Shown piece by piece: positions 1-64,000 of a stretch of DNA of 64,000 nt. A model generated the notes under the pieces. It was not told where the DNA came from. It ran no database searches and worked only from the letters and a program-made list of their open reading frames with translations. Position 1 is the first letter of the stretch. The number at the start of each line of letters is the position of its first letter. The DNA is taken from positions 84,784 through 148,783 of IMG/VR virus record IMGVR_UViG_3300044998_001357; one strand, given 5' to 3'. Source of the stretch: a virus. The position numbers and the translations under genes were made by a program.

Positions 1-2
1 TA

Positions 3-1031
3 GACCGCTCGGGTGCCCAGGTCGTGCCGCGAGCGGTTAAGCTCAACCGCGAAAAGCCCCAGTTGCCGGCCCGGGTCGCTGAGCTTGAGGGTCGCTCCTC
101 GCGGGGGTGCGATGTCGTCGTCCAGCACCTATTGCCCCACCAGATGGATAGAAATGGTCGGATGCGCAACATCGGACTGTTTTACAGCGAGACCAGCGAT
201 TTTCGTGCTTCAAGCTGGACGGAACACCTCAACCAGATGGACAAGGTGCTTGTTGCGAACCGCCAACAAAAGGAAGCCTGTCTGGTCTCGGGTGTTCGTG
301 CGCCCATCGAGGTGGTTCCCTGTGCCTTTGATATGGAAAAGTATGCCCGGGCTTACTCCCAGCTAACGGCCCTGCAGCCCTACAAGCAAAGAGGCGATTT
401 TTTGTTTTATACGGTGGGTGAGATGGTCAGACGCAAGAATCTCAGCGCGCTTCTTAAAGCGTTTCATCTGGAGTTCGAGGTTTCCGAACCGGTTCAGCTG
501 GTGATTAAATCCAATGTTCCAGGAGAGGGCGAACAAGAATCAAAGAAACATCTTGAGGCGTTTTGTACCAAAATACGAGAAGGTCTCAAGCTGCACCACA
601 CCAAACCGGAAATCCTTTTGCCCCAGCGGTTTACCACCGAAGGGATGATGCGGCTGCACGCCACTTGTGATTGTTTTGTTTTACCCAGCTACGGCGAGGC
701 TTGGTCCCTGCCGGCCTTTGACGCCATGGCCATGGGCAAAACCCCCATTGTGACTGCGTGTACCGGCTTTCTGGATTATCTGAGCGACTCAGAGGGATGG
801 ATGGTGCCCTGGCAGGCTGAACCGGTGTTTGGCGAAAAGGGTTTTGGCGACCTGTTTACCGGTCATGAAACTTGGTGTAGTGTGAACATTCCCGAATTAC
901 GCCGAGCGATGCGAGAAGCCTACGAAAACCGGGATTTACGAGCAAAGAAGGCGGCGGCAGGGAAGCGGCGGCGTTACGATTTCGCTTACGAGACGGTTGG
1001 GCCACGCCTATTACGCGCGATGGGTGTATAG
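3..1031 (+). CDS. Glycosyltransferase, GT-B fold (5' end outside window)
   Basis: A retaining-type GT-B glycosyltransferase (GT4-like C-terminal half) that would move a sugar from a nucleotide donor to a glycan or protein. The frame is open from base 3 with no stop, and the residues before the first possible start (a GTG at 24) read like protein, so the gene probably begins upstream. A linker near residue 120 (FYTVGEMVRRKNL) is typical of the start of the GT4 nucleotide-binding domain. The acidic donor-site region reads SYGEAWSLPAFDAMAMGK followed by TPIVT, equivalent to the E-x7-E motif. It is the first of several transferases on this strand, so its product likely belongs to the same glycan. 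Acceptor and sugar cannot be read from sequence. Confidence 0.85.
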   Translation, partial: DRSGAQVVPRAVKLNREKPQLPARVAELEGRSSRGCDVVVQHLLPHQMDRNGRMRNIGLFYSETSDFRASSWTEHLNQMDKVLVANRQQKEACLVSGVRAPIEVVPCAFDMEKYARAYSQLTALQPYKQRGDFLFYTVGEMVRRKNLSALLKAFHLEFEVSEPVQLVIKSNVPGEGEQESKKHLEAFCTKIREGLKLHHTKPEILLPQRFTTEGMMRLHATCDCFVLPSYGEAWSLPAFDAMAMGKTPIVTACTGFLDYLSDSEGWMVPWQAEPVFGEKGFGDLFTGHETWCSVNIPELRRAMREAYENRDLRAKKAAAGKRRRYDFAYETVGPRLLRAMGV

Positions 1032-1070
1032 GCGATTGGTTCGAAATCACCTCCTGGTCGGGAGCGTACT

Positions 1071-2015
1071 ATGAGTAAGCGAGAACGTGAACGGCACTGG
1101 ACCCACCTGCGTGATGAATCTATTACCGGGCTTTTTAAGTCAAAAATCACCCCCAAAACAACCAATCAACAACGATACATAAAAGCGCTTGAGAGTTCCA
1201 CGGTAACGATTTGTACCGGCCCGGCAGGAACAGGAAAAACCTACCTGGCCTGTGCGATAGCCGCCAACCTCTTTCGGGAACATAAAATCGAGCAAATCAT
1301 TCTCACTCGACCCATTGTGGGTTGTGATGAGAAAATGGGCGACCTGCCCGGCTCGTTGCTCGAAAAGGTTTCCGAAGATATGCAGCCCATGCTCGATGCC
1401 ATGCGAGAGTTTTTTTCCAAACAGGAGGTCGAGAAGATGCTCCTGGAAGAGAAGCTTCTGGTCGTCCCCTTCAGCAAGATGCGCGGCCGGACCTTCAAGC
1501 GCTCCTTTGTTGTTCTCGACGAGGCTCAGAACACCACCTTTCGTCAGATAAAGATGTTTCTCACTCGACTGGGTGAGAAAAGCCGGATGGCGATTTGTGG
1601 CGACCATACGCAGAGCGACCTGCCCAATCGTGGTGAGAACGCCTTGCTTGAGGTGATTCAGCGTTTCCGGGACCGTTGTCATGCGAGCATCTCGATTGTG
1701 GCCCTGGGACGCGAGGATATTGTTCGCCACGAACTCATTCGGTGGATGGATGAGCGATTGAGCGATTCGGTAACCTACGCGCCTCAACAAGAGCTTCCCA
1801 AAGAAGCTTCTGAGGAAGATGAGTGTCTGGTCAAGTGCCCCGAGTGTCATAGCACCCTTGCCTGCGACCCTGTTGTTCAGGAGCATCCAGACCCCCTAGT
1901 GGAGTGCTGGAATTGTCAGGTCTGTATCCAGTTGCTGGATGAAGAGGGGGAGTATGACCCCCTGGCTGTGGATGAGGTTCCTCAGTTTATCTCGCGAGTA
2001 CCCAAAGATGTCTAA
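1071..2015 (+). CDS. phoH: PhoH-like ATPase with C-terminal zinc ribbon
   Basis: PhoH-family P-loop ATPase, very common in large phages; its role there is unsettled (RNA or phosphate metabolism have been proposed). Walker A GPAGTGKT is at residues 50-57 and Walker B FVVLDEAQ at 146-153, followed by the sensor region RMAICGDHTQSDLP. The core ends near residue 240. A C-terminal extension carries two Cys pairs (C256/C259 and C279/C282, CPEC and CWNC) that look like a zinc ribbon; this is unusual for plain phage PhoH proteins. The ATG at 1071 is preceded by a GGGAG Shine-Dalgarno. The stop overlaps the start of the next gene by 8 bases, so the two are probably translationally coupled. Confidence 0.9.
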   Translation: MSKRERERHWTHLRDESITGLFKSKITPKTTNQQRYIKALESSTVTICTGPAGTGKTYLACAIAANLFREHKIEQIILTRPIVGCDEKMGDLPGSLLEKVSEDMQPMLDAMREFFSKQEVEKMLLEEKLLVVPFSKMRGRTFKRSFVVLDEAQNTTFRQIKMFLTRLGEKSRMAICGDHTQSDLPNRGENALLEVIQRFRDRCHASISIVALGREDIVRHELIRWMDERLSDSVTYAPQQELPKEASEEDECLVKCPECHSTLACDPVVQEHPDPLVECWNCQVCIQLLDEEGEYDPLAVDEVPQFISRVPKDV

Positions 2016-2421
2016 CTGGTTTCGTCCCGCCCCGGCACCCACACCACCTGGGCCTCAGGTTCGAGCGGAACTGGTTTTCGCTCACAATCTTCGACGACGC
2101 ACCCCCCTGGTGGAGAATCAGCAACTCCATCAGGCAGCCCAGAACCACGCCACACAAATGGCTCGTCTGGGCCGGCTGAGCCACATCGGCCCTGGCGGTA
2201 GCACTGTACGCTCTCGAGCAGCCCAGGCGGGCTACATTGGACAAATGCTGGGAGAAAATATCGCATTTGGACAAAGGACAGTTAGCGAAGTTATGGCTTC
2301 GTGGATGGGAAGCCCCGGACACCGAAGAAACATCGAGGCGGACTTCCGTGATATCGGCGTAGGTATCGCATTTGATGCTAACGGAAGAATTTACTGGTGT
2401 GTTGTTTTTGGAAGGAGATAA
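2008..2421 (+). CDS. CAP-domain (SCP/PR-1-like) protein
   Basis: A 137-residue single-domain CAP superfamily protein, the fold of bacterial YkwD-like proteins. Diagnostic pieces are the Asn-His region near the N-terminus (FAHNLRRRTPLV), ATQMARLGRLSHIGPGG, GENIAFG, and the CAP signature SPGHRRNIE, then DIGVGIAF. The ATG at 2008 overlaps the PhoH stop; an in-frame start at 1939 would lie deep inside phoH and is unlikely. No signal peptide is visible, only a short proline-rich N-terminus, so it either acts in the cell or travels with the virion. CAP proteins are usually secreted; the function of phage copies is unknown. Confidence 0.85.
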   Translation: MSNWFRPAPAPTPPGPQVRAELVFAHNLRRRTPLVENQQLHQAAQNHATQMARLGRLSHIGPGGSTVRSRAAQAGYIGQMLGENIAFGQRTVSEVMASWMGSPGHRRNIEADFRDIGVGIAFDANGRIYWCVVFGRR

Positions 2422-2526
2422 TATACAACGAGGCTCCTTGTTTTTCAGCATTGGTCTGCCCTCGCTCGTATGTGGACCTGCTTCCGGCGTTTAATCTATG
2501 ACAACCATATTTAATTGAGTGATGTA

Positions 2527-3576
2527 ATGGCAAATGTTGTTGGCACCCTCACTCGCGCCGCCACGCGTCGAGACAATGAACCGCTAAATATCCTCACTTT
2601 TCCGACCCACGAGCGCTATCAGTCGCAATTTGCCGAGATGTCCGCGAACTTTTACCTGGTGCGAGCCCCCCAGGTCAAGGACTGGAACCCGACCTACGCT
2701 ACAGTGCCCGACAATCATATCCTGCTCGACCCGGCCCTGGGCGAGAAGCAAATTCCTGCCCATGTCGATTTTGATTTGGTGCTTAGCCAGAACAAGTTTG
2801 GTCAGTATCAGCTAGCTCAGCAGATTGCTCGCTCGTTGCAGCTACCGCTGGTGAGCCTTGAACACACTTTGCCTCACCCGGACTGGTCCCGAGCCAAAAT
2901 TGAAGCCATGAAGCAGCTTCGCGGAGACATCAACGTCTTTATCAGCGAGTATTCGGTGGAGCAGTGGGGCTGGAGACTCGATGACCCCAGTGTCCAGGTT
3001 GTTCATCACGCAGTAAATACGGATGTCTTCTCTCCAAAAATTGAAACATCCAAGAATAGGCATATTTTATCAGTTGTTAATGATTGGATTAATCGCGACT
3101 GGTGCTGTGGTTATTCTCTCTGGCGTGAGGTTGTTGATGGGTTACCCACCCATGTCCTAGGAGATACGCCGGGGCTTTCCTCGCCCGCTCCCAACGTCGC
3201 CGGACTTGCGCTTGCCTATGCCATGTCCGCCGTGTTCCTCAACACAAGCCTGATTAGCCCGGTTCCCACGGCCCTTCTGGAGGCTATGTCGTGCGGGTGC
3301 GCCGTTGTTTCCACGGCCACTTGCATGATTCCATCCATCATCGAGAATGGGGTCAATGGATTTATCTCCAACGACCCGGCGGAGCTTCGCAGGTACTGCG
3401 AGCTTCTTCTGGACGACCCAAAACTCCAAAAGAAGCTCGGGCAGGCGGCACGAGAAACCATTACTCAGCGATTTAGCATCAAACAATTTCTCGGCAGGTG
3501 GGAAGCCATTTTTCGTCACGCTGCCGAGATGGCCTGGACAGGAGAAAAACATGAAAATTCGCATCAATGTTCGTGA
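2527..3576 (+). CDS. Glycosyltransferase, GT4-like
   Basis: A 349-residue GT-B glycosyltransferase. The N-terminal domain contains acceptor-side motifs such as VSLEHTLPHPDW. The C-terminal nucleotide-sugar domain has SPVPTALLEAMSCGCAVVST, the E-x7-E-like signature, then ENGVNGFISNDPAELR and LLDDPKLQKKLGQAAR, standard GT4 endings. The start chosen is ATG 2527; a TTG at 2515 in the same frame is possible, and neither has a clear Shine-Dalgarno. The 3' end overlaps the next gene by 26 bases. It probably belongs to the sugar-modification block with its neighbours. Confidence 0.85.
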   Translation: MANVVGTLTRAATRRDNEPLNILTFPTHERYQSQFAEMSANFYLVRAPQVKDWNPTYATVPDNHILLDPALGEKQIPAHVDFDLVLSQNKFGQYQLAQQIARSLQLPLVSLEHTLPHPDWSRAKIEAMKQLRGDINVFISEYSVEQWGWRLDDPSVQVVHHAVNTDVFSPKIETSKNRHILSVVNDWINRDWCCGYSLWREVVDGLPTHVLGDTPGLSSPAPNVAGLALAYAMSAVFLNTSLISPVPTALLEAMSCGCAVVSTATCMIPSIIENGVNGFISNDPAELRRYCELLLDDPKLQKKLGQAARETITQRFSIKQFLGRWEAIFRHAAEMAWTGEKHENSHQCS

Positions 3577-3988
3577 TGGTAATGTAGTATCTCCTGGATA
3601 TGTTGCCGTATCACTGGATGAGCTTGGTATGGCGGTGGACGACGGAGAAGCTACGGAAATCATCGCATATAATGTAATTGATTGTATTTCACACAGGACT
3701 GTGGATGATTGTTTGGATGCCATCTTGCGCAAGCTTGCACACGGCGGACTGCTGGTTATCAGTGCCTGCGATTACCAGGCAGTTGCTCGTGCCATCACAC
3801 AAGGAAGGCTCAATCCCGAAGAGGTCAATGACCTACTGTATGGACCCCAGGATGCGGGTTTCTGGAGTACGCGCAAATCGGCTTACTCTATGGATATGTT
3901 GGTAAATTACTTTAAGCATAAAGGATACACAATTGAATCAGCGCGTTTCGATTTATATCAGGTGGTTCTATCTATTCGGAGGCCATAA
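3551..3988 (+). CDS. SAM-methyltransferase-like small protein
   Basis: A 145-residue protein resembling the second half of class I methyltransferases that appear in sugar clusters: EIIAYNVIDCISHRTVDD, then LAHGGLLVISACD, matches the post-motif II and III arrangement (loop of predicted helices, then HGGLLVI). The glycine-rich SAM motif I is missing, so it is either a degenerate methyltransferase fold or a partner protein. ATG 3551 follows GGAGAAAAAC, a good ribosome site, inside the end of the preceding transferase gene. The stop TAA overlaps the next start (TAATG). Catalytic activity is not supported. Confidence 0.55.
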   Translation: MKIRINVRDGNVVSPGYVAVSLDELGMAVDDGEATEIIAYNVIDCISHRTVDDCLDAILRKLAHGGLLVISACDYQAVARAITQGRLNPEEVNDLLYGPQDAGFWSTRKSAYSMDMLVNYFKHKGYTIESARFDLYQVVLSIRRP

Positions 3989-4191
3989 TGGCTGTATCTC
4001 TAAGACCATTACCAAACAACCAGCATCCGGCGTTTGAAGAAACTATCTACAACCTGTATTGCGATATCTGTCAGGGATGGTTCGGTCGAAAACCCGATGG
4101 AACATGGCCGGACCGATGCCCAGTTTGTGAACCAAACAAGGAACTAAAAAAGAATGAACGAGCTATCTCCCGTCCACACGAGTTGCAGTGA
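3988..4191 (+). CDS. Small zinc-ribbon protein
   Basis: A 67-residue protein with CDIC (about residues 26-29) and CPVC (about 45-48), a rubredoxin-like or zinc-ribbon pair separated by 15 residues, flanked by YNLYCDICQGWF and WPDRCPVC. The ATG is directly attached to the previous stop (TAATG) with CGGAGG 5 bases upstream. The last 38 bases overlap the next gene. No function is recognisable; metal binding is inferred from the four cysteines. Confidence 0.7.
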   Translation: MAVSLRPLPNNQHPAFEETIYNLYCDICQGWFGRKPDGTWPDRCPVCEPNKELKKNERAISRPHELQ

Positions 4192-4969
4192 GTGTATCTT
4201 TGCCCAGTATCATGAGAAGTCTCAGATTGGCTGTAACTTTCCCACCGATGAGGGGAGCCGACTTTCCGTTTTCTACAAACAAAACAAGGTTCTGGACGCC
4301 ACCAACAACAAGCTCAACTTTGCGATTATCAACGGTCGCTATTGTGTTGCCAAGCGTGAGTCGCACTGGGGTTCCCAGCGACCTCAGGAAACCTGGGTTT
4401 CGACCGTTCAGAAAGAGCTTGAGCAAAAGGTGGATATTCTGATTCCGGTTCAATCTCACGTCGATACTCTGCGGTTGCCCGAGACCCTGCGAAGCCTTAG
4501 GGAGCAGGAGCTTGCGCCGCACAGCCTGGTGGTGGTTAACAACCAGACCGACGTTCCGGTAGAAACGCTTCATCAGACCATTCAGCAGATGGCCGGTGAC
4601 CTGAACTGGTTTACAACCACCATTGCCGAGCGTACCGAGGAAAATCGTCCGGTGTCGCTGGGACGGGCTCTGGATATCGCCATCCGAAATCTACGGGGAC
4701 ACTTCTACGGCTTTTTCTTTGCCGGCACAGTGATTCCCAAAAACTATGTCTCAACCATTAACCGCAAGGTTCTCAACCTGGAACAGTTCGCCGTCCTTAT
4801 AAGCAAATTCATTCCTGGTCACATGACCGTGGCTCTGTCGTTTCACCGACAGGTGGGTGGATTCCAGCCCACGGAAATCGCCGATGATGTGCTGGCCAAA
4901 GCCAGGCATCTGGCCATGGTCCACGAGACACCCTGGCTTGTTGGTGAACTGGAGAATCTATGCGTGTAA
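4154..4969 (+). CDS. GT2-like protein with Cys-rich N-terminus
   Basis: A 271-residue protein. Residues 1-60 hold scattered cysteines (CSECIFAQYH, GCNFP, GRYCVAKRE), probably a small metal-binding or Fe-S-like head. Residues 92 onward resemble a GT-A glycosyltransferase of family 2: VDILIPVQSH, LPETLRSLREQEL, LVVVNNQTD. The expected DxD metal site is absent; the equivalent place reads YGFFFAGTVIPK. The protein may therefore be catalytically weak or may act as an accessory. The stop overlaps the next GT2 gene by 10 bases, suggesting a working pair. Confidence 0.65.
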   Translation: MNELSPVHTSCSECIFAQYHEKSQIGCNFPTDEGSRLSVFYKQNKVLDATNNKLNFAIINGRYCVAKRESHWGSQRPQETWVSTVQKELEQKVDILIPVQSHVDTLRLPETLRSLREQELAPHSLVVVNNQTDVPVETLHQTIQQMAGDLNWFTTTIAERTEENRPVSLGRALDIAIRNLRGHFYGFFFAGTVIPKNYVSTINRKVLNLEQFAVLISKFIPGHMTVALSFHRQVGGFQPTEIADDVLAKARHLAMVHETPWLVGELENLCV

Positions 4970-5739
4970 TTGCTATTGTTCCGTGTCACAACCACGAACA
5001 ATGGGTGGGAGATGCCCTCGAGTCTCTGTGGAGGCAGCAGGAACCTCCGTGTGGGGTGGTGGTGGTCAACGATGGCTCCACCGACAATTCGCGTGCTGCG
5101 GTTCTAGGAGGTCTGGTTCAGCACCATCCTCTGAAACTGCCGCTGAGCACCCCGCCTGGGGAGTCGGTACTCGGATTCTGGAAGAGATTGCCGGTGTTGT
5201 ATCTGGGTTACCTCCATGCTCGCGGCCCCTCGTTCGCCCGAAACCGGGGACTGGAGGTTGGGCGGATATTCCCCGATTTTGACAGCGATATTGTGGCATT
5301 TCTGGACTCAGACGACATCTATGAGTTTGGGAAAATCGCTCAAAGCGCTTCGCTTTTGCGTCAGTACGAGGGTGAGGTGGGGGTGGTCTATTCGGACTAC
5401 GACACCATTCGCCCCGATGGGTTGCGCATCCGCCACTTCAAGGAGCCGTTCTCTCGTCGTCGTCTGCTTCAGGAATGTATTGTCAATTGCGACTCTCTGG
5501 TGTTGCGCAGTGCCCTGGAAAAGGTAAATGGTTTTGACGAAGAACTTCGGGTCTGCGAAGACTACGATTTGTGGCTTAGAATTAGCGAGCATTATGCCAT
5601 TATGCATGTAGCCCATTCGCTGGTAACCATTCGGGTTGGACCTCATAGTTCGACCACCAAGGTTCGCTCGGAGATTTGGCAGAGGTGCTGGCAGCGAGTG
5701 GCCGAAAAAACAAATCAGCGAAACCAAAGAATATGTTAA
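4960..5739 (+). CDS. Family 2 glycosyltransferase
   Basis: A 259-residue GT-A enzyme. The N-terminus VIAIVPCHNHEQWVGDALES and VVVVNDGSTDNS are the classic family 2 opening and UDP-sugar aspartate region; VAFLDSDD is the DxD metal site; a later acidic site reads FDEELRVCEDYDLWLRI, the usual ED-Y-DLWLR catalytic motif. All key residues are therefore present. No membrane segment is visible, so it is soluble. Its ATG overlaps the preceding gene and its end overlaps the nucleotidyltransferase by 7 bases. Confidence 0.9.
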   Translation: MRVIAIVPCHNHEQWVGDALESLWRQQEPPCGVVVVNDGSTDNSRAAVLGGLVQHHPLKLPLSTPPGESVLGFWKRLPVLYLGYLHARGPSFARNRGLEVGRIFPDFDSDIVAFLDSDDIYEFGKIAQSASLLRQYEGEVGVVYSDYDTIRPDGLRIRHFKEPFSRRRLLQECIVNCDSLVLRSALEKVNGFDEELRVCEDYDLWLRISEHYAIMHVAHSLVTIRVGPHSSTTKVRSEIWQRCWQRVAEKTNQRNQRIC

Positions 5740-6431
5740 CCCAGAAAGAGATACCATTCTATGAGTGGTTAGATATTATCATTCCTGTGGCGGGTTCTCG
5801 CCTAAGTTCCTACGGCGGGGTGGGTTCTATTTGGTTGGGTAAAGAGACGGTCCTTCAGCGTCAGATTCGTTTATTAGACGGGGTCTTTCCCGGTGCGAGA
5901 TTTTGGATTGTGGTAGGAAAGGGGGTGGAATTGCCCCCGCTTCCTCCCTCGGTGACGGTCCGGGTGGTTCGCAACAACGACCCCAACAGCAATGTCTCTC
6001 ATAGTATTCGGCTGGCCGCAGAGCAAACCCAACCCCCCAATACGTGCTTAATCATCTATGGGGATTTGGTCTTTAGTCGGTCCTTTCTAGACCGCTTGGA
6101 TATTCGGCGTTCCATTGCCGTCTGCTCCAGAGGGAGCGAAGAATCCGACCACATCGGTATCACCAATCTAGAGGGGCCCATCGAGATTTTCTCCTACGGG
6201 TTGCCCCATCGCTGGCTACAGATTTGTGTTTTGCAGCCGCGAGAGAAAAAGCTTTTCGTCAAAGCGGCGTCGGAATCCTACCGCAAACGGTTTTTGGGAC
6301 ATGAGATTCTTAACGAGGTCATCGAGGCCGGAGGTAGTCTCGATGCGTGGACCCCCTCTATTTCTTTGGTCGATATCGACAGTCCTCGGGATATCCCCCG
6401 TGCGGTGAGACTGACAAACCGCGAGGATTGA
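5733..6431 (+). CDS. Sugar-phosphate nucleotidyltransferase-like protein
   Basis: A 232-residue protein with the NTP-transferase fold: IIIPVAGSRLSSYG near the N-terminus resembles the nucleotide-binding loop, WLGKETVLQRQIRLL the following lysine helix, and CLIIYGDLVF the metal-binding aspartate. The family joins NTP and a sugar phosphate to make the activated sugar. Given a heptose-kinase-like GHMP enzyme at 11351, a guanylyltransferase (HddC-type) role is possible, but substrate is inference. The start chosen is ATG 5733, just before the previous stop; the longer TTG start at 5676 would overlap 64 bases of the upstream gene. Confidence 0.65.
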   Translation: MLTQKEIPFYEWLDIIIPVAGSRLSSYGGVGSIWLGKETVLQRQIRLLDGVFPGARFWIVVGKGVELPPLPPSVTVRVVRNNDPNSNVSHSIRLAAEQTQPPNTCLIIYGDLVFSRSFLDRLDIRRSIAVCSRGSEESDHIGITNLEGPIEIFSYGLPHRWLQICVLQPREKKLFVKAASESYRKRFLGHEILNEVIEAGGSLDAWTPSISLVDIDSPRDIPRAVRLTNRED

Positions 6432-6435
6432 CTAC

Positions 6436-6471
6436 CTGAATTTCCGGGTGATACTCCGTCCTGGAATTCAG
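6436..6471 (+). promoter_or_regulatory. Hairpin overlapping the ribosome site of the next gene
   Basis: CTGAATT (6436-6442) pairs with AATTCAG (6465-6471), extended by CC/GG across a one-base bulge. The downstream arm runs into the AGGAG Shine-Dalgarno of the gene starting at 6482. It could modulate translation or be a weak processing site; there is no U-tract, so it is not a classic terminator. Confidence 0.35.
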
Positions 6472-6481
6472 GAGAAGCACC

Positions 6482-7522
6482 ATGCGAGTTTTGTGTGAAT
6501 TCACGCCGTGCGGACCATCGTATGTTCGCTCGGGGTGGGGTCGAGTTTTTCAAGCTCTTGGTCATGAGTTTGTTTTTTGGAATCCGCAAACCAAACCAGC
6601 CTTTGATATGTTTGCAGAGTTTGAACCCGACCTTTTTCTGGGTTGTACCTACTCGGTTGACCGCGCAGTTTACAAATGTATTGCCTCCCGACCTCAGATG
6701 AGGGTCGCCCTATTTGCCAGTGCGTGGGGTCATTACCTCCGGGATGTTAATTTGGAGCAGTACCCTCTGGTGGTGGTCACCGAGCAGGAAAAGCGCACCA
6801 TCGAGCAACTCAAGAAGCAAACCGGCCGACCGGACTTTGTGTTTATCCACGCTCACGGCCCCTGGCTGGAGGGGACACTCTCCGGCTGGAAGGAAATTGG
6901 TGTCGATACCTGCGGCATCCTCAACGCGGCGGATGTCTTTGTTTACGCCAACAGCGTGTCGCGACCCGAGTTGGCCTGCGACATCGGTTTTGTGGGGGGT
7001 TACTGGCCCTACAAGGCCCGTAATCTCGACCGCTATCTGTTGCCTTTGTGTCACCCGCAGAAGGGTCTCAACATCCGAATCTTTGGTAATCAGCCCTGGC
7101 CGGTCCATTCCTACCTAGGTACTTGCGACGACCGTATTGCTCGCGACCTGTTTGCCTCGGCCACCGTCTGCCCCAATATCTCCGAACCCCACAGTACCGA
7201 TTTGGGCTGGGATGTGGTCGAGCGAGTCTTCAAAGTGCCCGCAGCGGGTGGGCTTCTGGTTTGCGATGCGGTCCAGGAGGCAATCGACCTCTTTGGGGAT
7301 GATTTGTTGGTGGTGATTAGCCCCTTTGAACTGGAAGAGGCTGTTCAACATTTCAAGAAAAACCCCCATCTGCGGCAACACTATATCAAGCGAATGCAAG
7401 AAAGGGTTCTGATTGAGCACACCTATCATCATCGTGTTGCGACCATGCTCAACAAGCTGGATATGCCGGATGAAGCCGAGAAGTGCATTTTACACCTTAA
7501 ATCCATGATTGGGAGTATCTAA
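6482..7522 (+). CDS. CgeB-like glycosyltransferase
   Basis: A 346-residue GT-B protein of the CgeB/DUF3880 type. Features are the N-terminal LCEFTPCGPSYVRSGWGRVF, DLFLGCTYSVDRAV, the central ELACDIGFVGGYWPYKARNLDRYLLPL typical of this group, and the C-terminal donor region SEPHSTDLGWDVVERVFKVPAAGGLLVCD followed by FELEEAVQHFKKNPHLR. A strong AGGAG lies 8 bases before the ATG. Only two bases separate it from the next gene. It likely adds a sugar to a phage or host surface structure; the acceptor is unknown. Confidence 0.8.
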   Translation: MRVLCEFTPCGPSYVRSGWGRVFQALGHEFVFWNPQTKPAFDMFAEFEPDLFLGCTYSVDRAVYKCIASRPQMRVALFASAWGHYLRDVNLEQYPLVVVTEQEKRTIEQLKKQTGRPDFVFIHAHGPWLEGTLSGWKEIGVDTCGILNAADVFVYANSVSRPELACDIGFVGGYWPYKARNLDRYLLPLCHPQKGLNIRIFGNQPWPVHSYLGTCDDRIARDLFASATVCPNISEPHSTDLGWDVVERVFKVPAAGGLLVCDAVQEAIDLFGDDLLVVISPFELEEAVQHFKKNPHLRQHYIKRMQERVLIEHTYHHRVATMLNKLDMPDEAEKCILHLKSMIGSI

Positions 7523-7524
7523 AA

Positions 7525-7839
7525 ATGGAGATGGAAACAGTTCGTCAGTACGACCAAGACCGCTGCCTTCTTCGGTTTAATAACGGCTATGTGGTGGAGG
7601 CGGCCGTTCTTATCTGCCGGGACGAGCACGGCAATCCGGATGTCGACGAACGCCGAATTACCCTGGTCGACCCGTGTGATGGTCAGCCCAATATGCGGGT
7701 GGTTGTGGAAGCTACCGTATCCCGAAGCAAAATCCGGCATGTGGGAATTGCGCTCATTGGCACGCGAATACTCTCGATGAGGGTTGGGGTAAGTGCACGT
7801 CAGTCACCAAAATCGATATGTACGAAAACCCCAAGGTAG
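7525..7839 (+). CDS. Small unknown protein, probably frameshifted
   Basis: In the annotated frame this gives 104 residues beginning MEMETVRQYDQDRCLLRF. The first two thirds read well (YVVEAAVLICRDEHGNP, ERRITLVDP), but the tail from about 7735 becomes Arg/Ser/Thr-rich and looks like a wrong frame. The overlapping frame at 7680-7922 looks coding and ends in an ATGA overlap with the following gene. I think the true product switches frame by -1 between about 7695 and 7735, either through an indel in the sequence or real frameshifting. No family recognised. Confidence 0.45.
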   Translation: MEMETVRQYDQDRCLLRFNNGYVVEAAVLICRDEHGNPDVDERRITLVDPCDGQPNMRVVVEATVSRSKIRHVGIALIGTRILSMRVGVSARQSPKSICTKTPR

Positions 7840-7922
7840 GCGCGCTCTTCCATATTCGTACTCATAAAACGGAAGACGAAACCAAACGAATTTTTGGTGC
7901 GCGGCATTCACACAAGCCATGA
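7680..7922 (+). CDS. Second half of frameshifted gene, Cys-rich
   Basis: This frame is open from 7680 to the TGA at 7920-7922 but has no ATG, GTG or TTG before the conserved-looking part. It encodes IPKQNPACGNCAHW and then DEGWGKCTSVTKIDMYENP and KVGALFHIRTHKTEDETK, a plausible small metal-binding protein with a CxxC and a later Cys. Its TGA overlaps the ATG of the 7919 gene (ATGA), the arrangement used by most neighbours, which supports this frame as the real 3' end. Probably the continuation of the 7525 gene. Confidence 0.5.
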   Translation, partial: WSAQYAGGCGSYRIPKQNPACGNCAHWHANTLDEGWGKCTSVTKIDMYENPKVGALFHIRTHKTEDETKRIFGARHSHKP

Positions 7923-8161
7923 CACGCTCGGATGCCGTGAATTTCCAGGAAATGCTCTTCGGTCGGGCCATGCTCACCGATATCTGCATGGCCCTACGTA
8001 GTGCCTGCAACGGCTCCGCAGACCCCTGGACGGATTACAAGAAGAGTCAGACTATTCGCTTGCTGAAGGCACGTCTGGCCACCTGGCAACTACCCAGCAA
8101 CGAGGTGGACGAGGCGGTGAAACAACTGGTTTGTGCAACCCTGAAAGAGGTGGGTGCGTGA
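7919..8161 (+). CDS. Unknown 80-residue protein
   Basis: Mostly helical, with no recognised domain: it contains NFQEMLFGRAMLTDICMALR and LLKARLATWQLPSNEVDEAV. The ATG overlaps the preceding TGA and its own stop overlaps the next ATG (TGATG), so it sits in a coupled run of small genes between two glycosyltransferases. No signal peptide or membrane segment. Confidence 0.6.
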   Translation: MTRSDAVNFQEMLFGRAMLTDICMALRSACNGSADPWTDYKKSQTIRLLKARLATWQLPSNEVDEAVKQLVCATLKEVGA

Positions 8162-8352
8162 TGAGTGGTCAAGAACTTCTTCCTCTGGATAAACAGTGGT
8201 GTGTGGTTCGCACCACCGGTGGTCAAATTTATACCGGAACCATCCATGTTCAGGGGGAGCAAATTCTATTGCTGACGCCCGTGAGTCATGTCATGTTCCC
8301 TTGCGAGGCCATCGCCTTTGCCGAGGCGGTCGCATCCCTCGCTCCTGGTTGA
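8161..8352 (+). CDS. Unknown 63-residue beta-rich protein
   Basis: Begins MSGQELLPLDKQWCVVRTTG; the pattern of alternating hydrophobics (QIYTGTIHVQGEQILLLTP) suggests a small beta barrel, perhaps Sm/Hfq-like or SH3-like in topology, but no signature residues are present. The start was chosen because the ATG overlaps the previous stop (TGATG); an upstream in-frame ATG at 8131 lies inside the previous gene. Function unknown. Confidence 0.6.
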   Translation: MSGQELLPLDKQWCVVRTTGGQIYTGTIHVQGEQILLLTPVSHVMFPCEAIAFAEAVASLAPG

Positions 8353-8398
8353 GTGAAACTCATCGGGATACTTTTGGTTGTCTGTTTTAGGAGAAAAC

Positions 8399-8434
8399 AT
8401 GAAGTTAGAACGACTCTCAGGAAGGAGACCGTGA
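8399..8434 (+). other. Possible 11-residue leader ORF
   Basis: AGGAG followed by five spacer bases and ATG opens an 11-codon frame (MKLERLSGRRP) whose TGA overlaps the GTG start of the next gene. The good ribosome site and stop-start overlap suggest translational coupling, but such a short frame may be chance. Confidence 0.25.
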
Positions 8435-8568
8435 ATCGTCCGACCAGGACCAGCAGGTCGTCGACGCCGGCGGTGGTCCTTACCCAGCGATGGGCACTCA
8501 ATCTTGAAGAGATTGACGCGTTTGCAGATAGGCTAAAAAGGTTAATCAAAACAATCGATGTAATATGA
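8431..8568 (+). CDS. Unknown 45-residue protein
   Basis: GTG start at 8431 with AGGAAGGAG immediately upstream gives 45 residues ending ALNLEEIDAFADRLKRLIK, a predicted amphipathic helix. A longer frame from GTG 8353 exists, but its extra residues look non-coding. The stop overlaps the next gene's ATG (ATGA). Function unknown. Confidence 0.5.
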   Translation: MNRPTRTSRSSTPAVVLTQRWALNLEEIDAFADRLKRLIKTIDVI

Positions 8569-9437
8569 AAGTAAAAGCATCAATCTTGATTAGTTCGTAT
8601 AATCGAATTAACCTGTTCAGGCGTACACTCGCGTCCATCGCGCGTTATGGGCCTGGGGTGCCTTTTGAGGTGGTGGTGGTCGATGACGGCTCCTCCGAGG
8701 ATATCCTAGGTCTTTTGTCCGAATTTTCCTCGCGGTTCTGGTGGAAACTAGTTCGGTTTGACGCCCGGGTCTTTGAGCAGACGACCGGATTAACAAAGTT
8801 TCACAACAACCCCTGTGTGACCAATAACATCGCCTTTCGTCATGCTGAGGGCGACTGGCTCTTCCAGCAGGGCAACGAAGTGATTGCCCAGCCTGGGGCT
8901 TACGACAAGCTGATTGCCGACATTCCCAACGGCCCTTACTGGATGGTGATGTCGACCACTTACGACATCCCTAAGAGTGTGGTGGACCATCTGGGTCCGT
9001 ATGGGGAAAATATCACCCGGGGGCTGGTGGCTTACCTAGAACGCTTTCCGTTGCAGTCGGCGAGTTACCGCAGCGACGTGACCAACTATCTGAGCCTAGC
9101 CTCACGAGAGCTCTGGCAGGAACTGGGGGGTTACGACGAGCGATACTACGGCGGGATTAGTGCCGAGGACTCAGACTTTGTTCGCCGGGCACGGGCTATT
9201 CCGGGATTCACCCAAATCATCAGCACCGCCACCTCGTTGCATCAGTATCACCAGGGCAAAACCTGTTACTACGACCCACCGGCCGACATCATCACTCCGG
9301 AGCGCTGGGAGGAAGGGGTACGTCTCAATCACGCCATTTACCACCAGTGGGACGGCACGCCGCGCAACCCACAGGACTGGCCAATGGGGTTTTTTGGGGT
9401 GAGTCAAGTGATTACCAATCGTTCGGAGGTGCGATGA
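8565..9437 (+). CDS. Family 2 glycosyltransferase
   Basis: A 290-residue GT-A enzyme. It opens ASILISSYNRINLFRRTLAS and VVVVDDGSSED, the family 2 nucleotide-binding pattern. The metal site region reads GDWLFQQGNEVI, with N rather than the usual second D, so the metal motif is atypical. The catalytic region GGYDERYYGGISAEDSDFVRR contains the ED pair typical of the family (as in polypeptide and chondroitin-type transferases). ATGA overlaps couple it to genes on both sides. Confidence 0.85.
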   Translation: MKVKASILISSYNRINLFRRTLASIARYGPGVPFEVVVVDDGSSEDILGLLSEFSSRFWWKLVRFDARVFEQTTGLTKFHNNPCVTNNIAFRHAEGDWLFQQGNEVIAQPGAYDKLIADIPNGPYWMVMSTTYDIPKSVVDHLGPYGENITRGLVAYLERFPLQSASYRSDVTNYLSLASRELWQELGGYDERYYGGISAEDSDFVRRARAIPGFTQIISTATSLHQYHQGKTCYYDPPADIITPERWEEGVRLNHAIYHQWDGTPRNPQDWPMGFFGVSQVITNRSEVR

Positions 9438-10327
9438 AACGGATTCTAGTGACCGGTGCGACCGGGTTTTTAGGTCGGCACCTGATGCAGCTGTTGCGAC
9501 GGGAACATTGTCTGTTGGTAGGGATGTCTCGCCACCGCAACGCCACGGGCCGGAGCGATATCGAATCTCTGGATATCACCAGCCCGATGGATGTACGTAA
9601 CCTGCTTTATTCCTTCCTGCCGGATGTTATTTTTCATCTGGCGGGCAACCCTCTGGTCAAGGAAAGTGGTCCGGAGGTGATGCGAGTCAACACTCTGGGG
9701 ACCAACCATCTGCTGGAGTACGCCCCCAAAGGCTGCCGGTTTGTCCTGGCCTCCAGCGCCACGGTTTATGGCGCACACGCTAGCGGTCTTCTGGCCCACG
9801 AGGGCTTTCCCTGCGCGGCGACCTCCACCTATGCCGCCAGCAAAATCGCAGCGGAGAGCCTAGTGGACGCCTATACCTTCACCGGTCGGGTTCGGGGTAT
9901 CTCGCTGCGCTACGTCGCCAATGTCGGTCCTGGGGCCACCCACGGATTGTTACGCGATATCGTTCGCAAGCTTCGTGAGGATAGCAAAAGCCTGGAACTC
10001 CTGGGGGATGCACCCGGCTCGACAAAGCCGTTTATTCACGTTGCCGATACTGCGAGGGCCACGCGGTATTTTGGGCTTGATTGTGATTATATTGGTCATG
10101 TGAACATTTCTAATTCCGATTCGCTGAGCGTTCTGGAAGTCGCAACCATGGCGATAGATGCTCTTGGTATCCACAAGCCCATCGTCTGGAGTGGACAGGA
10201 TTCTCTTTGGCCGGGCGATATAAAGACCGTTCGTATTTCTCCCCGTAAGATGCAGGGGTTGGGTTTTGAGTTGACTTATAACACCTCGGTCAAGGCCGTG
10301 AAAAAAGCGCTGGAAGAAATGGAGTAG
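9434..10327 (+). CDS. NAD(P)-dependent sugar epimerase/reductase (extended SDR)
   Basis: A 297-residue extended SDR acting on nucleotide sugars. Rossmann loop TGATGFLG is at residues 8-15; the catalytic set is LASSATVYG (Ser/Thr) and STYAASK (Tyr and Lys of YxxxK). FHLAGNPLVKESGPEVMRVN is the usual fourth-strand region. The size and order resemble GDP-4-keto-6-deoxymannose reductase (Rmd) and GDP-heptose reductases. The start is ATG 9434, overlapping the previous stop; an upstream start at 9347 would sit inside the transferase. It probably reduces or epimerises the keto-sugar made by the dehydratase at 56710. Confidence 0.85.
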   Translation: MKRILVTGATGFLGRHLMQLLRREHCLLVGMSRHRNATGRSDIESLDITSPMDVRNLLYSFLPDVIFHLAGNPLVKESGPEVMRVNTLGTNHLLEYAPKGCRFVLASSATVYGAHASGLLAHEGFPCAATSTYAASKIAAESLVDAYTFTGRVRGISLRYVANVGPGATHGLLRDIVRKLREDSKSLELLGDAPGSTKPFIHVADTARATRYFGLDCDYIGHVNISNSDSLSVLEVATMAIDALGIHKPIVWSGQDSLWPGDIKTVRISPRKMQGLGFELTYNTSVKAVKKALEEME

Positions 10328-10329
10328 GG

Positions 10330-11283
10330 ATGATGGCACAAAAAACCATTGTGGTGACGGGCTGTGCGGGTTACATCGGCAGCGTGCTGACCGAGTTGTT
10401 GCTACGCGAACGCTACCGCGTTATTGGGATAGATAATTTTTTCCATAGAGCCCAGCAGATTCAAAGCGTACTGCCTTTTCTCAATCATGCGGCCTACCGC
10501 TTTGTTTGTGGGGATGTTCGCGACAAGAACGACCTGCTGCGTTTTCTCATTGGTGCCGATGCGGTGGTGCCGCTGGCGGCGCTGGTGGGAGCGCCTTTGT
10601 GCGAAGAGCATCCCTTGACCACACACGAGGTGAATTTTGACGCCATCAGGGACATGATGAATCTGCTGGGGTCCGGCGTTCGTGTGATTTACCCCAACAC
10701 GAATTCCGGCTATGGCAAGATGGGTGAGCGTCCCTGTCTGGAAACAGACGAGATGCGGCCCCTATCGCTCTACGCACAAAGCAAGTGCGATGCCGAAAAG
10801 GTGGTTCTGGACCATCCCAATGCGGTGGTCTTCCGGCTCGCGACCGTCTTTGGCATCAGCGCGCGCATGCGTTTTGACCTTCTGGTTAATGACCTGGTTT
10901 CCCAGCTGGTCCTGAAGCGCAAGGTCCGTCTCTACCAGCCGCACTTCCGGCGAAACTACGTGGGTATTCGCGATGTCGCGCGAGCCATTCTCTGGGCGAT
11001 TGAAGGGGAGCAAAAAGGGGTGTTCAACCTGGGACACCCTGAGGTCAATCTCACCAAACTTGAACTAGCCCGGCGGATTTGCGACCTACTGCAGCTAAAC
11101 CCCGCCAAGACCATCGAATTGGTCGAGGGCGAGGACCACGACAAACGCGACTATTTTGTTTCCAATGAGAAAATTCTCCAGGCGGGCTTCCGGTTCGAAC
11201 ACACCCTAGAACAGGGAATTATCGAGGTGGCCGAACTGGTCCGGCTCGCCCCCGAGCTTGTCCGGCAGTGCCGTAATCACTAA
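10330..11283 (+). CDS. NAD(P)-dependent epimerase/dehydratase
   Basis: A 317-residue extended SDR. It begins with VTGCAGYIGSVL (Rossmann glycine loop); VPLAALVGAPLCEEHP follows strand four; IYPNTNSGYG carries the small polar catalytic residue, and SLYAQSKCDAE is an intact YxxxK. A C-terminal half with RRNYVGIRDVARAI and GVFNLGHPEVNLTK is normal for UDP- or GDP-sugar epimerases. Two bases after the preceding gene's stop. Substrate not determinable; it acts with the two other SDRs of this block. Confidence 0.85.
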   Translation: MMAQKTIVVTGCAGYIGSVLTELLLRERYRVIGIDNFFHRAQQIQSVLPFLNHAAYRFVCGDVRDKNDLLRFLIGADAVVPLAALVGAPLCEEHPLTTHEVNFDAIRDMMNLLGSGVRVIYPNTNSGYGKMGERPCLETDEMRPLSLYAQSKCDAEKVVLDHPNAVVFRLATVFGISARMRFDLLVNDLVSQLVLKRKVRLYQPHFRRNYVGIRDVARAILWAIEGEQKGVFNLGHPEVNLTKLELARRICDLLQLNPAKTIELVEGEDHDKRDYFVSNEKILQAGFRFEHTLEQGIIEVAELVRLAPELVRQCRNH

Positions 11284-11350
11284 AGGGCAGACCGATGGAC
11301 GACCCGGCTGGTGTCAATGATTATTGTTCGTAAGAAGGGGAGTGTATCCT

Positions 11351-12346
11351 ATGATTATTACCCGTACACCTTTTCGTGTGTCGCTTCTGGGCGGCGGAAC
11401 AGACTATCCCGTCTGGGTGCGCAAACATGGCGGAGTTGTTCTTGGTGGAGCAATCAATAAGTATTCGTATATTACGGCTCGCCACCTACCGCCATTTCAT
11501 GACTATCGCCACCGTGTGGTTTACCGTGAAACGGAAACCGTTGGCGCATTAAGCGATTTACGCAACAGGACCATCAAGGAATCGATTGAGATTCTGGGTT
11601 GGCCCGATAGCAAGGGGCTGGAAATTTCCCATTTGGGCGACTTGCCGGGTCGTTCGGGCACAGGCAGCAGTTCGACCTTTGTGGTTGGTCTTCTGCATGC
11701 GATATCGGCGTTGCAGGGCAAATTCCTTTCTCAGGACGAACTGGCCTCCCTGGCGATTCGCGTGGAGCAGGAGCGACTGAAGGAAACGGTGGGGTATCAG
11801 GACCAGACCTTCGCTGCTCATGGTGGCTTGAATCTGATTCGGTTTTTGCCCGATGGAACGGTTCACGTCAATCCTCTGGGACTGGAACCAGAGCATGTGC
11901 GCGAGCTTGAATCGCACCTATTGCTCTTTTTTACCCGGATGACACGGACCTCCAGTCATGTCGCCAAAAGCTACGCGGGTAGCCTTCTTGATTTTTCCAA
12001 GGAGCAATTTACCCTCATGAAACTGGCCGAGGATGGGGTCCGGAGTATTCTGGCTCGCGACTGGGAACAGCTGGGTCGAGCTATCGACCAGTCCTGGCGT
12101 ATCAAGTCGTCGTTAAGCAGCCAGGTCAGTGGTATGCCCATCGACCACGCCTACGCCGCTGCCCAACTGGCGGGTGCCTGGGGTGGAAAGCTGACCGGTG
12201 CTGGGGGCGGTGGCTGCATGCTACTGGTCGCACCCCCGGAAAAACAGCAGGCCATTCGTTCGCTCTTGTCGGGATGGGTCCATATTCCCTTTTCGTTTGA
12301 GCAGGCCGGTTCGCGAGTTGTTTTTGCGGAGAAATCCAATGTCTAA
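11351..12346 (+). CDS. GHMP kinase, heptose-7-phosphate kinase-like
   Basis: A 331-residue GHMP-superfamily sugar kinase closest in look to D-glycero-D-manno-heptose 7-phosphate kinase (HddA) and L-fucokinase domains. Motif 1 is ITRTPFRVSLLGGGTDYP, the phosphate loop (motif 2) is GRSGTGSSSTFVVGLL, and motif 3 is KLTGAGGGGCMLL. ATG 11351 is preceded by AAGGGGAG; the TTG at 11324 is less likely. HddA makes the 1,7-bisphosphate in the route to GDP-heptose, so with the nucleotidyltransferase at 5733 and the dehydratase at 56710 it suggests a GDP-(deoxy)heptose pathway. Overlaps the next gene by 8 bases. Confidence 0.8.
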   Translation: MIITRTPFRVSLLGGGTDYPVWVRKHGGVVLGGAINKYSYITARHLPPFHDYRHRVVYRETETVGALSDLRNRTIKESIEILGWPDSKGLEISHLGDLPGRSGTGSSSTFVVGLLHAISALQGKFLSQDELASLAIRVEQERLKETVGYQDQTFAAHGGLNLIRFLPDGTVHVNPLGLEPEHVRELESHLLLFFTRMTRTSSHVAKSYAGSLLDFSKEQFTLMKLAEDGVRSILARDWEQLGRAIDQSWRIKSSLSSQVSGMPIDHAYAAAQLAGAWGGKLTGAGGGGCMLLVAPPEKQQAIRSLLSGWVHIPFSFEQAGSRVVFAEKSNV

Positions 12347-13355
12347 ACAAACGGTTCTGGTCACGGGCGGTAGCGGCTTTCTGGGCCGCCATGTGGTTCA
12401 AAAACTGCGAGAAAACCCCGACCTTCGGGTGGCCGCAATTGGCCAGACCTCACGGATTGAAAAGGGTATCTCGGTGATTGGTTGCGACCTGACCAATCCT
12501 GGTGAGGTCGACCGGCTCTTTCGGGTTCTTTCTCCTGGGTACGTCTACCATCTGGCGGGGTACAACGGTGGCATCGAGTTTAACCGTCTGAATCCGGCAC
12601 GTATTTTCCATGACAACACCTTGATGGCATTGAACATCCTGGAGGCATGCAAAAACCACAAGGTAACCAAGCTTCTAAGCGTGGTTGCTAGCTGTGCTTA
12701 TCCATCATTAACGTTAAACATTGATGGAGAATTGGTCGAAAGAGAATTCTTGTTTCAAAACAACTTTTTGGATGGTGAGCCTCACCCCAGCGTGGCCTGC
12801 CATGCCTACGCTAAGCGCAATCTGTACCTCGCCTCGCGGTTTTACCGTGAGCAACACAACCTTAACGCTATTTGCGTCTGCCCGACCACCCTGTATGGTC
12901 CCGGGGATAGCTTTGACCCCCAGCGGACCAAGGTGATGGCGGCGCTAGTCAAACGCTTTGTGGATGCGGCGGACGAGGGGCTGCCCTCGGTGACCTGCTG
13001 GGGGACAGGAAACGCCTGGCGTGAGTTTCTTTATGTCGCCGACGCGGCGGATTGTCTGGTGTATGCCATGGACCATTACAATCACCCTGAGCTCTTGAAT
13101 CTGGGAACCGGTCAGGAACTTCTCCTTAAATCGCTTGTCCGTCTCGTTGCCCGGATTGCCGGCTTTAGCGGCGAGATTTACTGGGACCACGAAAAGCCCA
13201 CCGGGCAGATACGTAAGTGCCTGGTGTCGAACGTATTCGCCAACCGGGCATTCCTGCCGCTTGAGCAAGGAATCGAAAAAACTGTCGCCTATTATCGAAA
13301 CTACAAGCTCGGACATGAACGAGCCGCCAACGAATCTCTTGATGGGAGCTTGTGA
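12339..13355 (+). CDS. GDP-L-fucose synthase-like SDR with altered active site
   Basis: A 338-residue extended SDR resembling GDP-fucose synthase: VTGGSGFLGRHVV is the cofactor loop, YNGGIEFNRLNPARIFHDN and KLLSVVASCAYP match family regions with the SxC catalytic positions. Where the family has YAxxK, the sequence reads CHAYAKRN, so the lysine is kept but the catalytic Tyr position is His. The enzyme may use another residue or have a changed role. The rest (CPTTLYGPGDSFD, WREFLYVADAAD) is intact. Start ATG 12339 overlaps the kinase stop. Confidence 0.8.
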   Translation: MSKQTVLVTGGSGFLGRHVVQKLRENPDLRVAAIGQTSRIEKGISVIGCDLTNPGEVDRLFRVLSPGYVYHLAGYNGGIEFNRLNPARIFHDNTLMALNILEACKNHKVTKLLSVVASCAYPSLTLNIDGELVEREFLFQNNFLDGEPHPSVACHAYAKRNLYLASRFYREQHNLNAICVCPTTLYGPGDSFDPQRTKVMAALVKRFVDAADEGLPSVTCWGTGNAWREFLYVADAADCLVYAMDHYNHPELLNLGTGQELLLKSLVRLVARIAGFSGEIYWDHEKPTGQIRKCLVSNVFANRAFLPLEQGIEKTVAYYRNYKLGHERAANESLDGSL

Positions 13356-13813
13356 TGAAATTGGGTGTGGCTGTCGACAATCTTGGGGCGAGTCAATTAA
13401 ACTACCTTTTTATCAATCAGGTAAACAAATACCTTGAAAACAATATTCATGATGTAATTGCATTTTATGAAGATGCCTGTAGACCGTGTATGTTGATGCG
13501 ATTTGCCGCGATTCCCCTGGTGGAGGCATGGAGCTTTAACGGCACCATCATTTCCACCTCACTTTCTACCACCCAGAAGCTCCTGCGTCTACCGGGTGTA
13601 CGCCGCCGGTTATTCATGGTGTGGGATTTGGAGTGGCTTCGTGAGCCGCGACCTTTTGAATACCTGAACTCCATTTACCGAGCTTTGGGTATTGAGCTTC
13701 TCTGCCGAACCCCGGAACACCAGAAGATTCTCTCGGATATCTTCCAAAAGCCGGTGAGCGTGGTCGGAGATTTCGACCTAAACCTGATTTTGGCGGTGAT
13801 TAGCAATGAGTGA
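13355..13813 (+). CDS. Unknown protein of sugar block, minimal GT-B-like
   Basis: A 152-residue protein with alternating strand-helix pattern: MKLGVAVDNLGASQLNYLFI, then GTIISTSLSTTQKLLRLP, RLFMVWDLEWLR, and LLCRTPEHQKILSDIF. The layout resembles half of a GT-B transferase, the acceptor domain without the nucleotide-sugar domain. Start ATG overlaps the previous stop (TGATG). It may be an accessory to a neighbouring transferase; no family recognised with certainty. Confidence 0.5.
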   Translation: MKLGVAVDNLGASQLNYLFINQVNKYLENNIHDVIAFYEDACRPCMLMRFAAIPLVEAWSFNGTIISTSLSTTQKLLRLPGVRRRLFMVWDLEWLREPRPFEYLNSIYRALGIELLCRTPEHQKILSDIFQKPVSVVGDFDLNLILAVISNE

Positions 13814-14579
13814 TTTTTTGTTTAATGTTGATGGATATTATTACCTACAGGAGTTTTATGTCAACAGGCAGTATTCAACATACGAAATAGCTAAAGAAAA
13901 TAATACGTATGCAAATAAGGTTCGCCGCGCCTTAATTTACCATCGTATTCCGTTGCGAAACTACAAGGAATCTCAAAAAGCCGCCCAGGAAGCGGGTAGA
14001 TACCACCACCCCACCCAGGGGCGGGAGCGAACTACGGAAGAAAAACGTCGCATTAGTCAGGGTCAGATACGCGCATGGATGAATCTCTCCGAAGAGCAAC
14101 GCGAACGTCGCCGGGAATTTGCCCGACAGCAATGGCTTTCGATGTCTCAGGAGCAACGAACGCGGTTTCGAGAGGAGGCCAAGAAGGCAATTAGCCTGGC
14201 TAGCATGGAAGGCTCGCGGCTGGAGCGGCAACTGGTCGAGTTTCTACGCGCTCATAAGCAATCCGTTCAGCACCGCTGTCTGGTCGCGGGCAAACCGGTT
14301 GAAATCCTGTTGGCCCACAGTAAAGTGGTTATCGAAGTGGACGGACCGGCCTACCACTACCCCATCTGGGGTGAGGACTTGATGATAAAAAACCAGGAGC
14401 GGGTTCGAGGTCAAAACGAGCTTCTGGTAGCCTTGGGATTTTTGGTGATTCGGTTGCAACAATTTGGTCGCTATCGAGAGAGTCAGAAAAAGCGAGCATT
14501 TGAGCATATTATGAATATTCTTTCTTCTCGCGGCAATCATCAGGGTGTTATTCTGCTTGATATTGGAGTAAGTTTATGA
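13806..14579 (+). CDS. Homing-type nuclease, Vsr/DUF559-like with NUMOD-like repeats
   Basis: A 257-residue protein. Residues 20-50 look like a DNA-binding helix-turn-helix (STYEIAKENNTYANKVRRAL). Residues 70-140 contain lysine/arginine-rich repeats (TTEEKRRISQGQIRAWMNL, LSEEQRERRREFARQQW, MSQEQRTRFREEAKKA) similar to NUMOD3-type modules of phage homing endonucleases. Residues 145-240 form a PD-(D/E)xK core: GKPVEILLAHSKVVIEVDG then RVRGQNELLVALGFLVIRL, as in very-short-patch repair and DUF559 nucleases. It could be a free-standing homing endonuclease. The ATG overlaps the previous gene by 8 bases; its TGA overlaps the next ATG. Confidence 0.7.
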   Translation: MSDFLFNVDGYYYLQEFYVNRQYSTYEIAKENNTYANKVRRALIYHRIPLRNYKESQKAAQEAGRYHHPTQGRERTTEEKRRISQGQIRAWMNLSEEQRERRREFARQQWLSMSQEQRTRFREEAKKAISLASMEGSRLERQLVEFLRAHKQSVQHRCLVAGKPVEILLAHSKVVIEVDGPAYHYPIWGEDLMIKNQERVRGQNELLVALGFLVIRLQQFGRYRESQKKRAFEHIMNILSSRGNHQGVILLDIGVSL

Positions 14580-15352
14580 CAAAGCGAATAATGGAAGAGT
14601 TGTCCAATCTCGAGGATGCTATCTTGGGGGTGGATGATTTATCACTGGATAAGTCTATTGATGAGCCCACCATGACTTCGCCCGAGTGGTCAGAGTTTGT
14701 AATGCGTCAGTTTACGGAGAACGAGCTTGACGCGGAAGGCAGGCCGCTGGTTCATGGACTGAGGCGCGTGGTTCGGCTTCTTCTGGGGCCTATCCTGGAA
14801 TCCCGGGCGCGGGTGGTTCAGGCTCCGTCGCTAATACCGAGTATTGAGAAGGTCGGTATACTCCAACCGGCGGTGGTTGAACACACGGTCCGCATCTTGA
14901 TGACCCGACTGGAGCAGGGGTTGTCCGAGGCCTACCCGGTCGAATTTTGTGAGGCGGCGGACTGCTACTTTGGCAACGTCGGCGATATTGAGTTCGCACG
15001 CTATCAAACTGCCATGGCCTCAACCCGGGCCGAAAGCCGCGCCCTTCGCAAGGCGCTGCAAATCAACACCATCGCCTCGGAAGAAAAATCGGTCCTGCCT
15101 TCCTGCGAGGCCGGCCTTACGGGAATGATTTCGCCTGAACAGGTGAACTTCCTCACCGTCTTGTGCTCCCGGCTTGATATCAATGTTATGAAATATATCA
15201 ACTCTGGGAAAACCAAGTATGACGCCGTGGAAAAGATTCCCTATGGCGTTGCTGCCTTGATGGTCGAGCATCTGTCTAAATATCAGAACAACCCCTCTAC
15301 TATCCCCAGTGAATTTAAGGGGTATGTAAAGGGGTGGAGGAACAATAATTAA
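14576..15352 (+). CDS. Possible single-strand annealing/recombination protein
   Basis: A 258-residue protein with no firm domain match. The stretch ASTRAESRALRKALQI is a pattern seen in phage single-strand annealing proteins and their relatives, and the C-terminal part MISPEQVNFLTVLCSRLDI resembles small helical modules attached to them. The following gene is a zinc-ribbon protein that often accompanies such annealing proteins, which is the main reason for the suggestion. Coupled to the nuclease gene by ATGA. Confidence 0.4.
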   Translation: MTKRIMEELSNLEDAILGVDDLSLDKSIDEPTMTSPEWSEFVMRQFTENELDAEGRPLVHGLRRVVRLLLGPILESRARVVQAPSLIPSIEKVGILQPAVVEHTVRILMTRLEQGLSEAYPVEFCEAADCYFGNVGDIEFARYQTAMASTRAESRALRKALQINTIASEEKSVLPSCEAGLTGMISPEQVNFLTVLCSRLDINVMKYINSGKTKYDAVEKIPYGVAALMVEHLSKYQNNPSTIPSEFKGYVKGWRNNN

Positions 15353-15371
15353 CTCTATCTAAAGGTTTGGT

Positions 15372-15812
15372 ATGAAAGCACAAGTAAAGGTTGGTCCCGG
15401 TCTCATTATCGAAGTCGAGGCTGGTAAACAAAAAGATTTGTACAAGCTGATTGCTTCGGCCCACGAGGTATTTGGCGAAAAGTGTTGCGGTTTGTGTGGC
15501 AGCGAGAACATCGTGCCGGTCTGGCGTACAGTGAGCGTTGCGCGTGGCAAGAAGATGGAAACCTTTGAGTTCCCTGAGTGGCACTGTAATGGCGTCCTCG
15601 AAAACAAGGAGCGTTGTGGAGCCCGACTGTCGCTGGGAACCATCAACGACGATTCGGGCACTCTCTTTCCTCAGCGGCGACTGGTCTTCGAACCCAAGGA
15701 TGTGAAACGCACCCACGGTCGACCGGCGACCAAGGAAGAAAAAGAGAAGGGAATCAACGGCGAGTACGGCCGTCATCGAGGATGGACCCGCTTCAAGGGC
15801 AAGGACGAATAA
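15372..15812 (+). CDS. Zinc-ribbon protein, annealing-protein partner type
   Basis: A 146-residue protein. CCGLCGSENIVPVWRTV holds one Cys pair and EWHCNGVLENKERCGARLSL the other, forming a zinc ribbon across residues 35-95. It ends in HRGWTRFKGKDE, like the GWYKY tail I associate with phage zinc-ribbon proteins beside annealing proteins. An N-terminal beta region (AQVKVGPGLIIEVEAG) precedes it. Last plus-strand gene before the convergent terminator at 15831. Confidence 0.65.
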   Translation: MKAQVKVGPGLIIEVEAGKQKDLYKLIASAHEVFGEKCCGLCGSENIVPVWRTVSVARGKKMETFEFPEWHCNGVLENKERCGARLSLGTINDDSGTLFPQRRLVFEPKDVKRTHGRPATKEEKEKGINGEYGRHRGWTRFKGKDE

Positions 15813-15830
15813 GCCTGGGTGCAACAAAGA

Positions 15831-15857
15831 CCGCAGTACTAAAACTTAGTACTGCGG
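15831..15857. terminator. Perfect hairpin between convergent genes
   Basis: CCGCAGTACTAA (15831-15842), loop AAC, then TTAGTACTGCGG (15846-15857): a perfect 12-bp stem lying between the stop codons of two convergent genes. There is no long U-tract on either strand, but the position and strength fit a bidirectional terminator. Confidence 0.75.
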
Positions 15858-15866
15858 CAAGCTAGC

Positions 15867-16499
15867 TTACTGATACTCGATTTCGACCCATAGCCCGTAC
15901 TGCTGTTTGCTGCCGATGCTGTCGGGACTCGCGCTAATTGCGCAATACCAGTCGTGTTGGGTATCCGGACGGGTCGAGTTATTTCCGTTGCCCGCAAACA
16001 AGCCCGACACCCCCGGACTGGGAGCCAGAGGAACCACCACGCCCGAACCCCCGGGAGTCCACCAGGTGCTGTCACCCGAACCATTGGCCACCTGATTGAT
16101 GTCGGGGTGGATAATCTGGGCCACCCGGGTGGTTACTCCAGAAGGGGAACGATTCTCATTGACGCGGTCGTAGGCCCGGAGCCGCGCGGTGGGAACGCGA
16201 ATGGGAGTGTTGGAGACGACCCGAAGATTCAGCGTTGCCTGGTGGTTGGGGATTGCCCGCAGCGCTACTCCGGAACCGGTCTGACCCAAAATACCCGAAC
16301 CGATGTTCAGAAATTTGACGTTGTTCACCTCGGGGCCATGAGTTGTCCCATTGCTGTTGGTGATAAAGGTTCGTCCCTGATACTCACCCACCCGAACCGA
16401 GGCACCAAACCCCGCGTCACCGTAAAAGCCCAGACCCGAACCCGCGAGGTCGGCAATCTGAAACCCCTGTCCTGCCAAAAACTGGATTGCTACCGGCAT
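15867..16499 (-). CDS. Virion structural protein (tail appendage type)
   Basis: A 210-residue Gly/Ser/Asn/Thr-rich protein of predicted beta structure: ADLAGSGLGFYGDAGFGASV, VNNVKFLNIGSGILGQTGSG, and HDWYCAISASPDSIGSKQQY. This composition is typical of phage baseplate or fibre proteins. It follows the 1,004-residue tip protein on the same strand by 43 bases and is the last gene before the convergent terminator. Function as a tail-tip appendage is inferred from position and composition. Confidence 0.55.
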   Translation of the reverse strand: MPVAIQFLAGQGFQIADLAGSGLGFYGDAGFGASVRVGEYQGRTFITNSNGTTHGPEVNNVKFLNIGSGILGQTGSGVALRAIPNHQATLNLRVVSNTPIRVPTARLRAYDRVNENRSPSGVTTRVAQIIHPDINQVANGSGDSTWWTPGGSGVVVPLAPSPGVSGLFAGNGNNSTRPDTQHDWYCAISASPDSIGSKQQYGLWVEIEYQ

Positions 16500-16542
16500 G
16501 ATTTTTCTCCGCTCGTTAAGGACTCATACCCCATGCTCATAC

Positions 16543-19500
16543 TTAACCCGGACAATCTGCGGCAACGATATACCATTTGTTGTCCGTGGGAATGTAACTG
16601 ACGATGACCTTGGTGGGAGCATTGACCGCCGTCCCAAACCAGTTCCAGACCGTTAGGCTTGTGTAGTTGGTATTGTCGCCATCATAGGCTCCCCCGGCCC
16701 GAACCACCATGAGGCCACTTCCCTGCGGAGGAACGTCGTGGTATATCCGGCCCTTGAGAGTACCATGACAGGTCCAGACCCCCCGCATGTCGTCCCACAA
16801 TGGGTCCAGAGGGCCGGCCTTCCATTTGTCTTGTCGGTAGGTATGGTCGTGGTCAAAGGTCGTGCCGTCGCCACTTCCTGGGATGCATTTACCATCCAGA
16901 CCAAAGCCCCAACCCACCAGTACCACCGGTGCTCGCAGCCCAAAGACGCGTGCAGAGGTAGGGGTGGCCCCACGCCGAAACGCATGAAGACCCCGGTAAC
17001 TCTCCCCCCAGGTGTAGACCTCGATATCGTTGGCCTGCTTCCAGGGGTTTAGCTGGGCCACCCCGGGAATAACCCCATTAATCAGCTGGTTCTGTAATCT
17101 GGGCATTGAGCCCTGATAGCCACCGGCTGAAAACGGTCGAAACAGACCGTCAAGCGACATAATTGCCGTGTTCTTGAAAAGTTCCGTATTGGTGGCGTTG
17201 CAGAGCGAGACGCACTCTTCAAAGGTCGCGGTGAAAGTGTTCTGGCGATAGGCCTGGGTGTCGGAGTCCCAGAATCCGTGAGACAGCAAGCAGTCGTGAG
17301 GGGTCTCGCGTTTTCGTGCCTTGGCCTGTCGCTCCATCCAGACCCGTGCCCCTCGGGCGGCGTTACCCAGAGCGATATTTTGCCGGACCTGCTCTTTAAG
17401 CGCCAGCCGCATCGCCCGACGTAGTTCCATGTTGGCCAGGGAATTCTGACGCATCCGCTCAATAAAGGCCTTGGATAGCACCCCGAAGCGAGGGGTGAAG
17501 GTCTGGAATCGATACGAGGTGGTCACCCCCTGGGTGCCACACTGCACATCAATGGAGGTGATATTGGGTCCACCGGCCTCGAGAAGGTTGCCCAGCGAGG
17601 TAGTGGGCGGACCGACCAACTCCATCGTACCGGTCTCGCTGACCTGCATGTTGGTGATGGCCTGCAGCACCCGGGCCTGGCCGGCCAGATTCATCAGGGC
17701 ATGTCCACCGTAATTCCACGGGGTTAATGAGGGGTCTTGTTCCATTCGTACCTTGCCCGGGGCACCGGAGGCAAACCAGGGACCATAAAATGATGTGTTG
17801 GACTTAAGCGGAATACAGGCGACGGTCGGATGTCGAACCGCCGCCGATACCTTGATGGGAATCGGGGCTTGCTGCAAGCGTTTTTGTGCTTGCTGGGGGT
17901 TCATCTGCAACACAGCGGCGACAATATCGAGATTGCCCACGTTGTCCGGCGATTGCTCGACAACCGGTCCGCTCAGCGAGACCACAACACACGGTTCCGG
18001 GGCGGATACCATCCGTGGGTCAACTTGGACCTCCAGATAAAGCGTATTGTTTTCCAGCACCGCTCCCTGGGGGGAAATCCGGGAGAAGTCAACGCCGGCA
18101 AGATTGGAGTAGGCAACAAAAGCGCGAAACCGACCATCGGGATTGCGAAGCATGTCCTCATTGAGCGGAGAGAGACCCAGAGGTGCGGCGGTTTCATCAA
18201 AATATCCCGCATCGGCAACTTCGTAAGAGGTAGTTACACGACGAGTTTCTGAATCTGTCTGAACAAGGATAAAGGGCAATCCAACCAGATACTTCCGCCC
18301 CATGAACTCATCAGCATACCCGCGTACAAATTCATACATACGCATGCATTTTGCGTGAATATCTCCCTGGACGGCATTGTTAACTGCCAGTAAAACCTCC
18401 TTCCACTCGTCGTTGACAAAGTTGGCTCGTACAGGAGCCTGGTTTGCTCCACCCATGTTCAAAAACGGACTTGAGACCCCAATGATGTCGGCCATAATGG
18501 GCCGGTGTCTGCGCAGGTAAAGTGCCCAGGATTCGTAGTTCACCTGAGCCATACGCATTTCCAGAGTGGTGCAGAGATAACGGACGTTGCCCAAAATGTC
18601 TGCAACCGGCGAGGCGTTCAGATTGACAATTTCGGTATTGATTTGCTGAAGAGGTTTTCCCGCTGCGTCGTTAAACATCTCGACATAGGGCGTGCTGAGA
18701 ATCGGATTGCCGGCCGGGTCATAACCCCAAAAGTTGCGAATAGCAATGCTAGACCACATGGTATGCACTTCGCCACCTACCAGAAACGCACTGGTAAGTT
18801 CATTGCGCATTTCCAAGCCAACGGTCGAGCGAATCAGCGAACTACCCCAGTTGGAATTGGCAAGGGCGCTCAGGGTTCCCAGAGGAGGCTGCCGGAATCG
18901 GCTCACGGCCCTGATTTTGATGGTAAAGCCCACAAGCTCGACAAAAAAGTCACAGCCGCAATCCTTACAAACCTGGTCAATAATCTCCAGCAAGCTCGAT
19001 GAAACGCCACCTCCCACCCGGTAGTACTCGGGAGGAATTGGCATGTCATCTAAATCAAGTCCATATGTTTGGTTGGCAAATACCAGCGGGCCTCCATAGG
19101 CCACCGGCCGGGGAGCGTTGACCATGGCGCGGATGGCAACAGCCACCTGTCGCCAGGTCATGCCGCTATCATTAGCCCCGGAGACTCCATAGCCTACACT
19201 TTCCCAGTAACCATAGGGATTGAGCAGATTGGGTACATTTCCGACCGAGCCGGAATACCCACCGGTGATTACCTGGGTGCCCTCAAGAATTTCTCGTGGG
19301 TCACTGAGCACCACGCTGTAAACCGGGTTTCCCTCAGTACCCCGACCCGTCTCGGCCTTCTGGAGTAGCCCCCGGAAGGTGAAGCCGTAAAACTGAAAAG
19401 AAAGGGGGGTGCCGACCTTGGGCAGCTGAACGAACAACCCCTGAACCGGGTCGTCCACCAGCTGGAGATTAAGTTGGCTGGGTGAGCCAAGCCCCAGCCC

Positions 19501-19557
19501 AAGAGAACTCGAAAACGAGCGCACCAAACCACCAAGGAATGTACCTGGAATAATCAT
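16543..19557 (-). CDS. Large tail-tip/baseplate hub-like structural protein
   Basis: A 1,004-residue protein. The N-terminal 250 residues (IIPGTFLGGLVRSFSSSLGL, QLPKVGTPLSFQFYGFTFRG, LSDPREILEGTQVITGGYSG, LLEIIDQVCKDCGCDFFVEL) look like a hub/tail-associated protein of the kind that follows tape measures: it sets up ring-forming beta domains. The middle has long beta-rich stretches, and residues 720-780 are Arg/Ala helical (MELRRAMRLALKEQVRQNIA). The C-terminal third is Gly/Trp/Tyr-rich, a possible receptor-facing region. Reads away from a 427-bp divergent intergenic region that probably holds its promoter. Confidence 0.6.
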   Translation of the reverse strand: MIIPGTFLGGLVRSFSSSLGLGLGSPSQLNLQLVDDPVQGLFVQLPKVGTPLSFQFYGFTFRGLLQKAETGRGTEGNPVYSVVLSDPREILEGTQVITGGYSGSVGNVPNLLNPYGYWESVGYGVSGANDSGMTWRQVAVAIRAMVNAPRPVAYGGPLVFANQTYGLDLDDMPIPPEYYRVGGGVSSSLLEIIDQVCKDCGCDFFVELVGFTIKIRAVSRFRQPPLGTLSALANSNWGSSLIRSTVGLEMRNELTSAFLVGGEVHTMWSSIAIRNFWGYDPAGNPILSTPYVEMFNDAAGKPLQQINTEIVNLNASPVADILGNVRYLCTTLEMRMAQVNYESWALYLRRHRPIMADIIGVSSPFLNMGGANQAPVRANFVNDEWKEVLLAVNNAVQGDIHAKCMRMYEFVRGYADEFMGRKYLVGLPFILVQTDSETRRVTTSYEVADAGYFDETAAPLGLSPLNEDMLRNPDGRFRAFVAYSNLAGVDFSRISPQGAVLENNTLYLEVQVDPRMVSAPEPCVVVSLSGPVVEQSPDNVGNLDIVAAVLQMNPQQAQKRLQQAPIPIKVSAAVRHPTVACIPLKSNTSFYGPWFASGAPGKVRMEQDPSLTPWNYGGHALMNLAGQARVLQAITNMQVSETGTMELVGPPTTSLGNLLEAGGPNITSIDVQCGTQGVTTSYRFQTFTPRFGVLSKAFIERMRQNSLANMELRRAMRLALKEQVRQNIALGNAARGARVWMERQAKARKRETPHDCLLSHGFWDSDTQAYRQNTFTATFEECVSLCNATNTELFKNTAIMSLDGLFRPFSAGGYQGSMPRLQNQLINGVIPGVAQLNPWKQANDIEVYTWGESYRGLHAFRRGATPTSARVFGLRAPVVLVGWGFGLDGKCIPGSGDGTTFDHDHTYRQDKWKAGPLDPLWDDMRGVWTCHGTLKGRIYHDVPPQGSGLMVVRAGGAYDGDNTNYTSLTVWNWFGTAVNAPTKVIVSYIPTDNKWYIVAADCPG

Positions 19558-19984
19558 ATGCTACTTCCATTCAATTGCTTGAATGATTCTCGTTTCGACG
19601 CCCCAGCGTTAAAGTCTCGATTGTGGGATACACCGCACACACAAACCCATTCTCGATAGTCGACCACAGGCCCAGTCGGAACTTAATCCACCTTTGCAAT
19701 CCTGCAAGGGGCGTAATGAAAAATTTTGCCGACACACCGCGAACTCCTTCATAATTTTATTTTTTAATTGTGTGAGTTATCGTTAGCGCCGTGCTCCAAG
19801 GCGCAACAGCGAAAAATAAAAATTTTGTGGTAGTCAAAGCTTGGACTCTGGAGATAGAATTAAGCAGGCCATGTTAAGGAGGAATACGTAAATACAGAAT
19901 AAGACAAGAGTCAAGAAACTAAGATTCTAGTGGTCGGTAGTAGACTGCGTCGGTGTAGTATCTCCTAGGATAAGGGGGATTCTA
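19558..19984. promoter_or_regulatory. Divergent 427-bp intergenic region
   Basis: No credible ORF on either strand. It is AT-rich in two patches (19720-19770 and 19810-19835), has a small hairpin GCGCC...GGCGC (19786-19804), and a Shine-Dalgarno-like AAGGAGG (near 19877) not followed by a usable start. It separates the minus-strand tip gene from the plus-strand genes beginning at 19985, so it should hold promoters for both. Confidence 0.6.
19726..19755 (+). promoter_or_regulatory. Possible sigma70-type promoter
   Basis: TTGCCG, an 18-base spacer, then CATAAT: a fair sigma70-like pair inside the AT-rich part of the divergent intergenic region, about 230 bases upstream of the 19985 gene. Other AT-rich hexamers nearby could serve, and a phage sigma-like factor is encoded at 58671, so this is tentative. 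Confidence 0.25.
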
Positions 19985-20518
19985 ATGCCAAATAAAGTCT
20001 ATACCGCCAATGAGCAGCGAATCTTTTTCGTAGCACCCACGGTCGCCTCAGGACTGCAAAACACCTCGATATTGGTAGCTGGGCTGCCCCATGGTTCGGG
20101 CTATGTGTCCGACCCCAGGGATTTAGGCCCTTTTCCCCGCACGACGCTGTTCAACTGGCGTGCTCGCATGGCTTGTCAGTCCAATCCCACCCTCAACGGC
20201 AAACTTCAGTTGTTCTGGGCTGGTTTTGATAACCCGGATGATATCTCGCCAACAGGCACCCTGATTGGTATGGATGGCAATCTGGGAAGCGGCAACCACA
20301 TGATTGCGGGTCGCGAACGTAAAAGCAATTTGCAGTTTCTGGGTTCCATCACCGCCGACCGCTCTGAGTCGGGAGTTGCCTTTACCAGTAGCGGCCAATG
20401 CCAACTCCAGAGTCGCTTTGGGTCGCTCGTGGCGTGGAATGAAACCGGTGCGCAGCTGTCGACCCAGGATAACGCCTTTGTCTTCAGTCTCACCTTTGCG
20501 CCGGAAGAAATCCAATAA
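19985..20518 (+). CDS. Virion structural protein, unknown
   Basis: A 177-residue beta-rich protein (TVASGLQNTSILVAGLPHGS, LNGKLQLFWAGFDNPDD, MIAGRERKSNLQFLGSITAD). A GGGGGA ribosome site precedes the ATG. It heads a three-gene plus-strand run with a LamG-domain protein and a 480-residue structural protein, so it is probably a tail-fibre or baseplate component. No signal peptide. Confidence 0.5.
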   Translation: MPNKVYTANEQRIFFVAPTVASGLQNTSILVAGLPHGSGYVSDPRDLGPFPRTTLFNWRARMACQSNPTLNGKLQLFWAGFDNPDDISPTGTLIGMDGNLGSGNHMIAGRERKSNLQFLGSITADRSESGVAFTSSGQCQLQSRFGSLVAWNETGAQLSTQDNAFVFSLTFAPEEIQ

Positions 20519-20572
20519 CTCCTGCAGTTCATACAAACAAGTCATTATTGATTTTTGTTTGGAGAAACGAAG

Positions 20573-21838
20573 ATGACACCCGAGGGATTGGTGGGTTTTT
20601 GGCCCCTCATTCTCGATTGGTCAGATATGGCAATGGGGCACATTACTCAGGAAAATCCCGCCTCGGCACTAATTAGCCAGGGGTCTCGCGGGCAGCGGGC
20701 CGGGTGTCAATTTGAACAGGTCTATCCAGGGCCAAGCTTGACGTGGTTGGAGGTGGCCAGCGACCCTGTCTTTTCCTTTGACTACTCCCAGACCTGGAGC
20801 GTTTCGGGCTGGTTCTGGCGAGATGCCAACGATTCGGTTCCTGCCCCCTATGCCTTGTTTTCCAAGATGGATAGTACCGGGCAGACAGGCTGGGAGGTGC
20901 TCCTGTCTTCCACAGGTGCTTTGACCGCACGACTGGTTAGTGACCTGGCCGCCTCTCAAGGGGTCGAGGCGATATCCCAGACCGCTGCTGCTCAGGATGG
21001 GCAATGGTTTCACTTTGCCGTGTGCTTTGATGGTGTGTTTCGGTTCTGGCTGGATGGTCGCCCACTTGAAAGTATAACCACTTTTAACACTCCAGTGGGA
21101 AATCCGGTCAATACAGACACGCTCAAATTCGCCGGAAGAAAGGCCGGCAACGAAGCCAACTTTAATGGTCTGCTTCGATTGATGCGAATCTACGACCGTG
21201 CCTTAAGTGATGATGAGATTTCACGAATCTACAGAAAAGAATCATTCGTCGGTACGCACAAACGGCTCGCACTCCGCAGGGTGCCGCCCCTTACTCAGCT
21301 GGGTCGCTTGGACCTGATGGTCGCGGTTGATTTGCCGGTCGCGCACCAGGCCGCTGTATCCTTGATGGTGAATGGGCACAACTTTGTGGGAAATGGTTAT
21401 TTTGGCAGTCTGGACCTGACCCTGTATTGCGGTCCGGATGGGAAGAGACCCAACGCCGCCCTGGTCTTGTTTCTTGAGACCACCACCACCGAAAGTATTC
21501 GCCGAGGTATGAATCTGACACTAAGTGGTCAGAACTGGTCGGCCTCCCAGGGTCTGGAACTCTGGCTCAACAATTTGCAAACCGGGCTGACTCAGGGCAT
21601 AACGCTCTGGATTCGGGGCCAGGAAGCCCAAGAGACCGCCTCGCTTGGCTGGTTCCTTGCCCGAAATCCCAGTGAAGCGATGACACTCTACCTCCAGGCA
21701 CCCGGAGAGCAACAATCCCAGGCGGTGCCTTTGTTTGTTGGTGGCGAAACAGGGCAAAATTACTCCCTGGAACTGGTGGTCGCGCAAGTAACGGGAGCTT
21801 CGGCAAAGGGCAGCATTCTTTATACCCACGGATTCTAA
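20573..21838 (+). CDS. LamG-like (concanavalin fold) structural protein
   Basis: A 421-residue protein. Residues 60-220 form a laminin-G/concanavalin-like jelly roll: TWSVSGWFWRDANDS, ALFSKMDSTGQTGWEVLLSS, GQWFHFAVCFDGVFRFWLDG, LRLMRIYDRALSDDEISRIY, the last being the hallmark end of bacterial LamG domains. Residues 250-421 contain four or more short strand repeats (GLELWLNNLQTG, GITLWIRGQ, AMTLYLQAPGE, AVPLFVGGE) suggesting a beta stack. Likely a glycan-binding receptor protein on the tail. Start ATG 20573 with GGAGAAACGA upstream. Confidence 0.75.
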   Translation: MTPEGLVGFWPLILDWSDMAMGHITQENPASALISQGSRGQRAGCQFEQVYPGPSLTWLEVASDPVFSFDYSQTWSVSGWFWRDANDSVPAPYALFSKMDSTGQTGWEVLLSSTGALTARLVSDLAASQGVEAISQTAAAQDGQWFHFAVCFDGVFRFWLDGRPLESITTFNTPVGNPVNTDTLKFAGRKAGNEANFNGLLRLMRIYDRALSDDEISRIYRKESFVGTHKRLALRRVPPLTQLGRLDLMVAVDLPVAHQAAVSLMVNGHNFVGNGYFGSLDLTLYCGPDGKRPNAALVLFLETTTTESIRRGMNLTLSGQNWSASQGLELWLNNLQTGLTQGITLWIRGQEAQETASLGWFLARNPSEAMTLYLQAPGEQQSQAVPLFVGGETGQNYSLELVVAQVTGASAKGSILYTHGF

Positions 21839-21841
21839 GAT

Positions 21842-23284
21842 ATGAGTGTTAGTTACGATGGCAAAAAGCTGATACCGGCTCCGTTTATCTCCATCCAGAG
21901 AGAACACATAACCAGAGAAGATGGGACGCCCCTTTCCTCTCTTTACACTCTGGTGGTCAAGGGGAAGTTGCTGGCCGACCGTGGTTCGCCCAATTCTCAA
22001 GGGGTGTTTCATCAGCTTTCGGGCTATCCCGCCAACGAATCCCTGGTTGGTCCTAACCGGTTTGGGTCCATTCTGGCCAAACAAAAAGCGTTGCAAAACC
22101 TCTTTGCGACCGATGGCAGGCTGTTCGAGGTTCAGGCCTCGGAAAACCACCCGCCCTTGAAATTCCGACCCCGGATTCGCCGGGTTGACATCCCCGAAGG
22201 AGAAGGTCGAGGGGGTAACTGGACCGAGTATTGCGAATATATCATCACCATGGAAGCAGACAGTATTGATGGTCTGCTTGATATCGCAAACTCGTTGCGG
22301 GTTAGCAAAGTTTCGGAAGATTGGTCGATTGAAATCCTGGATGAAAATCGTAACACCTATCGATTGTCCCATTCCGTGTCGGCCACGGGCAGACGACTGC
22401 TCGATGATAGCGGCAATTTACTGGAAAATAAACAGGCTTGGGAGCACGCCCGCGACCATGTTCTCAACACCCCCGCTGTCCAGGGCAAGGGTATCGGCCT
22501 TGGACTCAAGCCTGAGCGCATGGAAGCCCCCGGCGTCCTCAACGCCTCTTCGCTGCAGGCGTTTAACTATTTACGAACCCAATCGATTGGGGAAGCGGCG
22601 GGCACTTTTGCGGTCAATGAGACCTGGGTATGTTTTGACCCCCAGGGTCAACCACCCGCCGTCAGCGAATACAATATCGTCATCCGTAGTTCGACCAACG
22701 ATAATCGGACCACTGTTTCGGTCGATGGGTCCATCACCGGTCTAGAAGTTCGCGACAATACGACGCATGATATTATCTCGACGCGATGGGATAATGCTTA
22801 CGCGAAATGGACTAATCATGTTTCGCCTAATCTTTTTACAACCGCCCAAAGCGCGACAGCGACAATTCTCAACCCGATTCCCTTAAGCAGCCAACAAGGG
22901 CAGAATCGGCTTAGTGGCACCATCACTTACACCTACGAATTTGACAATCGGCCTGTGGCGACCACACCTGGTGCCCTATCCGAAAGCATCACGATTCAGG
23001 ATGTCGGCGCTGCGGATGTGTTTGCCACCCTGCCTGTGCTGGGTCGACCCCTGGGGCCTATTCTGCAGGGAATTGGGACCAAGACCGCAAAGAAGCGAAC
23101 CATCAATATCGAAATTCAGATGCCGCCCGCCACGACCAATTCGGTAAGCAGTCAGCCCAACACCAACACGGTGGTTTTGTTGTATCTCCCGCCGGGAACT
23201 CAGGTCTATCTTGAGCAAGACGATGAAACCTGGACCCCGCTGACCGGCCGTTATACAAGAAACACTGTTTATGTGTGGGTGTAA
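21842..23284 (+). CDS. Virion structural protein (baseplate/tip type)
   Basis: A 480-residue protein. The first 130 residues (LIPAPFISIQREHITREDGT, LYTLVVKGKLLADRGSPNSQ, KFRPRIRRVDIPEGEGRGGN) resemble a domain found in phage tail-tip proteins; the C-terminal half is beta-rich (TITYTYEFDNRPV, KRTINIEIQMPP). It is spaced only 3 bases after the LamG gene, so both are cotranscribed. Exact role unknown. Confidence 0.55.
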   Translation: MSVSYDGKKLIPAPFISIQREHITREDGTPLSSLYTLVVKGKLLADRGSPNSQGVFHQLSGYPANESLVGPNRFGSILAKQKALQNLFATDGRLFEVQASENHPPLKFRPRIRRVDIPEGEGRGGNWTEYCEYIITMEADSIDGLLDIANSLRVSKVSEDWSIEILDENRNTYRLSHSVSATGRRLLDDSGNLLENKQAWEHARDHVLNTPAVQGKGIGLGLKPERMEAPGVLNASSLQAFNYLRTQSIGEAAGTFAVNETWVCFDPQGQPPAVSEYNIVIRSSTNDNRTTVSVDGSITGLEVRDNTTHDIISTRWDNAYAKWTNHVSPNLFTTAQSATATILNPIPLSSQQGQNRLSGTITYTYEFDNRPVATTPGALSESITIQDVGAADVFATLPVLGRPLGPILQGIGTKTAKKRTINIEIQMPPATTNSVSSQPNTNTVVLLYLPPGTQVYLEQDDETWTPLTGRYTRNTVYVWV

Positions 23285-23452
23285 ACATAGCTTTAAATAA
23301 TCCATCTTTTGTTTATTGTGTGATGCCACAAAACAGATTCTAGTGGCCAACCCTCTTGCAAAATCCATGATGGTTATATAGACTCATTTTGTCGCCCCTG
23401 GGCTGGGGAGACTCTAAACGCTTGAGGACAGGTAATTAGGAAGACTAACACA

Positions 23453-23857
23453 ATGCAAACAAAACCTTTTCTTGCCATTCCCCTTTTGTGCCTGTTCGTT
23501 GGCTGCGAGCGACCCGCAACCAAGCCTATTCCACAACCAGCTTCTCCGCCTAGTAAAGTTCCAGAACCGTGGTTACAACCACGGCCGGTTGGTCTGACTG
23601 AGAAAGAGAAGGCAATCAAGGAGTTATTGCTCCGAAAAATAGCTCAAAAACGAGCTCGCGAGCGTGATAACGATGAGCATGAACTTCATCTAATCACCGA
23701 AAGGATGCGCGCCGCAGCCGGAAATCAGCCACGATTTCGCGCATCACGAGTCGGTGAGTACACTGAATACTTCATGATTGGACTTCGAGAAGCATTCAAA
23801 GACGCAACACCTGAAGATGTGATGATAGCCATGCGGAATATGGGTATAACTCCCTAA
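23453..23857 (+). CDS. Small lipoprotein
   Basis: A 134-residue protein with a classic lipoprotein signal peptide: Met-Gln-Thr-Lys, hydrophobic PFLAIPLLCLF, then the lipobox VGC with Cys as the acylation site near residue 20. A proline-rich spacer (KPIPQPASPPSKVPEP) is followed by a charged helical part (TEKEKAIKELLLRKIAQKRA). It is a lone plus-strand gene whose TAA overlaps the tape-measure stop on the other strand. Phage lipoproteins can block superinfection or receptors; that role is inference. About 168 bases of non-coding sequence precede it. Confidence 0.75.
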   Translation: MQTKPFLAIPLLCLFVGCERPATKPIPQPASPPSKVPEPWLQPRPVGLTEKEKAIKELLLRKIAQKRARERDNDEHELHLITERMRAAAGNQPRFRASRVGEYTEYFMIGLREAFKDATPEDVMIAMRNMGITP

Positions 23858-26800
23858 TCCAGATTGACCCCCGAATCAGGCATTTGCTCTCGGAAGATGC
23901 GGTTGAGCGAGGCACGCACTTCCTTGGTAATCATGGCCTGAATTTCCGGGCTAATCCGAGACAGAACCTCTGCGCCGTTGATGTTGACATTCACCTGGTG
24001 AGTTCCCTGCAGGGTAATGTTCTGCGGGATTCGTGAAATCGCGTCCGCCAGGGCGTTCGCGCTCCCCAAAAAGGAGGTGAACCCCTGGGAAAGCCGGCCC
24101 ACGACCTCACCAAACCCACCCGCCGCCCGCACAAACGCATTAAGTGTACGCGACAGCTGGTCGATTGCCTCACGCGGAATGGAGGGGCCAGGGATGGACT
24201 GACCACCAACCGCACCACCCTGATTGAGTCGCTCCAGCGTGGGAGCACCCAGACCGCTGGCGGCTCGGCGGTTGAGGACAAACTCTCCTGGGGTGAGCAG
24301 GGCAGGGACAGTATCGAAAATTCCCGAACCCGGAACAGGACCGCCCGTGGCCATCCGGAGCGGTCGCTTTGCACCCACCATCACCACACCGGGTTGTGTG
24401 ACGCTACGCAGCCAACGCTGATACTCGCGACTCTGGCTCGCGTTTTCTTTCCGAATCATCCCTTCGCGAGAAAGCAGGCTCATGGCGATGTTGCGCTGCC
24501 CGTCTTCGCCGGGACGACCCAGCCCGCCAAACGAGCTTCGCTGGATGAAGTTCTCCATCTGGCTCGCCATGGCCAGCTGACCGACCTGAGCGGCCACAAA
24601 GAAGCGTTTTTGTCTCTCGTTAAACTTTCTGTCTCGAAACAGGTTGTTGCGAATGTAGTTGTTCGCTACCCAACCCTGAAGAACCATTGCCGAGGCCCCA
24701 AACGGGTTGATTGCTGCCTCCATTCGCAACTGCTCTTCGAGCTCAGCCGTGCCACCACGCGCCAGATAGACCGGGGAGGTCGACGAGTTAATCCGGCGCA
24801 GCAGTCCGGCGTTAGCCTGGGCAGAACGCCGATTGACCACGAACTCGCCCGGGGTCAGCCAGGCCGGAACCGTGTCCGTTCCCAGGGGGGAGCCAGGATG
24901 GCCGGCGACGTTGCCGCCGGTGGCCAAGCGAGCGGGAGCACCCTGAGGTGGGACATTCCCACCGGGAATTTGTTGCCGCAGACGAGCAATGGTGTCGGCC
25001 AGGGCCTTGAGTTCGGAGTTAACCTTGTTGATTTCCGTACCCAGATTTTCCAGCCGGTTATCCGTGGTATTGAAGGCGTTGAGGGCTTCCAGGAACTCCT
25101 GAGCGGCCCGTGGCCCTCCCTGCTGAAGCCGCTTTTCCAGTCCGGCGGTATCAAGACCACGGATGCCTCTGAGGCTTGCTATCGCTGTTTCAATCTCTTG
25201 ATTCACACGAGCAAACTCACCGCCTGCTTTGGCGTCTCCCAACTCTAGTTTGATTGCCTTACGAATATCATCTCGGAGTACTCGATTATAACCGTCGGGT
25301 GTATGTACCTCCTCAGGAGTGATTGGTTTGGTTCGCACTTTTGCGAATCTTTCATAGGCGATTCGTTGAGCCGATTTCTGATCAACCCCCTGATTTTGGA
25401 GCCACCGAAACAGAGATTCTTGTTGTTGCGGCAAATTCCCATTAATTTGAACATTGTCAACATCGGCAAGCGCTCGTTCTCGTGCTGTGTTGATTTGCGA
25501 GCGTTGCGTTAGCCCACGAATCAGCGACTCGGCGCTTCCCCGCTGGTTCTGAAGGGCGACATATTGGTCGGTCGTGGTGACGCCAATACCGGCAAGCATA
25601 TCACGTTGATTGGCAAGTCGTCCCAGGCGACCACTTTGCGCACTGAGAATGCCCTGACGATTTTCCGCTTCGACCAGGCGTTCTTTCAGCAGAATCGCCT
25701 CCAGACGAGCGAAAAACTGCTCCTGTTGGGTGCCTAGATTACGGAAGAACTCGGCCGAGTTCTGTTGCTGGAATTGAATCAGCTGTATAGTGGCATCCTC
25801 GGCAGCCTTGAATCGCTGACCAATAACATCCTGGAGTTGCCGCTCTTCTTGTTGTTGACCATCATTCAGCCGGAAGGCACCGCCAAACGAATTGGAAAGT
25901 AGATTCTTAAGCAGGTCGTCGGCCCGGGGCGAGCCGGCAAAACCAGTCAACGTCACACCACCGGCCGACCGGAGCGTCTCGATGATGGAACGACGGTCGT
26001 CAGCGGAGAAGTTATCGAGATTCCCCTGGCGGGCCGCCTCATTGGCCAGAAGTAAGCCCCGGTTCATCCGCACCATCTCTTCAGGCCCGGCGGTGGCAAA
26101 CCGTTCGGCAAGCCCCAGTCGGCCCTCCTTTTCCTGCTGAAGTCGGGACAGCTTCTCTTGAGCAACCGAAGTCTGATTGGTGACATCAGTCAGATTGCGC
26201 AAAGCGGTCTGCAGGTCGGCGGCACGCGATTTGAGACGGAGCACTTCTTCGGCCGCTTGAGCAAAAGCGGGGCCTCGACCACCGGTTTTGATAAACTCCT
26301 GTTGCTGGTTTCTTTCAGCATTTAGAAGTTGCGCACGGGTCTCACCCAAGCGACGACCCAAAAGGATAGGGTCAAAAGCCGCAGGCCCTGCCACACCCGC
26401 CAGTCTCGACTGCCGAGAGCGCTGACCAAACTCCAGCTGCTCTAGGCCGGCAAAATCCAGCGCCTGATTCCCACGTCCTGCGCGACTTGCCATGACTTCC
26501 AGATTCTGACGGAAGCGACTGGTTTGTACGGAGGCTAGTTGGTCAAAGGACTCGCCAATCTGACGCAGACGACTAGTCAGTTGAGTAAGCTGCTCGGTCA
26601 GTTGATTCGCGTTGTCCTCCAGTTGACGTGCAACCTTACCGCCGATGTTTTTCAGGGGCTCGGCAAGATTCTGTAGTAGGCTACCACTCAGCGCGGTGGT
26701 ATCCACCTGAACCTGATTGATGAGGTTGGTCAGGCCCCCTCGGTCACTACTAAGTTCCTCGTTGAGCCGTCGACGTACCGAAGCCCGGGCGACACGAGCC

Positions 26801-29800
26801 TCCGTGTCGTCACCCAGACGCTCGCGCAGCAGACGGTCCACCTGAGTGACAACATCGGCCTCGGAATTGTTTTGCGCGCCGGCTACCACGGTAGCCAAAA
26901 TTCCCGGCAGAACACGCGACAGATTGTCCACCTGCGTGCCGGTGTTCAGCAACCTGGCACCCATTTCGCCACCTATGGCAGCAACCGTTTGCAGTGGCTG
27001 CAACCCCCCCCGGTCCAGTCTACCCAGCTGGTCCAGGTTTTCCGCACGAATCGAGACACGACTCGCTCCAATGGTCCCGTCAAAGACCTCAGCCAGGGCC
27101 TGACCACGCTGGCGAAGCTCCAAAAGCGAATCGGAGGCTGATTGAACAGCAAGCAAAAGACGACCAAACGAATTTATATTCTTCTCGTCTGTCTGTCGTC
27201 CCTCCAGATTACGCCGCTCGCTCAGGGTTGCCTGTTGCCCCTGGAGCACACTTTTGCGTAACTCTAAGAAAACATCATCAATGGACAGACCACGAATCGA
27301 GGCAATTAGTCGCACCAGTTCGTCGTTGAGGCCATCACCACTCGCACGCAGCTGCTGAATAATCCGACCAATATCTCCGTTGTATTGGGCTCGGCCCAGC
27401 GATTCCGCGTTGCGTTGCAGGTAGGACATCATCGAAGGCAGCTGCTGACCGAAATCCTGTCGTAGTGAGCGAGCCTGAAGTTCGCCAAAGCCCTTGGGGT
27501 CGTAGCCGCTGAAGAAGTAGGTCGAGGCAATCCGGTTTTTCTCAAACGCCTCTGCTCGGGCGGTTCGCAGCGAATCCCTGGCGGCGGTGATAAACCGACC
27601 ATCGGTGGCCGGACCAAGATTGGCGAGTTGCTGAATCTTGTCGGAAAAAATAGTAAGAGCGTTGTTGATTTTGACCTGGCGAATCTCATCGGCACTCTCT
27701 CGCAGAGCGGACACCACGCCTGCGACACCGCCAACAATTGCGCCCGCCGCACCGCCAATCACCGTTCCCACCAAAGGAATCATGCTGCCGACCGTGGCAC
27801 CGATGGTTCCACCCACCAGAGCACCTTGCAATCCCCCTGAAATCGCCCGGTTGTTCGCATAGTACGAGGTGGAGCCGGCGGTTACCGCGTCTTCCACCCG
27901 GCCTGCACGATTATCAAAGAACGCCGACATCGCCGGAACGGCCATCATGGCCGCAATGGCACCCGGGCCTGAGAAAATGTTGGCAACCGGACTATTGTCC
28001 AGTCGTTGGGCCAGCCTACTTGGTGTGGTCAGCCAGTTCCCCACCGCGCCCGCCATGCCGCCCAGGCGGTAGCCCAGACCACCTGCCAGGGGTGCATCAA
28101 TACCTCGCGTATTGGCCTGTCGGACCGTTGATTCCAGACCCGCGATTTGTCCCGTGTTTAAACGTATCACACGAGCCTGACCCGACATGGCGGCTGCCAC
28201 ATCCTCGGTCGCCTTGCGATGAAGTTCCATGGCCGACATTTGCGGGTTGAGCTTCGCAAGCAATCGGCGTTGCGCCGAATAGAGTTCTCGCTCCGTTTTG
28301 GCGGACTCGGCGGCAAGGGCCTCTTGTTGAATCCGTGTTTGAGTCGTTTGGCTTAAATTATTTGCTCCACCCAGCCGACTCATTCGCCGATTAGCTTCCG
28401 TTTGCGCACGAGAGGCCAATCCGCCAGTAGGTACAATCTCCCCCGCTTCGTTCACCTGGGTGAGCGATTCACTACGAAGACCGATGCTCTGCAACATCCG
28501 CTTTTCAAGAATGGCTAGCTGGGTCGGCGACAGAGACCCCTTGGCCTGCTCCAGGAATGGGGTCATATCCTTAGAGCCGGAATTCCGGAATTGCTCCAGG
28601 ATTCGCATCGTGACCACACCCGGGTCGTTTCGATAATCCTGAAGTTTTTGTTGGTTGTACCGAGCCTGTGCTTCTTGAGCCCTGACCTGTGCTTGCCTTT
28701 TCTCTTCCTGTTTTTGACGCATTTTCGCTACGGCTTCTTCCCTCTTCTTGGAACCGGCGGCTCCAAAGGCATAGACAGCTGCGCCTGTACTTTGGTCTTG
28801 AAGCATCGCTTCTTGGCGTTGTCGAAGAGGGTCCACATAATTTCTGGCCTGGTATCGTTCCTCCTTCTTTTGCATCATTTTTTCGCCGGCTAGGTTTGCG
28901 ATAATCTGCTCTTGATATCGCACTGCCTCCGGGTCAGATTGAATCAGATTGGGATTAAATCCGGGGTCACGCCGCTTGACGGAGTTATCGAAATCTTTCT
29001 GGGTTGCCTTGACCTCCATTTGGAATTTATAATTATCGAGTGCTTTCACGCGTTCGGCACGCAATTTTGTACCGGGAAGACCCTGAGAAACGTATGCGCC
29101 CGGCATACCGGTACTATCTTTTACCATCTGTTTTACATACAGAGGGTCAGCATAACGGTTGCTTTCTTGACGCTGACGCGATTTTTCCATGGCCTGGGCA
29201 GCACGAGCAGCAGCCAGTACCTGCTCTTGATAATGGACAGCCCGTGGGTCTCTGGCCATCAGTGCCGGATTAACCTCGGCCGTGGAGCTAATTCCCAAGA
29301 CCTTCGGTCGAGACTTGTAAGCCTCAAGCTCTTCTAGTTTCTTCTGTCGTAACGAACTACCCGGCAAGCCGTAAGCAACAAAACTACCCGGCATCCCAGA
29401 TGTATCTTTCGCGTACTGTTTAAGGTACAAAGGGTCAACAAAAGGGTTGTTTTGTTGTCGCTGCAACCGAAGAAGAGCAATAGTCGAAGCAGCCGCCTCT
29501 GCCTGGGCTCGTTCAAAATTACGACCCTGCCGTAGCTGTCTTTCAACTGCTTTGTCTAGATTTACTGCACGTGTTGCAGCAAGCATTTGTTCCTGATAAC
29601 GAACCGCTACCGGGTCTTTTGCGGCAAATGCCGGATTGGGTAAACGAGCCAAAAACCATGCCTGCTCCCCGGACTCGGACGGTGTCGACGAAGAGGCGCG
29701 ACCGCTTGTAGGCAGCTGATTCAACCAGGCCGGCGCGGGCATGGCAGGGTTGAGCCCCACGAGGGGGTTGTAGCCTAGTTGAGGGTAAGGCGGACGACCC

Positions 29801-32800
29801 TGAGGGTCGGGCGGGGGCGGAGGAGGGCCGGCCGCAGGCGGTGCCGGCGGTTGATTGGGGGGGACTTGCGCACCACCACCAGCCTGAGCGCGTCGAGCAG
29901 CAAGGCGCTCCTTCATGGAGCCCAATTTAACAGGAGGTGGCGCTTCCGCCGCTTTCATTTGCAAGAGTTGACGGTCTAATTCTTCACCAATACGAGAGTA
30001 GAGCGCGTCATTAGTTCCTGTTGCCGGCAGTCCAAGCTTCTTGGCAAATGATTTTAGTTCATTATAATTCGTCGGCGCAGAAACGCCCATCTTGGTAAGC
30101 AGGCGTTGAATTTCGGCGGACCTTTGTTCCTGAAGGAGCCCGGCAGCACCGCCCTCGCCCTTACCGGCGACATCCATCTCCTCGCCCCACGCCGAGGTCA
30201 TGCGATACTCAAGGGTTTCAGAAATATCGCGTATTTTGGAATAAATGCCGCGACGGACATAGTTCCAGGGACGAAAATCTTTAGGGTCTCCCTGGTGTTG
30301 TATAACGGCTCGAGCAAGAGCACGGCTACCCGTTTCATACAGAATACCCGTGGGGTCCGAACCCCCAGCCACTCTCCCAATCGCCCTATCGATGATTCCC
30401 TTTCCTTCGAACTTGGCATAGAGCGCAGCTTGTTGCGGCGTCATCCGCGAAAGGATATCGGCGGCACTTTGCTTTCCTTTGTCTGTCTGTTTGAGGGACT
30501 GAGTTGCTTCCTGAGCGGCCTGAGCCAGCCCCTTAAAGACAGGCCCCGCCTTAGTCATTTCCAAAACGATTTGAGTGGCGTTGGTGAGTGCTACTTTTAA
30601 CTTGGCTGCCTCGGCCCGAACTGCATTCGCGATATCGGCGTTACCCTTGAAGTCGCCAAACTCAAAGGTTCCAGTCACCGATTCGTCTTTATTCGATACT
30701 TTGCCGCCTTTGGCATAGCCCCGAACCTTACCGGTCTGGTTCATATGATTCAGGTTCGCCAGCCCAATCCGAGAGGCCGCTTCTTTGTTGATGACAAATT
30801 CACCCGGCGTAAGCAAGGCAGGCACGGTGTCACTGGGGGACATTCCGCCCATAGCGAACTTCCGCTGCAGGAGCTTTGCCTGAAATATTGGGTCCGCCGG
30901 GTCGATGATGGCGGAGAAGGAGTTGCCTTTTGCCTTCCAGTACCGCTCGCCACCGGGCATCGCTAGTAGGGAGCGAACATCCCTGGGGGAAGCGGCAATA
31001 ATATCCTCCGCCTCCTTCTCGCTCAGTAGGCCGCATTTGACCGCTGTGGCCATGCTTGACCTGAGTCGTGACCCAATGAACCGCCTATCCAGCCGGCCGT
31101 TCGCACCGAACTTTGTCGGCCAGACGTAGTAGCCTTGGAAGTCCTCGCCACGGGCTGCTAGCAGGGACATCTTCGGGGTTTCCACAAACCCCCCCGTAAG
31201 TGACGCCAGGGCTTGTCGCGCCAGCATCCGCGATGCCGAGCCGGATTGCCGAAAATCCTCATTTACAACGAATATTGAATTATTAATGCTGGCCTCGTAG
31301 GGGCTACTGGACGGGTCAACCCCACTATGTTTCTGGTAGGTCACCATACGCTTGGCGGAATACAGGTCATCCTTGTGTCTAAACCGGACATTGACCCAGC
31401 CGTAATTTTCCCTGCTGTCCTTCGACACGTTCAGGTGTACGATGTCGTCTGGACCAGCGCCCGCCAGCATGGCCGTATTTTCGAAGCCGTGTCGCTTGAT
31501 GAAACTGTTTTCCAGTGCCCCTGATACCCATATATTGCGGCTCAGCGGGCCGGTCACGCCACGCCTCCTGAGCTCCTCGACGAAAGCCGTGTGATTCGAG
31601 CGGTCGACACTACCACCGCTGGCGAACCCTAACCAACGGGTGATTCCCCCCACCCATCCCTTGCCGCGAGCCAGATTACCAAAGAAGCCCAGGTCTTTGG
31701 GCTTGTAGTTTGCGTTGGTGCTCAACGCCACTCGCTCGATGATGTTCCGCTGAAAACCGCGTTGACGCAACGAATCAAGCTGGGTATTCTCTCGAAGGTT
31801 GCGGTCCATACCGGTTAGTGACTGGGCAAAAAGGTCCGCAAACCCCTCGTGGGCGGCGTACCGATAACGGCCCATCTGAGCACTAACATTGAGCCTGTCG
31901 GCACGGTCGCGTCTTCGGGTAATCTCGCCCTGAATACGGCCATAACGGTGAGCGCTCGTAAAATCGCGCTTGCTGGCCAGACCACGCCAACCATCCAGGT
32001 AGTTGTCGGCCGCATGCCCCAACTCGTGAGCAAGCGTGTACTTCAGTTGCTCAAACGAATTGATTTTTGATTTCGCGAGAGTGATAGTACCACGCAGGTC
32101 GCTCACATCTTTGGATTGCCTGTATACCCCTCTTGCCCCTGGAGACTTATCGTAGGTGTCGACGACATCGATGGTTCGCACCAGCTTGCGAAAATCAATC
32201 CCGGAATTTTGGCTTAGTTCCAGCAGGGCCTTCTTGATGGTATCGTTATTTAGGACGAAACCGTCTGAGGTGTGCTTCCGGCCTGTCATTCCCCTGAATG
32301 AAGGTCCGCCGGGAGCACTTCCCATCAGTGTGTTGGCCTGACCACCCCGAGCAAAGCGCTGAACTCTTCCCTCGTTGAGTTCGGTCAGACGGTCGTAGCC
32401 AATCTGTCGGGCAGAGGATTTGCGAATGATGAATTCGCCCGGAGTGAGCACCGCCGGAACAGTATCGCTATCTCCCACACCGGGAACGACGCCGCCACGG
32501 GCAAACCCACGAATGGGTTTGCCAACCTGGGCCGTTAAGCTGTTGACAAAGGCCCGAGTGGCTCCCCCCAGGCTTGTACCAATCTTGACTGCGGCAATCG
32601 CGGCCAGAACCGGCACCAGAGGCTGAGCGTATTCCAGGATTTTCGCAAACCCACCGGCAATTGTGATGAGCGAGTTAGCCAGGCCCTGAAAGCCCTTGCT
32701 ATCGACCAGGCCGCGAATGAGTTTGAGGTATTCCTCACCCAGACGTGCCGTCTTGTTGGCCAATGTTTCCTGCCGGGCCTCGGCCGCCGCGAGCAAGGAA

Positions 32801-34005
32801 ATCTGACCGGTCATGGCGACATTGACCGCCTCCTGGGCAACCCGATTTTCCTTCAGGAGCGGAATCACCTTGGAGATTTGCCGGTAACCGCCCAGCTGCT
32901 CCACCACGGCGGCGAAGCGGGTATCGGTCTCGCGAAGACCCGCCAGGCCGGTGCTGAGCCGGTTGACTGCCTCGTAGGCCCCGACGAACTGGTTTTCGAG
33001 GTTTATATCACCCAGCGCCCGAGCTTCTTCTGCTGTGTAGCGAAGATTAATCCCCAGTTCGCGCACCGCCTGAACCGTGTCGGAACGCTGCAGACGAGTA
33101 AAAATGGTCCGTAAGCCCGTGGCAATCGTATCAGCCGATTCTCGAGTGGTTGCCCGTACCGAGGTGAACAGACCCATGAATTCGGCCAGGGCTTCCTGAC
33201 CGGTCTTGGCATCACCGGCGACCGCAACGAAGGCACCACCCGCCTTTTGTATGGCGGTGATAAGGTCGCGCGACTCAACGGCGAAAGCACCGGCCACGGC
33301 GTTCATCGACCCGAGCACCGAATTAAAATCCGCTGCCTGGGTCTTGAACTGACGCCATACAGCAATCAAACCTTCGGTGGTTTGCTTAATGGACTCAAAG
33401 TTGGGAGCCAGGTCGGAGCGTGCCAGCGCTTCCATGGCCACCTTGATCTCCGTCGAGGCCAGACCCGCCTGTTTCAAGACCACAGCCGATTCGGCGAGGG
33501 CCTGACTCGACACGCCCAAGGAGGTCGATAGCCGATTAATCTCGGTCCGGATTTCCGAGATACGATTGGTGGTATCACCTGAAACCTGGGCAATCTTGTT
33601 CATCTCGACATCAAAACGAACCGCCGCAGTGACTGCCTGCTGGAAGGCACGAACGAAAGTAATCAACGAGCCTGCGGCCGCGCTAAAGGCCACAAATCGT
33701 CGAGTGGCCAGACCGGCCTGGCTGGCAAAATTTTCTAGCTGATTCACCCCGCCCTGGGTAACCCGGACTGTGGCAGCCAGGGTGGCATTCATGGTGGCGG
33801 CCTGAGACTGCACCCGACGAAGGGCTGCTTGGGTTGCCCCCAGGCCCGAATTCAGACGTGCGATGCCCTGCCGAGAACCAGAACTGTCAATCGAGATGGT
33901 CGTATTTGCGCCGCGAAGTTGCTGATTGATACCATTGAGAACCTGCGGCAGATTGCGAGGCCCCTGAATGTTTAACTGAGCGACAATGTCGAAGACCTGA
34001 GCCAT
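23854..34005 (-). CDS. Tail tape measure protein, with embedded domains
   Basis: A 3,383-residue tape measure that fixes tail length and is ejected with the DNA. Residues about 120-500 are the PhageMin_Tail-type domain (FDVEMNKIAQVSGDTTNRIS, LGVSSQALAESAVVLKQAGL). Four copies of a spacer motif with DTVPAxLTPGEFxxNR occur near residues 522, 1061, 3051 and 3238. Embedded are a zincin-like motif AHELGHAADNYL near 657, an acetyltransferase-like patch with VVNEDFRQSGSASRML (about 908) and GYYVWPTKFG (about 958), a sigma-region-2-like patch near 1225-1260, a Pro-rich linker near 1385, three ~100-residue repeats (about 1460-1770), and a glycine-zipper membrane segment near 2070 (GALVGGTIGATVGSMIPLV). 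Long coiled coils fill the rest. Confidence 0.9.
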   Translation of the reverse strand: MAQVFDIVAQLNIQGPRNLPQVLNGINQQLRGANTTISIDSSGSRQGIARLNSGLGATQAALRRVQSQAATMNATLAATVRVTQGGVNQLENFASQAGLATRRFVAFSAAAGSLITFVRAFQQAVTAAVRFDVEMNKIAQVSGDTTNRISEIRTEINRLSTSLGVSSQALAESAVVLKQAGLASTEIKVAMEALARSDLAPNFESIKQTTEGLIAVWRQFKTQAADFNSVLGSMNAVAGAFAVESRDLITAIQKAGGAFVAVAGDAKTGQEALAEFMGLFTSVRATTRESADTIATGLRTIFTRLQRSDTVQAVRELGINLRYTAEEARALGDINLENQFVGAYEAVNRLSTGLAGLRETDTRFAAVVEQLGGYRQISKVIPLLKENRVAQEAVNVAMTGQISLLAAAEARQETLANKTARLGEEYLKLIRGLVDSKGFQGLANSLITIAGGFAKILEYAQPLVPVLAAIAAVKIGTSLGGATRAFVNSLTAQVGKPIRGFARGGVVPGVGDSDTVPAVLTPGEFIIRKSSARQIGYDRLTELNEGRVQRFARGGQANTLMGSAPGGPSFRGMTGRKHTSDGFVLNNDTIKKALLELSQNSGIDFRKLVRTIDVVDTYDKSPGARGVYRQSKDVSDLRGTITLAKSKINSFEQLKYTLAHELGHAADNYLDGWRGLASKRDFTSAHRYGRIQGEITRRRDRADRLNVSAQMGRYRYAAHEGFADLFAQSLTGMDRNLRENTQLDSLRQRGFQRNIIERVALSTNANYKPKDLGFFGNLARGKGWVGGITRWLGFASGGSVDRSNHTAFVEELRRRGVTGPLSRNIWVSGALENSFIKRHGFENTAMLAGAGPDDIVHLNVSKDSRENYGWVNVRFRHKDDLYSAKRMVTYQKHSGVDPSSSPYEASINNSIFVVNEDFRQSGSASRMLARQALASLTGGFVETPKMSLLAARGEDFQGYYVWPTKFGANGRLDRRFIGSRLRSSMATAVKCGLLSEKEAEDIIAASPRDVRSLLAMPGGERYWKAKGNSFSAIIDPADPIFQAKLLQRKFAMGGMSPSDTVPALLTPGEFVINKEAASRIGLANLNHMNQTGKVRGYAKGGKVSNKDESVTGTFEFGDFKGNADIANAVRAEAAKLKVALTNATQIVLEMTKAGPVFKGLAQAAQEATQSLKQTDKGKQSAADILSRMTPQQAALYAKFEGKGIIDRAIGRVAGGSDPTGILYETGSRALARAVIQHQGDPKDFRPWNYVRRGIYSKIRDISETLEYRMTSAWGEEMDVAGKGEGGAAGLLQEQRSAEIQRLLTKMGVSAPTNYNELKSFAKKLGLPATGTNDALYSRIGEELDRQLLQMKAAEAPPPVKLGSMKERLAARRAQAGGGAQVPPNQPPAPPAAGPPPPPPDPQGRPPYPQLGYNPLVGLNPAMPAPAWLNQLPTSGRASSSTPSESGEQAWFLARLPNPAFAAKDPVAVRYQEQMLAATRAVNLDKAVERQLRQGRNFERAQAEAAASTIALLRLQRQQNNPFVDPLYLKQYAKDTSGMPGSFVAYGLPGSSLRQKKLEELEAYKSRPKVLGISSTAEVNPALMARDPRAVHYQEQVLAAARAAQAMEKSRQRQESNRYADPLYVKQMVKDSTGMPGAYVSQGLPGTKLRAERVKALDNYKFQMEVKATQKDFDNSVKRRDPGFNPNLIQSDPEAVRYQEQIIANLAGEKMMQKKEERYQARNYVDPLRQRQEAMLQDQSTGAAVYAFGAAGSKKREEAVAKMRQKQEEKRQAQVRAQEAQARYNQQKLQDYRNDPGVVTMRILEQFRNSGSKDMTPFLEQAKGSLSPTQLAILEKRMLQSIGLRSESLTQVNEAGEIVPTGGLASRAQTEANRRMSRLGGANNLSQTTQTRIQQEALAAESAKTERELYSAQRRLLAKLNPQMSAMELHRKATEDVAAAMSGQARVIRLNTGQIAGLESTVRQANTRGIDAPLAGGLGYRLGGMAGAVGNWLTTPSRLAQRLDNSPVANIFSGPGAIAAMMAVPAMSAFFDNRAGRVEDAVTAGSTSYYANNRAISGGLQGALVGGTIGATVGSMIPLVGTVIGGAAGAIVGGVAGVVSALRESADEIRQVKINNALTIFSDKIQQLANLGPATDGRFITAARDSLRTARAEAFEKNRIASTYFFSGYDPKGFGELQARSLRQDFGQQLPSMMSYLQRNAESLGRAQYNGDIGRIIQQLRASGDGLNDELVRLIASIRGLSIDDVFLELRKSVLQGQQATLSERRNLEGRQTDEKNINSFGRLLLAVQSASDSLLELRQRGQALAEVFDGTIGASRVSIRAENLDQLGRLDRGGLQPLQTVAAIGGEMGARLLNTGTQVDNLSRVLPGILATVVAGAQNNSEADVVTQVDRLLRERLGDDTEARVARASVRRRLNEELSSDRGGLTNLINQVQVDTTALSGSLLQNLAEPLKNIGGKVARQLEDNANQLTEQLTQLTSRLRQIGESFDQLASVQTSRFRQNLEVMASRAGRGNQALDFAGLEQLEFGQRSRQSRLAGVAGPAAFDPILLGRRLGETRAQLLNAERNQQQEFIKTGGRGPAFAQAAEEVLRLKSRAADLQTALRNLTDVTNQTSVAQEKLSRLQQEKEGRLGLAERFATAGPEEMVRMNRGLLLANEAARQGNLDNFSADDRRSIIETLRSAGGVTLTGFAGSPRADDLLKNLLSNSFGGAFRLNDGQQQEERQLQDVIGQRFKAAEDATIQLIQFQQQNSAEFFRNLGTQQEQFFARLEAILLKERLVEAENRQGILSAQSGRLGRLANQRDMLAGIGVTTTDQYVALQNQRGSAESLIRGLTQRSQINTARERALADVDNVQINGNLPQQQESLFRWLQNQGVDQKSAQRIAYERFAKVRTKPITPEEVHTPDGYNRVLRDDIRKAIKLELGDAKAGGEFARVNQEIETAIASLRGIRGLDTAGLEKRLQQGGPRAAQEFLEALNAFNTTDNRLENLGTEINKVNSELKALADTIARLRQQIPGGNVPPQGAPARLATGGNVAGHPGSPLGTDTVPAWLTPGEFVVNRRSAQANAGLLRRINSSTSPVYLARGGTAELEEQLRMEAAINPFGASAMVLQGWVANNYIRNNLFRDRKFNERQKRFFVAAQVGQLAMASQMENFIQRSSFGGLGRPGEDGQRNIAMSLLSREGMIRKENASQSREYQRWLRSVTQPGVVMVGAKRPLRMATGGPVPGSGIFDTVPALLTPGEFVLNRRAASGLGAPTLERLNQGGAVGGQSIPGPSIPREAIDQLSRTLNAFVRAAGGFGEVVGRLSQGFTSFLGSANALADAISRIPQNITLQGTHQVNVNINGAEVLSRISPEIQAMITKEVRASLNRIFREQMPDSGVNLD
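28690..29640 (-). repeat. Three degenerate protein repeats in the tape measure
   Basis: Three tandem units of roughly 85-110 residues start at about 29622, 29257 and 28943. Each begins DPxAVxYQEQ (KDPVAVRYQEQ, RDPRAVHYQEQ, SDPEAVRYQEQ), continues through a charged helix and has VDPLY or ADPLY; the first two also carry TGMPG and GLPG turns, weaker in the third. They probably arose by internal duplication. Confidence 0.7.
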
Positions 34006-34065
34006 CGTAGCACCGATGATTGGTTCAGGCCCCCAACATCAAACGGGCCAGGGTTGCTCAAACAA

Positions 34066-34848
34066 TTAGTTCAAATCGTCAACGAATTCGGTGAATTCGA
34101 CCTTGAACTCACCCTCTTCGGTCAACAGATTACCATCGATATCGATGAGTTGACCGGCCTCGTTCACCAGACGACCCTTGTCGTCGATTAGCCGACCCTT
34201 GTCGTCAATCGGGCGGCCGTCCTTCCGAATGAGCCGCAGGTCGCTTGCTCGACAGAAACCGTACTTGATAAGGAAACGGTTTTCCGGAAGTTTCTGGAGG
34301 TAGTCATCTTCCAGACCGTAAAGCAAATTCCCAAGCTGTTGTGAGGCAGGGAAGATAACAGGGTCGTTTTCCCGGCTCAGATAGTCATCCACATCACGGA
34401 AGTACGGTTTGCCTGTATCGCTATACACCACCAGAGTGGCCATCAGGTAGTTGAAACGAGCCCGTTCGGCGTAGGCCTCGGCGGTGTGTTCATCAAGCTC
34501 ATTTCGCTCGGCTGTCATCTGACGAAGCTCATTTCGCTGCTCCCGCATCTGGATGGCAATGTCCCGAGCTACCGACAGGGGGATACCACCCTGGGCCAGT
34601 TTCTTCTCGTTGGCCCACAAATCGCGATTGATTTGCTTGAACTTCGCTTCCTTCTCGTCATCCCAGAGATTTTGTTCTCGCAGAACGCGTTCGATGGCCT
34701 GCCGGACCATCAGGCCCGACTGAGTGGCGTTGCGAAACTCGCGGTTGTAAACGAGTTGAGCCTGCTGCGAGACCCGGTGGTTAGGCCTGAGTACCGAAAA
34801 AGCGACCTTCTTGCCCTCAATCTCTACCTCAAAATTCTTCTTGTTCAT
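34066..34848 (-). CDS. Tail assembly chaperone-like protein
   Basis: A 260-residue protein immediately upstream of the tape measure, the usual place of tail assembly chaperones. The N-terminus (FEVEIEGKKVAFSVLRPNHR) is a small beta domain, the middle a coiled coil (REQRNELRQMTAERNELDEH), and the end holds an acidic repeat array (KDGRPIDDKGRLIDDKGR then VNEAGQLIDIDGNLLTEEGE) of about 7 residues per unit. It is a distant relative of the 35129 product (shared FNYLMATLVVYSDTGKPYF and LLLAFALRYPDGRPVF regions). No frameshift site was recognised. Confidence 0.5.
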   Translation of the reverse strand: MNKKNFEVEIEGKKVAFSVLRPNHRVSQQAQLVYNREFRNATQSGLMVRQAIERVLREQNLWDDEKEAKFKQINRDLWANEKKLAQGGIPLSVARDIAIQMREQRNELRQMTAERNELDEHTAEAYAERARFNYLMATLVVYSDTGKPYFRDVDDYLSRENDPVIFPASQQLGNLLYGLEDDYLQKLPENRFLIKYGFCRASDLRLIRKDGRPIDDKGRLIDDKGRLVNEAGQLIDIDGNLLTEEGEFKVEFTEFVDDLN

Positions 34849-35129
34849 GCCTTCTCCTGACGACTGTTTCTGGTATTGGTTTCTCGATTGTTTAATTCTT
34901 TTTCAATACTTCGCAACTGATGGTTGGCATGATTGAGAATATCGGTACGACAATTCTCCCACTCCCTCCGCCACGCGAGCTCATTCTCTGTACAATCTTT
35001 CTGGGACTTGCCATGCCCCCAGAGATGGCCAAAATAGTGCTCAAACCGAGCTAGCGCCCCAATAAAACTCGTTCTGCTCTTAGATGCAACTATCTGACTA
35101 ATTGACTTGGGTTTTTTGATGTTATCCAT
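34845..35129 (-). CDS. Unknown 94-residue protein
   Basis: Small, basic, helical protein with SRTSFIGALARFEHYFGHLW and RTDILNHANHQLRSIEKELN. It lies between two chaperone-like genes, its stop overlapping the start of the downstream gene (ATGC/TCAT overlap of 4 bases). It may belong to the tail assembly set. No family recognised. Confidence 0.5.
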   Translation of the reverse strand: MDNIKKPKSISQIVASKSRTSFIGALARFEHYFGHLWGHGKSQKDCTENELAWRREWENCRTDILNHANHQLRSIEKELNNRETNTRNSRQEKA

Positions 35130-36193
35130 TATCCACCTTTCATCATTCGATTCAGTTCCATCTTAATTTTACGCTGAGTGTCTGGCATGTCTTGTTCGTT
35201 AACAACCCCCTTTTTGTTCAAGTAGCTAAAGCGCTGCTTTTGAATACTGCGCGCAAAATCATCGTTCAGTTCCATTACTCTACGCGCATCATCATCGTTT
35301 TCGGCCACTAGGAAAACTTCCTGGGCCTTGGAAATTTTTTCATTGGAGATATCCTGACTGACGTTACGAGACTTGAGCTCCGACTCATGCTTTCGTTTTT
35401 GTTTAATTAGCCATCCATCAAACATGTCATCGTCTGAAAGTATCTCTTCATCGGGACAATCTGGTGAAGAGTAAACTTTCTCGTAAAGTGAGGATATCTC
35501 AACCAGAGCTATTTGTTCTTCGGTATGCATCGAAGCAGGAACGCCAAATAACTTTCCCTCGGTGGTTCGGGCGTTCCAGATTGACCGCCATGGGTCTGTC
35601 CTGGCTAGTTCTCGAAGCGTGGCTTCGTCCAGTCGTGTCTGTCCATAAGTAACCATCGCTTCCTCAATGATGGTGTCTTCGGAGTTCCAGTACGCCTCCT
35701 CGTCGGCAAAAACAGGTCTTCCATCGGGGTAACGCAGAGCAAAAGCCAGTAATAGTCTTGCCTTGGCCATGTCGGCGACTCCGTTGGCGGAATAGTGATA
35801 ATAAACATTTCGCTCAGACTGAAGGCTGTGAAGTGTCTCCTTGGCCCTGGTCAGAGCTTTTCGAATCGAGGCGTTTTCCGACGAGCGAAACCGGCTATCC
35901 AGAAGACCAACCTTGAATTGCTCAATTTCCTTGGGTAGGGAGAGCAAAAGTTTTTGTTTCTCCTCCGTCCACAGACCCAGTTCCATCAGCAGGCCGAGTG
36001 CTTCCTCAGCGGAATATAAATTTTGCTCCATCGCGGCCTGATAGGTTCGCTCGTGTAATTCGCATGCGAGATACTTCTGCTCCTGGGTTACGTTGGTAAT
36101 CAGGATAACCCCACGCTCCAGTCGCAAACGAACCGTGCCTGAACAAATCCGCGCCACAAGAAGTTCCCTGCGGTCACGACTTCTGCTCACCAC
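35129..36193 (-). CDS. Tail assembly chaperone-like protein, paralogue of 34066
   Basis: A 354-residue mostly helical protein. Residues 125-190 (LLLAFALRYPDGRPVFADEE) match the equivalent region of the 260-residue neighbour, so both probably derive from a common tail assembly factor. GTG start at 36193, overlapping a 51-residue gene by 20 bases. The C-terminus is charged and ends QRKIKMELNRMMKGG. Role inferred from position between tube and tape measure. Confidence 0.5.
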   Translation of the reverse strand: MVSRSRDRRELLVARICSGTVRLRLERGVILITNVTQEQKYLACELHERTYQAAMEQNLYSAEEALGLLMELGLWTEEKQKLLLSLPKEIEQFKVGLLDSRFRSSENASIRKALTRAKETLHSLQSERNVYYHYSANGVADMAKARLLLAFALRYPDGRPVFADEEAYWNSEDTIIEEAMVTYGQTRLDEATLRELARTDPWRSIWNARTTEGKLFGVPASMHTEEQIALVEISSLYEKVYSSPDCPDEEILSDDDMFDGWLIKQKRKHESELKSRNVSQDISNEKISKAQEVFLVAENDDDARRVMELNDDFARSIQKQRFSYLNKKGVVNEQDMPDTQRKIKMELNRMMKGG

Positions 36194-36329
36194 GCTGCTC
36201 CTTTAGTAAACGAAGAAGTTCGTCACGCTCCTGAATCAGTTTCAGTTTCTCCTGTCGCTCCTTATCAATTTGCTGGCAGGATTCGATGTATAGTTGCCCG
36301 ACATACTTGCAAATTTCCGTGAAGTCCAT
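36174..36329 (-). CDS. Unknown 51-residue protein
   Basis: ATG at 36329 with TGAGGG 6 bases upstream opens a 51-codon frame (MDFTEICKYVGQLYIESCQQ, then a charged coiled-coil-like helix with KLKLIQERDELLRLLKEQ). It sits between a terminator and the 354-residue gene, which it overlaps by 20 bases. Good ribosome site and protein-like composition make it real; function unknown. Confidence 0.6.
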   Translation of the reverse strand: MDFTEICKYVGQLYIESCQQIDKERQEKLKLIQERDELLRLLKEQRGEQKS

Positions 36330-36340
36330 ATATACCCTCA

Positions 36341-36367
36341 AACAAAAACCCTCGTTTTCACGAGGGT
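36341..36367 (-). terminator. Rho-independent terminator after the tube gene
   Basis: On the minus strand, ACCCTCG, loop TGAAAA, CGAGGGT followed by a U-rich run (TTTTTG). The 7-bp perfect stem (36348-36354 with 36361-36367) plus the U-tract lies just past the stop of the tube gene, so it should cut down transcription into the chaperone and tape-measure genes. Confidence 0.8.
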
Positions 36368-36402
36368 AAAAAGAATCCCCTGAAATAGTACAAGGCGAAC
36401 GC

Positions 36403-37404
36403 TTAGGTCAGACCACTCGGGTCTTGCGGGTGAGTAACCTTCATATCGTTGAAGTTACTGTACGTGTACGTCAGTGTCATGTTGCCACCGTTCTGACCGG
36501 CGTTCGCGCCACCCTGGGTCACGCCCGAAAGCTTGTTCTTGGAACCGCAGTGGACCACCAGGCCTTCGCGGGTCTTAATCACGATGGTTCGGTCCACGAG
36601 GTTCGAGGCATCTTCCAGTGCCGACACCTTATCGCCCTCGGTGGCAATCACCTCAATTTCCGTGGTGACCTCGACCGGGAAGGTCGCATAACGGTGATAG
36701 GGGCCTTTTCGTCCCAGTTCGAACATTTGCTCGCGACCTAGGTTGGTCGACACGCGAATACTCTGAATCGGCACCTGGAACCGGTCGCCGGTAACCGCCA
36801 GTTCGTTGGTGCCCGAGGCCGAAATGCCCGGAATATCCTGGGGCAGAAGGCAGCCGGCCGAACCAAAGAGTACGTCCTCGCGGCGATTCACGCCCTCAGG
36901 CGCGAGCGGCGAGTCGTTGTTGTTAAAGGCCGTGGCGGTAAAGGTATTGTTCCAGACCTTGTTGTTACCCACCAGTGTCACCGATTCGGTGCTGTTGTTA
37001 CCCACATTAAAGCTGTAGCTTACCGAACTCACATAGACTCCCGAAACCGTCATCTGCGACAGCGGGACGCCCGAAGCCGATTCCTGCACGTCCGAATAAA
37101 TACTCGCGCCAATCGTGGCTCGAATATTGGAGCGGCCCGACAGGGTAGCGCTCGAAGCCCCTTTGGTGGCCAGCAAATAAATCGGGCAATAACCGTCGAG
37201 CACCTTCTCGAGGGTAACCTCCACATCCGGAATGTTTTCGATGTTTTCGTAAATCGAAATCTGGCCAATTTCGAACACCTGCTCCAGGTTGAATCGAGTA
37301 TTGACGCCGGCCTGCTGCAAACCCTTAACGCTAGTGTAAATGTTCTCACCGCATCTGGAAATGCCAACCTGCTGTACCGCGTAGTAAATACGCTTATTGC
37401 TCAT
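36403..37404 (-). CDS. Major tail tube protein candidate
   Basis: A 333-residue protein from ATG 37404 (MSNKRIYYAVQQVGISRCGE). It is beta-rich with alternating short strands (QISIYENIENIPDVEVTLEK, ATLSGRSNIRATIGASIY, SESVTLVGNNKVW-like), and ends TLTYTYSNFNDMKVTHPQD. Position between neck proteins and chaperones/tape measure, and followed by a strong terminator as highly expressed structural genes are, suggests the tail tube. An upstream in-frame start at 37452 adds 16 poorly protein-like residues. No sheath gene lies beside it. Confidence 0.6.
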   Translation of the reverse strand: MSNKRIYYAVQQVGISRCGENIYTSVKGLQQAGVNTRFNLEQVFEIGQISIYENIENIPDVEVTLEKVLDGYCPIYLLATKGASSATLSGRSNIRATIGASIYSDVQESASGVPLSQMTVSGVYVSSVSYSFNVGNNSTESVTLVGNNKVWNNTFTATAFNNNDSPLAPEGVNRREDVLFGSAGCLLPQDIPGISASGTNELAVTGDRFQVPIQSIRVSTNLGREQMFELGRKGPYHRYATFPVEVTTEIEVIATEGDKVSALEDASNLVDRTIVIKTREGLVVHCGSKNKLSGVTQGGANAGQNGGNMTLTYTYSNFNDMKVTHPQDPSGLT

Positions 37405-37467
37405 TTTGGACTCCGTGTACACCTCGCCGTGTTTATCCACGAACAGGTACACCGGAATCCAAAACGA

Positions 37468-38412
37468 TTAGGGAATATCTACCTCGATGCGCAAGTTGAC
37501 CTGGCAATACCGAATCCCACCCAGACCGGCTCGCTCGTAACTGCGGGCATGCTGGATACGAATCTGACGCCACTCGAAACCCCCCTCACCAGAGGGTTTG
37601 ATTAGGTCTGGATACATCATTCCTGAGGGTTTGGGGGTTCCGTTCCAGTCCAACGGAAACGCGTCCCGGGCAAACATCTGATTCACGTCAAAACCAACCA
37701 GTCTCTTTCCGACCTGATTGGTGATTGCATCGTGTAACCAGCGGTAGGTGTCGGGGTCTTCCGCGAGGATGTGAAAGTGGACCTCTTGCTCAACGATTTG
37801 TACCTGGCTACCCAGTTCGTATCCTTTTCGCGAGGTGACATTGGGAACCACGTCAACCACCACAGCGGGTAGCTGAAGACGATACTCACCGGGAATATCC
37901 CAGACCCCTGAACCGGTCTGGGTAAAATGCGGGTCGTCGGAGCGGAACGAATCTTTCTGGAGTCGTCTCCAGCCCTCGTTGTTCGACGTGTAGACCTGAA
38001 AAAGTCGATAGCTATGTTCGCACTGAACAATACTTGTGGGTGAAACCGGCGGATGGAAATGGACCTGGCCATTGGGATAATCCACGAAGTGACCCGATGC
38101 CCGAAAAGTGCCGTTTACCCACACGCCCGAGACCCGGATGGGTTGCTGGTCAAACTCCACGCCGGTTTCCCATACCCAGTCTTTTCGAAATCCCTGCCAG
38201 ACCTGACCATCGGGATAACGCGGGTCCGAGACGGGTCGCAATCGCGTTTCGTCGATGTTAAAACAATTGGGCTGACCCATTCGAGCAGAGAAGAAGCCAC
38301 CCACCCCCAAAAAACCCCACTGGAAAAAAGTGGTCAAATTGGCTTCCAGCTGTTTGGACAACAGAGACTCGTGAACACCCCGGACACCTTTTAGCTGTGT
38401 GTGGGTCGGCAT
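37468..38412 (-). CDS. Neck/head-tail structural protein
   Basis: A 314-residue protein (QLEANLTTFFQWGFLGVGGF, NGQVHFHPPVSPTSIVQCEH, LQLPAVVVDVVPNVTSRKG). It overlaps the next upstream gene by one base and lies between connector genes and the tube. Beta-rich; no enzymatic motif. Assigned as a neck or tail-completion component from position only. Confidence 0.5.
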   Translation of the reverse strand: MPTHTQLKGVRGVHESLLSKQLEANLTTFFQWGFLGVGGFFSARMGQPNCFNIDETRLRPVSDPRYPDGQVWQGFRKDWVWETGVEFDQQPIRVSGVWVNGTFRASGHFVDYPNGQVHFHPPVSPTSIVQCEHSYRLFQVYTSNNEGWRRLQKDSFRSDDPHFTQTGSGVWDIPGEYRLQLPAVVVDVVPNVTSRKGYELGSQVQIVEQEVHFHILAEDPDTYRWLHDAITNQVGKRLVGFDVNQMFARDAFPLDWNGTPKPSGMMYPDLIKPSGEGGFEWRQIRIQHARSYERAGLGGIRYCQVNLRIEVDIP

Positions 38413-39053
38413 TAGAAACCTCGCTGAATCTCTTCGATGATGACTGCCGGAATGACTTTTTCCAGGGGGTACAGTGCTCGCGTAATCCAGTTATCCTGAG
38501 AGGTGCCGGAATACTCAGGTGGAACCTGCCAAGTACCCGAGCGCACCATGATGGCACTATCGGTTCGGGAACGTGCCGGATGGCCATAACTAATCCGGTG
38601 GTCCAAGACCAGTACCTCCTGGCCACGAAGAGTCAGCCACTCCAGCCAGTCAATTATGTAGCCACCCTCTGAGCGATAACTCCCATCAGCCGCGAGAACT
38701 TCAGAGTAGTCTCCTTTAAGTATCTCGATGCGTAAACCGCCATGAACCTCTCCACCCAGAGGTTTGACCCCCTGAGAGGTCACGCGACAACCTGCCGATA
38801 GATTCTGAATCACCCTCTGAATCACAAAGGCCGCATCCACCACACCCAGTTCTGAGCGAAGCGCTCCTTTCAGGAGCGAGTCGTACTCGGGAGACTGGGT
38901 AAGTCGTTCAGCAATCAAAATTCCAATCCGGTTACGAATAGGAGTCACCGCTTGTCCCAAAGCTCGATTAAGCTCTTTGGCAATCGCCTTCAGAATTGCG
39001 TCATAAGTCTCGGAGGGACTCATGAGGCTTAGTTGAAAGCGAATATCAGCCAT
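38412..39053 (-). CDS. Head-tail joining/tail-completion-like protein
   Basis: A 213-residue protein. The N-terminal helices (AILKAIAKELNRALGQAVTP) and a following beta region (GLRIEILKGDYSEVLAADGS) resemble phage tail-completion (gp10-type) layouts. The start overlaps the preceding zinc-ribbon gene by 8 bases. Function inferred from gene order between connector and tube. Confidence 0.45.
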   Translation of the reverse strand: MADIRFQLSLMSPSETYDAILKAIAKELNRALGQAVTPIRNRIGILIAERLTQSPEYDSLLKGALRSELGVVDAAFVIQRVIQNLSAGCRVTSQGVKPLGGEVHGGLRIEILKGDYSEVLAADGSYRSEGGYIIDWLEWLTLRGQEVLVLDHRISYGHPARSRTDSAIMVRSGTWQVPPEYSGTSQDNWITRALYPLEKVIPAVIIEEIQRGF

Positions 39054-39588
39054 TGAACTGTTCCCATACCGCGTAGAAGTAGCGGTTTTGAATGATATTG
39101 CTTCGGTCGCCGGGTTGGACCAGTAACCGAAATTTGTTGCGAATCAAACCCTGAATCGGTAGTTGCAAAACTAAATGGTCACACTTCAAAATTTTGGGTA
39201 GGTCTTTCAAGAACCCCTTGGTCTCCACCAAAGAGTAAGGAACAAACATATTCTGTTTTGCTATTGGCAATGGCGTAACAAAACGTCTTAAATCCCAGTT
39301 GCATCCAAGCGTTATTTGCTCGGACACCTCTTCGGGCTTTCGGCCCTCACCACCGCACAAGGGGCACTTCCCGCCGGTAAAAGGCGAGGGGCCCCCACTG
39401 CGGTAACGGCCCATCGAACGACCCGAGAGCGGGTCGACAATACAATTCGAACACGCAACGAAACGAGGAGGGTAAACCAGAGAACAGGTTTTTCCCAGTC
39501 CGCCCTCCTCCCCATTGGCAAGAAGGTCATCCAGGGCATCCTGGATAACCTGTTTGGTCTGCGCATCGAGGGCAAAGATTTTAGCCAT
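39046..39588 (-). CDS. Zinc-ribbon structural/connector protein
   Basis: A 180-residue protein with CSNCIVDP near residue 47 and CPLCGGEGRK near residue 75, a zinc ribbon in the middle of the chain; the C-terminal half (LVLQLPIQGLIRNKFRLLVQ) is beta-rich. Similar zinc-containing proteins occur among head-tail connector genes of large phages. Its ATG directly abuts the previous stop. Confidence 0.5.
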   Translation of the reverse strand: MAKIFALDAQTKQVIQDALDDLLANGEEGGLGKTCSLVYPPRFVACSNCIVDPLSGRSMGRYRSGGPSPFTGGKCPLCGGEGRKPEEVSEQITLGCNWDLRRFVTPLPIAKQNMFVPYSLVETKGFLKDLPKILKCDHLVLQLPIQGLIRNKFRLLVQPGDRSNIIQNRYFYAVWEQFNG

Positions 39589-39776
39589 TATGCGTTCCAG
39601 CCGCTGGGTGCCACTTTATACCGGTTATCGAGATTCACGACCGTCTGCATCGAATCGATATTGGGTAACGAAGGAACCTCGGGCCGCTGAAACAGACTGG
39701 TCTTGCCGGGTCGAGCAACCGCTGCCGCGCCGTCACGAATCGGTTCCGAGGGTACTGCCTTGGAATAAATCGCCAT
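39588..39776 (-). CDS. Unknown 62-residue protein
   Basis: A small, Pro/Ser-rich and largely disordered protein (MAIYSKAVPSEPIRDGAAAV, FQRPEVPSLPNIDSMQTVV). It lies 12 bases after the connector-like gene and shares one base with the next stop, so it is in the structural operon. Function unknown; possibly a small decoration or neck part. Confidence 0.5.
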   Translation of the reverse strand: MAIYSKAVPSEPIRDGAAAVARPGKTSLFQRPEVPSLPNIDSMQTVVNLDNRYKVAPSGWNA

Positions 39777-39788
39777 GTTGAGACTCCC

Positions 39789-40280
39789 TTAAAAGTAACG
39801 ATTGTAATCGTTTTGGTGTGCGTAAAGCCGAAACGGGGTCATCACCGCAGCACCTGCAATGCCGCCCGACTGAGTGGTCAGATATTCCGCCTTGGCGTCC
39901 GTATAGACGGCGCACCACCCCTTCTCCAGGAGCTTTAGCTTACCCTGGAGATTACCTCGCAGGTCGATGGCCGAAGTACCATCCTTGACCGCGATAGCCT
40001 GCTTGGCCGCAAGGATGGCCGCACCCCGGTCAGCGATACAGGCCGCTTTCAAACAGACGAGGTTGATAAACGATTCGTCTCTCGTCCCCATGGTTGGGTC
40101 CGGCGTCAGGGTCTCATTAACAACATCCGCGCGATAATCAAGTGGGAAGGGAAGCTCCTGAGCCACCTGAAACGCCGCCACCAGGATAAGACGCAACAGC
40201 GAATCATCGGTGTAGGTTTGAGCTTCCTGGTCGTTGACCATCACCCGAACCACCAGAAGCATTTCTTCGTCCCAGGCCAT
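39789..40280 (-). CDS. Head-tail connector-like helical protein
   Basis: A 163-residue predominantly helical protein (LLRLILVAAFQVAQELPFPL, INLVCLKAACIADRGAAILA) like the helical adaptor subunits that sit under portals. ATG 40280 has GAGGTGG 5 bases upstream; a GTG 6 bases earlier is also possible. Role inferred from its place between the fibre-like genes and the neck genes. Confidence 0.5.
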   Translation of the reverse strand: MAWDEEMLLVVRVMVNDQEAQTYTDDSLLRLILVAAFQVAQELPFPLDYRADVVNETLTPDPTMGTRDESFINLVCLKAACIADRGAAILAAKQAIAVKDGTSAIDLRGNLQGKLKLLEKGWCAVYTDAKAEYLTTQSGGIAGAAVMTPFRLYAHQNDYNRYF

Positions 40281-40287
40281 GACCACC

Positions 40288-40602
40288 TCACTTCAAATTG
40301 GGATATACCTTAAACTTTTGAATTTCGGAGTGGTTAATCATCCCACTGGGAAACCCCACCACGGCCTGAACCTTCCAGTTGCCGGGAAGATTGATATCCC
40401 CTGGTTCAACAATGTATTCCATCTTGCCATCCGTACCATCGGTGACCAGCACCGCCTGTTTGTCCAGCACGCTACCGTCAGGTCGAGAGAACCACATACG
40501 CAGATTATTGGCATTCTGCAAATTCATAATGGAACCATCCTCGTTTTTCAGAGTGACCCGAAACGAGGTGCCCACATCACCAACATGGATTTCGCCCGTC
40601 AT
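40288..40602 (-). CDS. BppU-N-like Ig-fold baseplate protein
   Basis: A 104-residue beta-sandwich protein: TGEIHVGDVGTSFRVTLKNE, LRMWFSRPDGSVLDKQAVLV, IVEPGDINLPGNWKVQAVVG. This matches the N-terminal domain of phage upper baseplate proteins, which often appears alone near head-tail genes. Starts 8 bases before the next gene downstream. Confidence 0.65.
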   Translation of the reverse strand: MTGEIHVGDVGTSFRVTLKNEDGSIMNLQNANNLRMWFSRPDGSVLDKQAVLVTDGTDGKMEYIVEPGDINLPGNWKVQAVVGFPSGMINHSEIQKFKVYPNLK

Positions 40603-40604
40603 GA

Positions 40605-41285
40605 TTAAAACTCCTTTTGTCTCTTAGGAGTCCACAGAAACGGATAGACTAGCTGGATGGCCGAATCAAACTCGTACTGCGAAGCCAGCATCAACTCGAC
40701 TTCGAGAATGGTGCCTGGTGCCGCACGTACCACCCAGAACAGTTCGGCCGCTGTCAGGACGCTATTGAGGTCTTGCCACCCCAAGACCATCTCAGCACCC
40801 AGTCGGCTACGAGTACCCCAAACCGGCTGACAAAGAGTACCGGTTCGTTGGTAAACATTCCATTCGGGAACAAGGTCGTGAGCCAAAACCGCTCGCAGGG
40901 ACCACGGAACCGACGAGATGAGCCCCACCCGTCCACGGGCCGGCCAGGTCAAGGTGAGCAGAGCAGCCAGTGTGGAGCGTTGGTTCCAGATTGTTTGAGC
41001 CGACCGATTAGCTAGCGACCGAACCGACCATTGCAAACCATCCTCCGTCCCAGCCGGCGTCCGGGCTGACCACAAAAGCTCCTCTTCTTGGCCAATAGGC
41101 ACATAGGTATTCCACATATAAGAATAAGTGCTGGAGAGCGGCGCATAAACAGACCACACCGTCTCGCTACTGGATGACACCGCCTGGACTGAGCCAAGCT
41201 CTGAAACATAGAGCGAACCCAGCTGGTACTGGCGATTGCTGACCTGCTGGAGAGTACCCTCGGGAGTTTGCAAAAGCCGTGTCAT
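40605..41285 (-). CDS. Trp-repeat structural protein
   Basis: A 226-residue protein made of about ten degenerate repeats of 18-20 residues, each ending in an aromatic-containing strand: ETVWSVYAPLSSTYSYMWNT, LLWSARTPAGTEDGLQWSVR, TIWNQRSTLAALLTLTWPAR, VPWSLRAVLAHDLVPEWNVY, QPVWGTRSRLGAEMVLGWQD. The Trp-x-Val/Ala-Arg pattern suggests a regular beta stack or propeller. Its stop neighbours the Ig-like gene by 2 bases, and its start overlaps the fibre-like gene by 4. Likely a fibre or adaptor part. Confidence 0.55.
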   Translation of the reverse strand: MTRLLQTPEGTLQQVSNRQYQLGSLYVSELGSVQAVSSSSETVWSVYAPLSSTYSYMWNTYVPIGQEEELLWSARTPAGTEDGLQWSVRSLANRSAQTIWNQRSTLAALLTLTWPARGRVGLISSVPWSLRAVLAHDLVPEWNVYQRTGTLCQPVWGTRSRLGAEMVLGWQDLNSVLTAAELFWVVRAAPGTILEVELMLASQYEFDSAIQLVYPFLWTPKRQKEF

Positions 41286-42643
41286 GAAAACTCCAGTCGC
41301 GGACAGACAAAGAGCGTGGTGCTCGGCCGAGCCAGATAAACCATCAGTCGCACAGGCCCTTTTTTCTGGGGGGTAAAGGTCAAGCTTAACTGCTGGCGAA
41401 TCGGGTTTGTGATACCGGTAGTATCCCAGGTCGCCAGACTAGTGGGATGACTAACCCCTGCTGCCAAGAAGGGGTTTATCCGCCCACTTAAAAACGTCGA
41501 CCGAGGAAAGTTTGCGTCCGCCAGGTATTCGGCTTCCAGCCACACATCTTTATTTGTAAGTGTTACGCCGTTATTCAGAATATGAAGCGTGACTGTAACT
41601 GGTACTTCCTCCTGGTCATTCCAGAAAGTAATCGGGTCACTGATGAGCGGCCAGAACAGACTGGTGTTGGAGCGAGAGACCATGGCCCTAGAGAAAGGCG
41701 TCACTCCATTGCCGGCACCATTCTCTCGAACCACAACTGTTTCGGTTGTGAGTGTGCCCGCAAAGGACTCATCCTGAAAACGATAGTTGGTGCTGGCGCT
41801 ATCACAATTGAGCAGACGAATATTTCCGGAACCCGGACCCGGTGGCGGACCGGAGACCAGGGCAACTCCCGCCCCCAGGCGACAGTTCCTAAAGAGGTAA
41901 TCAACGCGGTCTTGCCCAGGCTGGATAAGAGCATGACCACTACCCAGAGCCGAAAGGTCCACACCGTGAAGCTCGGCGTGTCCACCCATGCAACCATTAC
42001 CCGGACCAATAAATAGACGGGTGGCAGTAGTTCCTGTTAAAATCAGACTTCCACCCCGCCAGGAAAAGCGAGCACGAACCGCGATACGGCAGTTTGTGTT
42101 GTTGAAACGAATATCTGTATTTACAAGTTCGAGAAAAGCATCATCCTGACCAGTGTTGGAAACACCAATATTGATTCGGTTTGCTGCAGTCGATGCACTA
42201 GGAGGAAGAACGCTGATGCGTCCTGACTCAATACGCCACCACCAGGGGGAGAGCGAAGTAAAATTGATTTCCGTACCGCCGCTATTGTTTTGCACGTTCA
42301 TGCGAATCTCAATACCGTAGGCGTAGGCAAATCCAGCCAAGGCAACGCCCCCTGCGTTCGCAGTTGTTGTTTGTATGACAGCTGTGGTGCGAAAATCTTC
42401 TGGAGTGGGCGGAACATTGCCACCAACTCGCCGAACACACAATACCTGACAGGGGTTGGCGGCAGTTCCTGGTGAGGTGATTGTTCGAGACCAGGTAATA
42501 TTCTCGTTATGGTCGTCGGCGATATAAAAAACATCCCCGGCCAACCGTCCGGTAAACGCGGTGTCCAGACGGGTAAAGGCATTGGCCCAATCCGCGCCCG
42601 TCCCGGCACCCGTCGCTCCGCTCCAGACATAATAGCTTGCCAT
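41282..42643 (-). CDS. Fibre-like beta-helix protein, paralogue of 42643
   Basis: A 453-residue protein starting at ATG 42643, which overlaps the previous TGA (TGATG). It resembles pectate-lyase-type beta helices: GDVFYIADDHNENITWSRTI, LELVNTDIRFNNTNCRIAVR, LFRNCRLGAGVALVSG, IRLLNCDSASTNYRFQDESF, and ends RLMVYLARPSTTLFVCPRLE. The neighbour gene ends SCVVCLARPSTTLYFCPKPE, so they are duplicated genes. A role in host recognition is inferred. Confidence 0.65.
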   Translation of the reverse strand: MASYYVWSGATGAGTGADWANAFTRLDTAFTGRLAGDVFYIADDHNENITWSRTITSPGTAANPCQVLCVRRVGGNVPPTPEDFRTTAVIQTTTANAGGVALAGFAYAYGIEIRMNVQNNSGGTEINFTSLSPWWWRIESGRISVLPPSASTAANRINIGVSNTGQDDAFLELVNTDIRFNNTNCRIAVRARFSWRGGSLILTGTTATRLFIGPGNGCMGGHAELHGVDLSALGSGHALIQPGQDRVDYLFRNCRLGAGVALVSGPPPGPGSGNIRLLNCDSASTNYRFQDESFAGTLTTETVVVRENGAGNGVTPFSRAMVSRSNTSLFWPLISDPITFWNDQEEVPVTVTLHILNNGVTLTNKDVWLEAEYLADANFPRSTFLSGRINPFLAAGVSHPTSLATWDTTGITNPIRQQLSLTFTPQKKGPVRLMVYLARPSTTLFVCPRLEFS

Positions 42644-44412
42644 CAGCTTATCTCCGGCTTGGGGCAGAAATACAGGGTTGTCGAGGGACGCGCCAGACAG
42701 ACCACACAAGAAACAAATCCGGCCATTGCAGCCGTGAAGTTGGTCCGGAGTCTCTGGGTTACCGGTGAGGAGATTCCTGTTGTTACCCAGGTTGCGTTAC
42801 TGGATTCCTTGTTCACGGCAGTACTCAGTATCGTTAGCTTTCGGTCCGAAGCAAAGCTCGAACGAGGATGAGTGGCCGAACCCAGGAACTCAATTTCTAG
42901 CCATACATCCTCATCTGTAAGAGTGATACCATCGCTAAGTATTTCGATAACCACACTCTGTTCGACGCCAGTAACCTCATTCCACAGGTAAATTGGGTCG
43001 CTTGTGAGCGGCAGGAAAAACTTGGTATTGGCACTTGAAATCATAGAACGACAAACCGGGGTCGTTCCGTCTGTGGCACCACCCACGCGATAGATATTTG
43101 TGCCGTGAAAAATCGACCCCGTGTAGTCACGCCGAAAATAACGGTAGTTGGTGCCGGCGCTGTCAGAGTTGACCACACGAAGGTTGGTGCCTCCAGGACC
43201 AACCACGGCACCAAGCGCCAAATTGACCGAGGAACCCAGTTTGCAGTTCTCAACCTGAATTCGGTGTGGGGCAGCCAGGGAAACATTAAACAAATTTCGC
43301 GAAACACCAAAAGGGGAAAGGTCCACACCACGAATGAGGATGTTCTGACTCACACCGATGGTTGTGGATGCTAGAGTCGTGGGAACGGTGGATGAAGGAT
43401 GTAGACCGCCCCCCAACCACTCCAGGGTTGAATTTACACTCATCAATTGCGAGGTTGACCCAAATCGAAGCATACAGTTTATAAGTGTCAGCTTGGCATT
43501 GTCAAGCGATGAGCTATTGATACCAACATTAATTCGCGATAGAGTATTTGTGCTTGGGATAGATAAAACGCAATTTTCGAGAGTCCAGGCCCAAGGATTA
43601 TTCGAGTTAAAACTAATATTGGTTGTTGAATTGCTTGCATTTGCGGAGAATGTTAAGCCATACACATAAGCAAAACCACTAAAGGAAAAGTCGCCTGTAC
43701 GATTTTGGCTTTCTGAACCGGTGGTGGCGAGTTGGGTGGGCGGCGCAATCGAAAATGCCGAGATATCAAATGGGCCTGTAAAGCGCTGAACACAAATGAT
43801 GGAAACAGGATTTGCGGCCGTTCCCGGGCTGGGAAAAGAGATGATGTTGCTGGTGGTGGTTGCGGCGTGGGTGTGACCCACGTAAATCGTGTCTCCTGGA
43901 GCGACAATAGTTAAAAGATGGGAAATTCGCGCAGCCGGCGCGGTCCATTTTCCAGTTGCTCCCTCAAATAGTTTAACCCACGTAACGGTTCCATCGGTAT
44001 AATTTTGTCCGTATGGTCCGCTCCAGCCCGGCTCGGTCGCGCCGGTGGTACCGGTATACCTACAAATCATGAAGTATCCGCTTATGGCGGCGGACTGAAT
44101 CACTCGCCCAATCGGAATGACGGTATTGGGAGTCCAGAGGGGTGCGTCGGCACTATCCCCATTGAGCGCACCAACACCGGTACATTCCTGCCACACAGCG
44201 GTGCCGTCATTAACGACAGCGCCACGTGTCAAGCCCCAGGCCGGCTCGGTTGCACCCGTAGTGCCGGCCTGAATACAAACATAAACACGTTCAGTGTTGT
44301 AGGTTGCTGTAGTCTGGCGTACACGGGCGTTTATATTAACTGTCGTGTTGGCAGTCCAGGGGACGACAAAATTTGTGTACGCAAGGCTATCACAGTACCA
44401 GTTCGGCATCAT
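42643..44412 (-). CDS. Fibre-like protein with two carbohydrate-binding-like modules
   Basis: A 589-residue protein. The N-terminus has two copies of a short module: CIQAGTTGATEPAWGLTRG...NDGTAVW and CRYTGTTGATEPGWSGPYG...TDGTVTW, the TGATEP-x-W / DGTxxW pattern seen in tail fibres and chitin-binding-like domains. The rest is a beta helix paralogous to the downstream gene (GFAYVYGLTFSANASNSTTN, IRGVDLSPFG). The duplication followed by loss of the modules in one copy explains their relation. Probably an adhesin. Confidence 0.7.
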   Translation of the reverse strand: MMPNWYCDSLAYTNFVVPWTANTTVNINARVRQTTATYNTERVYVCIQAGTTGATEPAWGLTRGAVVNDGTAVWQECTGVGALNGDSADAPLWTPNTVIPIGRVIQSAAISGYFMICRYTGTTGATEPGWSGPYGQNYTDGTVTWVKLFEGATGKWTAPAARISHLLTIVAPGDTIYVGHTHAATTTSNIISFPSPGTAANPVSIICVQRFTGPFDISAFSIAPPTQLATTGSESQNRTGDFSFSGFAYVYGLTFSANASNSTTNISFNSNNPWAWTLENCVLSIPSTNTLSRINVGINSSSLDNAKLTLINCMLRFGSTSQLMSVNSTLEWLGGGLHPSSTVPTTLASTTIGVSQNILIRGVDLSPFGVSRNLFNVSLAAPHRIQVENCKLGSSVNLALGAVVGPGGTNLRVVNSDSAGTNYRYFRRDYTGSIFHGTNIYRVGGATDGTTPVCRSMISSANTKFFLPLTSDPIYLWNEVTGVEQSVVIEILSDGITLTDEDVWLEIEFLGSATHPRSSFASDRKLTILSTAVNKESSNATWVTTGISSPVTQRLRTNFTAAMAGFVSCVVCLARPSTTLYFCPKPEIS

Positions 44413-44909
44413 CCAACCTCAGACAACGGGTCGCTCGCGTTGGCAAGGGCGGCATCTTGCTGAGCCAAAGCGGTCAAAACACCCTGAGCCCAGGCCTTGA
44501 CCTTCCCGGCGCTTTCAGGAGTAACTCCAAGCATTGTCTCGATTTGCTGGAGGGTTGCTGCGGCGACACGCTGGGCAAACCCCCGCGCAGTTGTAAAATC
44601 CGTTTGTGCAGCAAAATAACGCAGGAGATGCCGAGCCCCCTCCTGGGCCGTCAGGTCAACAAACATAAAATGAAAAAGACTATTGCCGGCCTCAACCCAC
44701 TGAATGAGCCTGAGCCGTTCTGCCTGGCGAAGTTGGTCGTTAATCGCTGCGGCAGAAACCGGTAGCTCGGCCTCAACATCCTGATTGGCCTCGGCGAGAT
44801 AAACTCGCTGATGAATCGTGTTGGTATGGTCAACATGTTCCTCCTGAATAAAGCGTCGACCATCCTTCTGAACGAGGTCTTGCACCACCCGACTCAAAAC
44901 AATGGGCAT
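44409..44909 (-). CDS. Unknown structural-operon protein
   Basis: A 166-residue helical protein (LVQKDGRRFIQEEHVDHTNT, AAAINDQLRQAERLRLIQWV, LLRYFAAQTDFTTARGFAQR). It precedes the fibre-like pair and overlaps its start by 4 bases. No domain recognised; may be an assembly helper for the fibres. Confidence 0.5.
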   Translation of the reverse strand: MPIVLSRVVQDLVQKDGRRFIQEEHVDHTNTIHQRVYLAEANQDVEAELPVSAAAINDQLRQAERLRLIQWVEAGNSLFHFMFVDLTAQEGARHLLRYFAAQTDFTTARGFAQRVAAATLQQIETMLGVTPESAGKVKAWAQGVLTALAQQDAALANASDPLSEVG

Positions 44910-44921
44910 CGAAAAACCTCC

Positions 44922-45464
44922 TTATGCCATCGTGTCACCTTCGACACGCAACGTAACGCCGTCGTTGTTAATGGGTGCCGAGTTGGTCGCCGTTCGGCGA
45001 ATCCAGACGGCGCGACATTGCCCCGGAGCAAGATTCCCCAGGGCCAGACCGGTTCCTTTGGTTGTCGGAGACGAAAAGGTCACGCCTGCCGGCGCACTGT
45101 TTTCGTCGGCAATTTCTGCGGCCTGGGCGGAGGAAGAACCAATATCCGAAGCGACGGCAGGGTCAACACCAATAGCGGCATTTGCACCACCTGAGACCTC
45201 GCTACTAATCCACACCACGGGCGAAATGTAAGTAAGTGATGCGTGTGAGTTATGAATAAAGATGCATCGATAATCAACGGTCATGTTGACGTTTTCGTCG
45301 CCCGAGATATCATCAAAGAGATTATTAAGTGTTGCATCTACGATTTCTGTGGTAGAAATATACTTACCCAGGGAGTCGTTGGGGTTTGCTTGGGGATTGG
45401 AGTTCCCAGCGCTTCCTGCTGTGGTGGAGAGTTTCCACTTGATGTCTGAGGCTGCAATCGGCAT
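44922..45464 (-). CDS. Structural protein, head or fibre-associated
   Basis: A 180-residue beta-rich protein (MPIAASDIKWKLSTTAGSAG, MTVDYRCIFIHNSHASLTYI, VWIRRTATNSAPINNDGVTL). ATG 45464 was chosen over an upstream in-frame ATG at 45515 that would lie across the capsid terminator hairpin. First gene after that terminator. Possible head fibre or decoration; not certain. Confidence 0.55.
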   Translation of the reverse strand: MPIAASDIKWKLSTTAGSAGNSNPQANPNDSLGKYISTTEIVDATLNNLFDDISGDENVNMTVDYRCIFIHNSHASLTYISPVVWISSEVSGGANAAIGVDPAVASDIGSSSAQAAEIADENSAPAGVTFSSPTTKGTGLALGNLAPGQCRAVWIRRTATNSAPINNDGVTLRVEGDTMA

Positions 45465-45477
45465 CGTATTCTCCGAT

Positions 45478-45508
45478 AAAAAAGGGGCGCTCAAACACTG
45501 AGCGCCCC
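45478..45508 (-). terminator. Rho-independent terminator after the capsid gene
   Basis: Minus-strand reading: GGGGCGCTCA, loop GTGTT, TGAGCGCCCC, then six U. A perfect 10-bp stem (45484-45493 with 45499-45508) plus U-tract. It ends the capsid transcript, which fits the need for high capsid levels with reduced downstream expression. Confidence 0.85.
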
Positions 45509-45530
45509 TTGTCATGGATTGATGAAGAGC

Positions 45531-46529
45531 TTAGAAAGCGCCCAGCAAGACCCGACGATTGTCGAGAACACCATAACCATGCTCAGCCCAGCCGTACATG
45601 CCGGCTCTCTGCTGACGATGGAACATCATGTCCTCGTAAATCTCCAGCTTCTGTCGCACCGGATTAACGAACGAGTCGTTATTTTCCCGGTCCAGAGCCA
45701 CAAGAATTTCCTGCTTGTCGCCCGGCATGGTGCCACCCAGCAGATTGGTGAAGTAGTGCTGGTATTCCTGGCCGACGCCAAACTCGTCCACATCATGCAA
45801 AAAGACGTTGAAGACCTTGCTGACACCGTTTTCGTCATCAGCCAGGAAAATCTCCCGACGAGTCATTTCATCGACCTGGGTGGCGTCCCAGCTGCGGATA
45901 TCTTCGATACCCTCAGGACTCATATAAACATCAGTCACGCGACCACGACTCAGCGAAGTGCGGTTGCCACCGGAGGCTCTGCGCATCTGGGTACGCAGCA
46001 GCGAAATCAGTCGCTTGGTGAACAGGCCGGACACCGCGCTAGCATCGTGAATCACGATGTTGCGGAACACTGCGGCTGCCAGGATGGTACGCCAACCGTC
46101 GTCGTTCGACTTACGAACAAACATGGCTTCCAGAACCTGCAGGGCGCGACCAACCACGTCCCAACGAGCCTGGCGGGCATACTTGAGCGGCCAGTCAATG
46201 GCGGCACCCACGCTGAAGGTGGGAACCATCAGGTAATCGCCTTCCACCGAACGCTCGGGGATACGACCCGTGTTGGGGATGGCAAAAGCCGAGTAATCCT
46301 TTTCGGTGCCCGGAGCGACAAAGTCGAGCGGAAACTCCGTAGCAGCGCCCGGTTCGAATTCAATTTCTTCGAAAATCCCACCGATATTGTCGCCCTTGAG
46401 AACACCACGCTTCAGGGGCAGCGTCAGGGCCTTGGCCAGTTCACGCTGGGCTGTCTTGGCAATCTCAAAATCAAAACTTCCTGCGGCACGCAGAAGTTCC
46501 TTCATCTCATCCGTAATCTTCTTCTTCAT
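45531..46529 (-). CDS. Major capsid protein
   Basis: A 332-residue HK97-fold-type capsid protein. Gene order (portal, protease/scaffold, decoration, this gene, terminator) and length fit. Segments such as FEPGAATEFPLDFVAPGTEK, MVPTFSVGAAIDWPLKYARQ, DVVGRALQVLEAMFVRKSND and VTDVYMSPEGIEDIRSWDAT look like the spine-helix and P-domain regions of marine phage capsid proteins. Ends RRVLLGAF. The N-terminus is helical and may be removed by the prohead protease. The strong terminator just downstream supports a highly expressed gene. Confidence 0.85.
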   Translation of the reverse strand: MKKKITDEMKELLRAAGSFDFEIAKTAQRELAKALTLPLKRGVLKGDNIGGIFEEIEFEPGAATEFPLDFVAPGTEKDYSAFAIPNTGRIPERSVEGDYLMVPTFSVGAAIDWPLKYARQARWDVVGRALQVLEAMFVRKSNDDGWRTILAAAVFRNIVIHDASAVSGLFTKRLISLLRTQMRRASGGNRTSLSRGRVTDVYMSPEGIEDIRSWDATQVDEMTRREIFLADDENGVSKVFNVFLHDVDEFGVGQEYQHYFTNLLGGTMPGDKQEILVALDRENNDSFVNPVRQKLEIYEDMMFHRQQRAGMYGWAEHGYGVLDNRRVLLGAF

Positions 46530-46562
46530 CGAAATTCTCCGAGTGCTAAATGTATTGATTGG

Positions 46563-47030
46563 TTACGCCGGGAGGTTGAAATCAATCGCGGCGAACCCGC
46601 TCTCGTCTTTGCGAGAAGCAAAAGCACCCACTTTCGGACGAGCAACAAGGCCACCGGTGGGGTGAGGAGTCGGCGTAAAGTTACCGCTCGAATCCAGATA
46701 CGCGGTATCGCCCGGCATCGGGTTGCCGATGATATTGTCTAGGGTTAAACGACCCTTCTTGAGCAGACGGCAAGGAGCATTCACCATAGTTTCATCCTTA
46801 TGGAAGTTACGATGGTAACGCGTCTCATCAATGTTCACAACATCATTAAGTAGGATGCCGGCAACACGCTGACCCGAAGGGTTAGCAGCCAGCAAAACCG
46901 AGCCGGCCCGGTCACCCAGGGCAACCCCCGACCCCTGCTTGTTGTACACCAGACCAACACCACGAAGAGTCACCGAATCACAGCTTAGCGTGATATCGTC
47001 TTCGATAATCACGCGCTCACCTTTAATCAT
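46563..47030 (-). CDS. Capsid decoration/stabilisation-like protein
   Basis: A 155-residue beta-rich protein (KGERVIIEDDITLSCDSVTL, GVALGDRAGSVLLAANPSGQ, GDTAYLDSSGNFTPTPHPTG) immediately before the capsid gene. Size, position and beta-strand pattern match head decoration or stabilising proteins of the lambda-D/hexon type. Activity inferred. Confidence 0.6.
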   Translation of the reverse strand: MIKGERVIIEDDITLSCDSVTLRGVGLVYNKQGSGVALGDRAGSVLLAANPSGQRVAGILLNDVVNIDETRYHRNFHKDETMVNAPCRLLKKGRLTLDNIIGNPMPGDTAYLDSSGNFTPTPHPTGGLVARPKVGAFASRKDESGFAAIDFNLPA

Positions 47031-47061
47031 CTATCTTCTCCCACTTTCACGGTTATGTGTG

Positions 47062-47664
47062 TTACTCGCCCCGACCCAGATAGCTCGCAATCGCCACAGC
47101 GACAGTGTTTACACCAACATCGCTTCCGCTCACATTCAAGGTCACGCTATCGGTTGGCTGAATATTGTCGAGTTGGCTAGCCTTGGCATTTTGCACCCCC
47201 TTAGCATCCTTTTCGATGTCCAACTTGTCCGCCTTGGCCACCTGGGGGGTCGGTGTCGAAGCGGGAGTATTCGGAGCGGGAGTCTGAACCTGAGTAGAAG
47301 GTTGCGGAAGTTTGACTCGCTCCATGGCCTTAGCCATTAGTTCAACTTGTTTCTTAAACGCCTCGTCGGTCGTTGTTTCATTGATGGAAACAAGCTCGGC
47401 GGCTTCGGCGGATTCAAGGGACAATAGTTCCTTGACCAGTGCCAGCCGCGCAACCGTGCGCTTTTCTTTTTCAAGAGAAGCCAGCGACTCACGCAGAGCG
47501 GTAATTTCCTGTTTGGCCGTGGCCAGTTCGCTCTGTGCACTCTTCAGCTGTTCTTCCGCCTTGGCGCGGGCAGCATCACTCGTCTCGATAGTCTTGGTCG
47601 CTTCCTTTAGCTGGCTCTTGGCCTGCTCCAGTTCGGCCTTCAGAGTATCAATTTCGATAGACAT
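47062..47664 (-). CDS. Scaffold protein from internal start
   Basis: A nested 200-residue reading from ATG 47664 in the same frame as the protease-scaffold. It begins MSIEIDTLKAELEQAKSQLK exactly where the coiled coil starts, and the purine-rich AGAGAAAAGAA 1-12 bases upstream is a possible ribosome site. By analogy with other phages it would be the abundant internal scaffold. Confidence 0.5.
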   Translation of the reverse strand: MSIEIDTLKAELEQAKSQLKEATKTIETSDAARAKAEEQLKSAQSELATAKQEITALRESLASLEKEKRTVARLALVKELLSLESAEAAELVSINETTTDEAFKKQVELMAKAMERVKLPQPSTQVQTPAPNTPASTPTPQVAKADKLDIEKDAKGVQNAKASQLDNIQPTDSVTLNVSGSDVGVNTVAVAIASYLGRGE

Positions 47665-48525
47665 TTCTTTTCTCTCGTGAGTGATTGATGCAGTCGTATA
47701 CACCTGCTCTGGGAAATGTTCCAACTTTTTTGCTGCTTGCGCAGAAAAGGGTTGCGTATCTGAGAAAATCACGGAGTTGGTGTTGGCCGGATTTCGTACC
47801 AGTCCCTTGCCTGAAAAGACAAAGTTCCGGGGCAGGCGACCAACGCGATAACCGTTGTACATCCCCGAGCCTTCATAGGCCCGGAGGTGCTTGGTCAGAA
47901 ACGCGGTTTGTGGATTACGCTTGACGACCCGTTGTGTCCCATCAGGTGCCACCAGTGCGTAGTCGAAGCTACTAAAGAGACACTCCATGGAAACAAACCA
48001 CTTTCCCTCTTCAATTTCAGAGATAATTGTGTTCATCCGCTCCTGGAGTTCTTCCTTTTCCCAGTACTTGTAAAGCACATCGCCATTACACACATGGAGG
48101 GTTGCAGGCAATTGCTCAGGCGGTGTCTCATCCGCAATGGTCGCGCCCTGCGCGTCGATAACCCAGTTACTGATGGTGTGGCCAATAATGTTGGAGCAGT
48201 CGTGTTCCAGGTTGAACGGTTTATGCTCGGGGGTTCTGCGTGCTTTCCAGACCTCGATTGGGTCAAAAACGTCGTCGTTCGCGTTCCAGCCTGTGCTCAC
48301 CAACACCGACTTCATGAAGTAGAGGTCGATATCGTTGACGGACGCCCTGGCCTGTTCGGGTGGCTGAATGGATGCAACCGCAGGCGTTCGAATGCCCGAC
48401 TCCCATCGGCTGGCAGCGGCCGCAACCAGAATTCGATTTGAGTTCTCGTTCTCGAGCAGTGGTGCCAGACCCGCTTCTCGCTCAGAATCAAAAATTTCTA
48501 GCTCCACATGAACCTCACTTATCAA
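47062..48525 (-). CDS. Prohead protease fused to scaffold
   Basis: A 487-residue two-part protein. Residues 1-245 look like a serine prohead protease: NLEHDCSNIIGHTISN gives the His region, and KWFVSMECLF gives the Ser-x-Glu motif of S78/U9-type proteases. Residues 290-390 are a long coiled coil (EIDTLKAELEQAKSQLKEAT, KAEEQLKSAQSELATAKQEI) and the end is Pro/Thr/Lys-rich, typical of a scaffold. An in-frame ATG at 47664 preceded by GAGAGAAAAGAA could yield the scaffold alone, the lambda C/Nu3 arrangement. It probably cuts capsid and scaffold during head maturation. Confidence 0.75.
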   Translation of the reverse strand: MISEVHVELEIFDSEREAGLAPLLENENSNRILVAAAASRWESGIRTPAVASIQPPEQARASVNDIDLYFMKSVLVSTGWNANDDVFDPIEVWKARRTPEHKPFNLEHDCSNIIGHTISNWVIDAQGATIADETPPEQLPATLHVCNGDVLYKYWEKEELQERMNTIISEIEEGKWFVSMECLFSSFDYALVAPDGTQRVVKRNPQTAFLTKHLRAYEGSGMYNGYRVGRLPRNFVFSGKGLVRNPANTNSVIFSDTQPFSAQAAKKLEHFPEQVYTTASITHERKEMSIEIDTLKAELEQAKSQLKEATKTIETSDAARAKAEEQLKSAQSELATAKQEITALRESLASLEKEKRTVARLALVKELLSLESAEAAELVSINETTTDEAFKKQVELMAKAMERVKLPQPSTQVQTPAPNTPASTPTPQVAKADKLDIEKDAKGVQNAKASQLDNIQPTDSVTLNVSGSDVGVNTVAVAIASYLGRGE

Positions 48526-48808
48526 AGAATTGAGCGATATCGCGAATCACCTTACTGTTCTCCGGAGTCTCGAAAAAGCCCGGGTACTTGGAAGGTGTCG
48601 CACCGTCTGTGTTTTTGGAGGCCGAGATTCGGGTCATCTCGCGCACGTCAGAGTATTTGTCTTTTTTGGATGTGTAAATATCGATGGAGGCCTCATCACA
48701 ACAATAGCGATAAATCATCAATTCATAAACATTGGCCACTTCCTGGCCGTCGATGGACACACTCAGTTCTTTGCTAACCGTATCAAATTCAATGTTTACC
48801 TTGGACAT
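48515..48808 (-). CDS. Unknown 97-residue protein
   Basis: A small protein (MSKVNIEFDTVSKELSVSID, YELMIYRYCCDEASIDIYTS) with beta-strand and acidic pattern. It starts one base before the portal stop and overlaps the protease start by 11 bases, so it is in the head operon. May be a head-maturation helper; no family seen. Confidence 0.5.
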   Translation of the reverse strand: MSKVNIEFDTVSKELSVSIDGQEVANVYELMIYRYCCDEASIDIYTSKKDKYSDVREMTRISASKNTDGATPSKYPGFFETPENSKVIRDIAQFFDK

Positions 48809-51007
48809 TTACGATTCTCCTGTATTCGGATTGGATACATCGGCGGCGTGCCAGACAGCAAATACACCCGCCTGGTAGCCGCGCATGATTTCCAGGCTGG
48901 GATTTTTTCCATTGACACGTACATGTTCGGCGACGGTGGCGTTGAGCAGCTGGACCATCGGTGCCGGCACATTAAGCTCCGAGAGGCACAGTTCCCGGAT
49001 GGTGGTTTCGTCAAAAGTCTGATTGGGCTGTAGCTGGCAGAGCAAATGGAACTTGAGCGTCTCGTACTTGCTCGACTCCTCGTCGGTCAGGTCGCGGAGC
49101 GTTTTTTTGCCCAGGGAACGCAAATACGCCGGCGCGGTAATCTGCCCCACTTTCTCCTGGGCCTGTTCAGCCCAGCTTTGCACCTGGAAAAATGTCGTGC
49201 TGGCGCGTGGGTTGACCATCTTTTGTTTACGTTTTTGGCTATCCTTCTTGTTCTTTGGTCGACCCTGGCCGGGCTGTCCCTTGGGGGTGGCGTCCTGCTG
49301 TTGTTGCCCCTGCTTCTTCTCGTATGCCTGCTTGGTTTCGTTAAGCGATTTTTCGCCAGGTTTGCGTGGCTGCAGTTCCAGTCCGGTCTCGCTGGGCGCG
49401 ATATGCCCTTGATTCAAAAGAATCTTGGTGTACTCATGGTCTTTTTCGGCCATGTGGAACGGGCTGGCCTTGGGAGGCAGCTGACGATTTTTTCGTCTGC
49501 GCTCCTCACGACGAATGCGTACACGTTCGATTTCCGGAGATGCGCCCAGACGCTCCTGGAGGGTTTCCATGGAAATCAAATCTCGGTCAGCCAGATTAAT
49601 CAGCAACTGTTTCTCGGCAGCCTCGTCGGTCAATTGCATCCGGTCAAAGACCAGGGTGCCCGGGAATCGAAAGCCCATGGCCTTTTGGACCAGGCGAATC
49701 TCCTCGGTCCAGAATTCCGTGAGGATATCTCGCCCGTACTGCAATCGTTCGACCAGTGTTTTCAGGCTCACTGAGTTGTTGGTAAAGCCGCTGCTCTGAC
49801 CCGGCGTCCCCGTGAGGGTGGGTGGAATACCCAGACCGGCATAAATGGCTGTCAGCACCGGCTGGTATTTGGTGTCACCCAGGAAGTGATGGACATCGGT
49901 TTTGGTTTCCAGCAGTTCGAGTTCCGGACCCCAAATCAGGTCCATAACACCGCCACCCACGTTGTTGCAAAGCATCTCGGCCAGCCGCTGAATGGCGACC
50001 TGGGTGGGCATGATACGGTGTTCCAGACTTCCCAGCTTCCAAACGCGGATACAGGAAATCGCACCATCCAGAGCGGCCAGGTCGGCTAGCTTCATTTTCT
50101 GAAGCACCTGGATATCCGCCAGAACGGCATAAGTAATGGGCTGAGCCCAGACATCCCAGTCGTCGCGCTTGTAGAAGTACCCACGGACCTTTTCGGGGTC
50201 GAGCGTCAGAAACTGCTCCCCCTTTAGAATCAGATTGCGGATTTTTTCAGGGATTTTGGCAACCAGGCTCTTTTCCAGGTCACCCTTTGGGTTCTTGATT
50301 TTCTTGGCCAGATTTTGAGGAACCTTAATACCGTAAACAAAATTGTCCTGCCCCAGAAACAAGGAAAGTTCATTGGACAGCACCTCGGTACTGAGGGGGT
50401 TATGAAAGGTGTATCGCCAGGGAATCTCTCTGGTGGATACATTGGGGCCTGGCTCAATTTTGATATCCGGAGAAGCCTTGGCCCGGCGCATCTGCTTGTC
50501 CAGACGTATCGGGAGCTTGGCGGTGTGTCTCTGCACAATGACGTTAGCGGTCCGGAACAAAAGATTCATAAACCGTTCGCTTCGGTCCTTGCCACGGACC
50601 CGACGAAACCAATCCTTGTACCAGCGCTCAATGCGTTCGTTGGGGTGATTGATATCAATCCCCTGGGTCGCAAAATCGCCCATTAGGTCGATGATGTTGC
50701 GAATAATCCCCACCTGAGAATAGGCCTGCATGCAGGCCTTGATGATTTCTTTTGGTTTGGTGGGCAGAGCATCGCCTCGCCGGAAATCATCGAAATCATC
50801 TCGATTAAACGAATCCCGAACAGAGACACTATTTGGTGCGATGTTTAGCCACAGTTTGGAACCGTGACTGCGAACCACCGGCTCAACTTTTCGAAGTGCC
50901 TGACCGGCTTCGTACACGGCCAGAGCCTGGGCTTGGTTATCCCCATTTTCCCAGGTGGTAAACATTTTGCCGCTGGGGGCTTGAACGGGTTTTGCTTGTT
51001 TGCTCAA
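48809..51007 (-). CDS. Portal protein
   Basis: A 732-residue portal. It forms the dodecameric channel through which DNA enters. Support: gene order after terminase, internal segments IKACMQAYSQVGIIRNIIDL, GIDINHPNERIERWYKDWFR, DQNFVYGIKVP-like and the clip region ALDGAISCIRVWKLGSLEHR, QPVLTAIYAGLGIPPTLTGT with the typical G-IPP-LT phrase. A low-complexity stretch QGQQQQDATPKGQPGQGRPK precedes the last 150 residues, which may be a separate C-terminal helical domain. Slightly long for a portal, within range for large phages. Confidence 0.85.
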   Translation of the reverse strand: MSKQAKPVQAPSGKMFTTWENGDNQAQALAVYEAGQALRKVEPVVRSHGSKLWLNIAPNSVSVRDSFNRDDFDDFRRGDALPTKPKEIIKACMQAYSQVGIIRNIIDLMGDFATQGIDINHPNERIERWYKDWFRRVRGKDRSERFMNLLFRTANVIVQRHTAKLPIRLDKQMRRAKASPDIKIEPGPNVSTREIPWRYTFHNPLSTEVLSNELSLFLGQDNFVYGIKVPQNLAKKIKNPKGDLEKSLVAKIPEKIRNLILKGEQFLTLDPEKVRGYFYKRDDWDVWAQPITYAVLADIQVLQKMKLADLAALDGAISCIRVWKLGSLEHRIMPTQVAIQRLAEMLCNNVGGGVMDLIWGPELELLETKTDVHHFLGDTKYQPVLTAIYAGLGIPPTLTGTPGQSSGFTNNSVSLKTLVERLQYGRDILTEFWTEEIRLVQKAMGFRFPGTLVFDRMQLTDEAAEKQLLINLADRDLISMETLQERLGASPEIERVRIRREERRRKNRQLPPKASPFHMAEKDHEYTKILLNQGHIAPSETGLELQPRKPGEKSLNETKQAYEKKQGQQQQDATPKGQPGQGRPKNKKDSQKRKQKMVNPRASTTFFQVQSWAEQAQEKVGQITAPAYLRSLGKKTLRDLTDEESSKYETLKFHLLCQLQPNQTFDETTIRELCLSELNVPAPMVQLLNATVAEHVRVNGKNPSLEIMRGYQAGVFAVWHAADVSNPNTGES

Positions 51008-51061
51008 GGGTCTCCTCCATGGAATCGCAATGGCAAAGCAATTCCATTGGGGGATACACCA

Positions 51062-54000
51062 CTAATCTCGTCTCACGACAGCACCGTAGGGCTTGTCCTT
51101 GCCCCAGTGTTGTTTCCAGTTTTCGGCCCACCAGCCGCCCTGTCCATCGCGGGCAATCCATAGGTCACCCTGGGTATTTCTTGGTCCTATGGAATGGGCA
51201 AAACCACCCTGCGGGTCGTATTCCGGCACAGACTGCTGTCGCTGGAGCGTGCGGCCGACCATGTTGGCCATCAACAGTGCTGAATAGCGGTCCTTGCGCA
51301 AACGACCCTTCTTGCTGCCCACCGATTTCACCGAGGGTGTATCCCAGCGGTCACGCATGGAAGTGCCGGTCTGGGTGTGGATGATGGAGGCCAGTTCATC
51401 CTTGAGTTCCTCGATTTCCATGACGCAGTCTTCCAAGGTGTCGTAGAGTCGTCGAACGGAGGAGTCCTCAGGGTCGACCTGGACGCGCCCCAGGGCTTTG
51501 TCTTCCTCAAAGGCCAGCGCGACAATGGCCGGGTCAAAGGCAGGGAAGAGCAGGGCGCGGTCTTCGAAATCCTTTCGCATTCCGTGATTGGCGTCCCGCA
51601 CCCAGTCGGCATTGGCAAACGGGGCTGTCTCGATGATGTGCTCGCCCGAAAGCACATCAGTGGGACTGGGCTTTTTTTCGTCGATAATGGGCAAAATACG
51701 CACCTCACCGGGCTGTAGCCGGTTGGTGTCCTGGAGGGCCTCGATGATAGACACGCCACCACCTTGCATGTCCATGCAGATTCTCTGGCAGGGAAAGACG
51801 GCCAGTAGTTCGCGAATTTTCCGGGCGCAAAAACCGTAAAAGTCCTGGTCGGAAGCGAGACCCTTTTCCAGTCGCGACTTAAAGCGGGAGCGGGTGGTGG
51901 TCCAGCAGTAGACGATGCGGCGGTGTTCCGGCCAGCACTCCAGCACCACAATGCTGAAGTTATCCAGTTCGCTGGCCGGGTCGACCCCCATCACATAGTG
52001 ACGATTGGGCACCCCCTTGAGTACGGCATTGAAATGTACCGGTCCCGAGGAGGGATGCTCAATTACCCGTTCGCGGCGACCCACGACACAGGCCTCGATA
52101 AGGCTCCGCTTGAAGAAGCCGTTGGAATCCGTGGCGAAGACTGCCCCATATTCCATTTGGTAGGTGCCGATGTGGACCGTGGCCTTGGCCTGGGCAATCT
52201 GCTTAGGGTTCATGAATCCAGGCGGAAGGGCTTCAACCGGAATACGGATGATGCAATAGTCCTTCCAGTTTAGGTTCTTGTCGACCTTATCTGGGCCGCC
52301 AAACGCCTCGGCGAGCTTTCTCAGGTCTCCCTTGGATTCGATAATCGCCTTGTATCGTTTCCAGTAGTCGTAGAAATGGTTGAAGCTGTAGTAAGCGGTG
52401 CCGCTGATAATGGTCTGGTTGGTGACCGTCATCGACTCCTGGAGCGCCTGGTGGGCATCGGTCCACAGGCCCAGTTCCCGGATGGCCGACTTGCGTGCTT
52501 CTTGGATGGCCTCATCGACCGGGTTCATGTTCACGGCGGCAAAGCCGCGAACCACGGTCTCGAAGATGTCCTTCGGAATAGAGTTATGTTGAATAAAACA
52601 GTTGCCAATAAAACGATGTGTACCCGGGACGTGGTAGTCGTACAGGACGCGTTGGCCGGGAAGCGCCTCAACGAGACGGACACGCTCGCAGGAAGGTTTC
52701 TGCCCCTCTGCACCAGAAACGCCCGAATCAAGTAATCGAAACAGTTGCCCAAAGGAGCAGGAGTCAAATCTCAAGCACCAACACCCCTTAACCTCGCCGG
52801 CCGAACGGTGACAGACGATTCCGAACTTATGCAGCAGCACCTGCAACTCCCTGACGAGTTGCTCCGAGGGTGACTCGTACCGGCAGCTGCTAACGCCAAT
52901 GGTTCGGCTCAGGGCCTTGCCCTTATCAAACAATCCCGAAAGGAACGAGACAACAACCTCTCGTGGCGAGCGCAGGATGAACCAGGGGATTTTGCCGGGC
53001 TGCGCCGAGAGCTCCCTGCCGGTCGCCCTGGCAAAAGCCTCATCGACCACGCTGCCGTCGACGCTCGCCATTGTCTCAGGGAAGCGTCCGCTTGATTGGT
53101 GAACCAGATAATCCTCGGCGGAGAGTTCGTGGCCCAGTTTCCATCCCTTGGTCGTCAGAACCTTGTGGATGGAGGAACACACGAACTCGTAGCCGTTGGT
53201 CGTCGTCACCCGGTAGGCTTCGGTGGGGGGAGTCTCCACAAACAGGTCGGGAACGATAGGCTTGGAGTCGTCGGGTTGCAAGAGCGCATAACCGCCCGAG
53301 TCTGCTTCGTGGTCTCCAATGCGGACGAGGCCGCAGTCCGTTTCAATGAGCGTGTCCCTGTCTAGACAAGCAAATTCATCAGAGATGATGATGTTTGCTC
53401 TTTGTCCGCGAATCTTACTATTGTGGCTGATTATTCCAAATGCACAATATTCATGTATGTCTGGCACATGAATATCGTATGTTGCACATGAAGAGTCAAC
53501 TATTTCTTCAATTGTATCGTAGTAGATATCGGGATTGGCAAGCTCACGGAGCTTGGGCAGGAAGGCGTCTTGGACATGCGCGTACTTATCAACGAATTCC
53601 CGCGTGATACACGTCTCCTGCTTGGCGGAAAGCGCCTCTTTTAGTTGGTGCGACTTATGCGAAAGGCGAAAACCGATATGCTCGGCGAACCTGCGAACAT
53701 CCTGCCCGTAGATGAGCAACTCATATTTCTCGTTGTGTTCCCTTATGCGCAATCGGGAAATGATTCCGAAGTGAAGCAGGATGAACTGGAGTTGCCTCAC
53801 GAGCCGCTCGCTCGAGTTCGTGAAGCCGACAGTGACACCGCTTTTGGCTTTGCCGACCTGGATGTAGCCATTGGTGTCGTAGAGCCCCCGAATACAAGCC
53901 GACATCGCGTCGCGACCGGCGCGAAGTATCGCCGGCGGCAAGACCTTATCTTTCGTCGTCGAGTGCTCGGATTTGTCGTAGGCGTTGAAATGGGGGTGGT

Positions 54001-56140
54001 CGGAAATATTCGTCCCTCGATATAGCCATTCCTGGTCCATCGTGGCGCAGCCCAGCTTATATGGGTTGGTCCAGCAGCCGTCCCCAATCATGAGACCAAG
54101 GGTGTACGCCTCGTCTGTGGTTACCGGCTCCTGGCCCTTGTGCCACCGCCAAGAACGGTCGATGGGTAAGCGGTCGCCAGGACGGACTTGGTCGAGCCGT
54201 TTCCAGACAAACTCCAGACCTTCAAGCACTCGTATCTTGTGGTTGTGCGTTCCTTCCAGGCGAAGGCCTAGGGCCGTGGTTAGTACTTTGGTGTCCTTTA
54301 CGCCGTTGAAGTAGGACTCGTCAGAACGGACGAACTCCTTGCGTTCCGAAGACCAGACACGACGCTCGCGCGCGACCACAGGCTCCGCCACGCCGCCGCT
54401 GTCTTCGCCAATGGTTCCAAATCCGTCCTCATAGGTCACCATCGTATCGGCCGACAGGCAGCCATCTCCAAGGGGTAGGGCCACCAAGAGCGATTCGCCC
54501 AGACGAAGCGTGCAGCGGTCGATATCGCGTCGGGGGCCATTCTTTTTGTTATCACCAACGATATCGCGCAGGATGGGTGATTTTTCCCAGAAGTCGGCAC
54601 AGTAATCAAAAACCACTTTGGCCTGTCGAAAGGCCGCGCCGACAATCACTATCTTGCTACCCTGGTGAAAAAGACCGCGCAGCATGGCGTACAGGGCAAC
54701 GATGAAGCTATTGTGGGAGACGAAACCATTGCTGATAAAGGAGTTACCCTCCGGAACATGAACATCGTAGGTGACGCACCGCCCGGTCGATACCTTGGAA
54801 ATAGTGTCGAAATACCATCCTCGCGAGACCCATTCCCGCAGACGGCGATGAGCATCAGTATTGTAGTATTCCGACATATGAGCGAGAAACCCGTTAAGCC
54901 ACTCGTAAGTGCAGCAATAGTTTCGCGAAAACTTTGTAGTTCCACTTTGTCGTCTAACGCCGGTGCGCATCTGCATCAGCGAAATAACATCTTTTTCGAT
55001 AATAGAATAAGGTACGAAATCCTGGTCGGTGTTGTGCTTAAGCCCCGGCAGTTGCTTTCGCGTGAGACCAAAACCAATCTTGTCGCGAAACGCTACCAGG
55101 TCGTTGCTACGAATCTCCAGAACCCAATCGTTTTTTTGGTGGGGCTTGCTACGTTTGGCAATGATTCCGAAGCGAGTTAACAAGAACTGCACGGTCCTGA
55201 TGAGCTTTTCCGACTTCGCGGAGAGATGAACCGAGGATTCATCAACACCGCCATTGGTGTCGTAAAGACCCCGCAAAAACGCGGCGCACGCCTCCTTAGA
55301 ACCGGTAAGGATAGAGCGGGGAACATCTTTCTCTTCACAGACACTGGAAGGAAAACCGTATTCGGCAAGTGTTTCCTTGCTCGAATGGGTGTAGGCGTAC
55401 TTGGCCTTGCCCCAGTATTTTGCGACGACCTCGGCCAGTTCAGAGTCTGCTGTGGTAAGAGTGAAACCATCATCTCCTGCGATTAGACCAAGCAGATAGG
55501 CCAGGTCTTCAGGCAGACTTTTTTCCGGGGTGTGCCAGGACTCTCGTCTTTCAACAAGGATACTATCCCCGACCCGAACATCTGCGAGATTTCTCCAGAC
55601 AACTTTACCATCAGCCACAACCCGAACAGGATGATTGAGTGTTCCCTCAAGCTCAAAGCCCATTTTGCTCTCAATCCGAACCGTCTCCGACATCCCGTTG
55701 TTCCAGGAGTAGGCCACGTCCCGGAAGCCGTTTTCACCGTCGATGGTCAGCCCAGGCTTAAAAACGGGCTCCTGAATAGCTTCTGTTTGAGCAAGTTCAT
55801 CTATCCTGCAAATTCCCTGATTGGTGTGGACCAGAGTGTCTCCACGAACGCATTTTCCCAAACCTCGGCTTCCAATAAGCATTGGAAACGGACGTTTCCA
55901 GAGCTCCTGGAGAATGGCCAGCTGAAAAGGGTGGAGCCGGATTCCGAAGAGATGCTTCACAGTGAAATAAAAGTATTCAGGCTGCCGCATCAAATCGAGA
56001 CAATGCACCAGCGGCTGCTCGACCGCCTCGGGGGTCTGAGCCTCCAAAGGATTGATGGTCTGGATTTTGGTGGTATCACCCAAACCCATCCAGGCATTCT
56101 CGATATATTGTCTCTGCCACTCAATCGGCTTGTTTGACAT
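51062..56140 (-). CDS. terL: Terminase large subunit with three inteins
   Basis: A 1,692-residue precursor whose spliced product would be about 702 residues. The extein is a DNA-packaging motor: Walker A GSRGLGK-S, Walker B IIISDEFA, and a C-terminal nuclease domain with MGVDPASELDNFSIVVLE (RNase H-like first Asp) and RICMDMQGGG. Three inteins interrupt it at GK/S (Walker A), DG/S and FA/S (after Walker B). Start taken as ATG 56140; an ATG at 56173 adds 11 residues within the nuclease gene. Overlaps the ERCC4 nuclease gene by 20 bases. Splicing is required for function. Confidence 0.9.
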   Translation of the reverse strand: MSNKPIEWQRQYIENAWMGLGDTTKIQTINPLEAQTPEAVEQPLVHCLDLMRQPEYFYFTVKHLFGIRLHPFQLAILQELWKRPFPMLIGSRGLGKCVRGDTLVHTNQGICRIDELAQTEAIQEPVFKPGLTIDGENGFRDVAYSWNNGMSETVRIESKMGFELEGTLNHPVRVVADGKVVWRNLADVRVGDSILVERRESWHTPEKSLPEDLAYLLGLIAGDDGFTLTTADSELAEVVAKYWGKAKYAYTHSSKETLAEYGFPSSVCEEKDVPRSILTGSKEACAAFLRGLYDTNGGVDESSVHLSAKSEKLIRTVQFLLTRFGIIAKRSKPHQKNDWVLEIRSNDLVAFRDKIGFGLTRKQLPGLKHNTDQDFVPYSIIEKDVISLMQMRTGVRRQSGTTKFSRNYCCTYEWLNGFLAHMSEYYNTDAHRRLREWVSRGWYFDTISKVSTGRCVTYDVHVPEGNSFISNGFVSHNSFIVALYAMLRGLFHQGSKIVIVGAAFRQAKVVFDYCADFWEKSPILRDIVGDNKKNGPRRDIDRCTLRLGESLLVALPLGDGCLSADTMVTYEDGFGTIGEDSGGVAEPVVARERRVWSSERKEFVRSDESYFNGVKDTKVLTTALGLRLEGTHNHKIRVLEGLEFVWKRLDQVRPGDRLPIDRSWRWHKGQEPVTTDEAYTLGLMIGDGCWTNPYKLGCATMDQEWLYRGTNISDHPHFNAYDKSEHSTTKDKVLPPAILRAGRDAMSACIRGLYDTNGYIQVGKAKSGVTVGFTNSSERLVRQLQFILLHFGIISRLRIREHNEKYELLIYGQDVRRFAEHIGFRLSHKSHQLKEALSAKQETCITREFVDKYAHVQDAFLPKLRELANPDIYYDTIEEIVDSSCATYDIHVPDIHEYCAFGIISHNSKIRGQRANIIISDEFACLDRDTLIETDCGLVRIGDHEADSGGYALLQPDDSKPIVPDLFVETPPTEAYRVTTTNGYEFVCSSIHKVLTTKGWKLGHELSAEDYLVHQSSGRFPETMASVDGSVVDEAFARATGRELSAQPGKIPWFILRSPREVVVSFLSGLFDKGKALSRTIGVSSCRYESPSEQLVRELQVLLHKFGIVCHRSAGEVKGCWCLRFDSCSFGQLFRLLDSGVSGAEGQKPSCERVRLVEALPGQRVLYDYHVPGTHRFIGNCFIQHNSIPKDIFETVVRGFAAVNMNPVDEAIQEARKSAIRELGLWTDAHQALQESMTVTNQTIISGTAYYSFNHFYDYWKRYKAIIESKGDLRKLAEAFGGPDKVDKNLNWKDYCIIRIPVEALPPGFMNPKQIAQAKATVHIGTYQMEYGAVFATDSNGFFKRSLIEACVVGRRERVIEHPSSGPVHFNAVLKGVPNRHYVMGVDPASELDNFSIVVLECWPEHRRIVYCWTTTRSRFKSRLEKGLASDQDFYGFCARKIRELLAVFPCQRICMDMQGGGVSIIEALQDTNRLQPGEVRILPIIDEKKPSPTDVLSGEHIIETAPFANADWVRDANHGMRKDFEDRALLFPAFDPAIVALAFEEDKALGRVQVDPEDSSVRRLYDTLEDCVMEIEELKDELASIIHTQTGTSMRDRWDTPSVKSVGSKKGRLRKDRYSALLMANMVGRTLQRQQSVPEYDPQGGFAHSIGPRNTQGDLWIARDGQGGWWAENWKQHWGKDKPYGAVVRRD
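52583..53368 (-). other. Intein 3 (262 residues), endonuclease decayed
   Basis: Begins CLDRDTLIETDCGL right after Walker B DEFA and ends FIQHN before Ser +1. Block B is SSIH. It keeps the second endonuclease half (FLSGLFDKGKA, then SPSEQLVRELQVLLHKFGIV) but the first LAGLIDADG motif and about 100 residues are missing, so it is probably a splicing-only intein left after deletion. Confidence 0.85.
53420..54460 (-). other. Intein 2 (347 residues) between the ATPase motifs
   Basis: Begins CLSADTMVTYEDGF after PLGDG and ends FGIISHN before Ser +1. Block B reads GTHNHKIRVL. LAGLIDADG motifs LGLMIGDGCW and CIRGLYDTNGY are both present. The region around the second motif resembles the same part of intein 1 and intein 3, implying a common ancestor. 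Confidence 0.9.
54710..55852 (-). other. Intein 1 (381 residues) in the terminase Walker A
   Basis: Begins CVRGDTLVHTNQGI (block A) straight after GLGK and ends FVSHN, followed by Ser +1. GTLNHPVRVV is block B. The endonuclease is the two-motif LAGLIDADG type: LLGLIAGDDGF and FLRGLYDTNGG, about 72 residues apart. Class 1 (Cys1, His-Asn end). It disrupts the nucleotide-binding loop, so unspliced protein cannot bind ATP. Both acidic catalytic positions are kept, so it may be an active homing intein. Confidence 0.9.
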
Positions 56141-56588
56141 TTTCGATAACTCGCTTAAACAGAGAAGAAGCAAACTCTCGCCCCATTTGCCCCGCGAAAA
56201 TAAAGCGAGTTCGATAACGAATTTGAAACTCGTTTAATCTCTTGAGAAGAAACTGTGGCGAGATTCGCAGTGTGGACCAGCGAGAACGAGGAATTCCTGA
56301 GTTGTGGGGGAAATTTATAACGTCTTCAAGTGTAAATTCACACACAAGAAAAGGGTAAGCAAAAGATTCGAGACGCTGGAGTTCTCTCTCAAACCGGGAC
56401 TGAACGATGTTTTGAGAGATTTCACCCGTGCTCATTTTGCGTTCAATAACAAACACATTTTCATAGCCATCAAGCGTGTAGTCGCCCGTCTTGAGGGTGG
56501 CATCAACGGTCCCCAGACATAAGTCCTTCGCGGGAAAGTCCCAGCCTTGCTGCTCCCGGGTGTCGCGAAGAACCTTATATTTTTCCAT
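56121..56588 (-). CDS. ERCC4-type nuclease
   Basis: A 155-residue XPF/ERCC4-fold nuclease domain without helicase: KVLRDTREQQGWDFP near the N-terminus, GDYTLDGYENVFVIERKMS (the GDY and V-x-E-R-K active-site motif), then IVQSRFERELQRLESFAYP. All catalytic residues (D, E, R, K) are seen. It should cut branched or flap DNA, useful in recombination, replication ends or packaging. Coupled upstream of the terminase by a 20-base overlap. Confidence 0.85.
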   Translation of the reverse strand: MEKYKVLRDTREQQGWDFPAKDLCLGTVDATLKTGDYTLDGYENVFVIERKMSTGEISQNIVQSRFERELQRLESFAYPFLVCEFTLEDVINFPHNSGIPRSRWSTLRISPQFLLKRLNEFQIRYRTRFIFAGQMGREFASSLFKRVIENVKQAD

Positions 56589-56713
56589 ATCTTTGTATCA
56601 GTATTCTCATCAAGACGTTCGAATGGGAGCGACGGATATGGTGGGCGCTTTAGTTGACAACCAGGCATTCGACAGCGACGGCGGTCTCGCTGCGGGTCTT
56701 GGTAATTTCTCAT
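56432..56713 (-). CDS. Possible overlapping small ORF
   Basis: ATG at 56713 overlaps the dehydratase stop (ATGA) and opens 93 residues starting MRNYQDPQRDRRRCRMPGCQ. The first 40 residues fill the 121-base gap between two genes and look protein-like, but the rest lies over the ERCC4 gene in another frame and looks unlike protein. Either a short gene remnant or a chance frame. Confidence 0.25.
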   Translation of the reverse strand: MRNYQDPQRDRRRCRMPGCQLKRPPYPSLPFERLDENTDTKIWKNIRFFATPGSSKAGTFPRRTYVWGPLMPPSRRATTRLMAMKMCLLLNAK

Positions 56714-57840
56714 AACTCCATTTTGGTCGGGTTGGCCGGCAACAACGGACAACGACTCATGTCTGCATACACCATCCGCTTAACCAGTTGCGTAAAGTTA
56801 ATCTCGGGCTTCCATCCGAGCTTTTGGTGCGCTTTGGTGGCCAGTCCCCGCAGATAGGGGACTTCGCACGGTCGGTCGTGTTCAGAGCTGTAGGCGACCT
56901 GGTAATTTTCGATGCCGGCAACCGCAAAGGCCTCGCGGTAAAACTGCTCAACCGAGTGGGTTTCCCCGGTAGCCAGGACATAGTCGTCGGGGGTCTCCTG
57001 CTGGAGCATGAGCCACATCCCACGGACATAATCCTCGGCATGTCCCCAGTCGCGTTTGGCGTGGATATTACCCAGTTCCAGTACGGGCAGAGGAAGCCCC
57101 CTGACTTGTTGCTCGGCGCAACGGGCGACATGCATGGAAATTTTCCGGGTTACGAAGTTCTCGCCCCGGTATTCCGACTCGTGGTTGAAGAGAATACCTG
57201 AGCAGGCGAAAAGACAATAGCTTTCCCGGTAGACTCGCACCAGGTGGTGCGCGGCCAGCTTGGCGATGGCGTAGGGGGAGTTGGGAAGCATGGGGGTTAA
57301 TTCGTCCTGGAAGGGTTCGAAATAGAAGGCCCGGTGGGACGACGGCATCCCTTGCGGAAAATCGCGTCGTTGTCCCTGGTAACCTTCGGGGTCGCCCAAA
57401 TCAGGAGCTTTCCGGGCACTGCAGGCCGAGCCAAACATCTCGCTACTGCCGGCCTGATAAAATCGCACTTTGTGACGAGGCGTAATGGAGTTAATGGCCT
57501 CCAGACAATTAAGAGCCCCCAGGTAGGTGGCGTTGGTGGTATGGGTCGGCTCGTGGAAGGAGTCGCCGACGTGGGACTGAGCAGCGAGGTTGTAGATTTC
57601 AACATCCGACTGCGAGGCTACCATCGAGATGATGCGATGAACCGAGGCGGCATCGGTCACATCTCCCCGAACGGAACGGTACTCCGGATAGAGGGTTACT
57701 CCCAGACGAGTCAGTCGCTCGTTGTTGGGGAGACTGGTGCGCCGACTGACACCAAAGACCTCGTACCCCTTCTGGAGCAGGAAACGCGCCAGATAAGCCC
57801 CGTCCTGACCGGTGACGCCAAAAATAATCGCCTTTTTCAT
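56710..57840 (-). CDS. GDP-mannose 4,6-dehydratase-like SDR
   Basis: A 376-residue nucleotide-sugar dehydratase. Cofactor loop FGVTGQDGAYLARFLLQKGY and EVFGVSRRTS are the GMD signature; NLAAQSHVGDSF, FYQAGSSEMFG and SPYAIAKLAAHHLV (YxxxK) complete it. GMD makes GDP-4-keto-6-deoxymannose; relatives act on GDP-mannoheptose. Given the heptose-kinase-like gene at 11351 either substrate is possible. It lies in the packaging block, 40 kb from the other sugar genes. Start ATG 57840 has GGAGGAG 5 bases upstream; a longer start to 57927 is unlikely. Confidence 0.85.
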   Translation of the reverse strand: MKKAIIFGVTGQDGAYLARFLLQKGYEVFGVSRRTSLPNNERLTRLGVTLYPEYRSVRGDVTDAASVHRIISMVASQSDVEIYNLAAQSHVGDSFHEPTHTTNATYLGALNCLEAINSITPRHKVRFYQAGSSEMFGSACSARKAPDLGDPEGYQGQRRDFPQGMPSSHRAFYFEPFQDELTPMLPNSPYAIAKLAAHHLVRVYRESYCLFACSGILFNHESEYRGENFVTRKISMHVARCAEQQVRGLPLPVLELGNIHAKRDWGHAEDYVRGMWLMLQQETPDDYVLATGETHSVEQFYREAFAVAGIENYQVAYSSEHDRPCEVPYLRGLATKAHQKLGWKPEINFTQLVKRMVYADMSRCPLLPANPTKMEL

Positions 57841-57841
57841 A

Positions 57842-58681
57842 TCACTCCTCCTCTCCATACTCCAAGGTATCGGCAGATAAAATAGGTAAGTCTTCGCTAT
57901 TGTCTTCGTACTTAAACGGCTTACCAAAATTCTCGTGGGCTTTCTGGCCGGCGAGTCGCATCAACTCCATCTCACGGCCCTCGCGGGCCTTGGCATCGCG
58001 CTGCTGGAGCATCTTGATGATAGAGATAAGATTGGTCTTGCTGCCCTCGATTTCCTTGATACGCTGGTCGCGAATGGCCTTAAGTGATTTCATCAACGAC
58101 TCGTGCCGCTCCTGCAGCTTCACGTACTCGTTGGTTCGACTTTGCTCAGCCGAGCGGTACGCATTCAACTGGTTTTCTAGATTCGTGGCGTATTCTCGGT
58201 CGCTCTCATCCATCGCGTTGTGGTCTTCAGCGAACTGCTCCAGGTGGTCGCGAAGTACCCGCTCCAGGCGGTCAATCTCATCCCGAGCCCGGCGACGCTC
58301 CTTAAGGTTACGCGCCATCAGTAGTTCATATTTGATTGCCTGGAAAAGTTGCGTCTCTTCAGACGGCAGAACGTCGTCCTTAAACTGACTCATCAGCTTA
58401 ACATACGTCTCTTCAAAATATTTGATTTCTTCGTTGGAGAATTCGTTGCGAAGCATTTTCCACGCCTCGCTTAATCGAAGCTCCTGGCGGATGACCAGTT
58501 TTTTGGCTTCGCTCTCATCAATCTCGCGCATGGTTTCCGGGGCGTGCAACCGAAGAAATTCGGTCACACACTCCACGGTCCGTTTGAGTTTAACAGCGAT
58601 GTCATCGGGTTTCATCGTATCTGACCAGCGGAGAATCAGGTCTTGCTCCGCCTTACTCAATCGGCCCCGTTTAATGTTCAT
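57842..58681 (-). CDS. Helical coiled-coil protein, small-terminase candidate
   Basis: A 279-residue protein. The N-terminus LSKAEQDLILRWSDTMKPDD followed by IAVKLKRTVECVTEFLRLH is a helix-turn-helix; the middle is a long charged coiled coil (EIDRLERVLRDHLEQFAEDH, EYVKLQERHESLMKSLKAIR). A DNA-binding head plus oligomerising coil and its place two genes before the large terminase fit a small terminase subunit, but no motif proves it. Stop is one base before the dehydratase start. Confidence 0.45.
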   Translation of the reverse strand: MNIKRGRLSKAEQDLILRWSDTMKPDDIAVKLKRTVECVTEFLRLHAPETMREIDESEAKKLVIRQELRLSEAWKMLRNEFSNEEIKYFEETYVKLMSQFKDDVLPSEETQLFQAIKYELLMARNLKERRRARDEIDRLERVLRDHLEQFAEDHNAMDESDREYATNLENQLNAYRSAEQSRTNEYVKLQERHESLMKSLKAIRDQRIKEIEGSKTNLISIIKMLQQRDAKAREGREMELMRLAGQKAHENFGKPFKYEDNSEDLPILSADTLEYGEEE

Positions 58682-59252
58682 GGATTACCTCTTTCAGAAT
58701 GGTTCGAACCGCTTCCTCGACCTGCGTGCGTTGATGCTTAGGCACAGAGACGCCATCACGCATCTTCAGATAAAGAGACTGAAGTTCCAAAGGCAGGTGT
58801 TCTCGAATCCGATGGATGAGCTCGCGAACCTCAACATCATCACTTTGTCTGGCCTCGCAGGTGCCCTCGACAAACTCTCCGGGTCGAATGAGGTTAGATT
58901 TGGTTTGGTTGAGCTTCGACCACCGGGCATATCGCTTGCAAAAACCCCCATCAGGCATGCAGGGATTGCCTGAGTGGCATTTCTTGCAGGGAGGGTCGTG
59001 TCGATGGACCTTGTCGCGCACCAGATTGATTAGTCTGTTCCTTACATGAATATATAAGAAATTGGCTAGTGGTCTGGATGGGTCGTATTTACCACTATTG
59101 AGAAGTCTTAATGCGAAGAGTCTCCCGTCCTGCTTGATGTCTTCGATGTCATGATAGCCAAAAACATAGGTCCGAGCTAGAACAGAAACTACTTTATCGA
59201 TAGTCTCCAGCACCTCAGCTTCTGTCTTGCCCGGGGGTAAAATCATCGTCAC
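58671..59252 (-). CDS. Sigma-factor-like protein with Cys-rich insert
   Basis: A 193-residue protein. Residues 35-78 look like sigma70 region 2 (DIEDIKQDGRLFALRLLNSG, then YDPSRPLANFLYIHVRNRLI). An insert with four Cys and a His (CKKCHSGNPC, GGFC) follows, likely zinc binding. The C-terminus (LPLELQSLYLKMRDGVSVPK, QRTQVEEAVRTIL) resembles region 4. Such phage factors redirect host RNA polymerase to late promoters. It is the first or second gene of the minus-strand virion block, fitting a late regulator. Overlaps the next gene by 11 bases. Confidence 0.7.
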   Translation of the reverse strand: MTMILPPGKTEAEVLETIDKVVSVLARTYVFGYHDIEDIKQDGRLFALRLLNSGKYDPSRPLANFLYIHVRNRLINLVRDKVHRHDPPCKKCHSGNPCMPDGGFCKRYARWSKLNQTKSNLIRPGEFVEGTCEARQSDDVEVRELIHRIREHLPLELQSLYLKMRDGVSVPKHQRTQVEEAVRTILKEVIHEH

Positions 59253-59376
59253 CAGTCTCCGAAAATAGGGCAGCCATCGCCTTCTCTTGGGGCGGGTCAG
59301 GGGTTAGAAGCTCCTGTTCCGTGGGTTTCGCGGCGGAGCCTGAGGCCTTCACGACAAGATGGCAAAAAATATCCAT
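59215..59376 (-). CDS. Possible 53-residue protein upstream of the sigma-like gene
   Basis: ATG at 59376 opens 53 codons (MDIFCHLVVKASGSAAKPTE, ending SETGDDDFTPGQDRS) whose TGA overlaps the sigma-like start by 38 bases. Protein-like composition, weak ribosome site. Would be the first gene of the minus-strand block if real. Confidence 0.4.
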   Translation of the reverse strand: MDIFCHLVVKASGSAAKPTEQELLTPDPPQEKAMAALFSETGDDDFTPGQDRS

Positions 59377-59680
59377 GTATAGTACTCACGATGAGGCGAT
59401 AAAAACCGCATACACCGGCTCTTGATTTTTTGAAGCTAACCAGTAAGCTAGTTAGGGCGATACAGATGGGCTAGTGGGGGACTGTTGTGTCTGAACCCCC
59501 GCCGGGTTCTGAGGCCCTCCCCCGGGGCCTGCGCGAGAACAGAAAAACCCCCCCTACCCGTGACGCCAGGAAAAAAATTTTCTCTCTCGCGCGCCTCCCC
59601 CCCTATATCTGGGTGAGCCAAACGGACCGCACGGTGCGGCACACGGGTGGCGGGGCACACGGGACACACGGGGGACGGAC
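59377..59680. promoter_or_regulatory. Divergent intergenic region where base composition changes
   Basis: A 304-base stretch between the minus-strand virion block and the plus-strand right-end block. Left of about 59450 it is like the rest of the window; to the right it becomes very G/C-rich with homopolymer runs (seven C, eight A). It holds small inverted repeats (AACCC...GGGTT near 59507, GGCCC...GGGCC near 59512-59528) and the first copy of the 28-nt element. Promoters for both strands are expected here. Confidence 0.5.
59601..59627 (+). promoter_or_regulatory. Repeated 28-nt element, copy 1
   Basis: CCCTATATCTGGGTGAGCC followed by AAACGGAC; with the C at 59600, 28 bases identical to copy 2 at 59926. 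It lies 54 bases upstream of the ATG at 59681. A position-specific repeat just upstream of plus-strand genes suggests a phage promoter (TATATC as a -10-like core) or an operator. Confidence 0.55.
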
Positions 59681-59914
59681 ATGATGACGCTGAACCAAAT
59701 CGCGGCACGATTCCATCAGCTCAAGCGAGAGCTCATGGCGACGATGCACGCCGAGGAGTTTGAACTGCGAAGAGCGGTTAGCGGCCTTGGCCTAACCGCA
59801 AAAGAATGCGAAGAAACTCTGGCGGAATGCCTAGAGTTGGCAGGAAACGGCACGGGCGAGATTATCGCTCAAATGGCGGACATGTACGACATGTACGTCA
59901 AATTTTCGAGGTGA
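59681..59914 (+). CDS. Unknown 77-residue protein
   Basis: A helical protein (LNQIAARFHQLKRELMATMH, LTAKECEETLAECLELAGNG). GGGGGAC is the ribosome site. It is the first gene of the right-end block; its TGA lies inside a 6-bp hairpin (59910-59926) that overlaps the second 28-nt element. No family recognised. Confidence 0.6.
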   Translation: MMTLNQIAARFHQLKRELMATMHAEEFELRRAVSGLGLTAKECEETLAECLELAGNGTGEIIAQMADMYDMYVKFSR

Positions 59915-59941
59915 AGCGGTTTCACCCCTATATCTGGGTGA
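59910..59941 (+). promoter_or_regulatory. Two mutually exclusive hairpins at element 2
   Basis: GGTGAA (59910-59915) pairs with TTCACC (59921-59926), loop GCGGT. Alternatively TCACCC (59922-59927) pairs with GGGTGA (59936-59941), loop CTATATCT. Only one can form at a time, so this could act as an attenuator between two genes; copy 1 lacks the second pairing, so it may be chance. Confidence 0.3.
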
Positions 59942-59952
59942 GCCAAACGGAC
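59926..59952 (+). promoter_or_regulatory. Repeated 28-nt element, copy 2
   Basis: Identical (with the C at 59925) to copy 1 at 59601. It lies 98 bases upstream of the ATG at 60051. Sequence identity ends exactly after AAACGGAC, so selection on this short unit rather than recent duplication of a longer segment is likely. Confidence 0.55.
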
Positions 59953-60050
59953 GCAAGCGTAGAGGGAGTCGCGCCCCAACGTCCGGATGGGTGGTATGTC
60001 GCCACCCCAACACAACACCGACATGCCCTCATCGGGCAAAGGGAGATGCT

Positions 60051-60455
60051 ATGCAACTGCAAGACTACACGAAGGCCCAGCTGGTTATGATGCTCGCGGA
60101 CAACGGCGTGACCGCGCCGAAGTCGTGGACGAAGGAGAAATGCATTGAGGCCCTGGAAGGCAAGCGCCTTCCAAAGGGGATGGCAAAGTCGGTAGCCGCA
60201 CTCAAGGCCGAGGCAAAGGCCCGTGGCCTGGCGGGTTACTCGACCATGAACCGGGACCAACTCGTGGAGTACCTGCGGACGGGCGTCCGTCCGCAGAAGG
60301 CCTCCGTCAAGGAAGGCACGATGGACTACCTGCGTCATCTGGCCACGCAGTTCCGCGTCAAGGGCCGTAGCGCGGCCACCAACAAGGCCGCGCTCATCAA
60401 GCTCCTACGGGAGAACGGCGTCAATATCACCCCTGAAGGGAGACGCGCCGCGTAA
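60051..60455 (+). CDS. Tandem SAP/HeH-domain protein
   Basis: A 134-residue protein made of three small helix-extended-loop-helix domains: KAQLVMMLADNGVTAPKSWT, LKAEAKARGLAGYSTMNRDQ (with LVEYLRTG), and LATQFRVKGRSAATNKAALI (with KLLRENGV). This fold binds DNA or RNA (SAP, LEM, Rho-N types). ATG 60051 has AAAGGGAGATG upstream. It is likely a nucleic-acid binding accessory factor; the following 320-base structured RNA could be a target, which is speculation. Confidence 0.65.
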   Translation: MQLQDYTKAQLVMMLADNGVTAPKSWTKEKCIEALEGKRLPKGMAKSVAALKAEAKARGLAGYSTMNRDQLVEYLRTGVRPQKASVKEGTMDYLRHLATQFRVKGRSAATNKAALIKLLRENGVNITPEGRRAA

Positions 60456-60776
60456 GGGGCGCTGACGCCACAAGAAGAAACCGTCCGCACGGTGGGAAGT
60501 GCGGAACCCCAGACTGGGTGGGACACCGGAGATGCGGCCTACCGCATCGGACGTAGGTGTTACGGCGGACAACGTCCGCTTGGGGCCGAACGAGTAATCG
60601 TCGGACTTTCCCCTGGGGTACGCGGCATCTGAAAGGACCGCGTCTGGTGTGGCCGTGTGAGGCTTACACCAATCGTCGCACGCCACTAGCTCTACCTTCC
60701 TCGGAAGGGAGCCAGACGTGCAGAGGGGGACCGTAATCTCCTCGCGTCCGAAGGGTACGTCATCACCCTTCGCTAT
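60456..60776 (+). ncRNA. Highly structured non-coding stretch upstream of ribozyme 1
   Basis: About 320 bases with no credible gene but many strong hairpins: GGCG/CGCC (60458-60469), ACCGT/ACGGT overlapping CCGCAC/GTGCGG (60480-60504), GATGCGG/CCGCATC with a CCTA loop (60531-60548), GCGGAC/GTCCGC with an AAC loop (60565-60579), GCGG/CCGC (near 60622-60641), GCTC..CCTT..AAGG..GAGC (60689-60712) and CGAAGGGT/ACCCTTCG (60749-60772). It ends right at the first twister core, so the ribozyme may trim its 3' end. No known RNA family is recognised. Confidence 0.5.
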
Positions 60777-60857
60777 GCAGAGTGGCCCACTCTCCATTGG
60801 GAGAGTGGGTTAATGCCCCAGCACTATGTGGTGTAGTGCTGGCCGTCACAAGGCGGC
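60777..60857 (+). ncRNA. Twister-type self-cleaving ribozyme, copy 1
   Basis: Order of parts matches a circularly permuted twister open at P5: GCAGAGTGG, P1 hairpin (CCCACTCTCC 60786-60795 with GGAGAGTGGG 60800-60809), TTAATGCC, P3 hairpin (CCAGCACTA with TAGTGCTGG), then P4 GCCG-TCACAAGG-CGGC. P2 is TGC (60814-60816) with GCA (60777-60779). Long-range contacts can form: loop TCAC with GTGG, and CC after TTAATGC with GG of CAAGG. Predicted cut is between U60811 and A60812. It precedes the gene at 60892. Confidence 0.88.
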
Positions 60858-60863
60858 ATTCGT

Positions 60864-60881
60864 GCGGAGACGCCGCTCCGC
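60864..60881 (+). promoter_or_regulatory. Conserved hairpin after ribozyme 1
   Basis: GCGGAG, loop ACGCCG, CTCCGC. The same hairpin follows all three ribozymes, with an A-U to G-C compensatory change in copies 2 and 3. The loop side GCCGC is complementary to GCGGC of P4, so it could compete with ribozyme folding. It lies just before the ribosome site AGGTGA. Confidence 0.6.
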
Positions 60882-60891
60882 AAGGTGAACA

Positions 60892-61812
60892 ATGTTTGCA
60901 CTACCAATGGCCCCCACTCGGGGGGCTACCCCAAAAAAGGGGACCAAGGGGTACACACCCATTATGAGCATGGGGAAACTCCATGCTCTCACGAAGCGGT
61001 TGATGTCTGCCGCATCCCTTGAGGATGCGGCAGACATCCTCACTCAGGCAGCTGCTCAGCTGCCCGAGGGGAAAAGAAATTGGCGGTACTTCATACTGGC
61101 CCTCGCTGAGGGCCTACGGACACACAAAACGCCCTTCGCTGTCTTCGCGAAGGGCAACAGTAAGTTGCCATTCTACTCATTCTCCACACTGCCCCAGTAC
61201 ACGTGTCCTGGGGCAGGGGAGTGCCTCGACTTCTGCTACTCTTTCACCGGGTGGCGGTATCCCGCCACCTGGGCTCGCCAGGTACAGAACACACTGTACC
61301 TGCGCTTCCTCCCGGAGGTCATCCGGGAGGCTTTCCTCGGACTACCTAGTGATGTAGTGGTCCGACTATACGTGGATGGCGACTTCGGCAGCCATGCCGA
61401 CTTCGCCTTCTGGATGAACGCCCTAGCCGCCAGGCCCGACATTAGGGCCTACGGGTACTCAAAGTCTTGGGACATCATCTGGGAGTATTCCCGGACTGCC
61501 GCCGTCCCAAACAACTACGTTCTCAACTTGTCCTCTGGGGCAAAACCCCAGGGGGTTAGCAAAGAGCAGATGTTCACTCTCCCCTTTGTGCGGGGGGAGT
61601 TTGTGGCGGTCACCCCTCAGAGCGAGGGGATAGCCCGAGGGTTCAAACGGTACGACGACCCGGCCTACCATCGGGCGGTCAGAGCGGCCGCGAAGGAAGC
61701 CGGGATGGGCAAGGTGTTCTCATGCCCCGGCAAATGCGGGGAATGCTGTGGGGCCAACCATGCCTGTGGCATGATTGGCCTAAAGGTCACAATCGCTATC
61801 GGAACACACTAA
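60892..61812 (+). CDS. GP88-like Fe-S-type phage protein
   Basis: A 306-residue protein resembling the mycobacteriophage GP88 group. It has CPGAGECLDFCYSFTG near residue 104, an Arg/Asn-rich stretch with VQNTLYLRFLPEV, VVRLYVDGDFGSHADF, then RAYGYSKSW, and a C-terminal cysteine set (SCPGKCGECCGANHACGM). Three to four Cys clusters suggest an iron-sulfur or zinc enzyme, radical SAM-like in arrangement but without the CxxxCxxC core. ATG with AGGTGA upstream. Function unknown. Confidence 0.7.
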   Translation: MFALPMAPTRGATPKKGTKGYTPIMSMGKLHALTKRLMSAASLEDAADILTQAAAQLPEGKRNWRYFILALAEGLRTHKTPFAVFAKGNSKLPFYSFSTLPQYTCPGAGECLDFCYSFTGWRYPATWARQVQNTLYLRFLPEVIREAFLGLPSDVVVRLYVDGDFGSHADFAFWMNALAARPDIRAYGYSKSWDIIWEYSRTAAVPNNYVLNLSSGAKPQGVSKEQMFTLPFVRGEFVAVTPQSEGIARGFKRYDDPAYHRAVRAAAKEAGMGKVFSCPGKCGECCGANHACGMIGLKVTIAIGTH

Positions 61813-61825
61813 CTAATACGATGTT

Positions 61826-61853
61826 GCCCACCACTTCTGGGGAGGTGGTGGGC
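61826..61853 (+). promoter_or_regulatory. Hairpin before the 61870 gene
   Basis: GCCCACCAC (61826-61834) pairs with GTGGTGGGC (61845-61853), 9 bp, 10-base loop, no U-tract. It sits between a stop and the GAGGAGG ribosome site of the next gene, so it may stabilise or separate the two reading frames. Confidence 0.5.
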
Positions 61854-61869
61854 GATAGAGGAGGTTCAA

Positions 61870-62229
61870 ATGAAGTTCCAGTTGAACTGTGTGGAGTTGA
61901 AGCTTGAGCTTGTGTCATCCGGGGACGGATGGCACAATGGGGTTGTGACAACCCCGGATGGGCAGGTTTTCCATGTGGGCGGGGGCTGGACGCATACGCC
62001 AGAGTCTGCCCTCCGCGATAACCACTGCCGTGGATTGGCGGTGGACGCTTGCCCCGGCATTCGCTGGCCGGGGGCGGTCGAAGAGGGGGAATTTGAGGCC
62101 TACGCCGGCGATGATATAGGCGACCTTGACGGCCTGCTTCGGGCCGTCGGCCTCTCAAACGAAGAGAGGCAGCAAGCAGTATGTGTGGTTCAGGACGCCT
62201 CACGCGAGGCGTTCCTGGCTCTAGACTAG
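61870..62229 (+). CDS. Unknown 119-residue protein
   Basis: Begins MKFQLNCVELKLELVSSGDG, has a short beta-rich part (NGVVTTPDGQVFHVGGGWTH) and an acidic helical end (DDIGDLDGLLRAVGLSNEER). GAGGAGG 6 bases before the ATG is a strong ribosome site. Its TAG shares its last base with the start of the second ribozyme. No family recognised. Confidence 0.6.
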   Translation: MKFQLNCVELKLELVSSGDGWHNGVVTTPDGQVFHVGGGWTHTPESALRDNHCRGLAVDACPGIRWPGAVEEGEFEAYAGDDIGDLDGLLRAVGLSNEERQQAVCVVQDASREAFLALD

Positions 62230-62315
62230 CAGAGTGGCCCGTCCCCCTATAGAGGGGGGGCGGGTTAATGCCCCGGCTTGTCGCATGGTGCGGCAGTCGG
62301 CCGTCACAAGGCGGC
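62229..62315 (+). ncRNA. Twister-type self-cleaving ribozyme, copy 2
   Basis: Same order as copy 1: GCAGAGTGG, P1 (CCCGTCCCCC 62238-62247 with GGGGGGCGGG 62255-62264, one G-U), TTAATGCC, P3 with a different sequence but the same pairing (CCGGC-TGTCGCA with TGCGGCA-GTCGG, one bulge), and identical P4 loop TCACAAGG. The many base changes that keep the stems are strong support for RNA function. Predicted cut between U62266 and A62267. It starts at the last base of the previous stop. Confidence 0.88.
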
Positions 62316-62320
62316 ATTCA

Positions 62321-62339
62321 CGCGGGGAGCCGCCCCGCG
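62321..62339 (+). promoter_or_regulatory. Conserved hairpin after ribozyme 2
   Basis: CGCGGGG, loop AGCCG, CCCCGCG: 7-bp perfect stem, one base before CAGGAGA, the ribosome site of the 62358 gene. Compared with copy 1 the stem changed A-U to G-C, keeping the pairing. Confidence 0.6.
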
Positions 62340-62357
62340 CAGGAGAAGATAAGACCG

Positions 62358-63458
62358 ATGGAAAAGAACATGCTCGTTATCCTCGGGGCATCCGACCCCG
62401 AGATGGCCCTTATCGAAGAGTTGTGCAGGGACTACAGCATCCCCTACGCCTACGCCATCGGGGGTGACGGTCGCCGGGTGCACCCCGGCGACGCCTATAA
62501 GGCATCAGGCCTGCAATGGCCTGGCAAGGCAGGCGGACCCGGGTGGGGGGATGTGACCCACTTGATTGAATGCTCGCCATCCGGCGAGCACCAGGACGCC
62601 ATACGCTCCGATGTGGTGGTGATTGACCACCACCGGCCGGGCGACCCCGGCTATGGTCGTGGTCCCGAGGAGTTCATGGCTGCCTCCTCGGTCGGGCAGT
62701 TCATTGCCGAGCTTGCCCGGCTCGGCATCTACGGATGTCGACATAGCAGTAACGACCCGGCCTACGACCTGTGGGGAGGCCGGGGAAAGGCGTTCGCCGG
62801 AGCAATCGACCGGCGAAAGGATTGGCAGTGGGACTACTATGTAGCCACCACTGCCCCCGCCTCGGGCGGGGTTATTGGTATCTCCTCTCGCGGCGCTCGG
62901 CGGTCCAGCGCCTCCGACATGGAGGCGTACGGGAAACGGGAAGGGGGGATGCTGTCCCCCGACGAGCGGCGCATCCTTGAAGACTCGTCCCCACCAGTGG
63001 AGAAGGTCACACTGCGTTGGGTTGCCATCCTGCAAGACATCGTGAGGGCCGCAGCGGCCGACCATTGCTTGGAGGCCGCATACCGGGGACGGTGCCCTGG
63101 GGTCGACCCCGATGCCCTCATGCGGTGGAGAGCGGACTCCCGTGCCGCTTTCCAGCGTCGGCCTGTCGAGGCCGTGCTGGCCGACATCGAGGCGGCACGG
63201 CAGCGGCTGCGAATGGCTTCATCGGGTGAATTCGCTGACCTGCGAGGGGAGTCTATCCCCGAGCTACCGGAGGCGGCGGCCCGGGAAGGAATTCCGTTCT
63301 TGGCCGACCAGACCGACCGCTCCGGTCGGCGCAAGGTGGTGCTGATGGCGGCACCGGCAGACCTTGTACAGCGGTTCTTGGCCGGGGAAATCGTCCCCAG
63401 CCTGGTGGACCACTACGGCGACCCCGCACGTGGGTTTGCCGGTGGTTACATACAGTGA
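62358..63458 (+). CDS. DHH-like phosphoesterase domain protein
   Basis: A 366-residue protein. SDVVVIDHHRPGDPGYGRGP is the DHH motif of the RecJ/nanoRNase/pyrophosphatase superfamily; a Rossmann-like start (MLVILGASDPEMALIEELCR) and FMAASSVGQFIAELARLG follow the usual pattern. The second half (MRWRADSRAAFQRRPVEAVL, RGESIPELPEAAAREGIPFL) is less clear and may replace the DHHA1 substrate domain. It may degrade short DNA or RNA, or a nucleotide second messenger. Start ATG 62358 with AGGAGA upstream; the longer frame from 62268 would begin inside the ribozyme. Confidence 0.65.
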   Translation: MEKNMLVILGASDPEMALIEELCRDYSIPYAYAIGGDGRRVHPGDAYKASGLQWPGKAGGPGWGDVTHLIECSPSGEHQDAIRSDVVVIDHHRPGDPGYGRGPEEFMAASSVGQFIAELARLGIYGCRHSSNDPAYDLWGGRGKAFAGAIDRRKDWQWDYYVATTAPASGGVIGISSRGARRSSASDMEAYGKREGGMLSPDERRILEDSSPPVEKVTLRWVAILQDIVRAAAADHCLEAAYRGRCPGVDPDALMRWRADSRAAFQRRPVEAVLADIEAARQRLRMASSGEFADLRGESIPELPEAAAREGIPFLADQTDRSGRRKVVLMAAPADLVQRFLAGEIVPSLVDHYGDPARGFAGGYIQ

Positions 63459-63459
63459 T

Positions 63460-63545
63460 GCAGAGTGGCCCGCTCTCCCTATAGAGGGGGGAGCGGGTTA
63501 ATGCCCCAGCACTATGTGGTGTAGTGCTGGCCGTCACAAGGCGGC
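63460..63545 (+). ncRNA. Twister-type self-cleaving ribozyme, copy 3
   Basis: GCAGAGTGG, P1 (CCCGCTCTCCC 63469-63479 with GGGGGAGCGGG 63487-63497), TTAATGCC, P3 (CCAGCACTA with TAGTGCTGG, same as copy 1), P4 GCCG-TCACAAGG-CGGC. P1 differs from both other copies while keeping pairing. Predicted cut between U63499 and A63500. It follows the DHH gene stop at once and precedes the last, partial gene. Confidence 0.88.
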
Positions 63546-63551
63546 ATTCAA

Positions 63552-63569
63552 GCGGGGACGCCGCCCCGC
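63552..63569 (+). promoter_or_regulatory. Conserved hairpin after ribozyme 3
   Basis: GCGGGG, loop ACGCCG, CCCCGC, then CAAGGAGATGAGACCAATGG with the ribosome site and start. Same layout as after copies 1 and 2. Confidence 0.6.
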
Positions 63570-63584
63570 AAGGAGATGAGACCA

Positions 63585-64000
63585 ATGGAAAAAAACACCC
63601 CCACTGAAGCGGCAGCAGCGCTCGCTGGGCTGCTGACGCAATATAAGGCGGCTCTAGCGGCCCGCCACGCGGCCGAAGAGGCCCTAGACCAGGAGGCCAT
63701 TGATGCGGCCAACGCGGGTCTGGGACAGATACGCGACAAAGTCCGGGAGATGATGAAGAACATCTCCCCGGAGGAGTTGAGCGACCGCCGATGTTATACG
63801 CTCGTGTTAGCCGCATCTCGCGGCGCAACGCCGCGAGGCCTCCGCGATATTGCGGAGGCTCTCGTAGTCTCTTGCGAGGACGGTATCACCGTCCCAGCGC
63901 ACCGGTACGAGTCTATGTTCCGGGGCCGTGGCTGGGCGCGGCTTGAGAAAGGTGATGGTGATGGTGAGGTCTGGGCCGAACGTGTGGCAGGCGGATACCG
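63585..64000 (+). CDS. Unknown protein, 3' end outside window
   Basis: Open from ATG 63585 to the last base with no stop: 138 codons visible. It begins MEKNTPTEAAAALAGLLTQY, an alanine-rich coiled-coil-like helix, then ISPEELSDRRCYTLVLAASR and VVSCEDGITVPAHRYESMFR. Its leader MEKN is identical to the first residues of the 62358 product, hinting that leader, ribosome site and start were duplicated together. AAGGAGA upstream. Function unknown. Confidence 0.6.
   Translation, partial: MEKNTPTEAAAALAGLLTQYKAALAARHAAEEALDQEAIDAANAGLGQIRDKVREMMKNISPEELSDRRCYTLVLAASRGATPRGLRDIAEALVVSCEDGITVPAHRYESMFRGRGWARLEKGDGDGEVWAERVAGGY

Follow-up and report, generated by a model that had tools for sequence, protein, structure and literature searches.

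Three elements near the right end of a viral genome are, by family match, covariation and placement, genuine twister ribozymes of type P5 with predicted self-cleavage sites, and probably serve as intercistronic cutters of a polycistronic phage RNA. They lie in a window of 64,000 nucleotides, the whole stretch of DNA analysed here, which forms the right end (84784–148783) of a 148,783-base IMG/VR virus record. Small self-cleaving ribozymes number thousands in bacteria and phages, with no agreed job. Here a strict and countable rule, by which each ribozyme lies on the same strand as the genes, is joined to a stop codon, is followed by a ribosome site and sometimes comes after nearly every gene, points to one job, the making of mRNA ends by ribozymes, and makes ribozyme function directly testable by standard RNA end mapping.

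A + strand gene group fills the last 4 kb of the window, and its units (the GP88-family gene plus the 119-aa gene, the 366-aa gene, and a gene of at least 138 aa that runs off the record) each stand behind one ribozyme:

60776–60857, + strand: type-P5 twister copy 1 (RF02684, 37.0 bits; covariation; predicted cut U60811/A60812)
60864–60881, + strand: GC-rich leader hairpin GCGGAG..CTCCGC, after copy 1 and before the ribosome site (sequence, fold)
60892–61812, + strand: GP88-family gene, 306 aa, first after ribozyme 1 (Pfam PF17338, E = 1.9e-16)
61870–62229, + strand: 119-aa gene (open reading frame); its TAG stop, 62227–62229, overlaps ribozyme 2
62228–62315, + strand: type-P5 twister copy 2 (RF02684, 34.8 bits; covariation; predicted cut U62266/A62267)
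62321–62339, + strand: GC-rich leader hairpin after copy 2, before ribosome site AGGAG (sequence, fold)
62358–63458, + strand: 366-aa gene (open reading frame); its TGA stop, 63456–63458, abuts ribozyme 3
63459–63545, + strand: type-P5 twister copy 3 (RF02684, 38.0 bits, above the gathering score; predicted cut U63499/A63500)
63552–63569, + strand: GC-rich leader hairpin after copy 3, before ribosome site AGGAG (sequence, fold)
63585–64000, + strand: run-off gene, 138 aa visible up to the record end (open reading frame)

Searched with Infernal and the Rfam twister models, all three elements match type P5 specifically, and everything that a first-pass annotation had read as twister-like leaders, including the U/A sites before A60812, A62267 and A63500, was found in place. 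The E-values are 1.2e-4 to 1.8e-5 in a 5-kb search; relative to the Twister-P5 (RF02684) gathering cut-off of 37.6 bits, one window copy scores above and two fall below, by 0.6 and 2.8 bits. The count of three given in that annotation holds for the window; the 148.8-kb record as a whole has five, the further two lying near 19 kb (record positions 19156 and 19820, 37.3 and 37.4 bits), and the model is matched over its full length, 1–58, in all five. Twister-P5 is the only Rfam family at E ≤ 1 in window positions 59000–64000, where a hammerhead fold is accordingly absent; no other Rfam family rose above threshold in the rest of the record, and 14 control genomes gave no Twister-P5 match at E ≤ 0.001. 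Reference phages searched at the DNA level with the ribozyme gave no match, the element being too short and variable for BLAST.

Each window copy runs in the order GCAGAGTGG, P1, TTAATGCC, P3 and a P4 hairpin that includes GTCACAAGG. All five record copies have the core GCAGAG / UAAUGC / GUCNCAAG, arranged as the P5 permutation requires, and comparison with relatives supports the circular permutation read earlier; the GCAGAG, AAUGC and CAAG core and the cleavage-site UA are unaltered throughout. Core, stem order, permutation and pseudoknots are those of type P5, and the Rfam model recognises all copies, but the window copies differ from the standard type in a long P3, in scores at the edge of the cut-off and in an extra hairpin before the ribosome site. 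This GC-rich hairpin follows the ribozyme in five of five record copies, in at least four of which it directly precedes the ribosome site, and it has an equivalent in all copies of this family.

The claim that P1 and P3 change between copies and stay paired was upheld, though P3 is identical in copies 1 and 3. In an alignment of the five record copies with six from related contigs (n = 11), scored with the long-range contacts T1 and T2 included, 95.5% of cells pair; when partner columns are slid by 1–3 positions, pairing falls to 38–60%. Double-sided changes occur at 10 of 29 pairs (4 in P1 and 6 in P3), and none of 500 shuffles scored as high. Within this subfamily the core, P2, P4 and the pseudoknots show no variation, and they were therefore tested on a wider set of 255 distinct relatives, collected from viral and bacterial contigs with core motifs. 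Exact core motifs were the selection criterion, so core conservation among these hits is by construction; P2 was fixed by the search pattern and hence lies outside the covariation test. On each side, one T1 base was unconstrained by the pattern, and this variable pair is Watson–Crick in 252 of the 255 relatives (5,000 shuffles: mean 119.5, maximum 145). The T2 position is paired in 238 (5,000 shuffles: mean 175.4, maximum 192), so that both long-range contacts, proposed earlier as able to form, are supported among the relatives. P4 covaries as well. The P1 and P3 sequences of this set were chosen without reference to either stem, and they pair completely in 87% and 93% of relatives, respectively, versus 4% and 24% with strands swapped. 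Pairing of the upstream flank with the sequence after P4, as a P5 stem, showed no excess (4.5% versus 3.8% in shuffles). Together, the pairing data are strong evidence that the elements function as folded RNA.

Placement relative to genes was scored in 184 structure-passing viral copies. A same-strand gene stop falls within −40 to +24 nt of GCAGAG in 172 of them, and 100 of those 172 stops fall at −2 to +1. Both a stop and a ribosome site with its start are present in 155 of the 184 copies, compared with 130 of 1,110 random same-strand positions (12%), and the distance from P4 to the next start codon has a median of about 25 nt. Stop and ribozyme frequently share bases: where TAG is continued by CAGAG, the G of the stop codon belongs to the ribozyme; other copies have a TGA stop inside GCAGAGTGA (offset +9). 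Placement is strict, on the same strand, with a 5′ edge that meets or overlaps the stop of the preceding gene and the start about 25 nt past P4. In the window, the starts that follow copies 1, 2 and 3 are at 60892 (with a weak ribosome site, AAGG), 62358 and 63585 (both with AGGAG), as first annotated, and the same pattern holds over hundreds of relatives. Little promoter room is left between such genes, from which we infer that the units must derive from a longer transcript.

The 147 IMG/VR records behind the pattern hits were then scanned with the Twister-P5 model, giving a tally that includes a few near-duplicates and, the records being selected by their hits, does not represent population frequencies: at least one copy in 138, at least two in 52, at least three in 28 and at least five in 13, with 15, 15 and 14 copies in the three largest arrays. 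The arrangement recurs across many phages and is not rare, and prophage hammerhead clusters were described in 2011 (PMC3088659), so the first impression that repeated use of a ribozyme in a phage is unusual is not supported. Of the 64 intervals in seven arrays, 36 contain a single gene, whose stop touches the next ribozyme in 32 of the 36. The two 15-copy arrays belong to phages that have diverged, with 41% identity between their VWA proteins. Each phage has a ribozyme on either side of the VWA gene, but the T1 pairs are mostly U–A with some C–G in one phage and G–C in the other. A search for other phages that carry this array gene returned just these two. One copy stands alone in 86 of the 138 ribozyme-bearing records, which are often fragments; a single-copy record cannot divide an operon many ways, and this counts against array cutting.

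No family was matched for the 119-aa gene, which has a paralogue at record position 18783; relatives sought in IMG/VR were not found, by a search that misses relatives, since the DNA of contig L012 shows one. The run-off gene has an 87% identical paralogue in the gene after record copy 19156–19237, and a 66% identical relative of the 366-aa gene sits directly behind a ribozyme in contig L404. Relatives with no detectable ribozyme exist for the 366-aa gene (L405–L408) and for the GP88 gene, so the ribozyme is not essential to those genes. Gene order is 119 aa–ribozyme–366 aa–ribozyme–138 aa in the window, 124 aa–ribozyme–174 aa at 18.8–19.8 kb of the record, and 124 aa–ribozyme–174-aa type–ribozyme–366-aa type in L012/L404. 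With order differing among the record's two regions and L012, cassette exchange may be a consequence.

Under the proposed mechanism, an upstream promoter would yield one long + strand RNA, in which each ribozyme would fold while being transcribed, through P2, P1, P4, T1 and T2, with P3 as an extra stabilizing stem. The predicted cut falls between U and A within UUAAUGCC. The upstream message would then end just past its own stop, with GCAGAGUGG, the P1 hairpin and a 2′,3′-cyclic phosphate, and the downstream message would start with a 5′-hydroxyl and AAUGCC, followed by the P3 and P4 hairpins, by the extra hairpin in this phage family and by the ribosome site. The P5 permutation would be well suited to operon cutting, as it leaves the P1 hairpin on the upstream mRNA; in the window copies these 3′-terminal hairpins have predicted energies of −21.7 to −26.7 kcal/mol. 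Both 3′ hairpins and the absence of a 5′ monophosphate slow bacterial mRNA decay, which leads us to prefer cutting into separately stabilized mRNAs as the explanation. Each gene or gene pair would obtain its own transcript with hairpin-protected ends, without need for host RNases, and the stability and translation of each unit would be uncoupled from those of its neighbours.

The main rival holds that the ribozymes cut chiefly to give the following gene a defined 5′ leader, as an insulator like the synthetic RiboJ, providing a uniform start context and translation rate and dividing the operon only as a side effect. We regard this as possible, although we lean against it: the P4-to-start distance is short and uniform, the window's family conserves the extra hairpin ahead of the ribosome site and single copies are common, but the 5′ edge is tied more tightly still to the upstream stop, which an insulator does not need, and long arrays place a predicted cut after many single genes. 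Leader insulation may also operate alongside operon cutting.

A further proposal, in which the repeats act chiefly as recombination joints or as selfish inserts for swapping gene cassettes and their cutting is tolerated rather than selected, draws on the same three gene types standing in differing order between ribozymes (in the window, at 18.8–19.8 kb of the record and in L012/L404) and on ribozyme copies without a constant gene partner. A joint needs identity and not structure, however, and pairing has been kept by selection as the sequence changed; the exact stop-codon placement across unrelated phages also argues against this proposal, which we consider unlikely. That the elements fold without cleaving, and serve as 3′-end stem-loops, protein sites or leaders that control translation, would accord with the marginal position of two of the three window copies under the Rfam cut-off, but is very improbable given the intact UA and core in five copies and the covariation of the pseudoknots that catalysis requires. 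Chance resemblance is negligible in view of E-values down to 1.8e-5 in 5 kb, the five copies, the covariation, relatives in more than 100 records and the clean control genomes. Intercistronic cutting by type-P5 twisters is the reading that we prefer.

Intergenic cutting of a polycistronic phage RNA is familiar from T7, whose early RNA is cut between genes by RNase III, leaving hairpins at the mRNA ends; there the cutter is a host protein, not RNA. The twister ribozyme was reportedly described by Roth et al. in 2014. Twisters have been reviewed (PMC5408937), and a further account states that bacterial hammerheads and twisters are over-represented close to Mu-like phage genes and to one another, for a reason given there as unknown (PMC10085705); our twisters likewise lie near phage genes and other ribozymes, and the text consulted gives no gene-by-gene placement rule. 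Theta (HDV-like) ribozymes of gut phages process tRNA 3′ ends (PMC10879173); they, too, are phage ribozymes that replace host RNases in making RNA ends, but differ in their HDV-like fold and in acting on tRNAs, not mRNAs. A close precedent is that of Perreault et al. (2011), in which single genes or small groups of genes in prophages are flanked by several hammerheads of the same strand, three hammerhead arrays were active in vitro, circular and spliced products were sought and not found, and long phage RNAs were proposed to be cut to gene- or operon-length mRNAs (PMC3088659). The one-strand flanking of single genes or short blocks is the same here, but those hammerheads belong to another ribozyme class and occur in tandem or triple, whereas the twister arrays reach 14–15 copies and are joined to stop codons. 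The concept of operon cutting is therefore not new, and takes a strikingly systematic form here. No account of such long twister arrays or of the stop-codon rule was found in the literature covered, which did not include the original twister papers, so priority is uncertain.

Some further features of the processed ends were considered. An mRNA between two copies, carrying AAUGC, P3 and P4 at its 5′ end and GCAGAGUGG and P1 at its 3′ end, could conceivably dock through P2, T1 and T2 and re-ligate into a closed-loop or circular, exonuclease-resistant form, a prospect to which we give very little credence. A leaderless start at the AUG of the processed AAUGCC end was rejected, as there is no frame bias: of 199 cases, that frame is open in 36, and the other two in 39 and 44. 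Pairing of a downstream segment (GGCAUU in the window's family, AGCAUU elsewhere) with the freed AAUGC was set aside as weak, six-base caps being present in 3%; GCATT itself is present in 18 of 221 leaders, where 4.6 would be expected.

Three gene types are common to the related contig L012 (positions 1-4000), the left-hand ribozyme region of the record (L006, 18783-19903) and window 61870-64000, in differing order and with a type-P5 twister ribozyme at every boundary, which suggests that cassettes have been shuffled at the ribozyme repeats. The last 4 kb of the window (60000-64000), in which the ribozyme genes lie, rises in G+C content from 50-58% to 60-65%, consistent with an acquired cassette region.

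The left-hand cassette (record 18853-19690) is itself repeated at the right end of the record, where window 63460-64000 aligns with it over 541 bp (88.7% identity) and window 61926-62370 over 446 bp (73.8% identity). Because the record terminates within this repeat, an assembly break may account for its right end, and the ribozyme array may continue beyond it. Longer arrays, spanning 7.6-13.6 kb, are found in three other phages:

L163, G001:C1:21500-32000, 15 type-P5 twisters
L164, G010:C1:20300-32000, 15 type-P5 twisters
L422, G140:C1:15500-31000, 14 type-P5 twisters

The genes between ribozymes in L163 and L164 include those for VWA, GrpE-like, SprT-like and HNH proteins.

Within the leaders of relatives, GCATT, the complement of the 5′ end AAUGC that predicted cleavage would free, occurs 5-45 nt after the core motif CAAG in 18 of 221 cases, around fourfold the 4.6 expected. 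In this phage's own ribozyme subfamily, GGCATT overlaps the 3′ strand of hairpin P4.

Directly 5′ of the first ribozyme of the window lie 321 nt without a convincing gene (60456-60776, + strand). Their predicted fold is more stable than that of shuffled sequences (−146 versus −127.7 kcal/mol, z = −3.28), and they matched neither an Rfam family nor any reference phage; this stretch is possibly an undescribed structured RNA.

Two further genes lie on the opposite strand. A 1703-aa frame (51062-56173, − strand) carries three intein splicing stretches and LAGLIDADG domains, and we infer that its non-intein parts resemble a phage terminase. A 193-aa gene (58671-59252, − strand) has a weak sigma-70 region 2 match (Pfam E = 4e-5, slightly below the cut-off), and its PHROG match is an RNA polymerase sigma factor.
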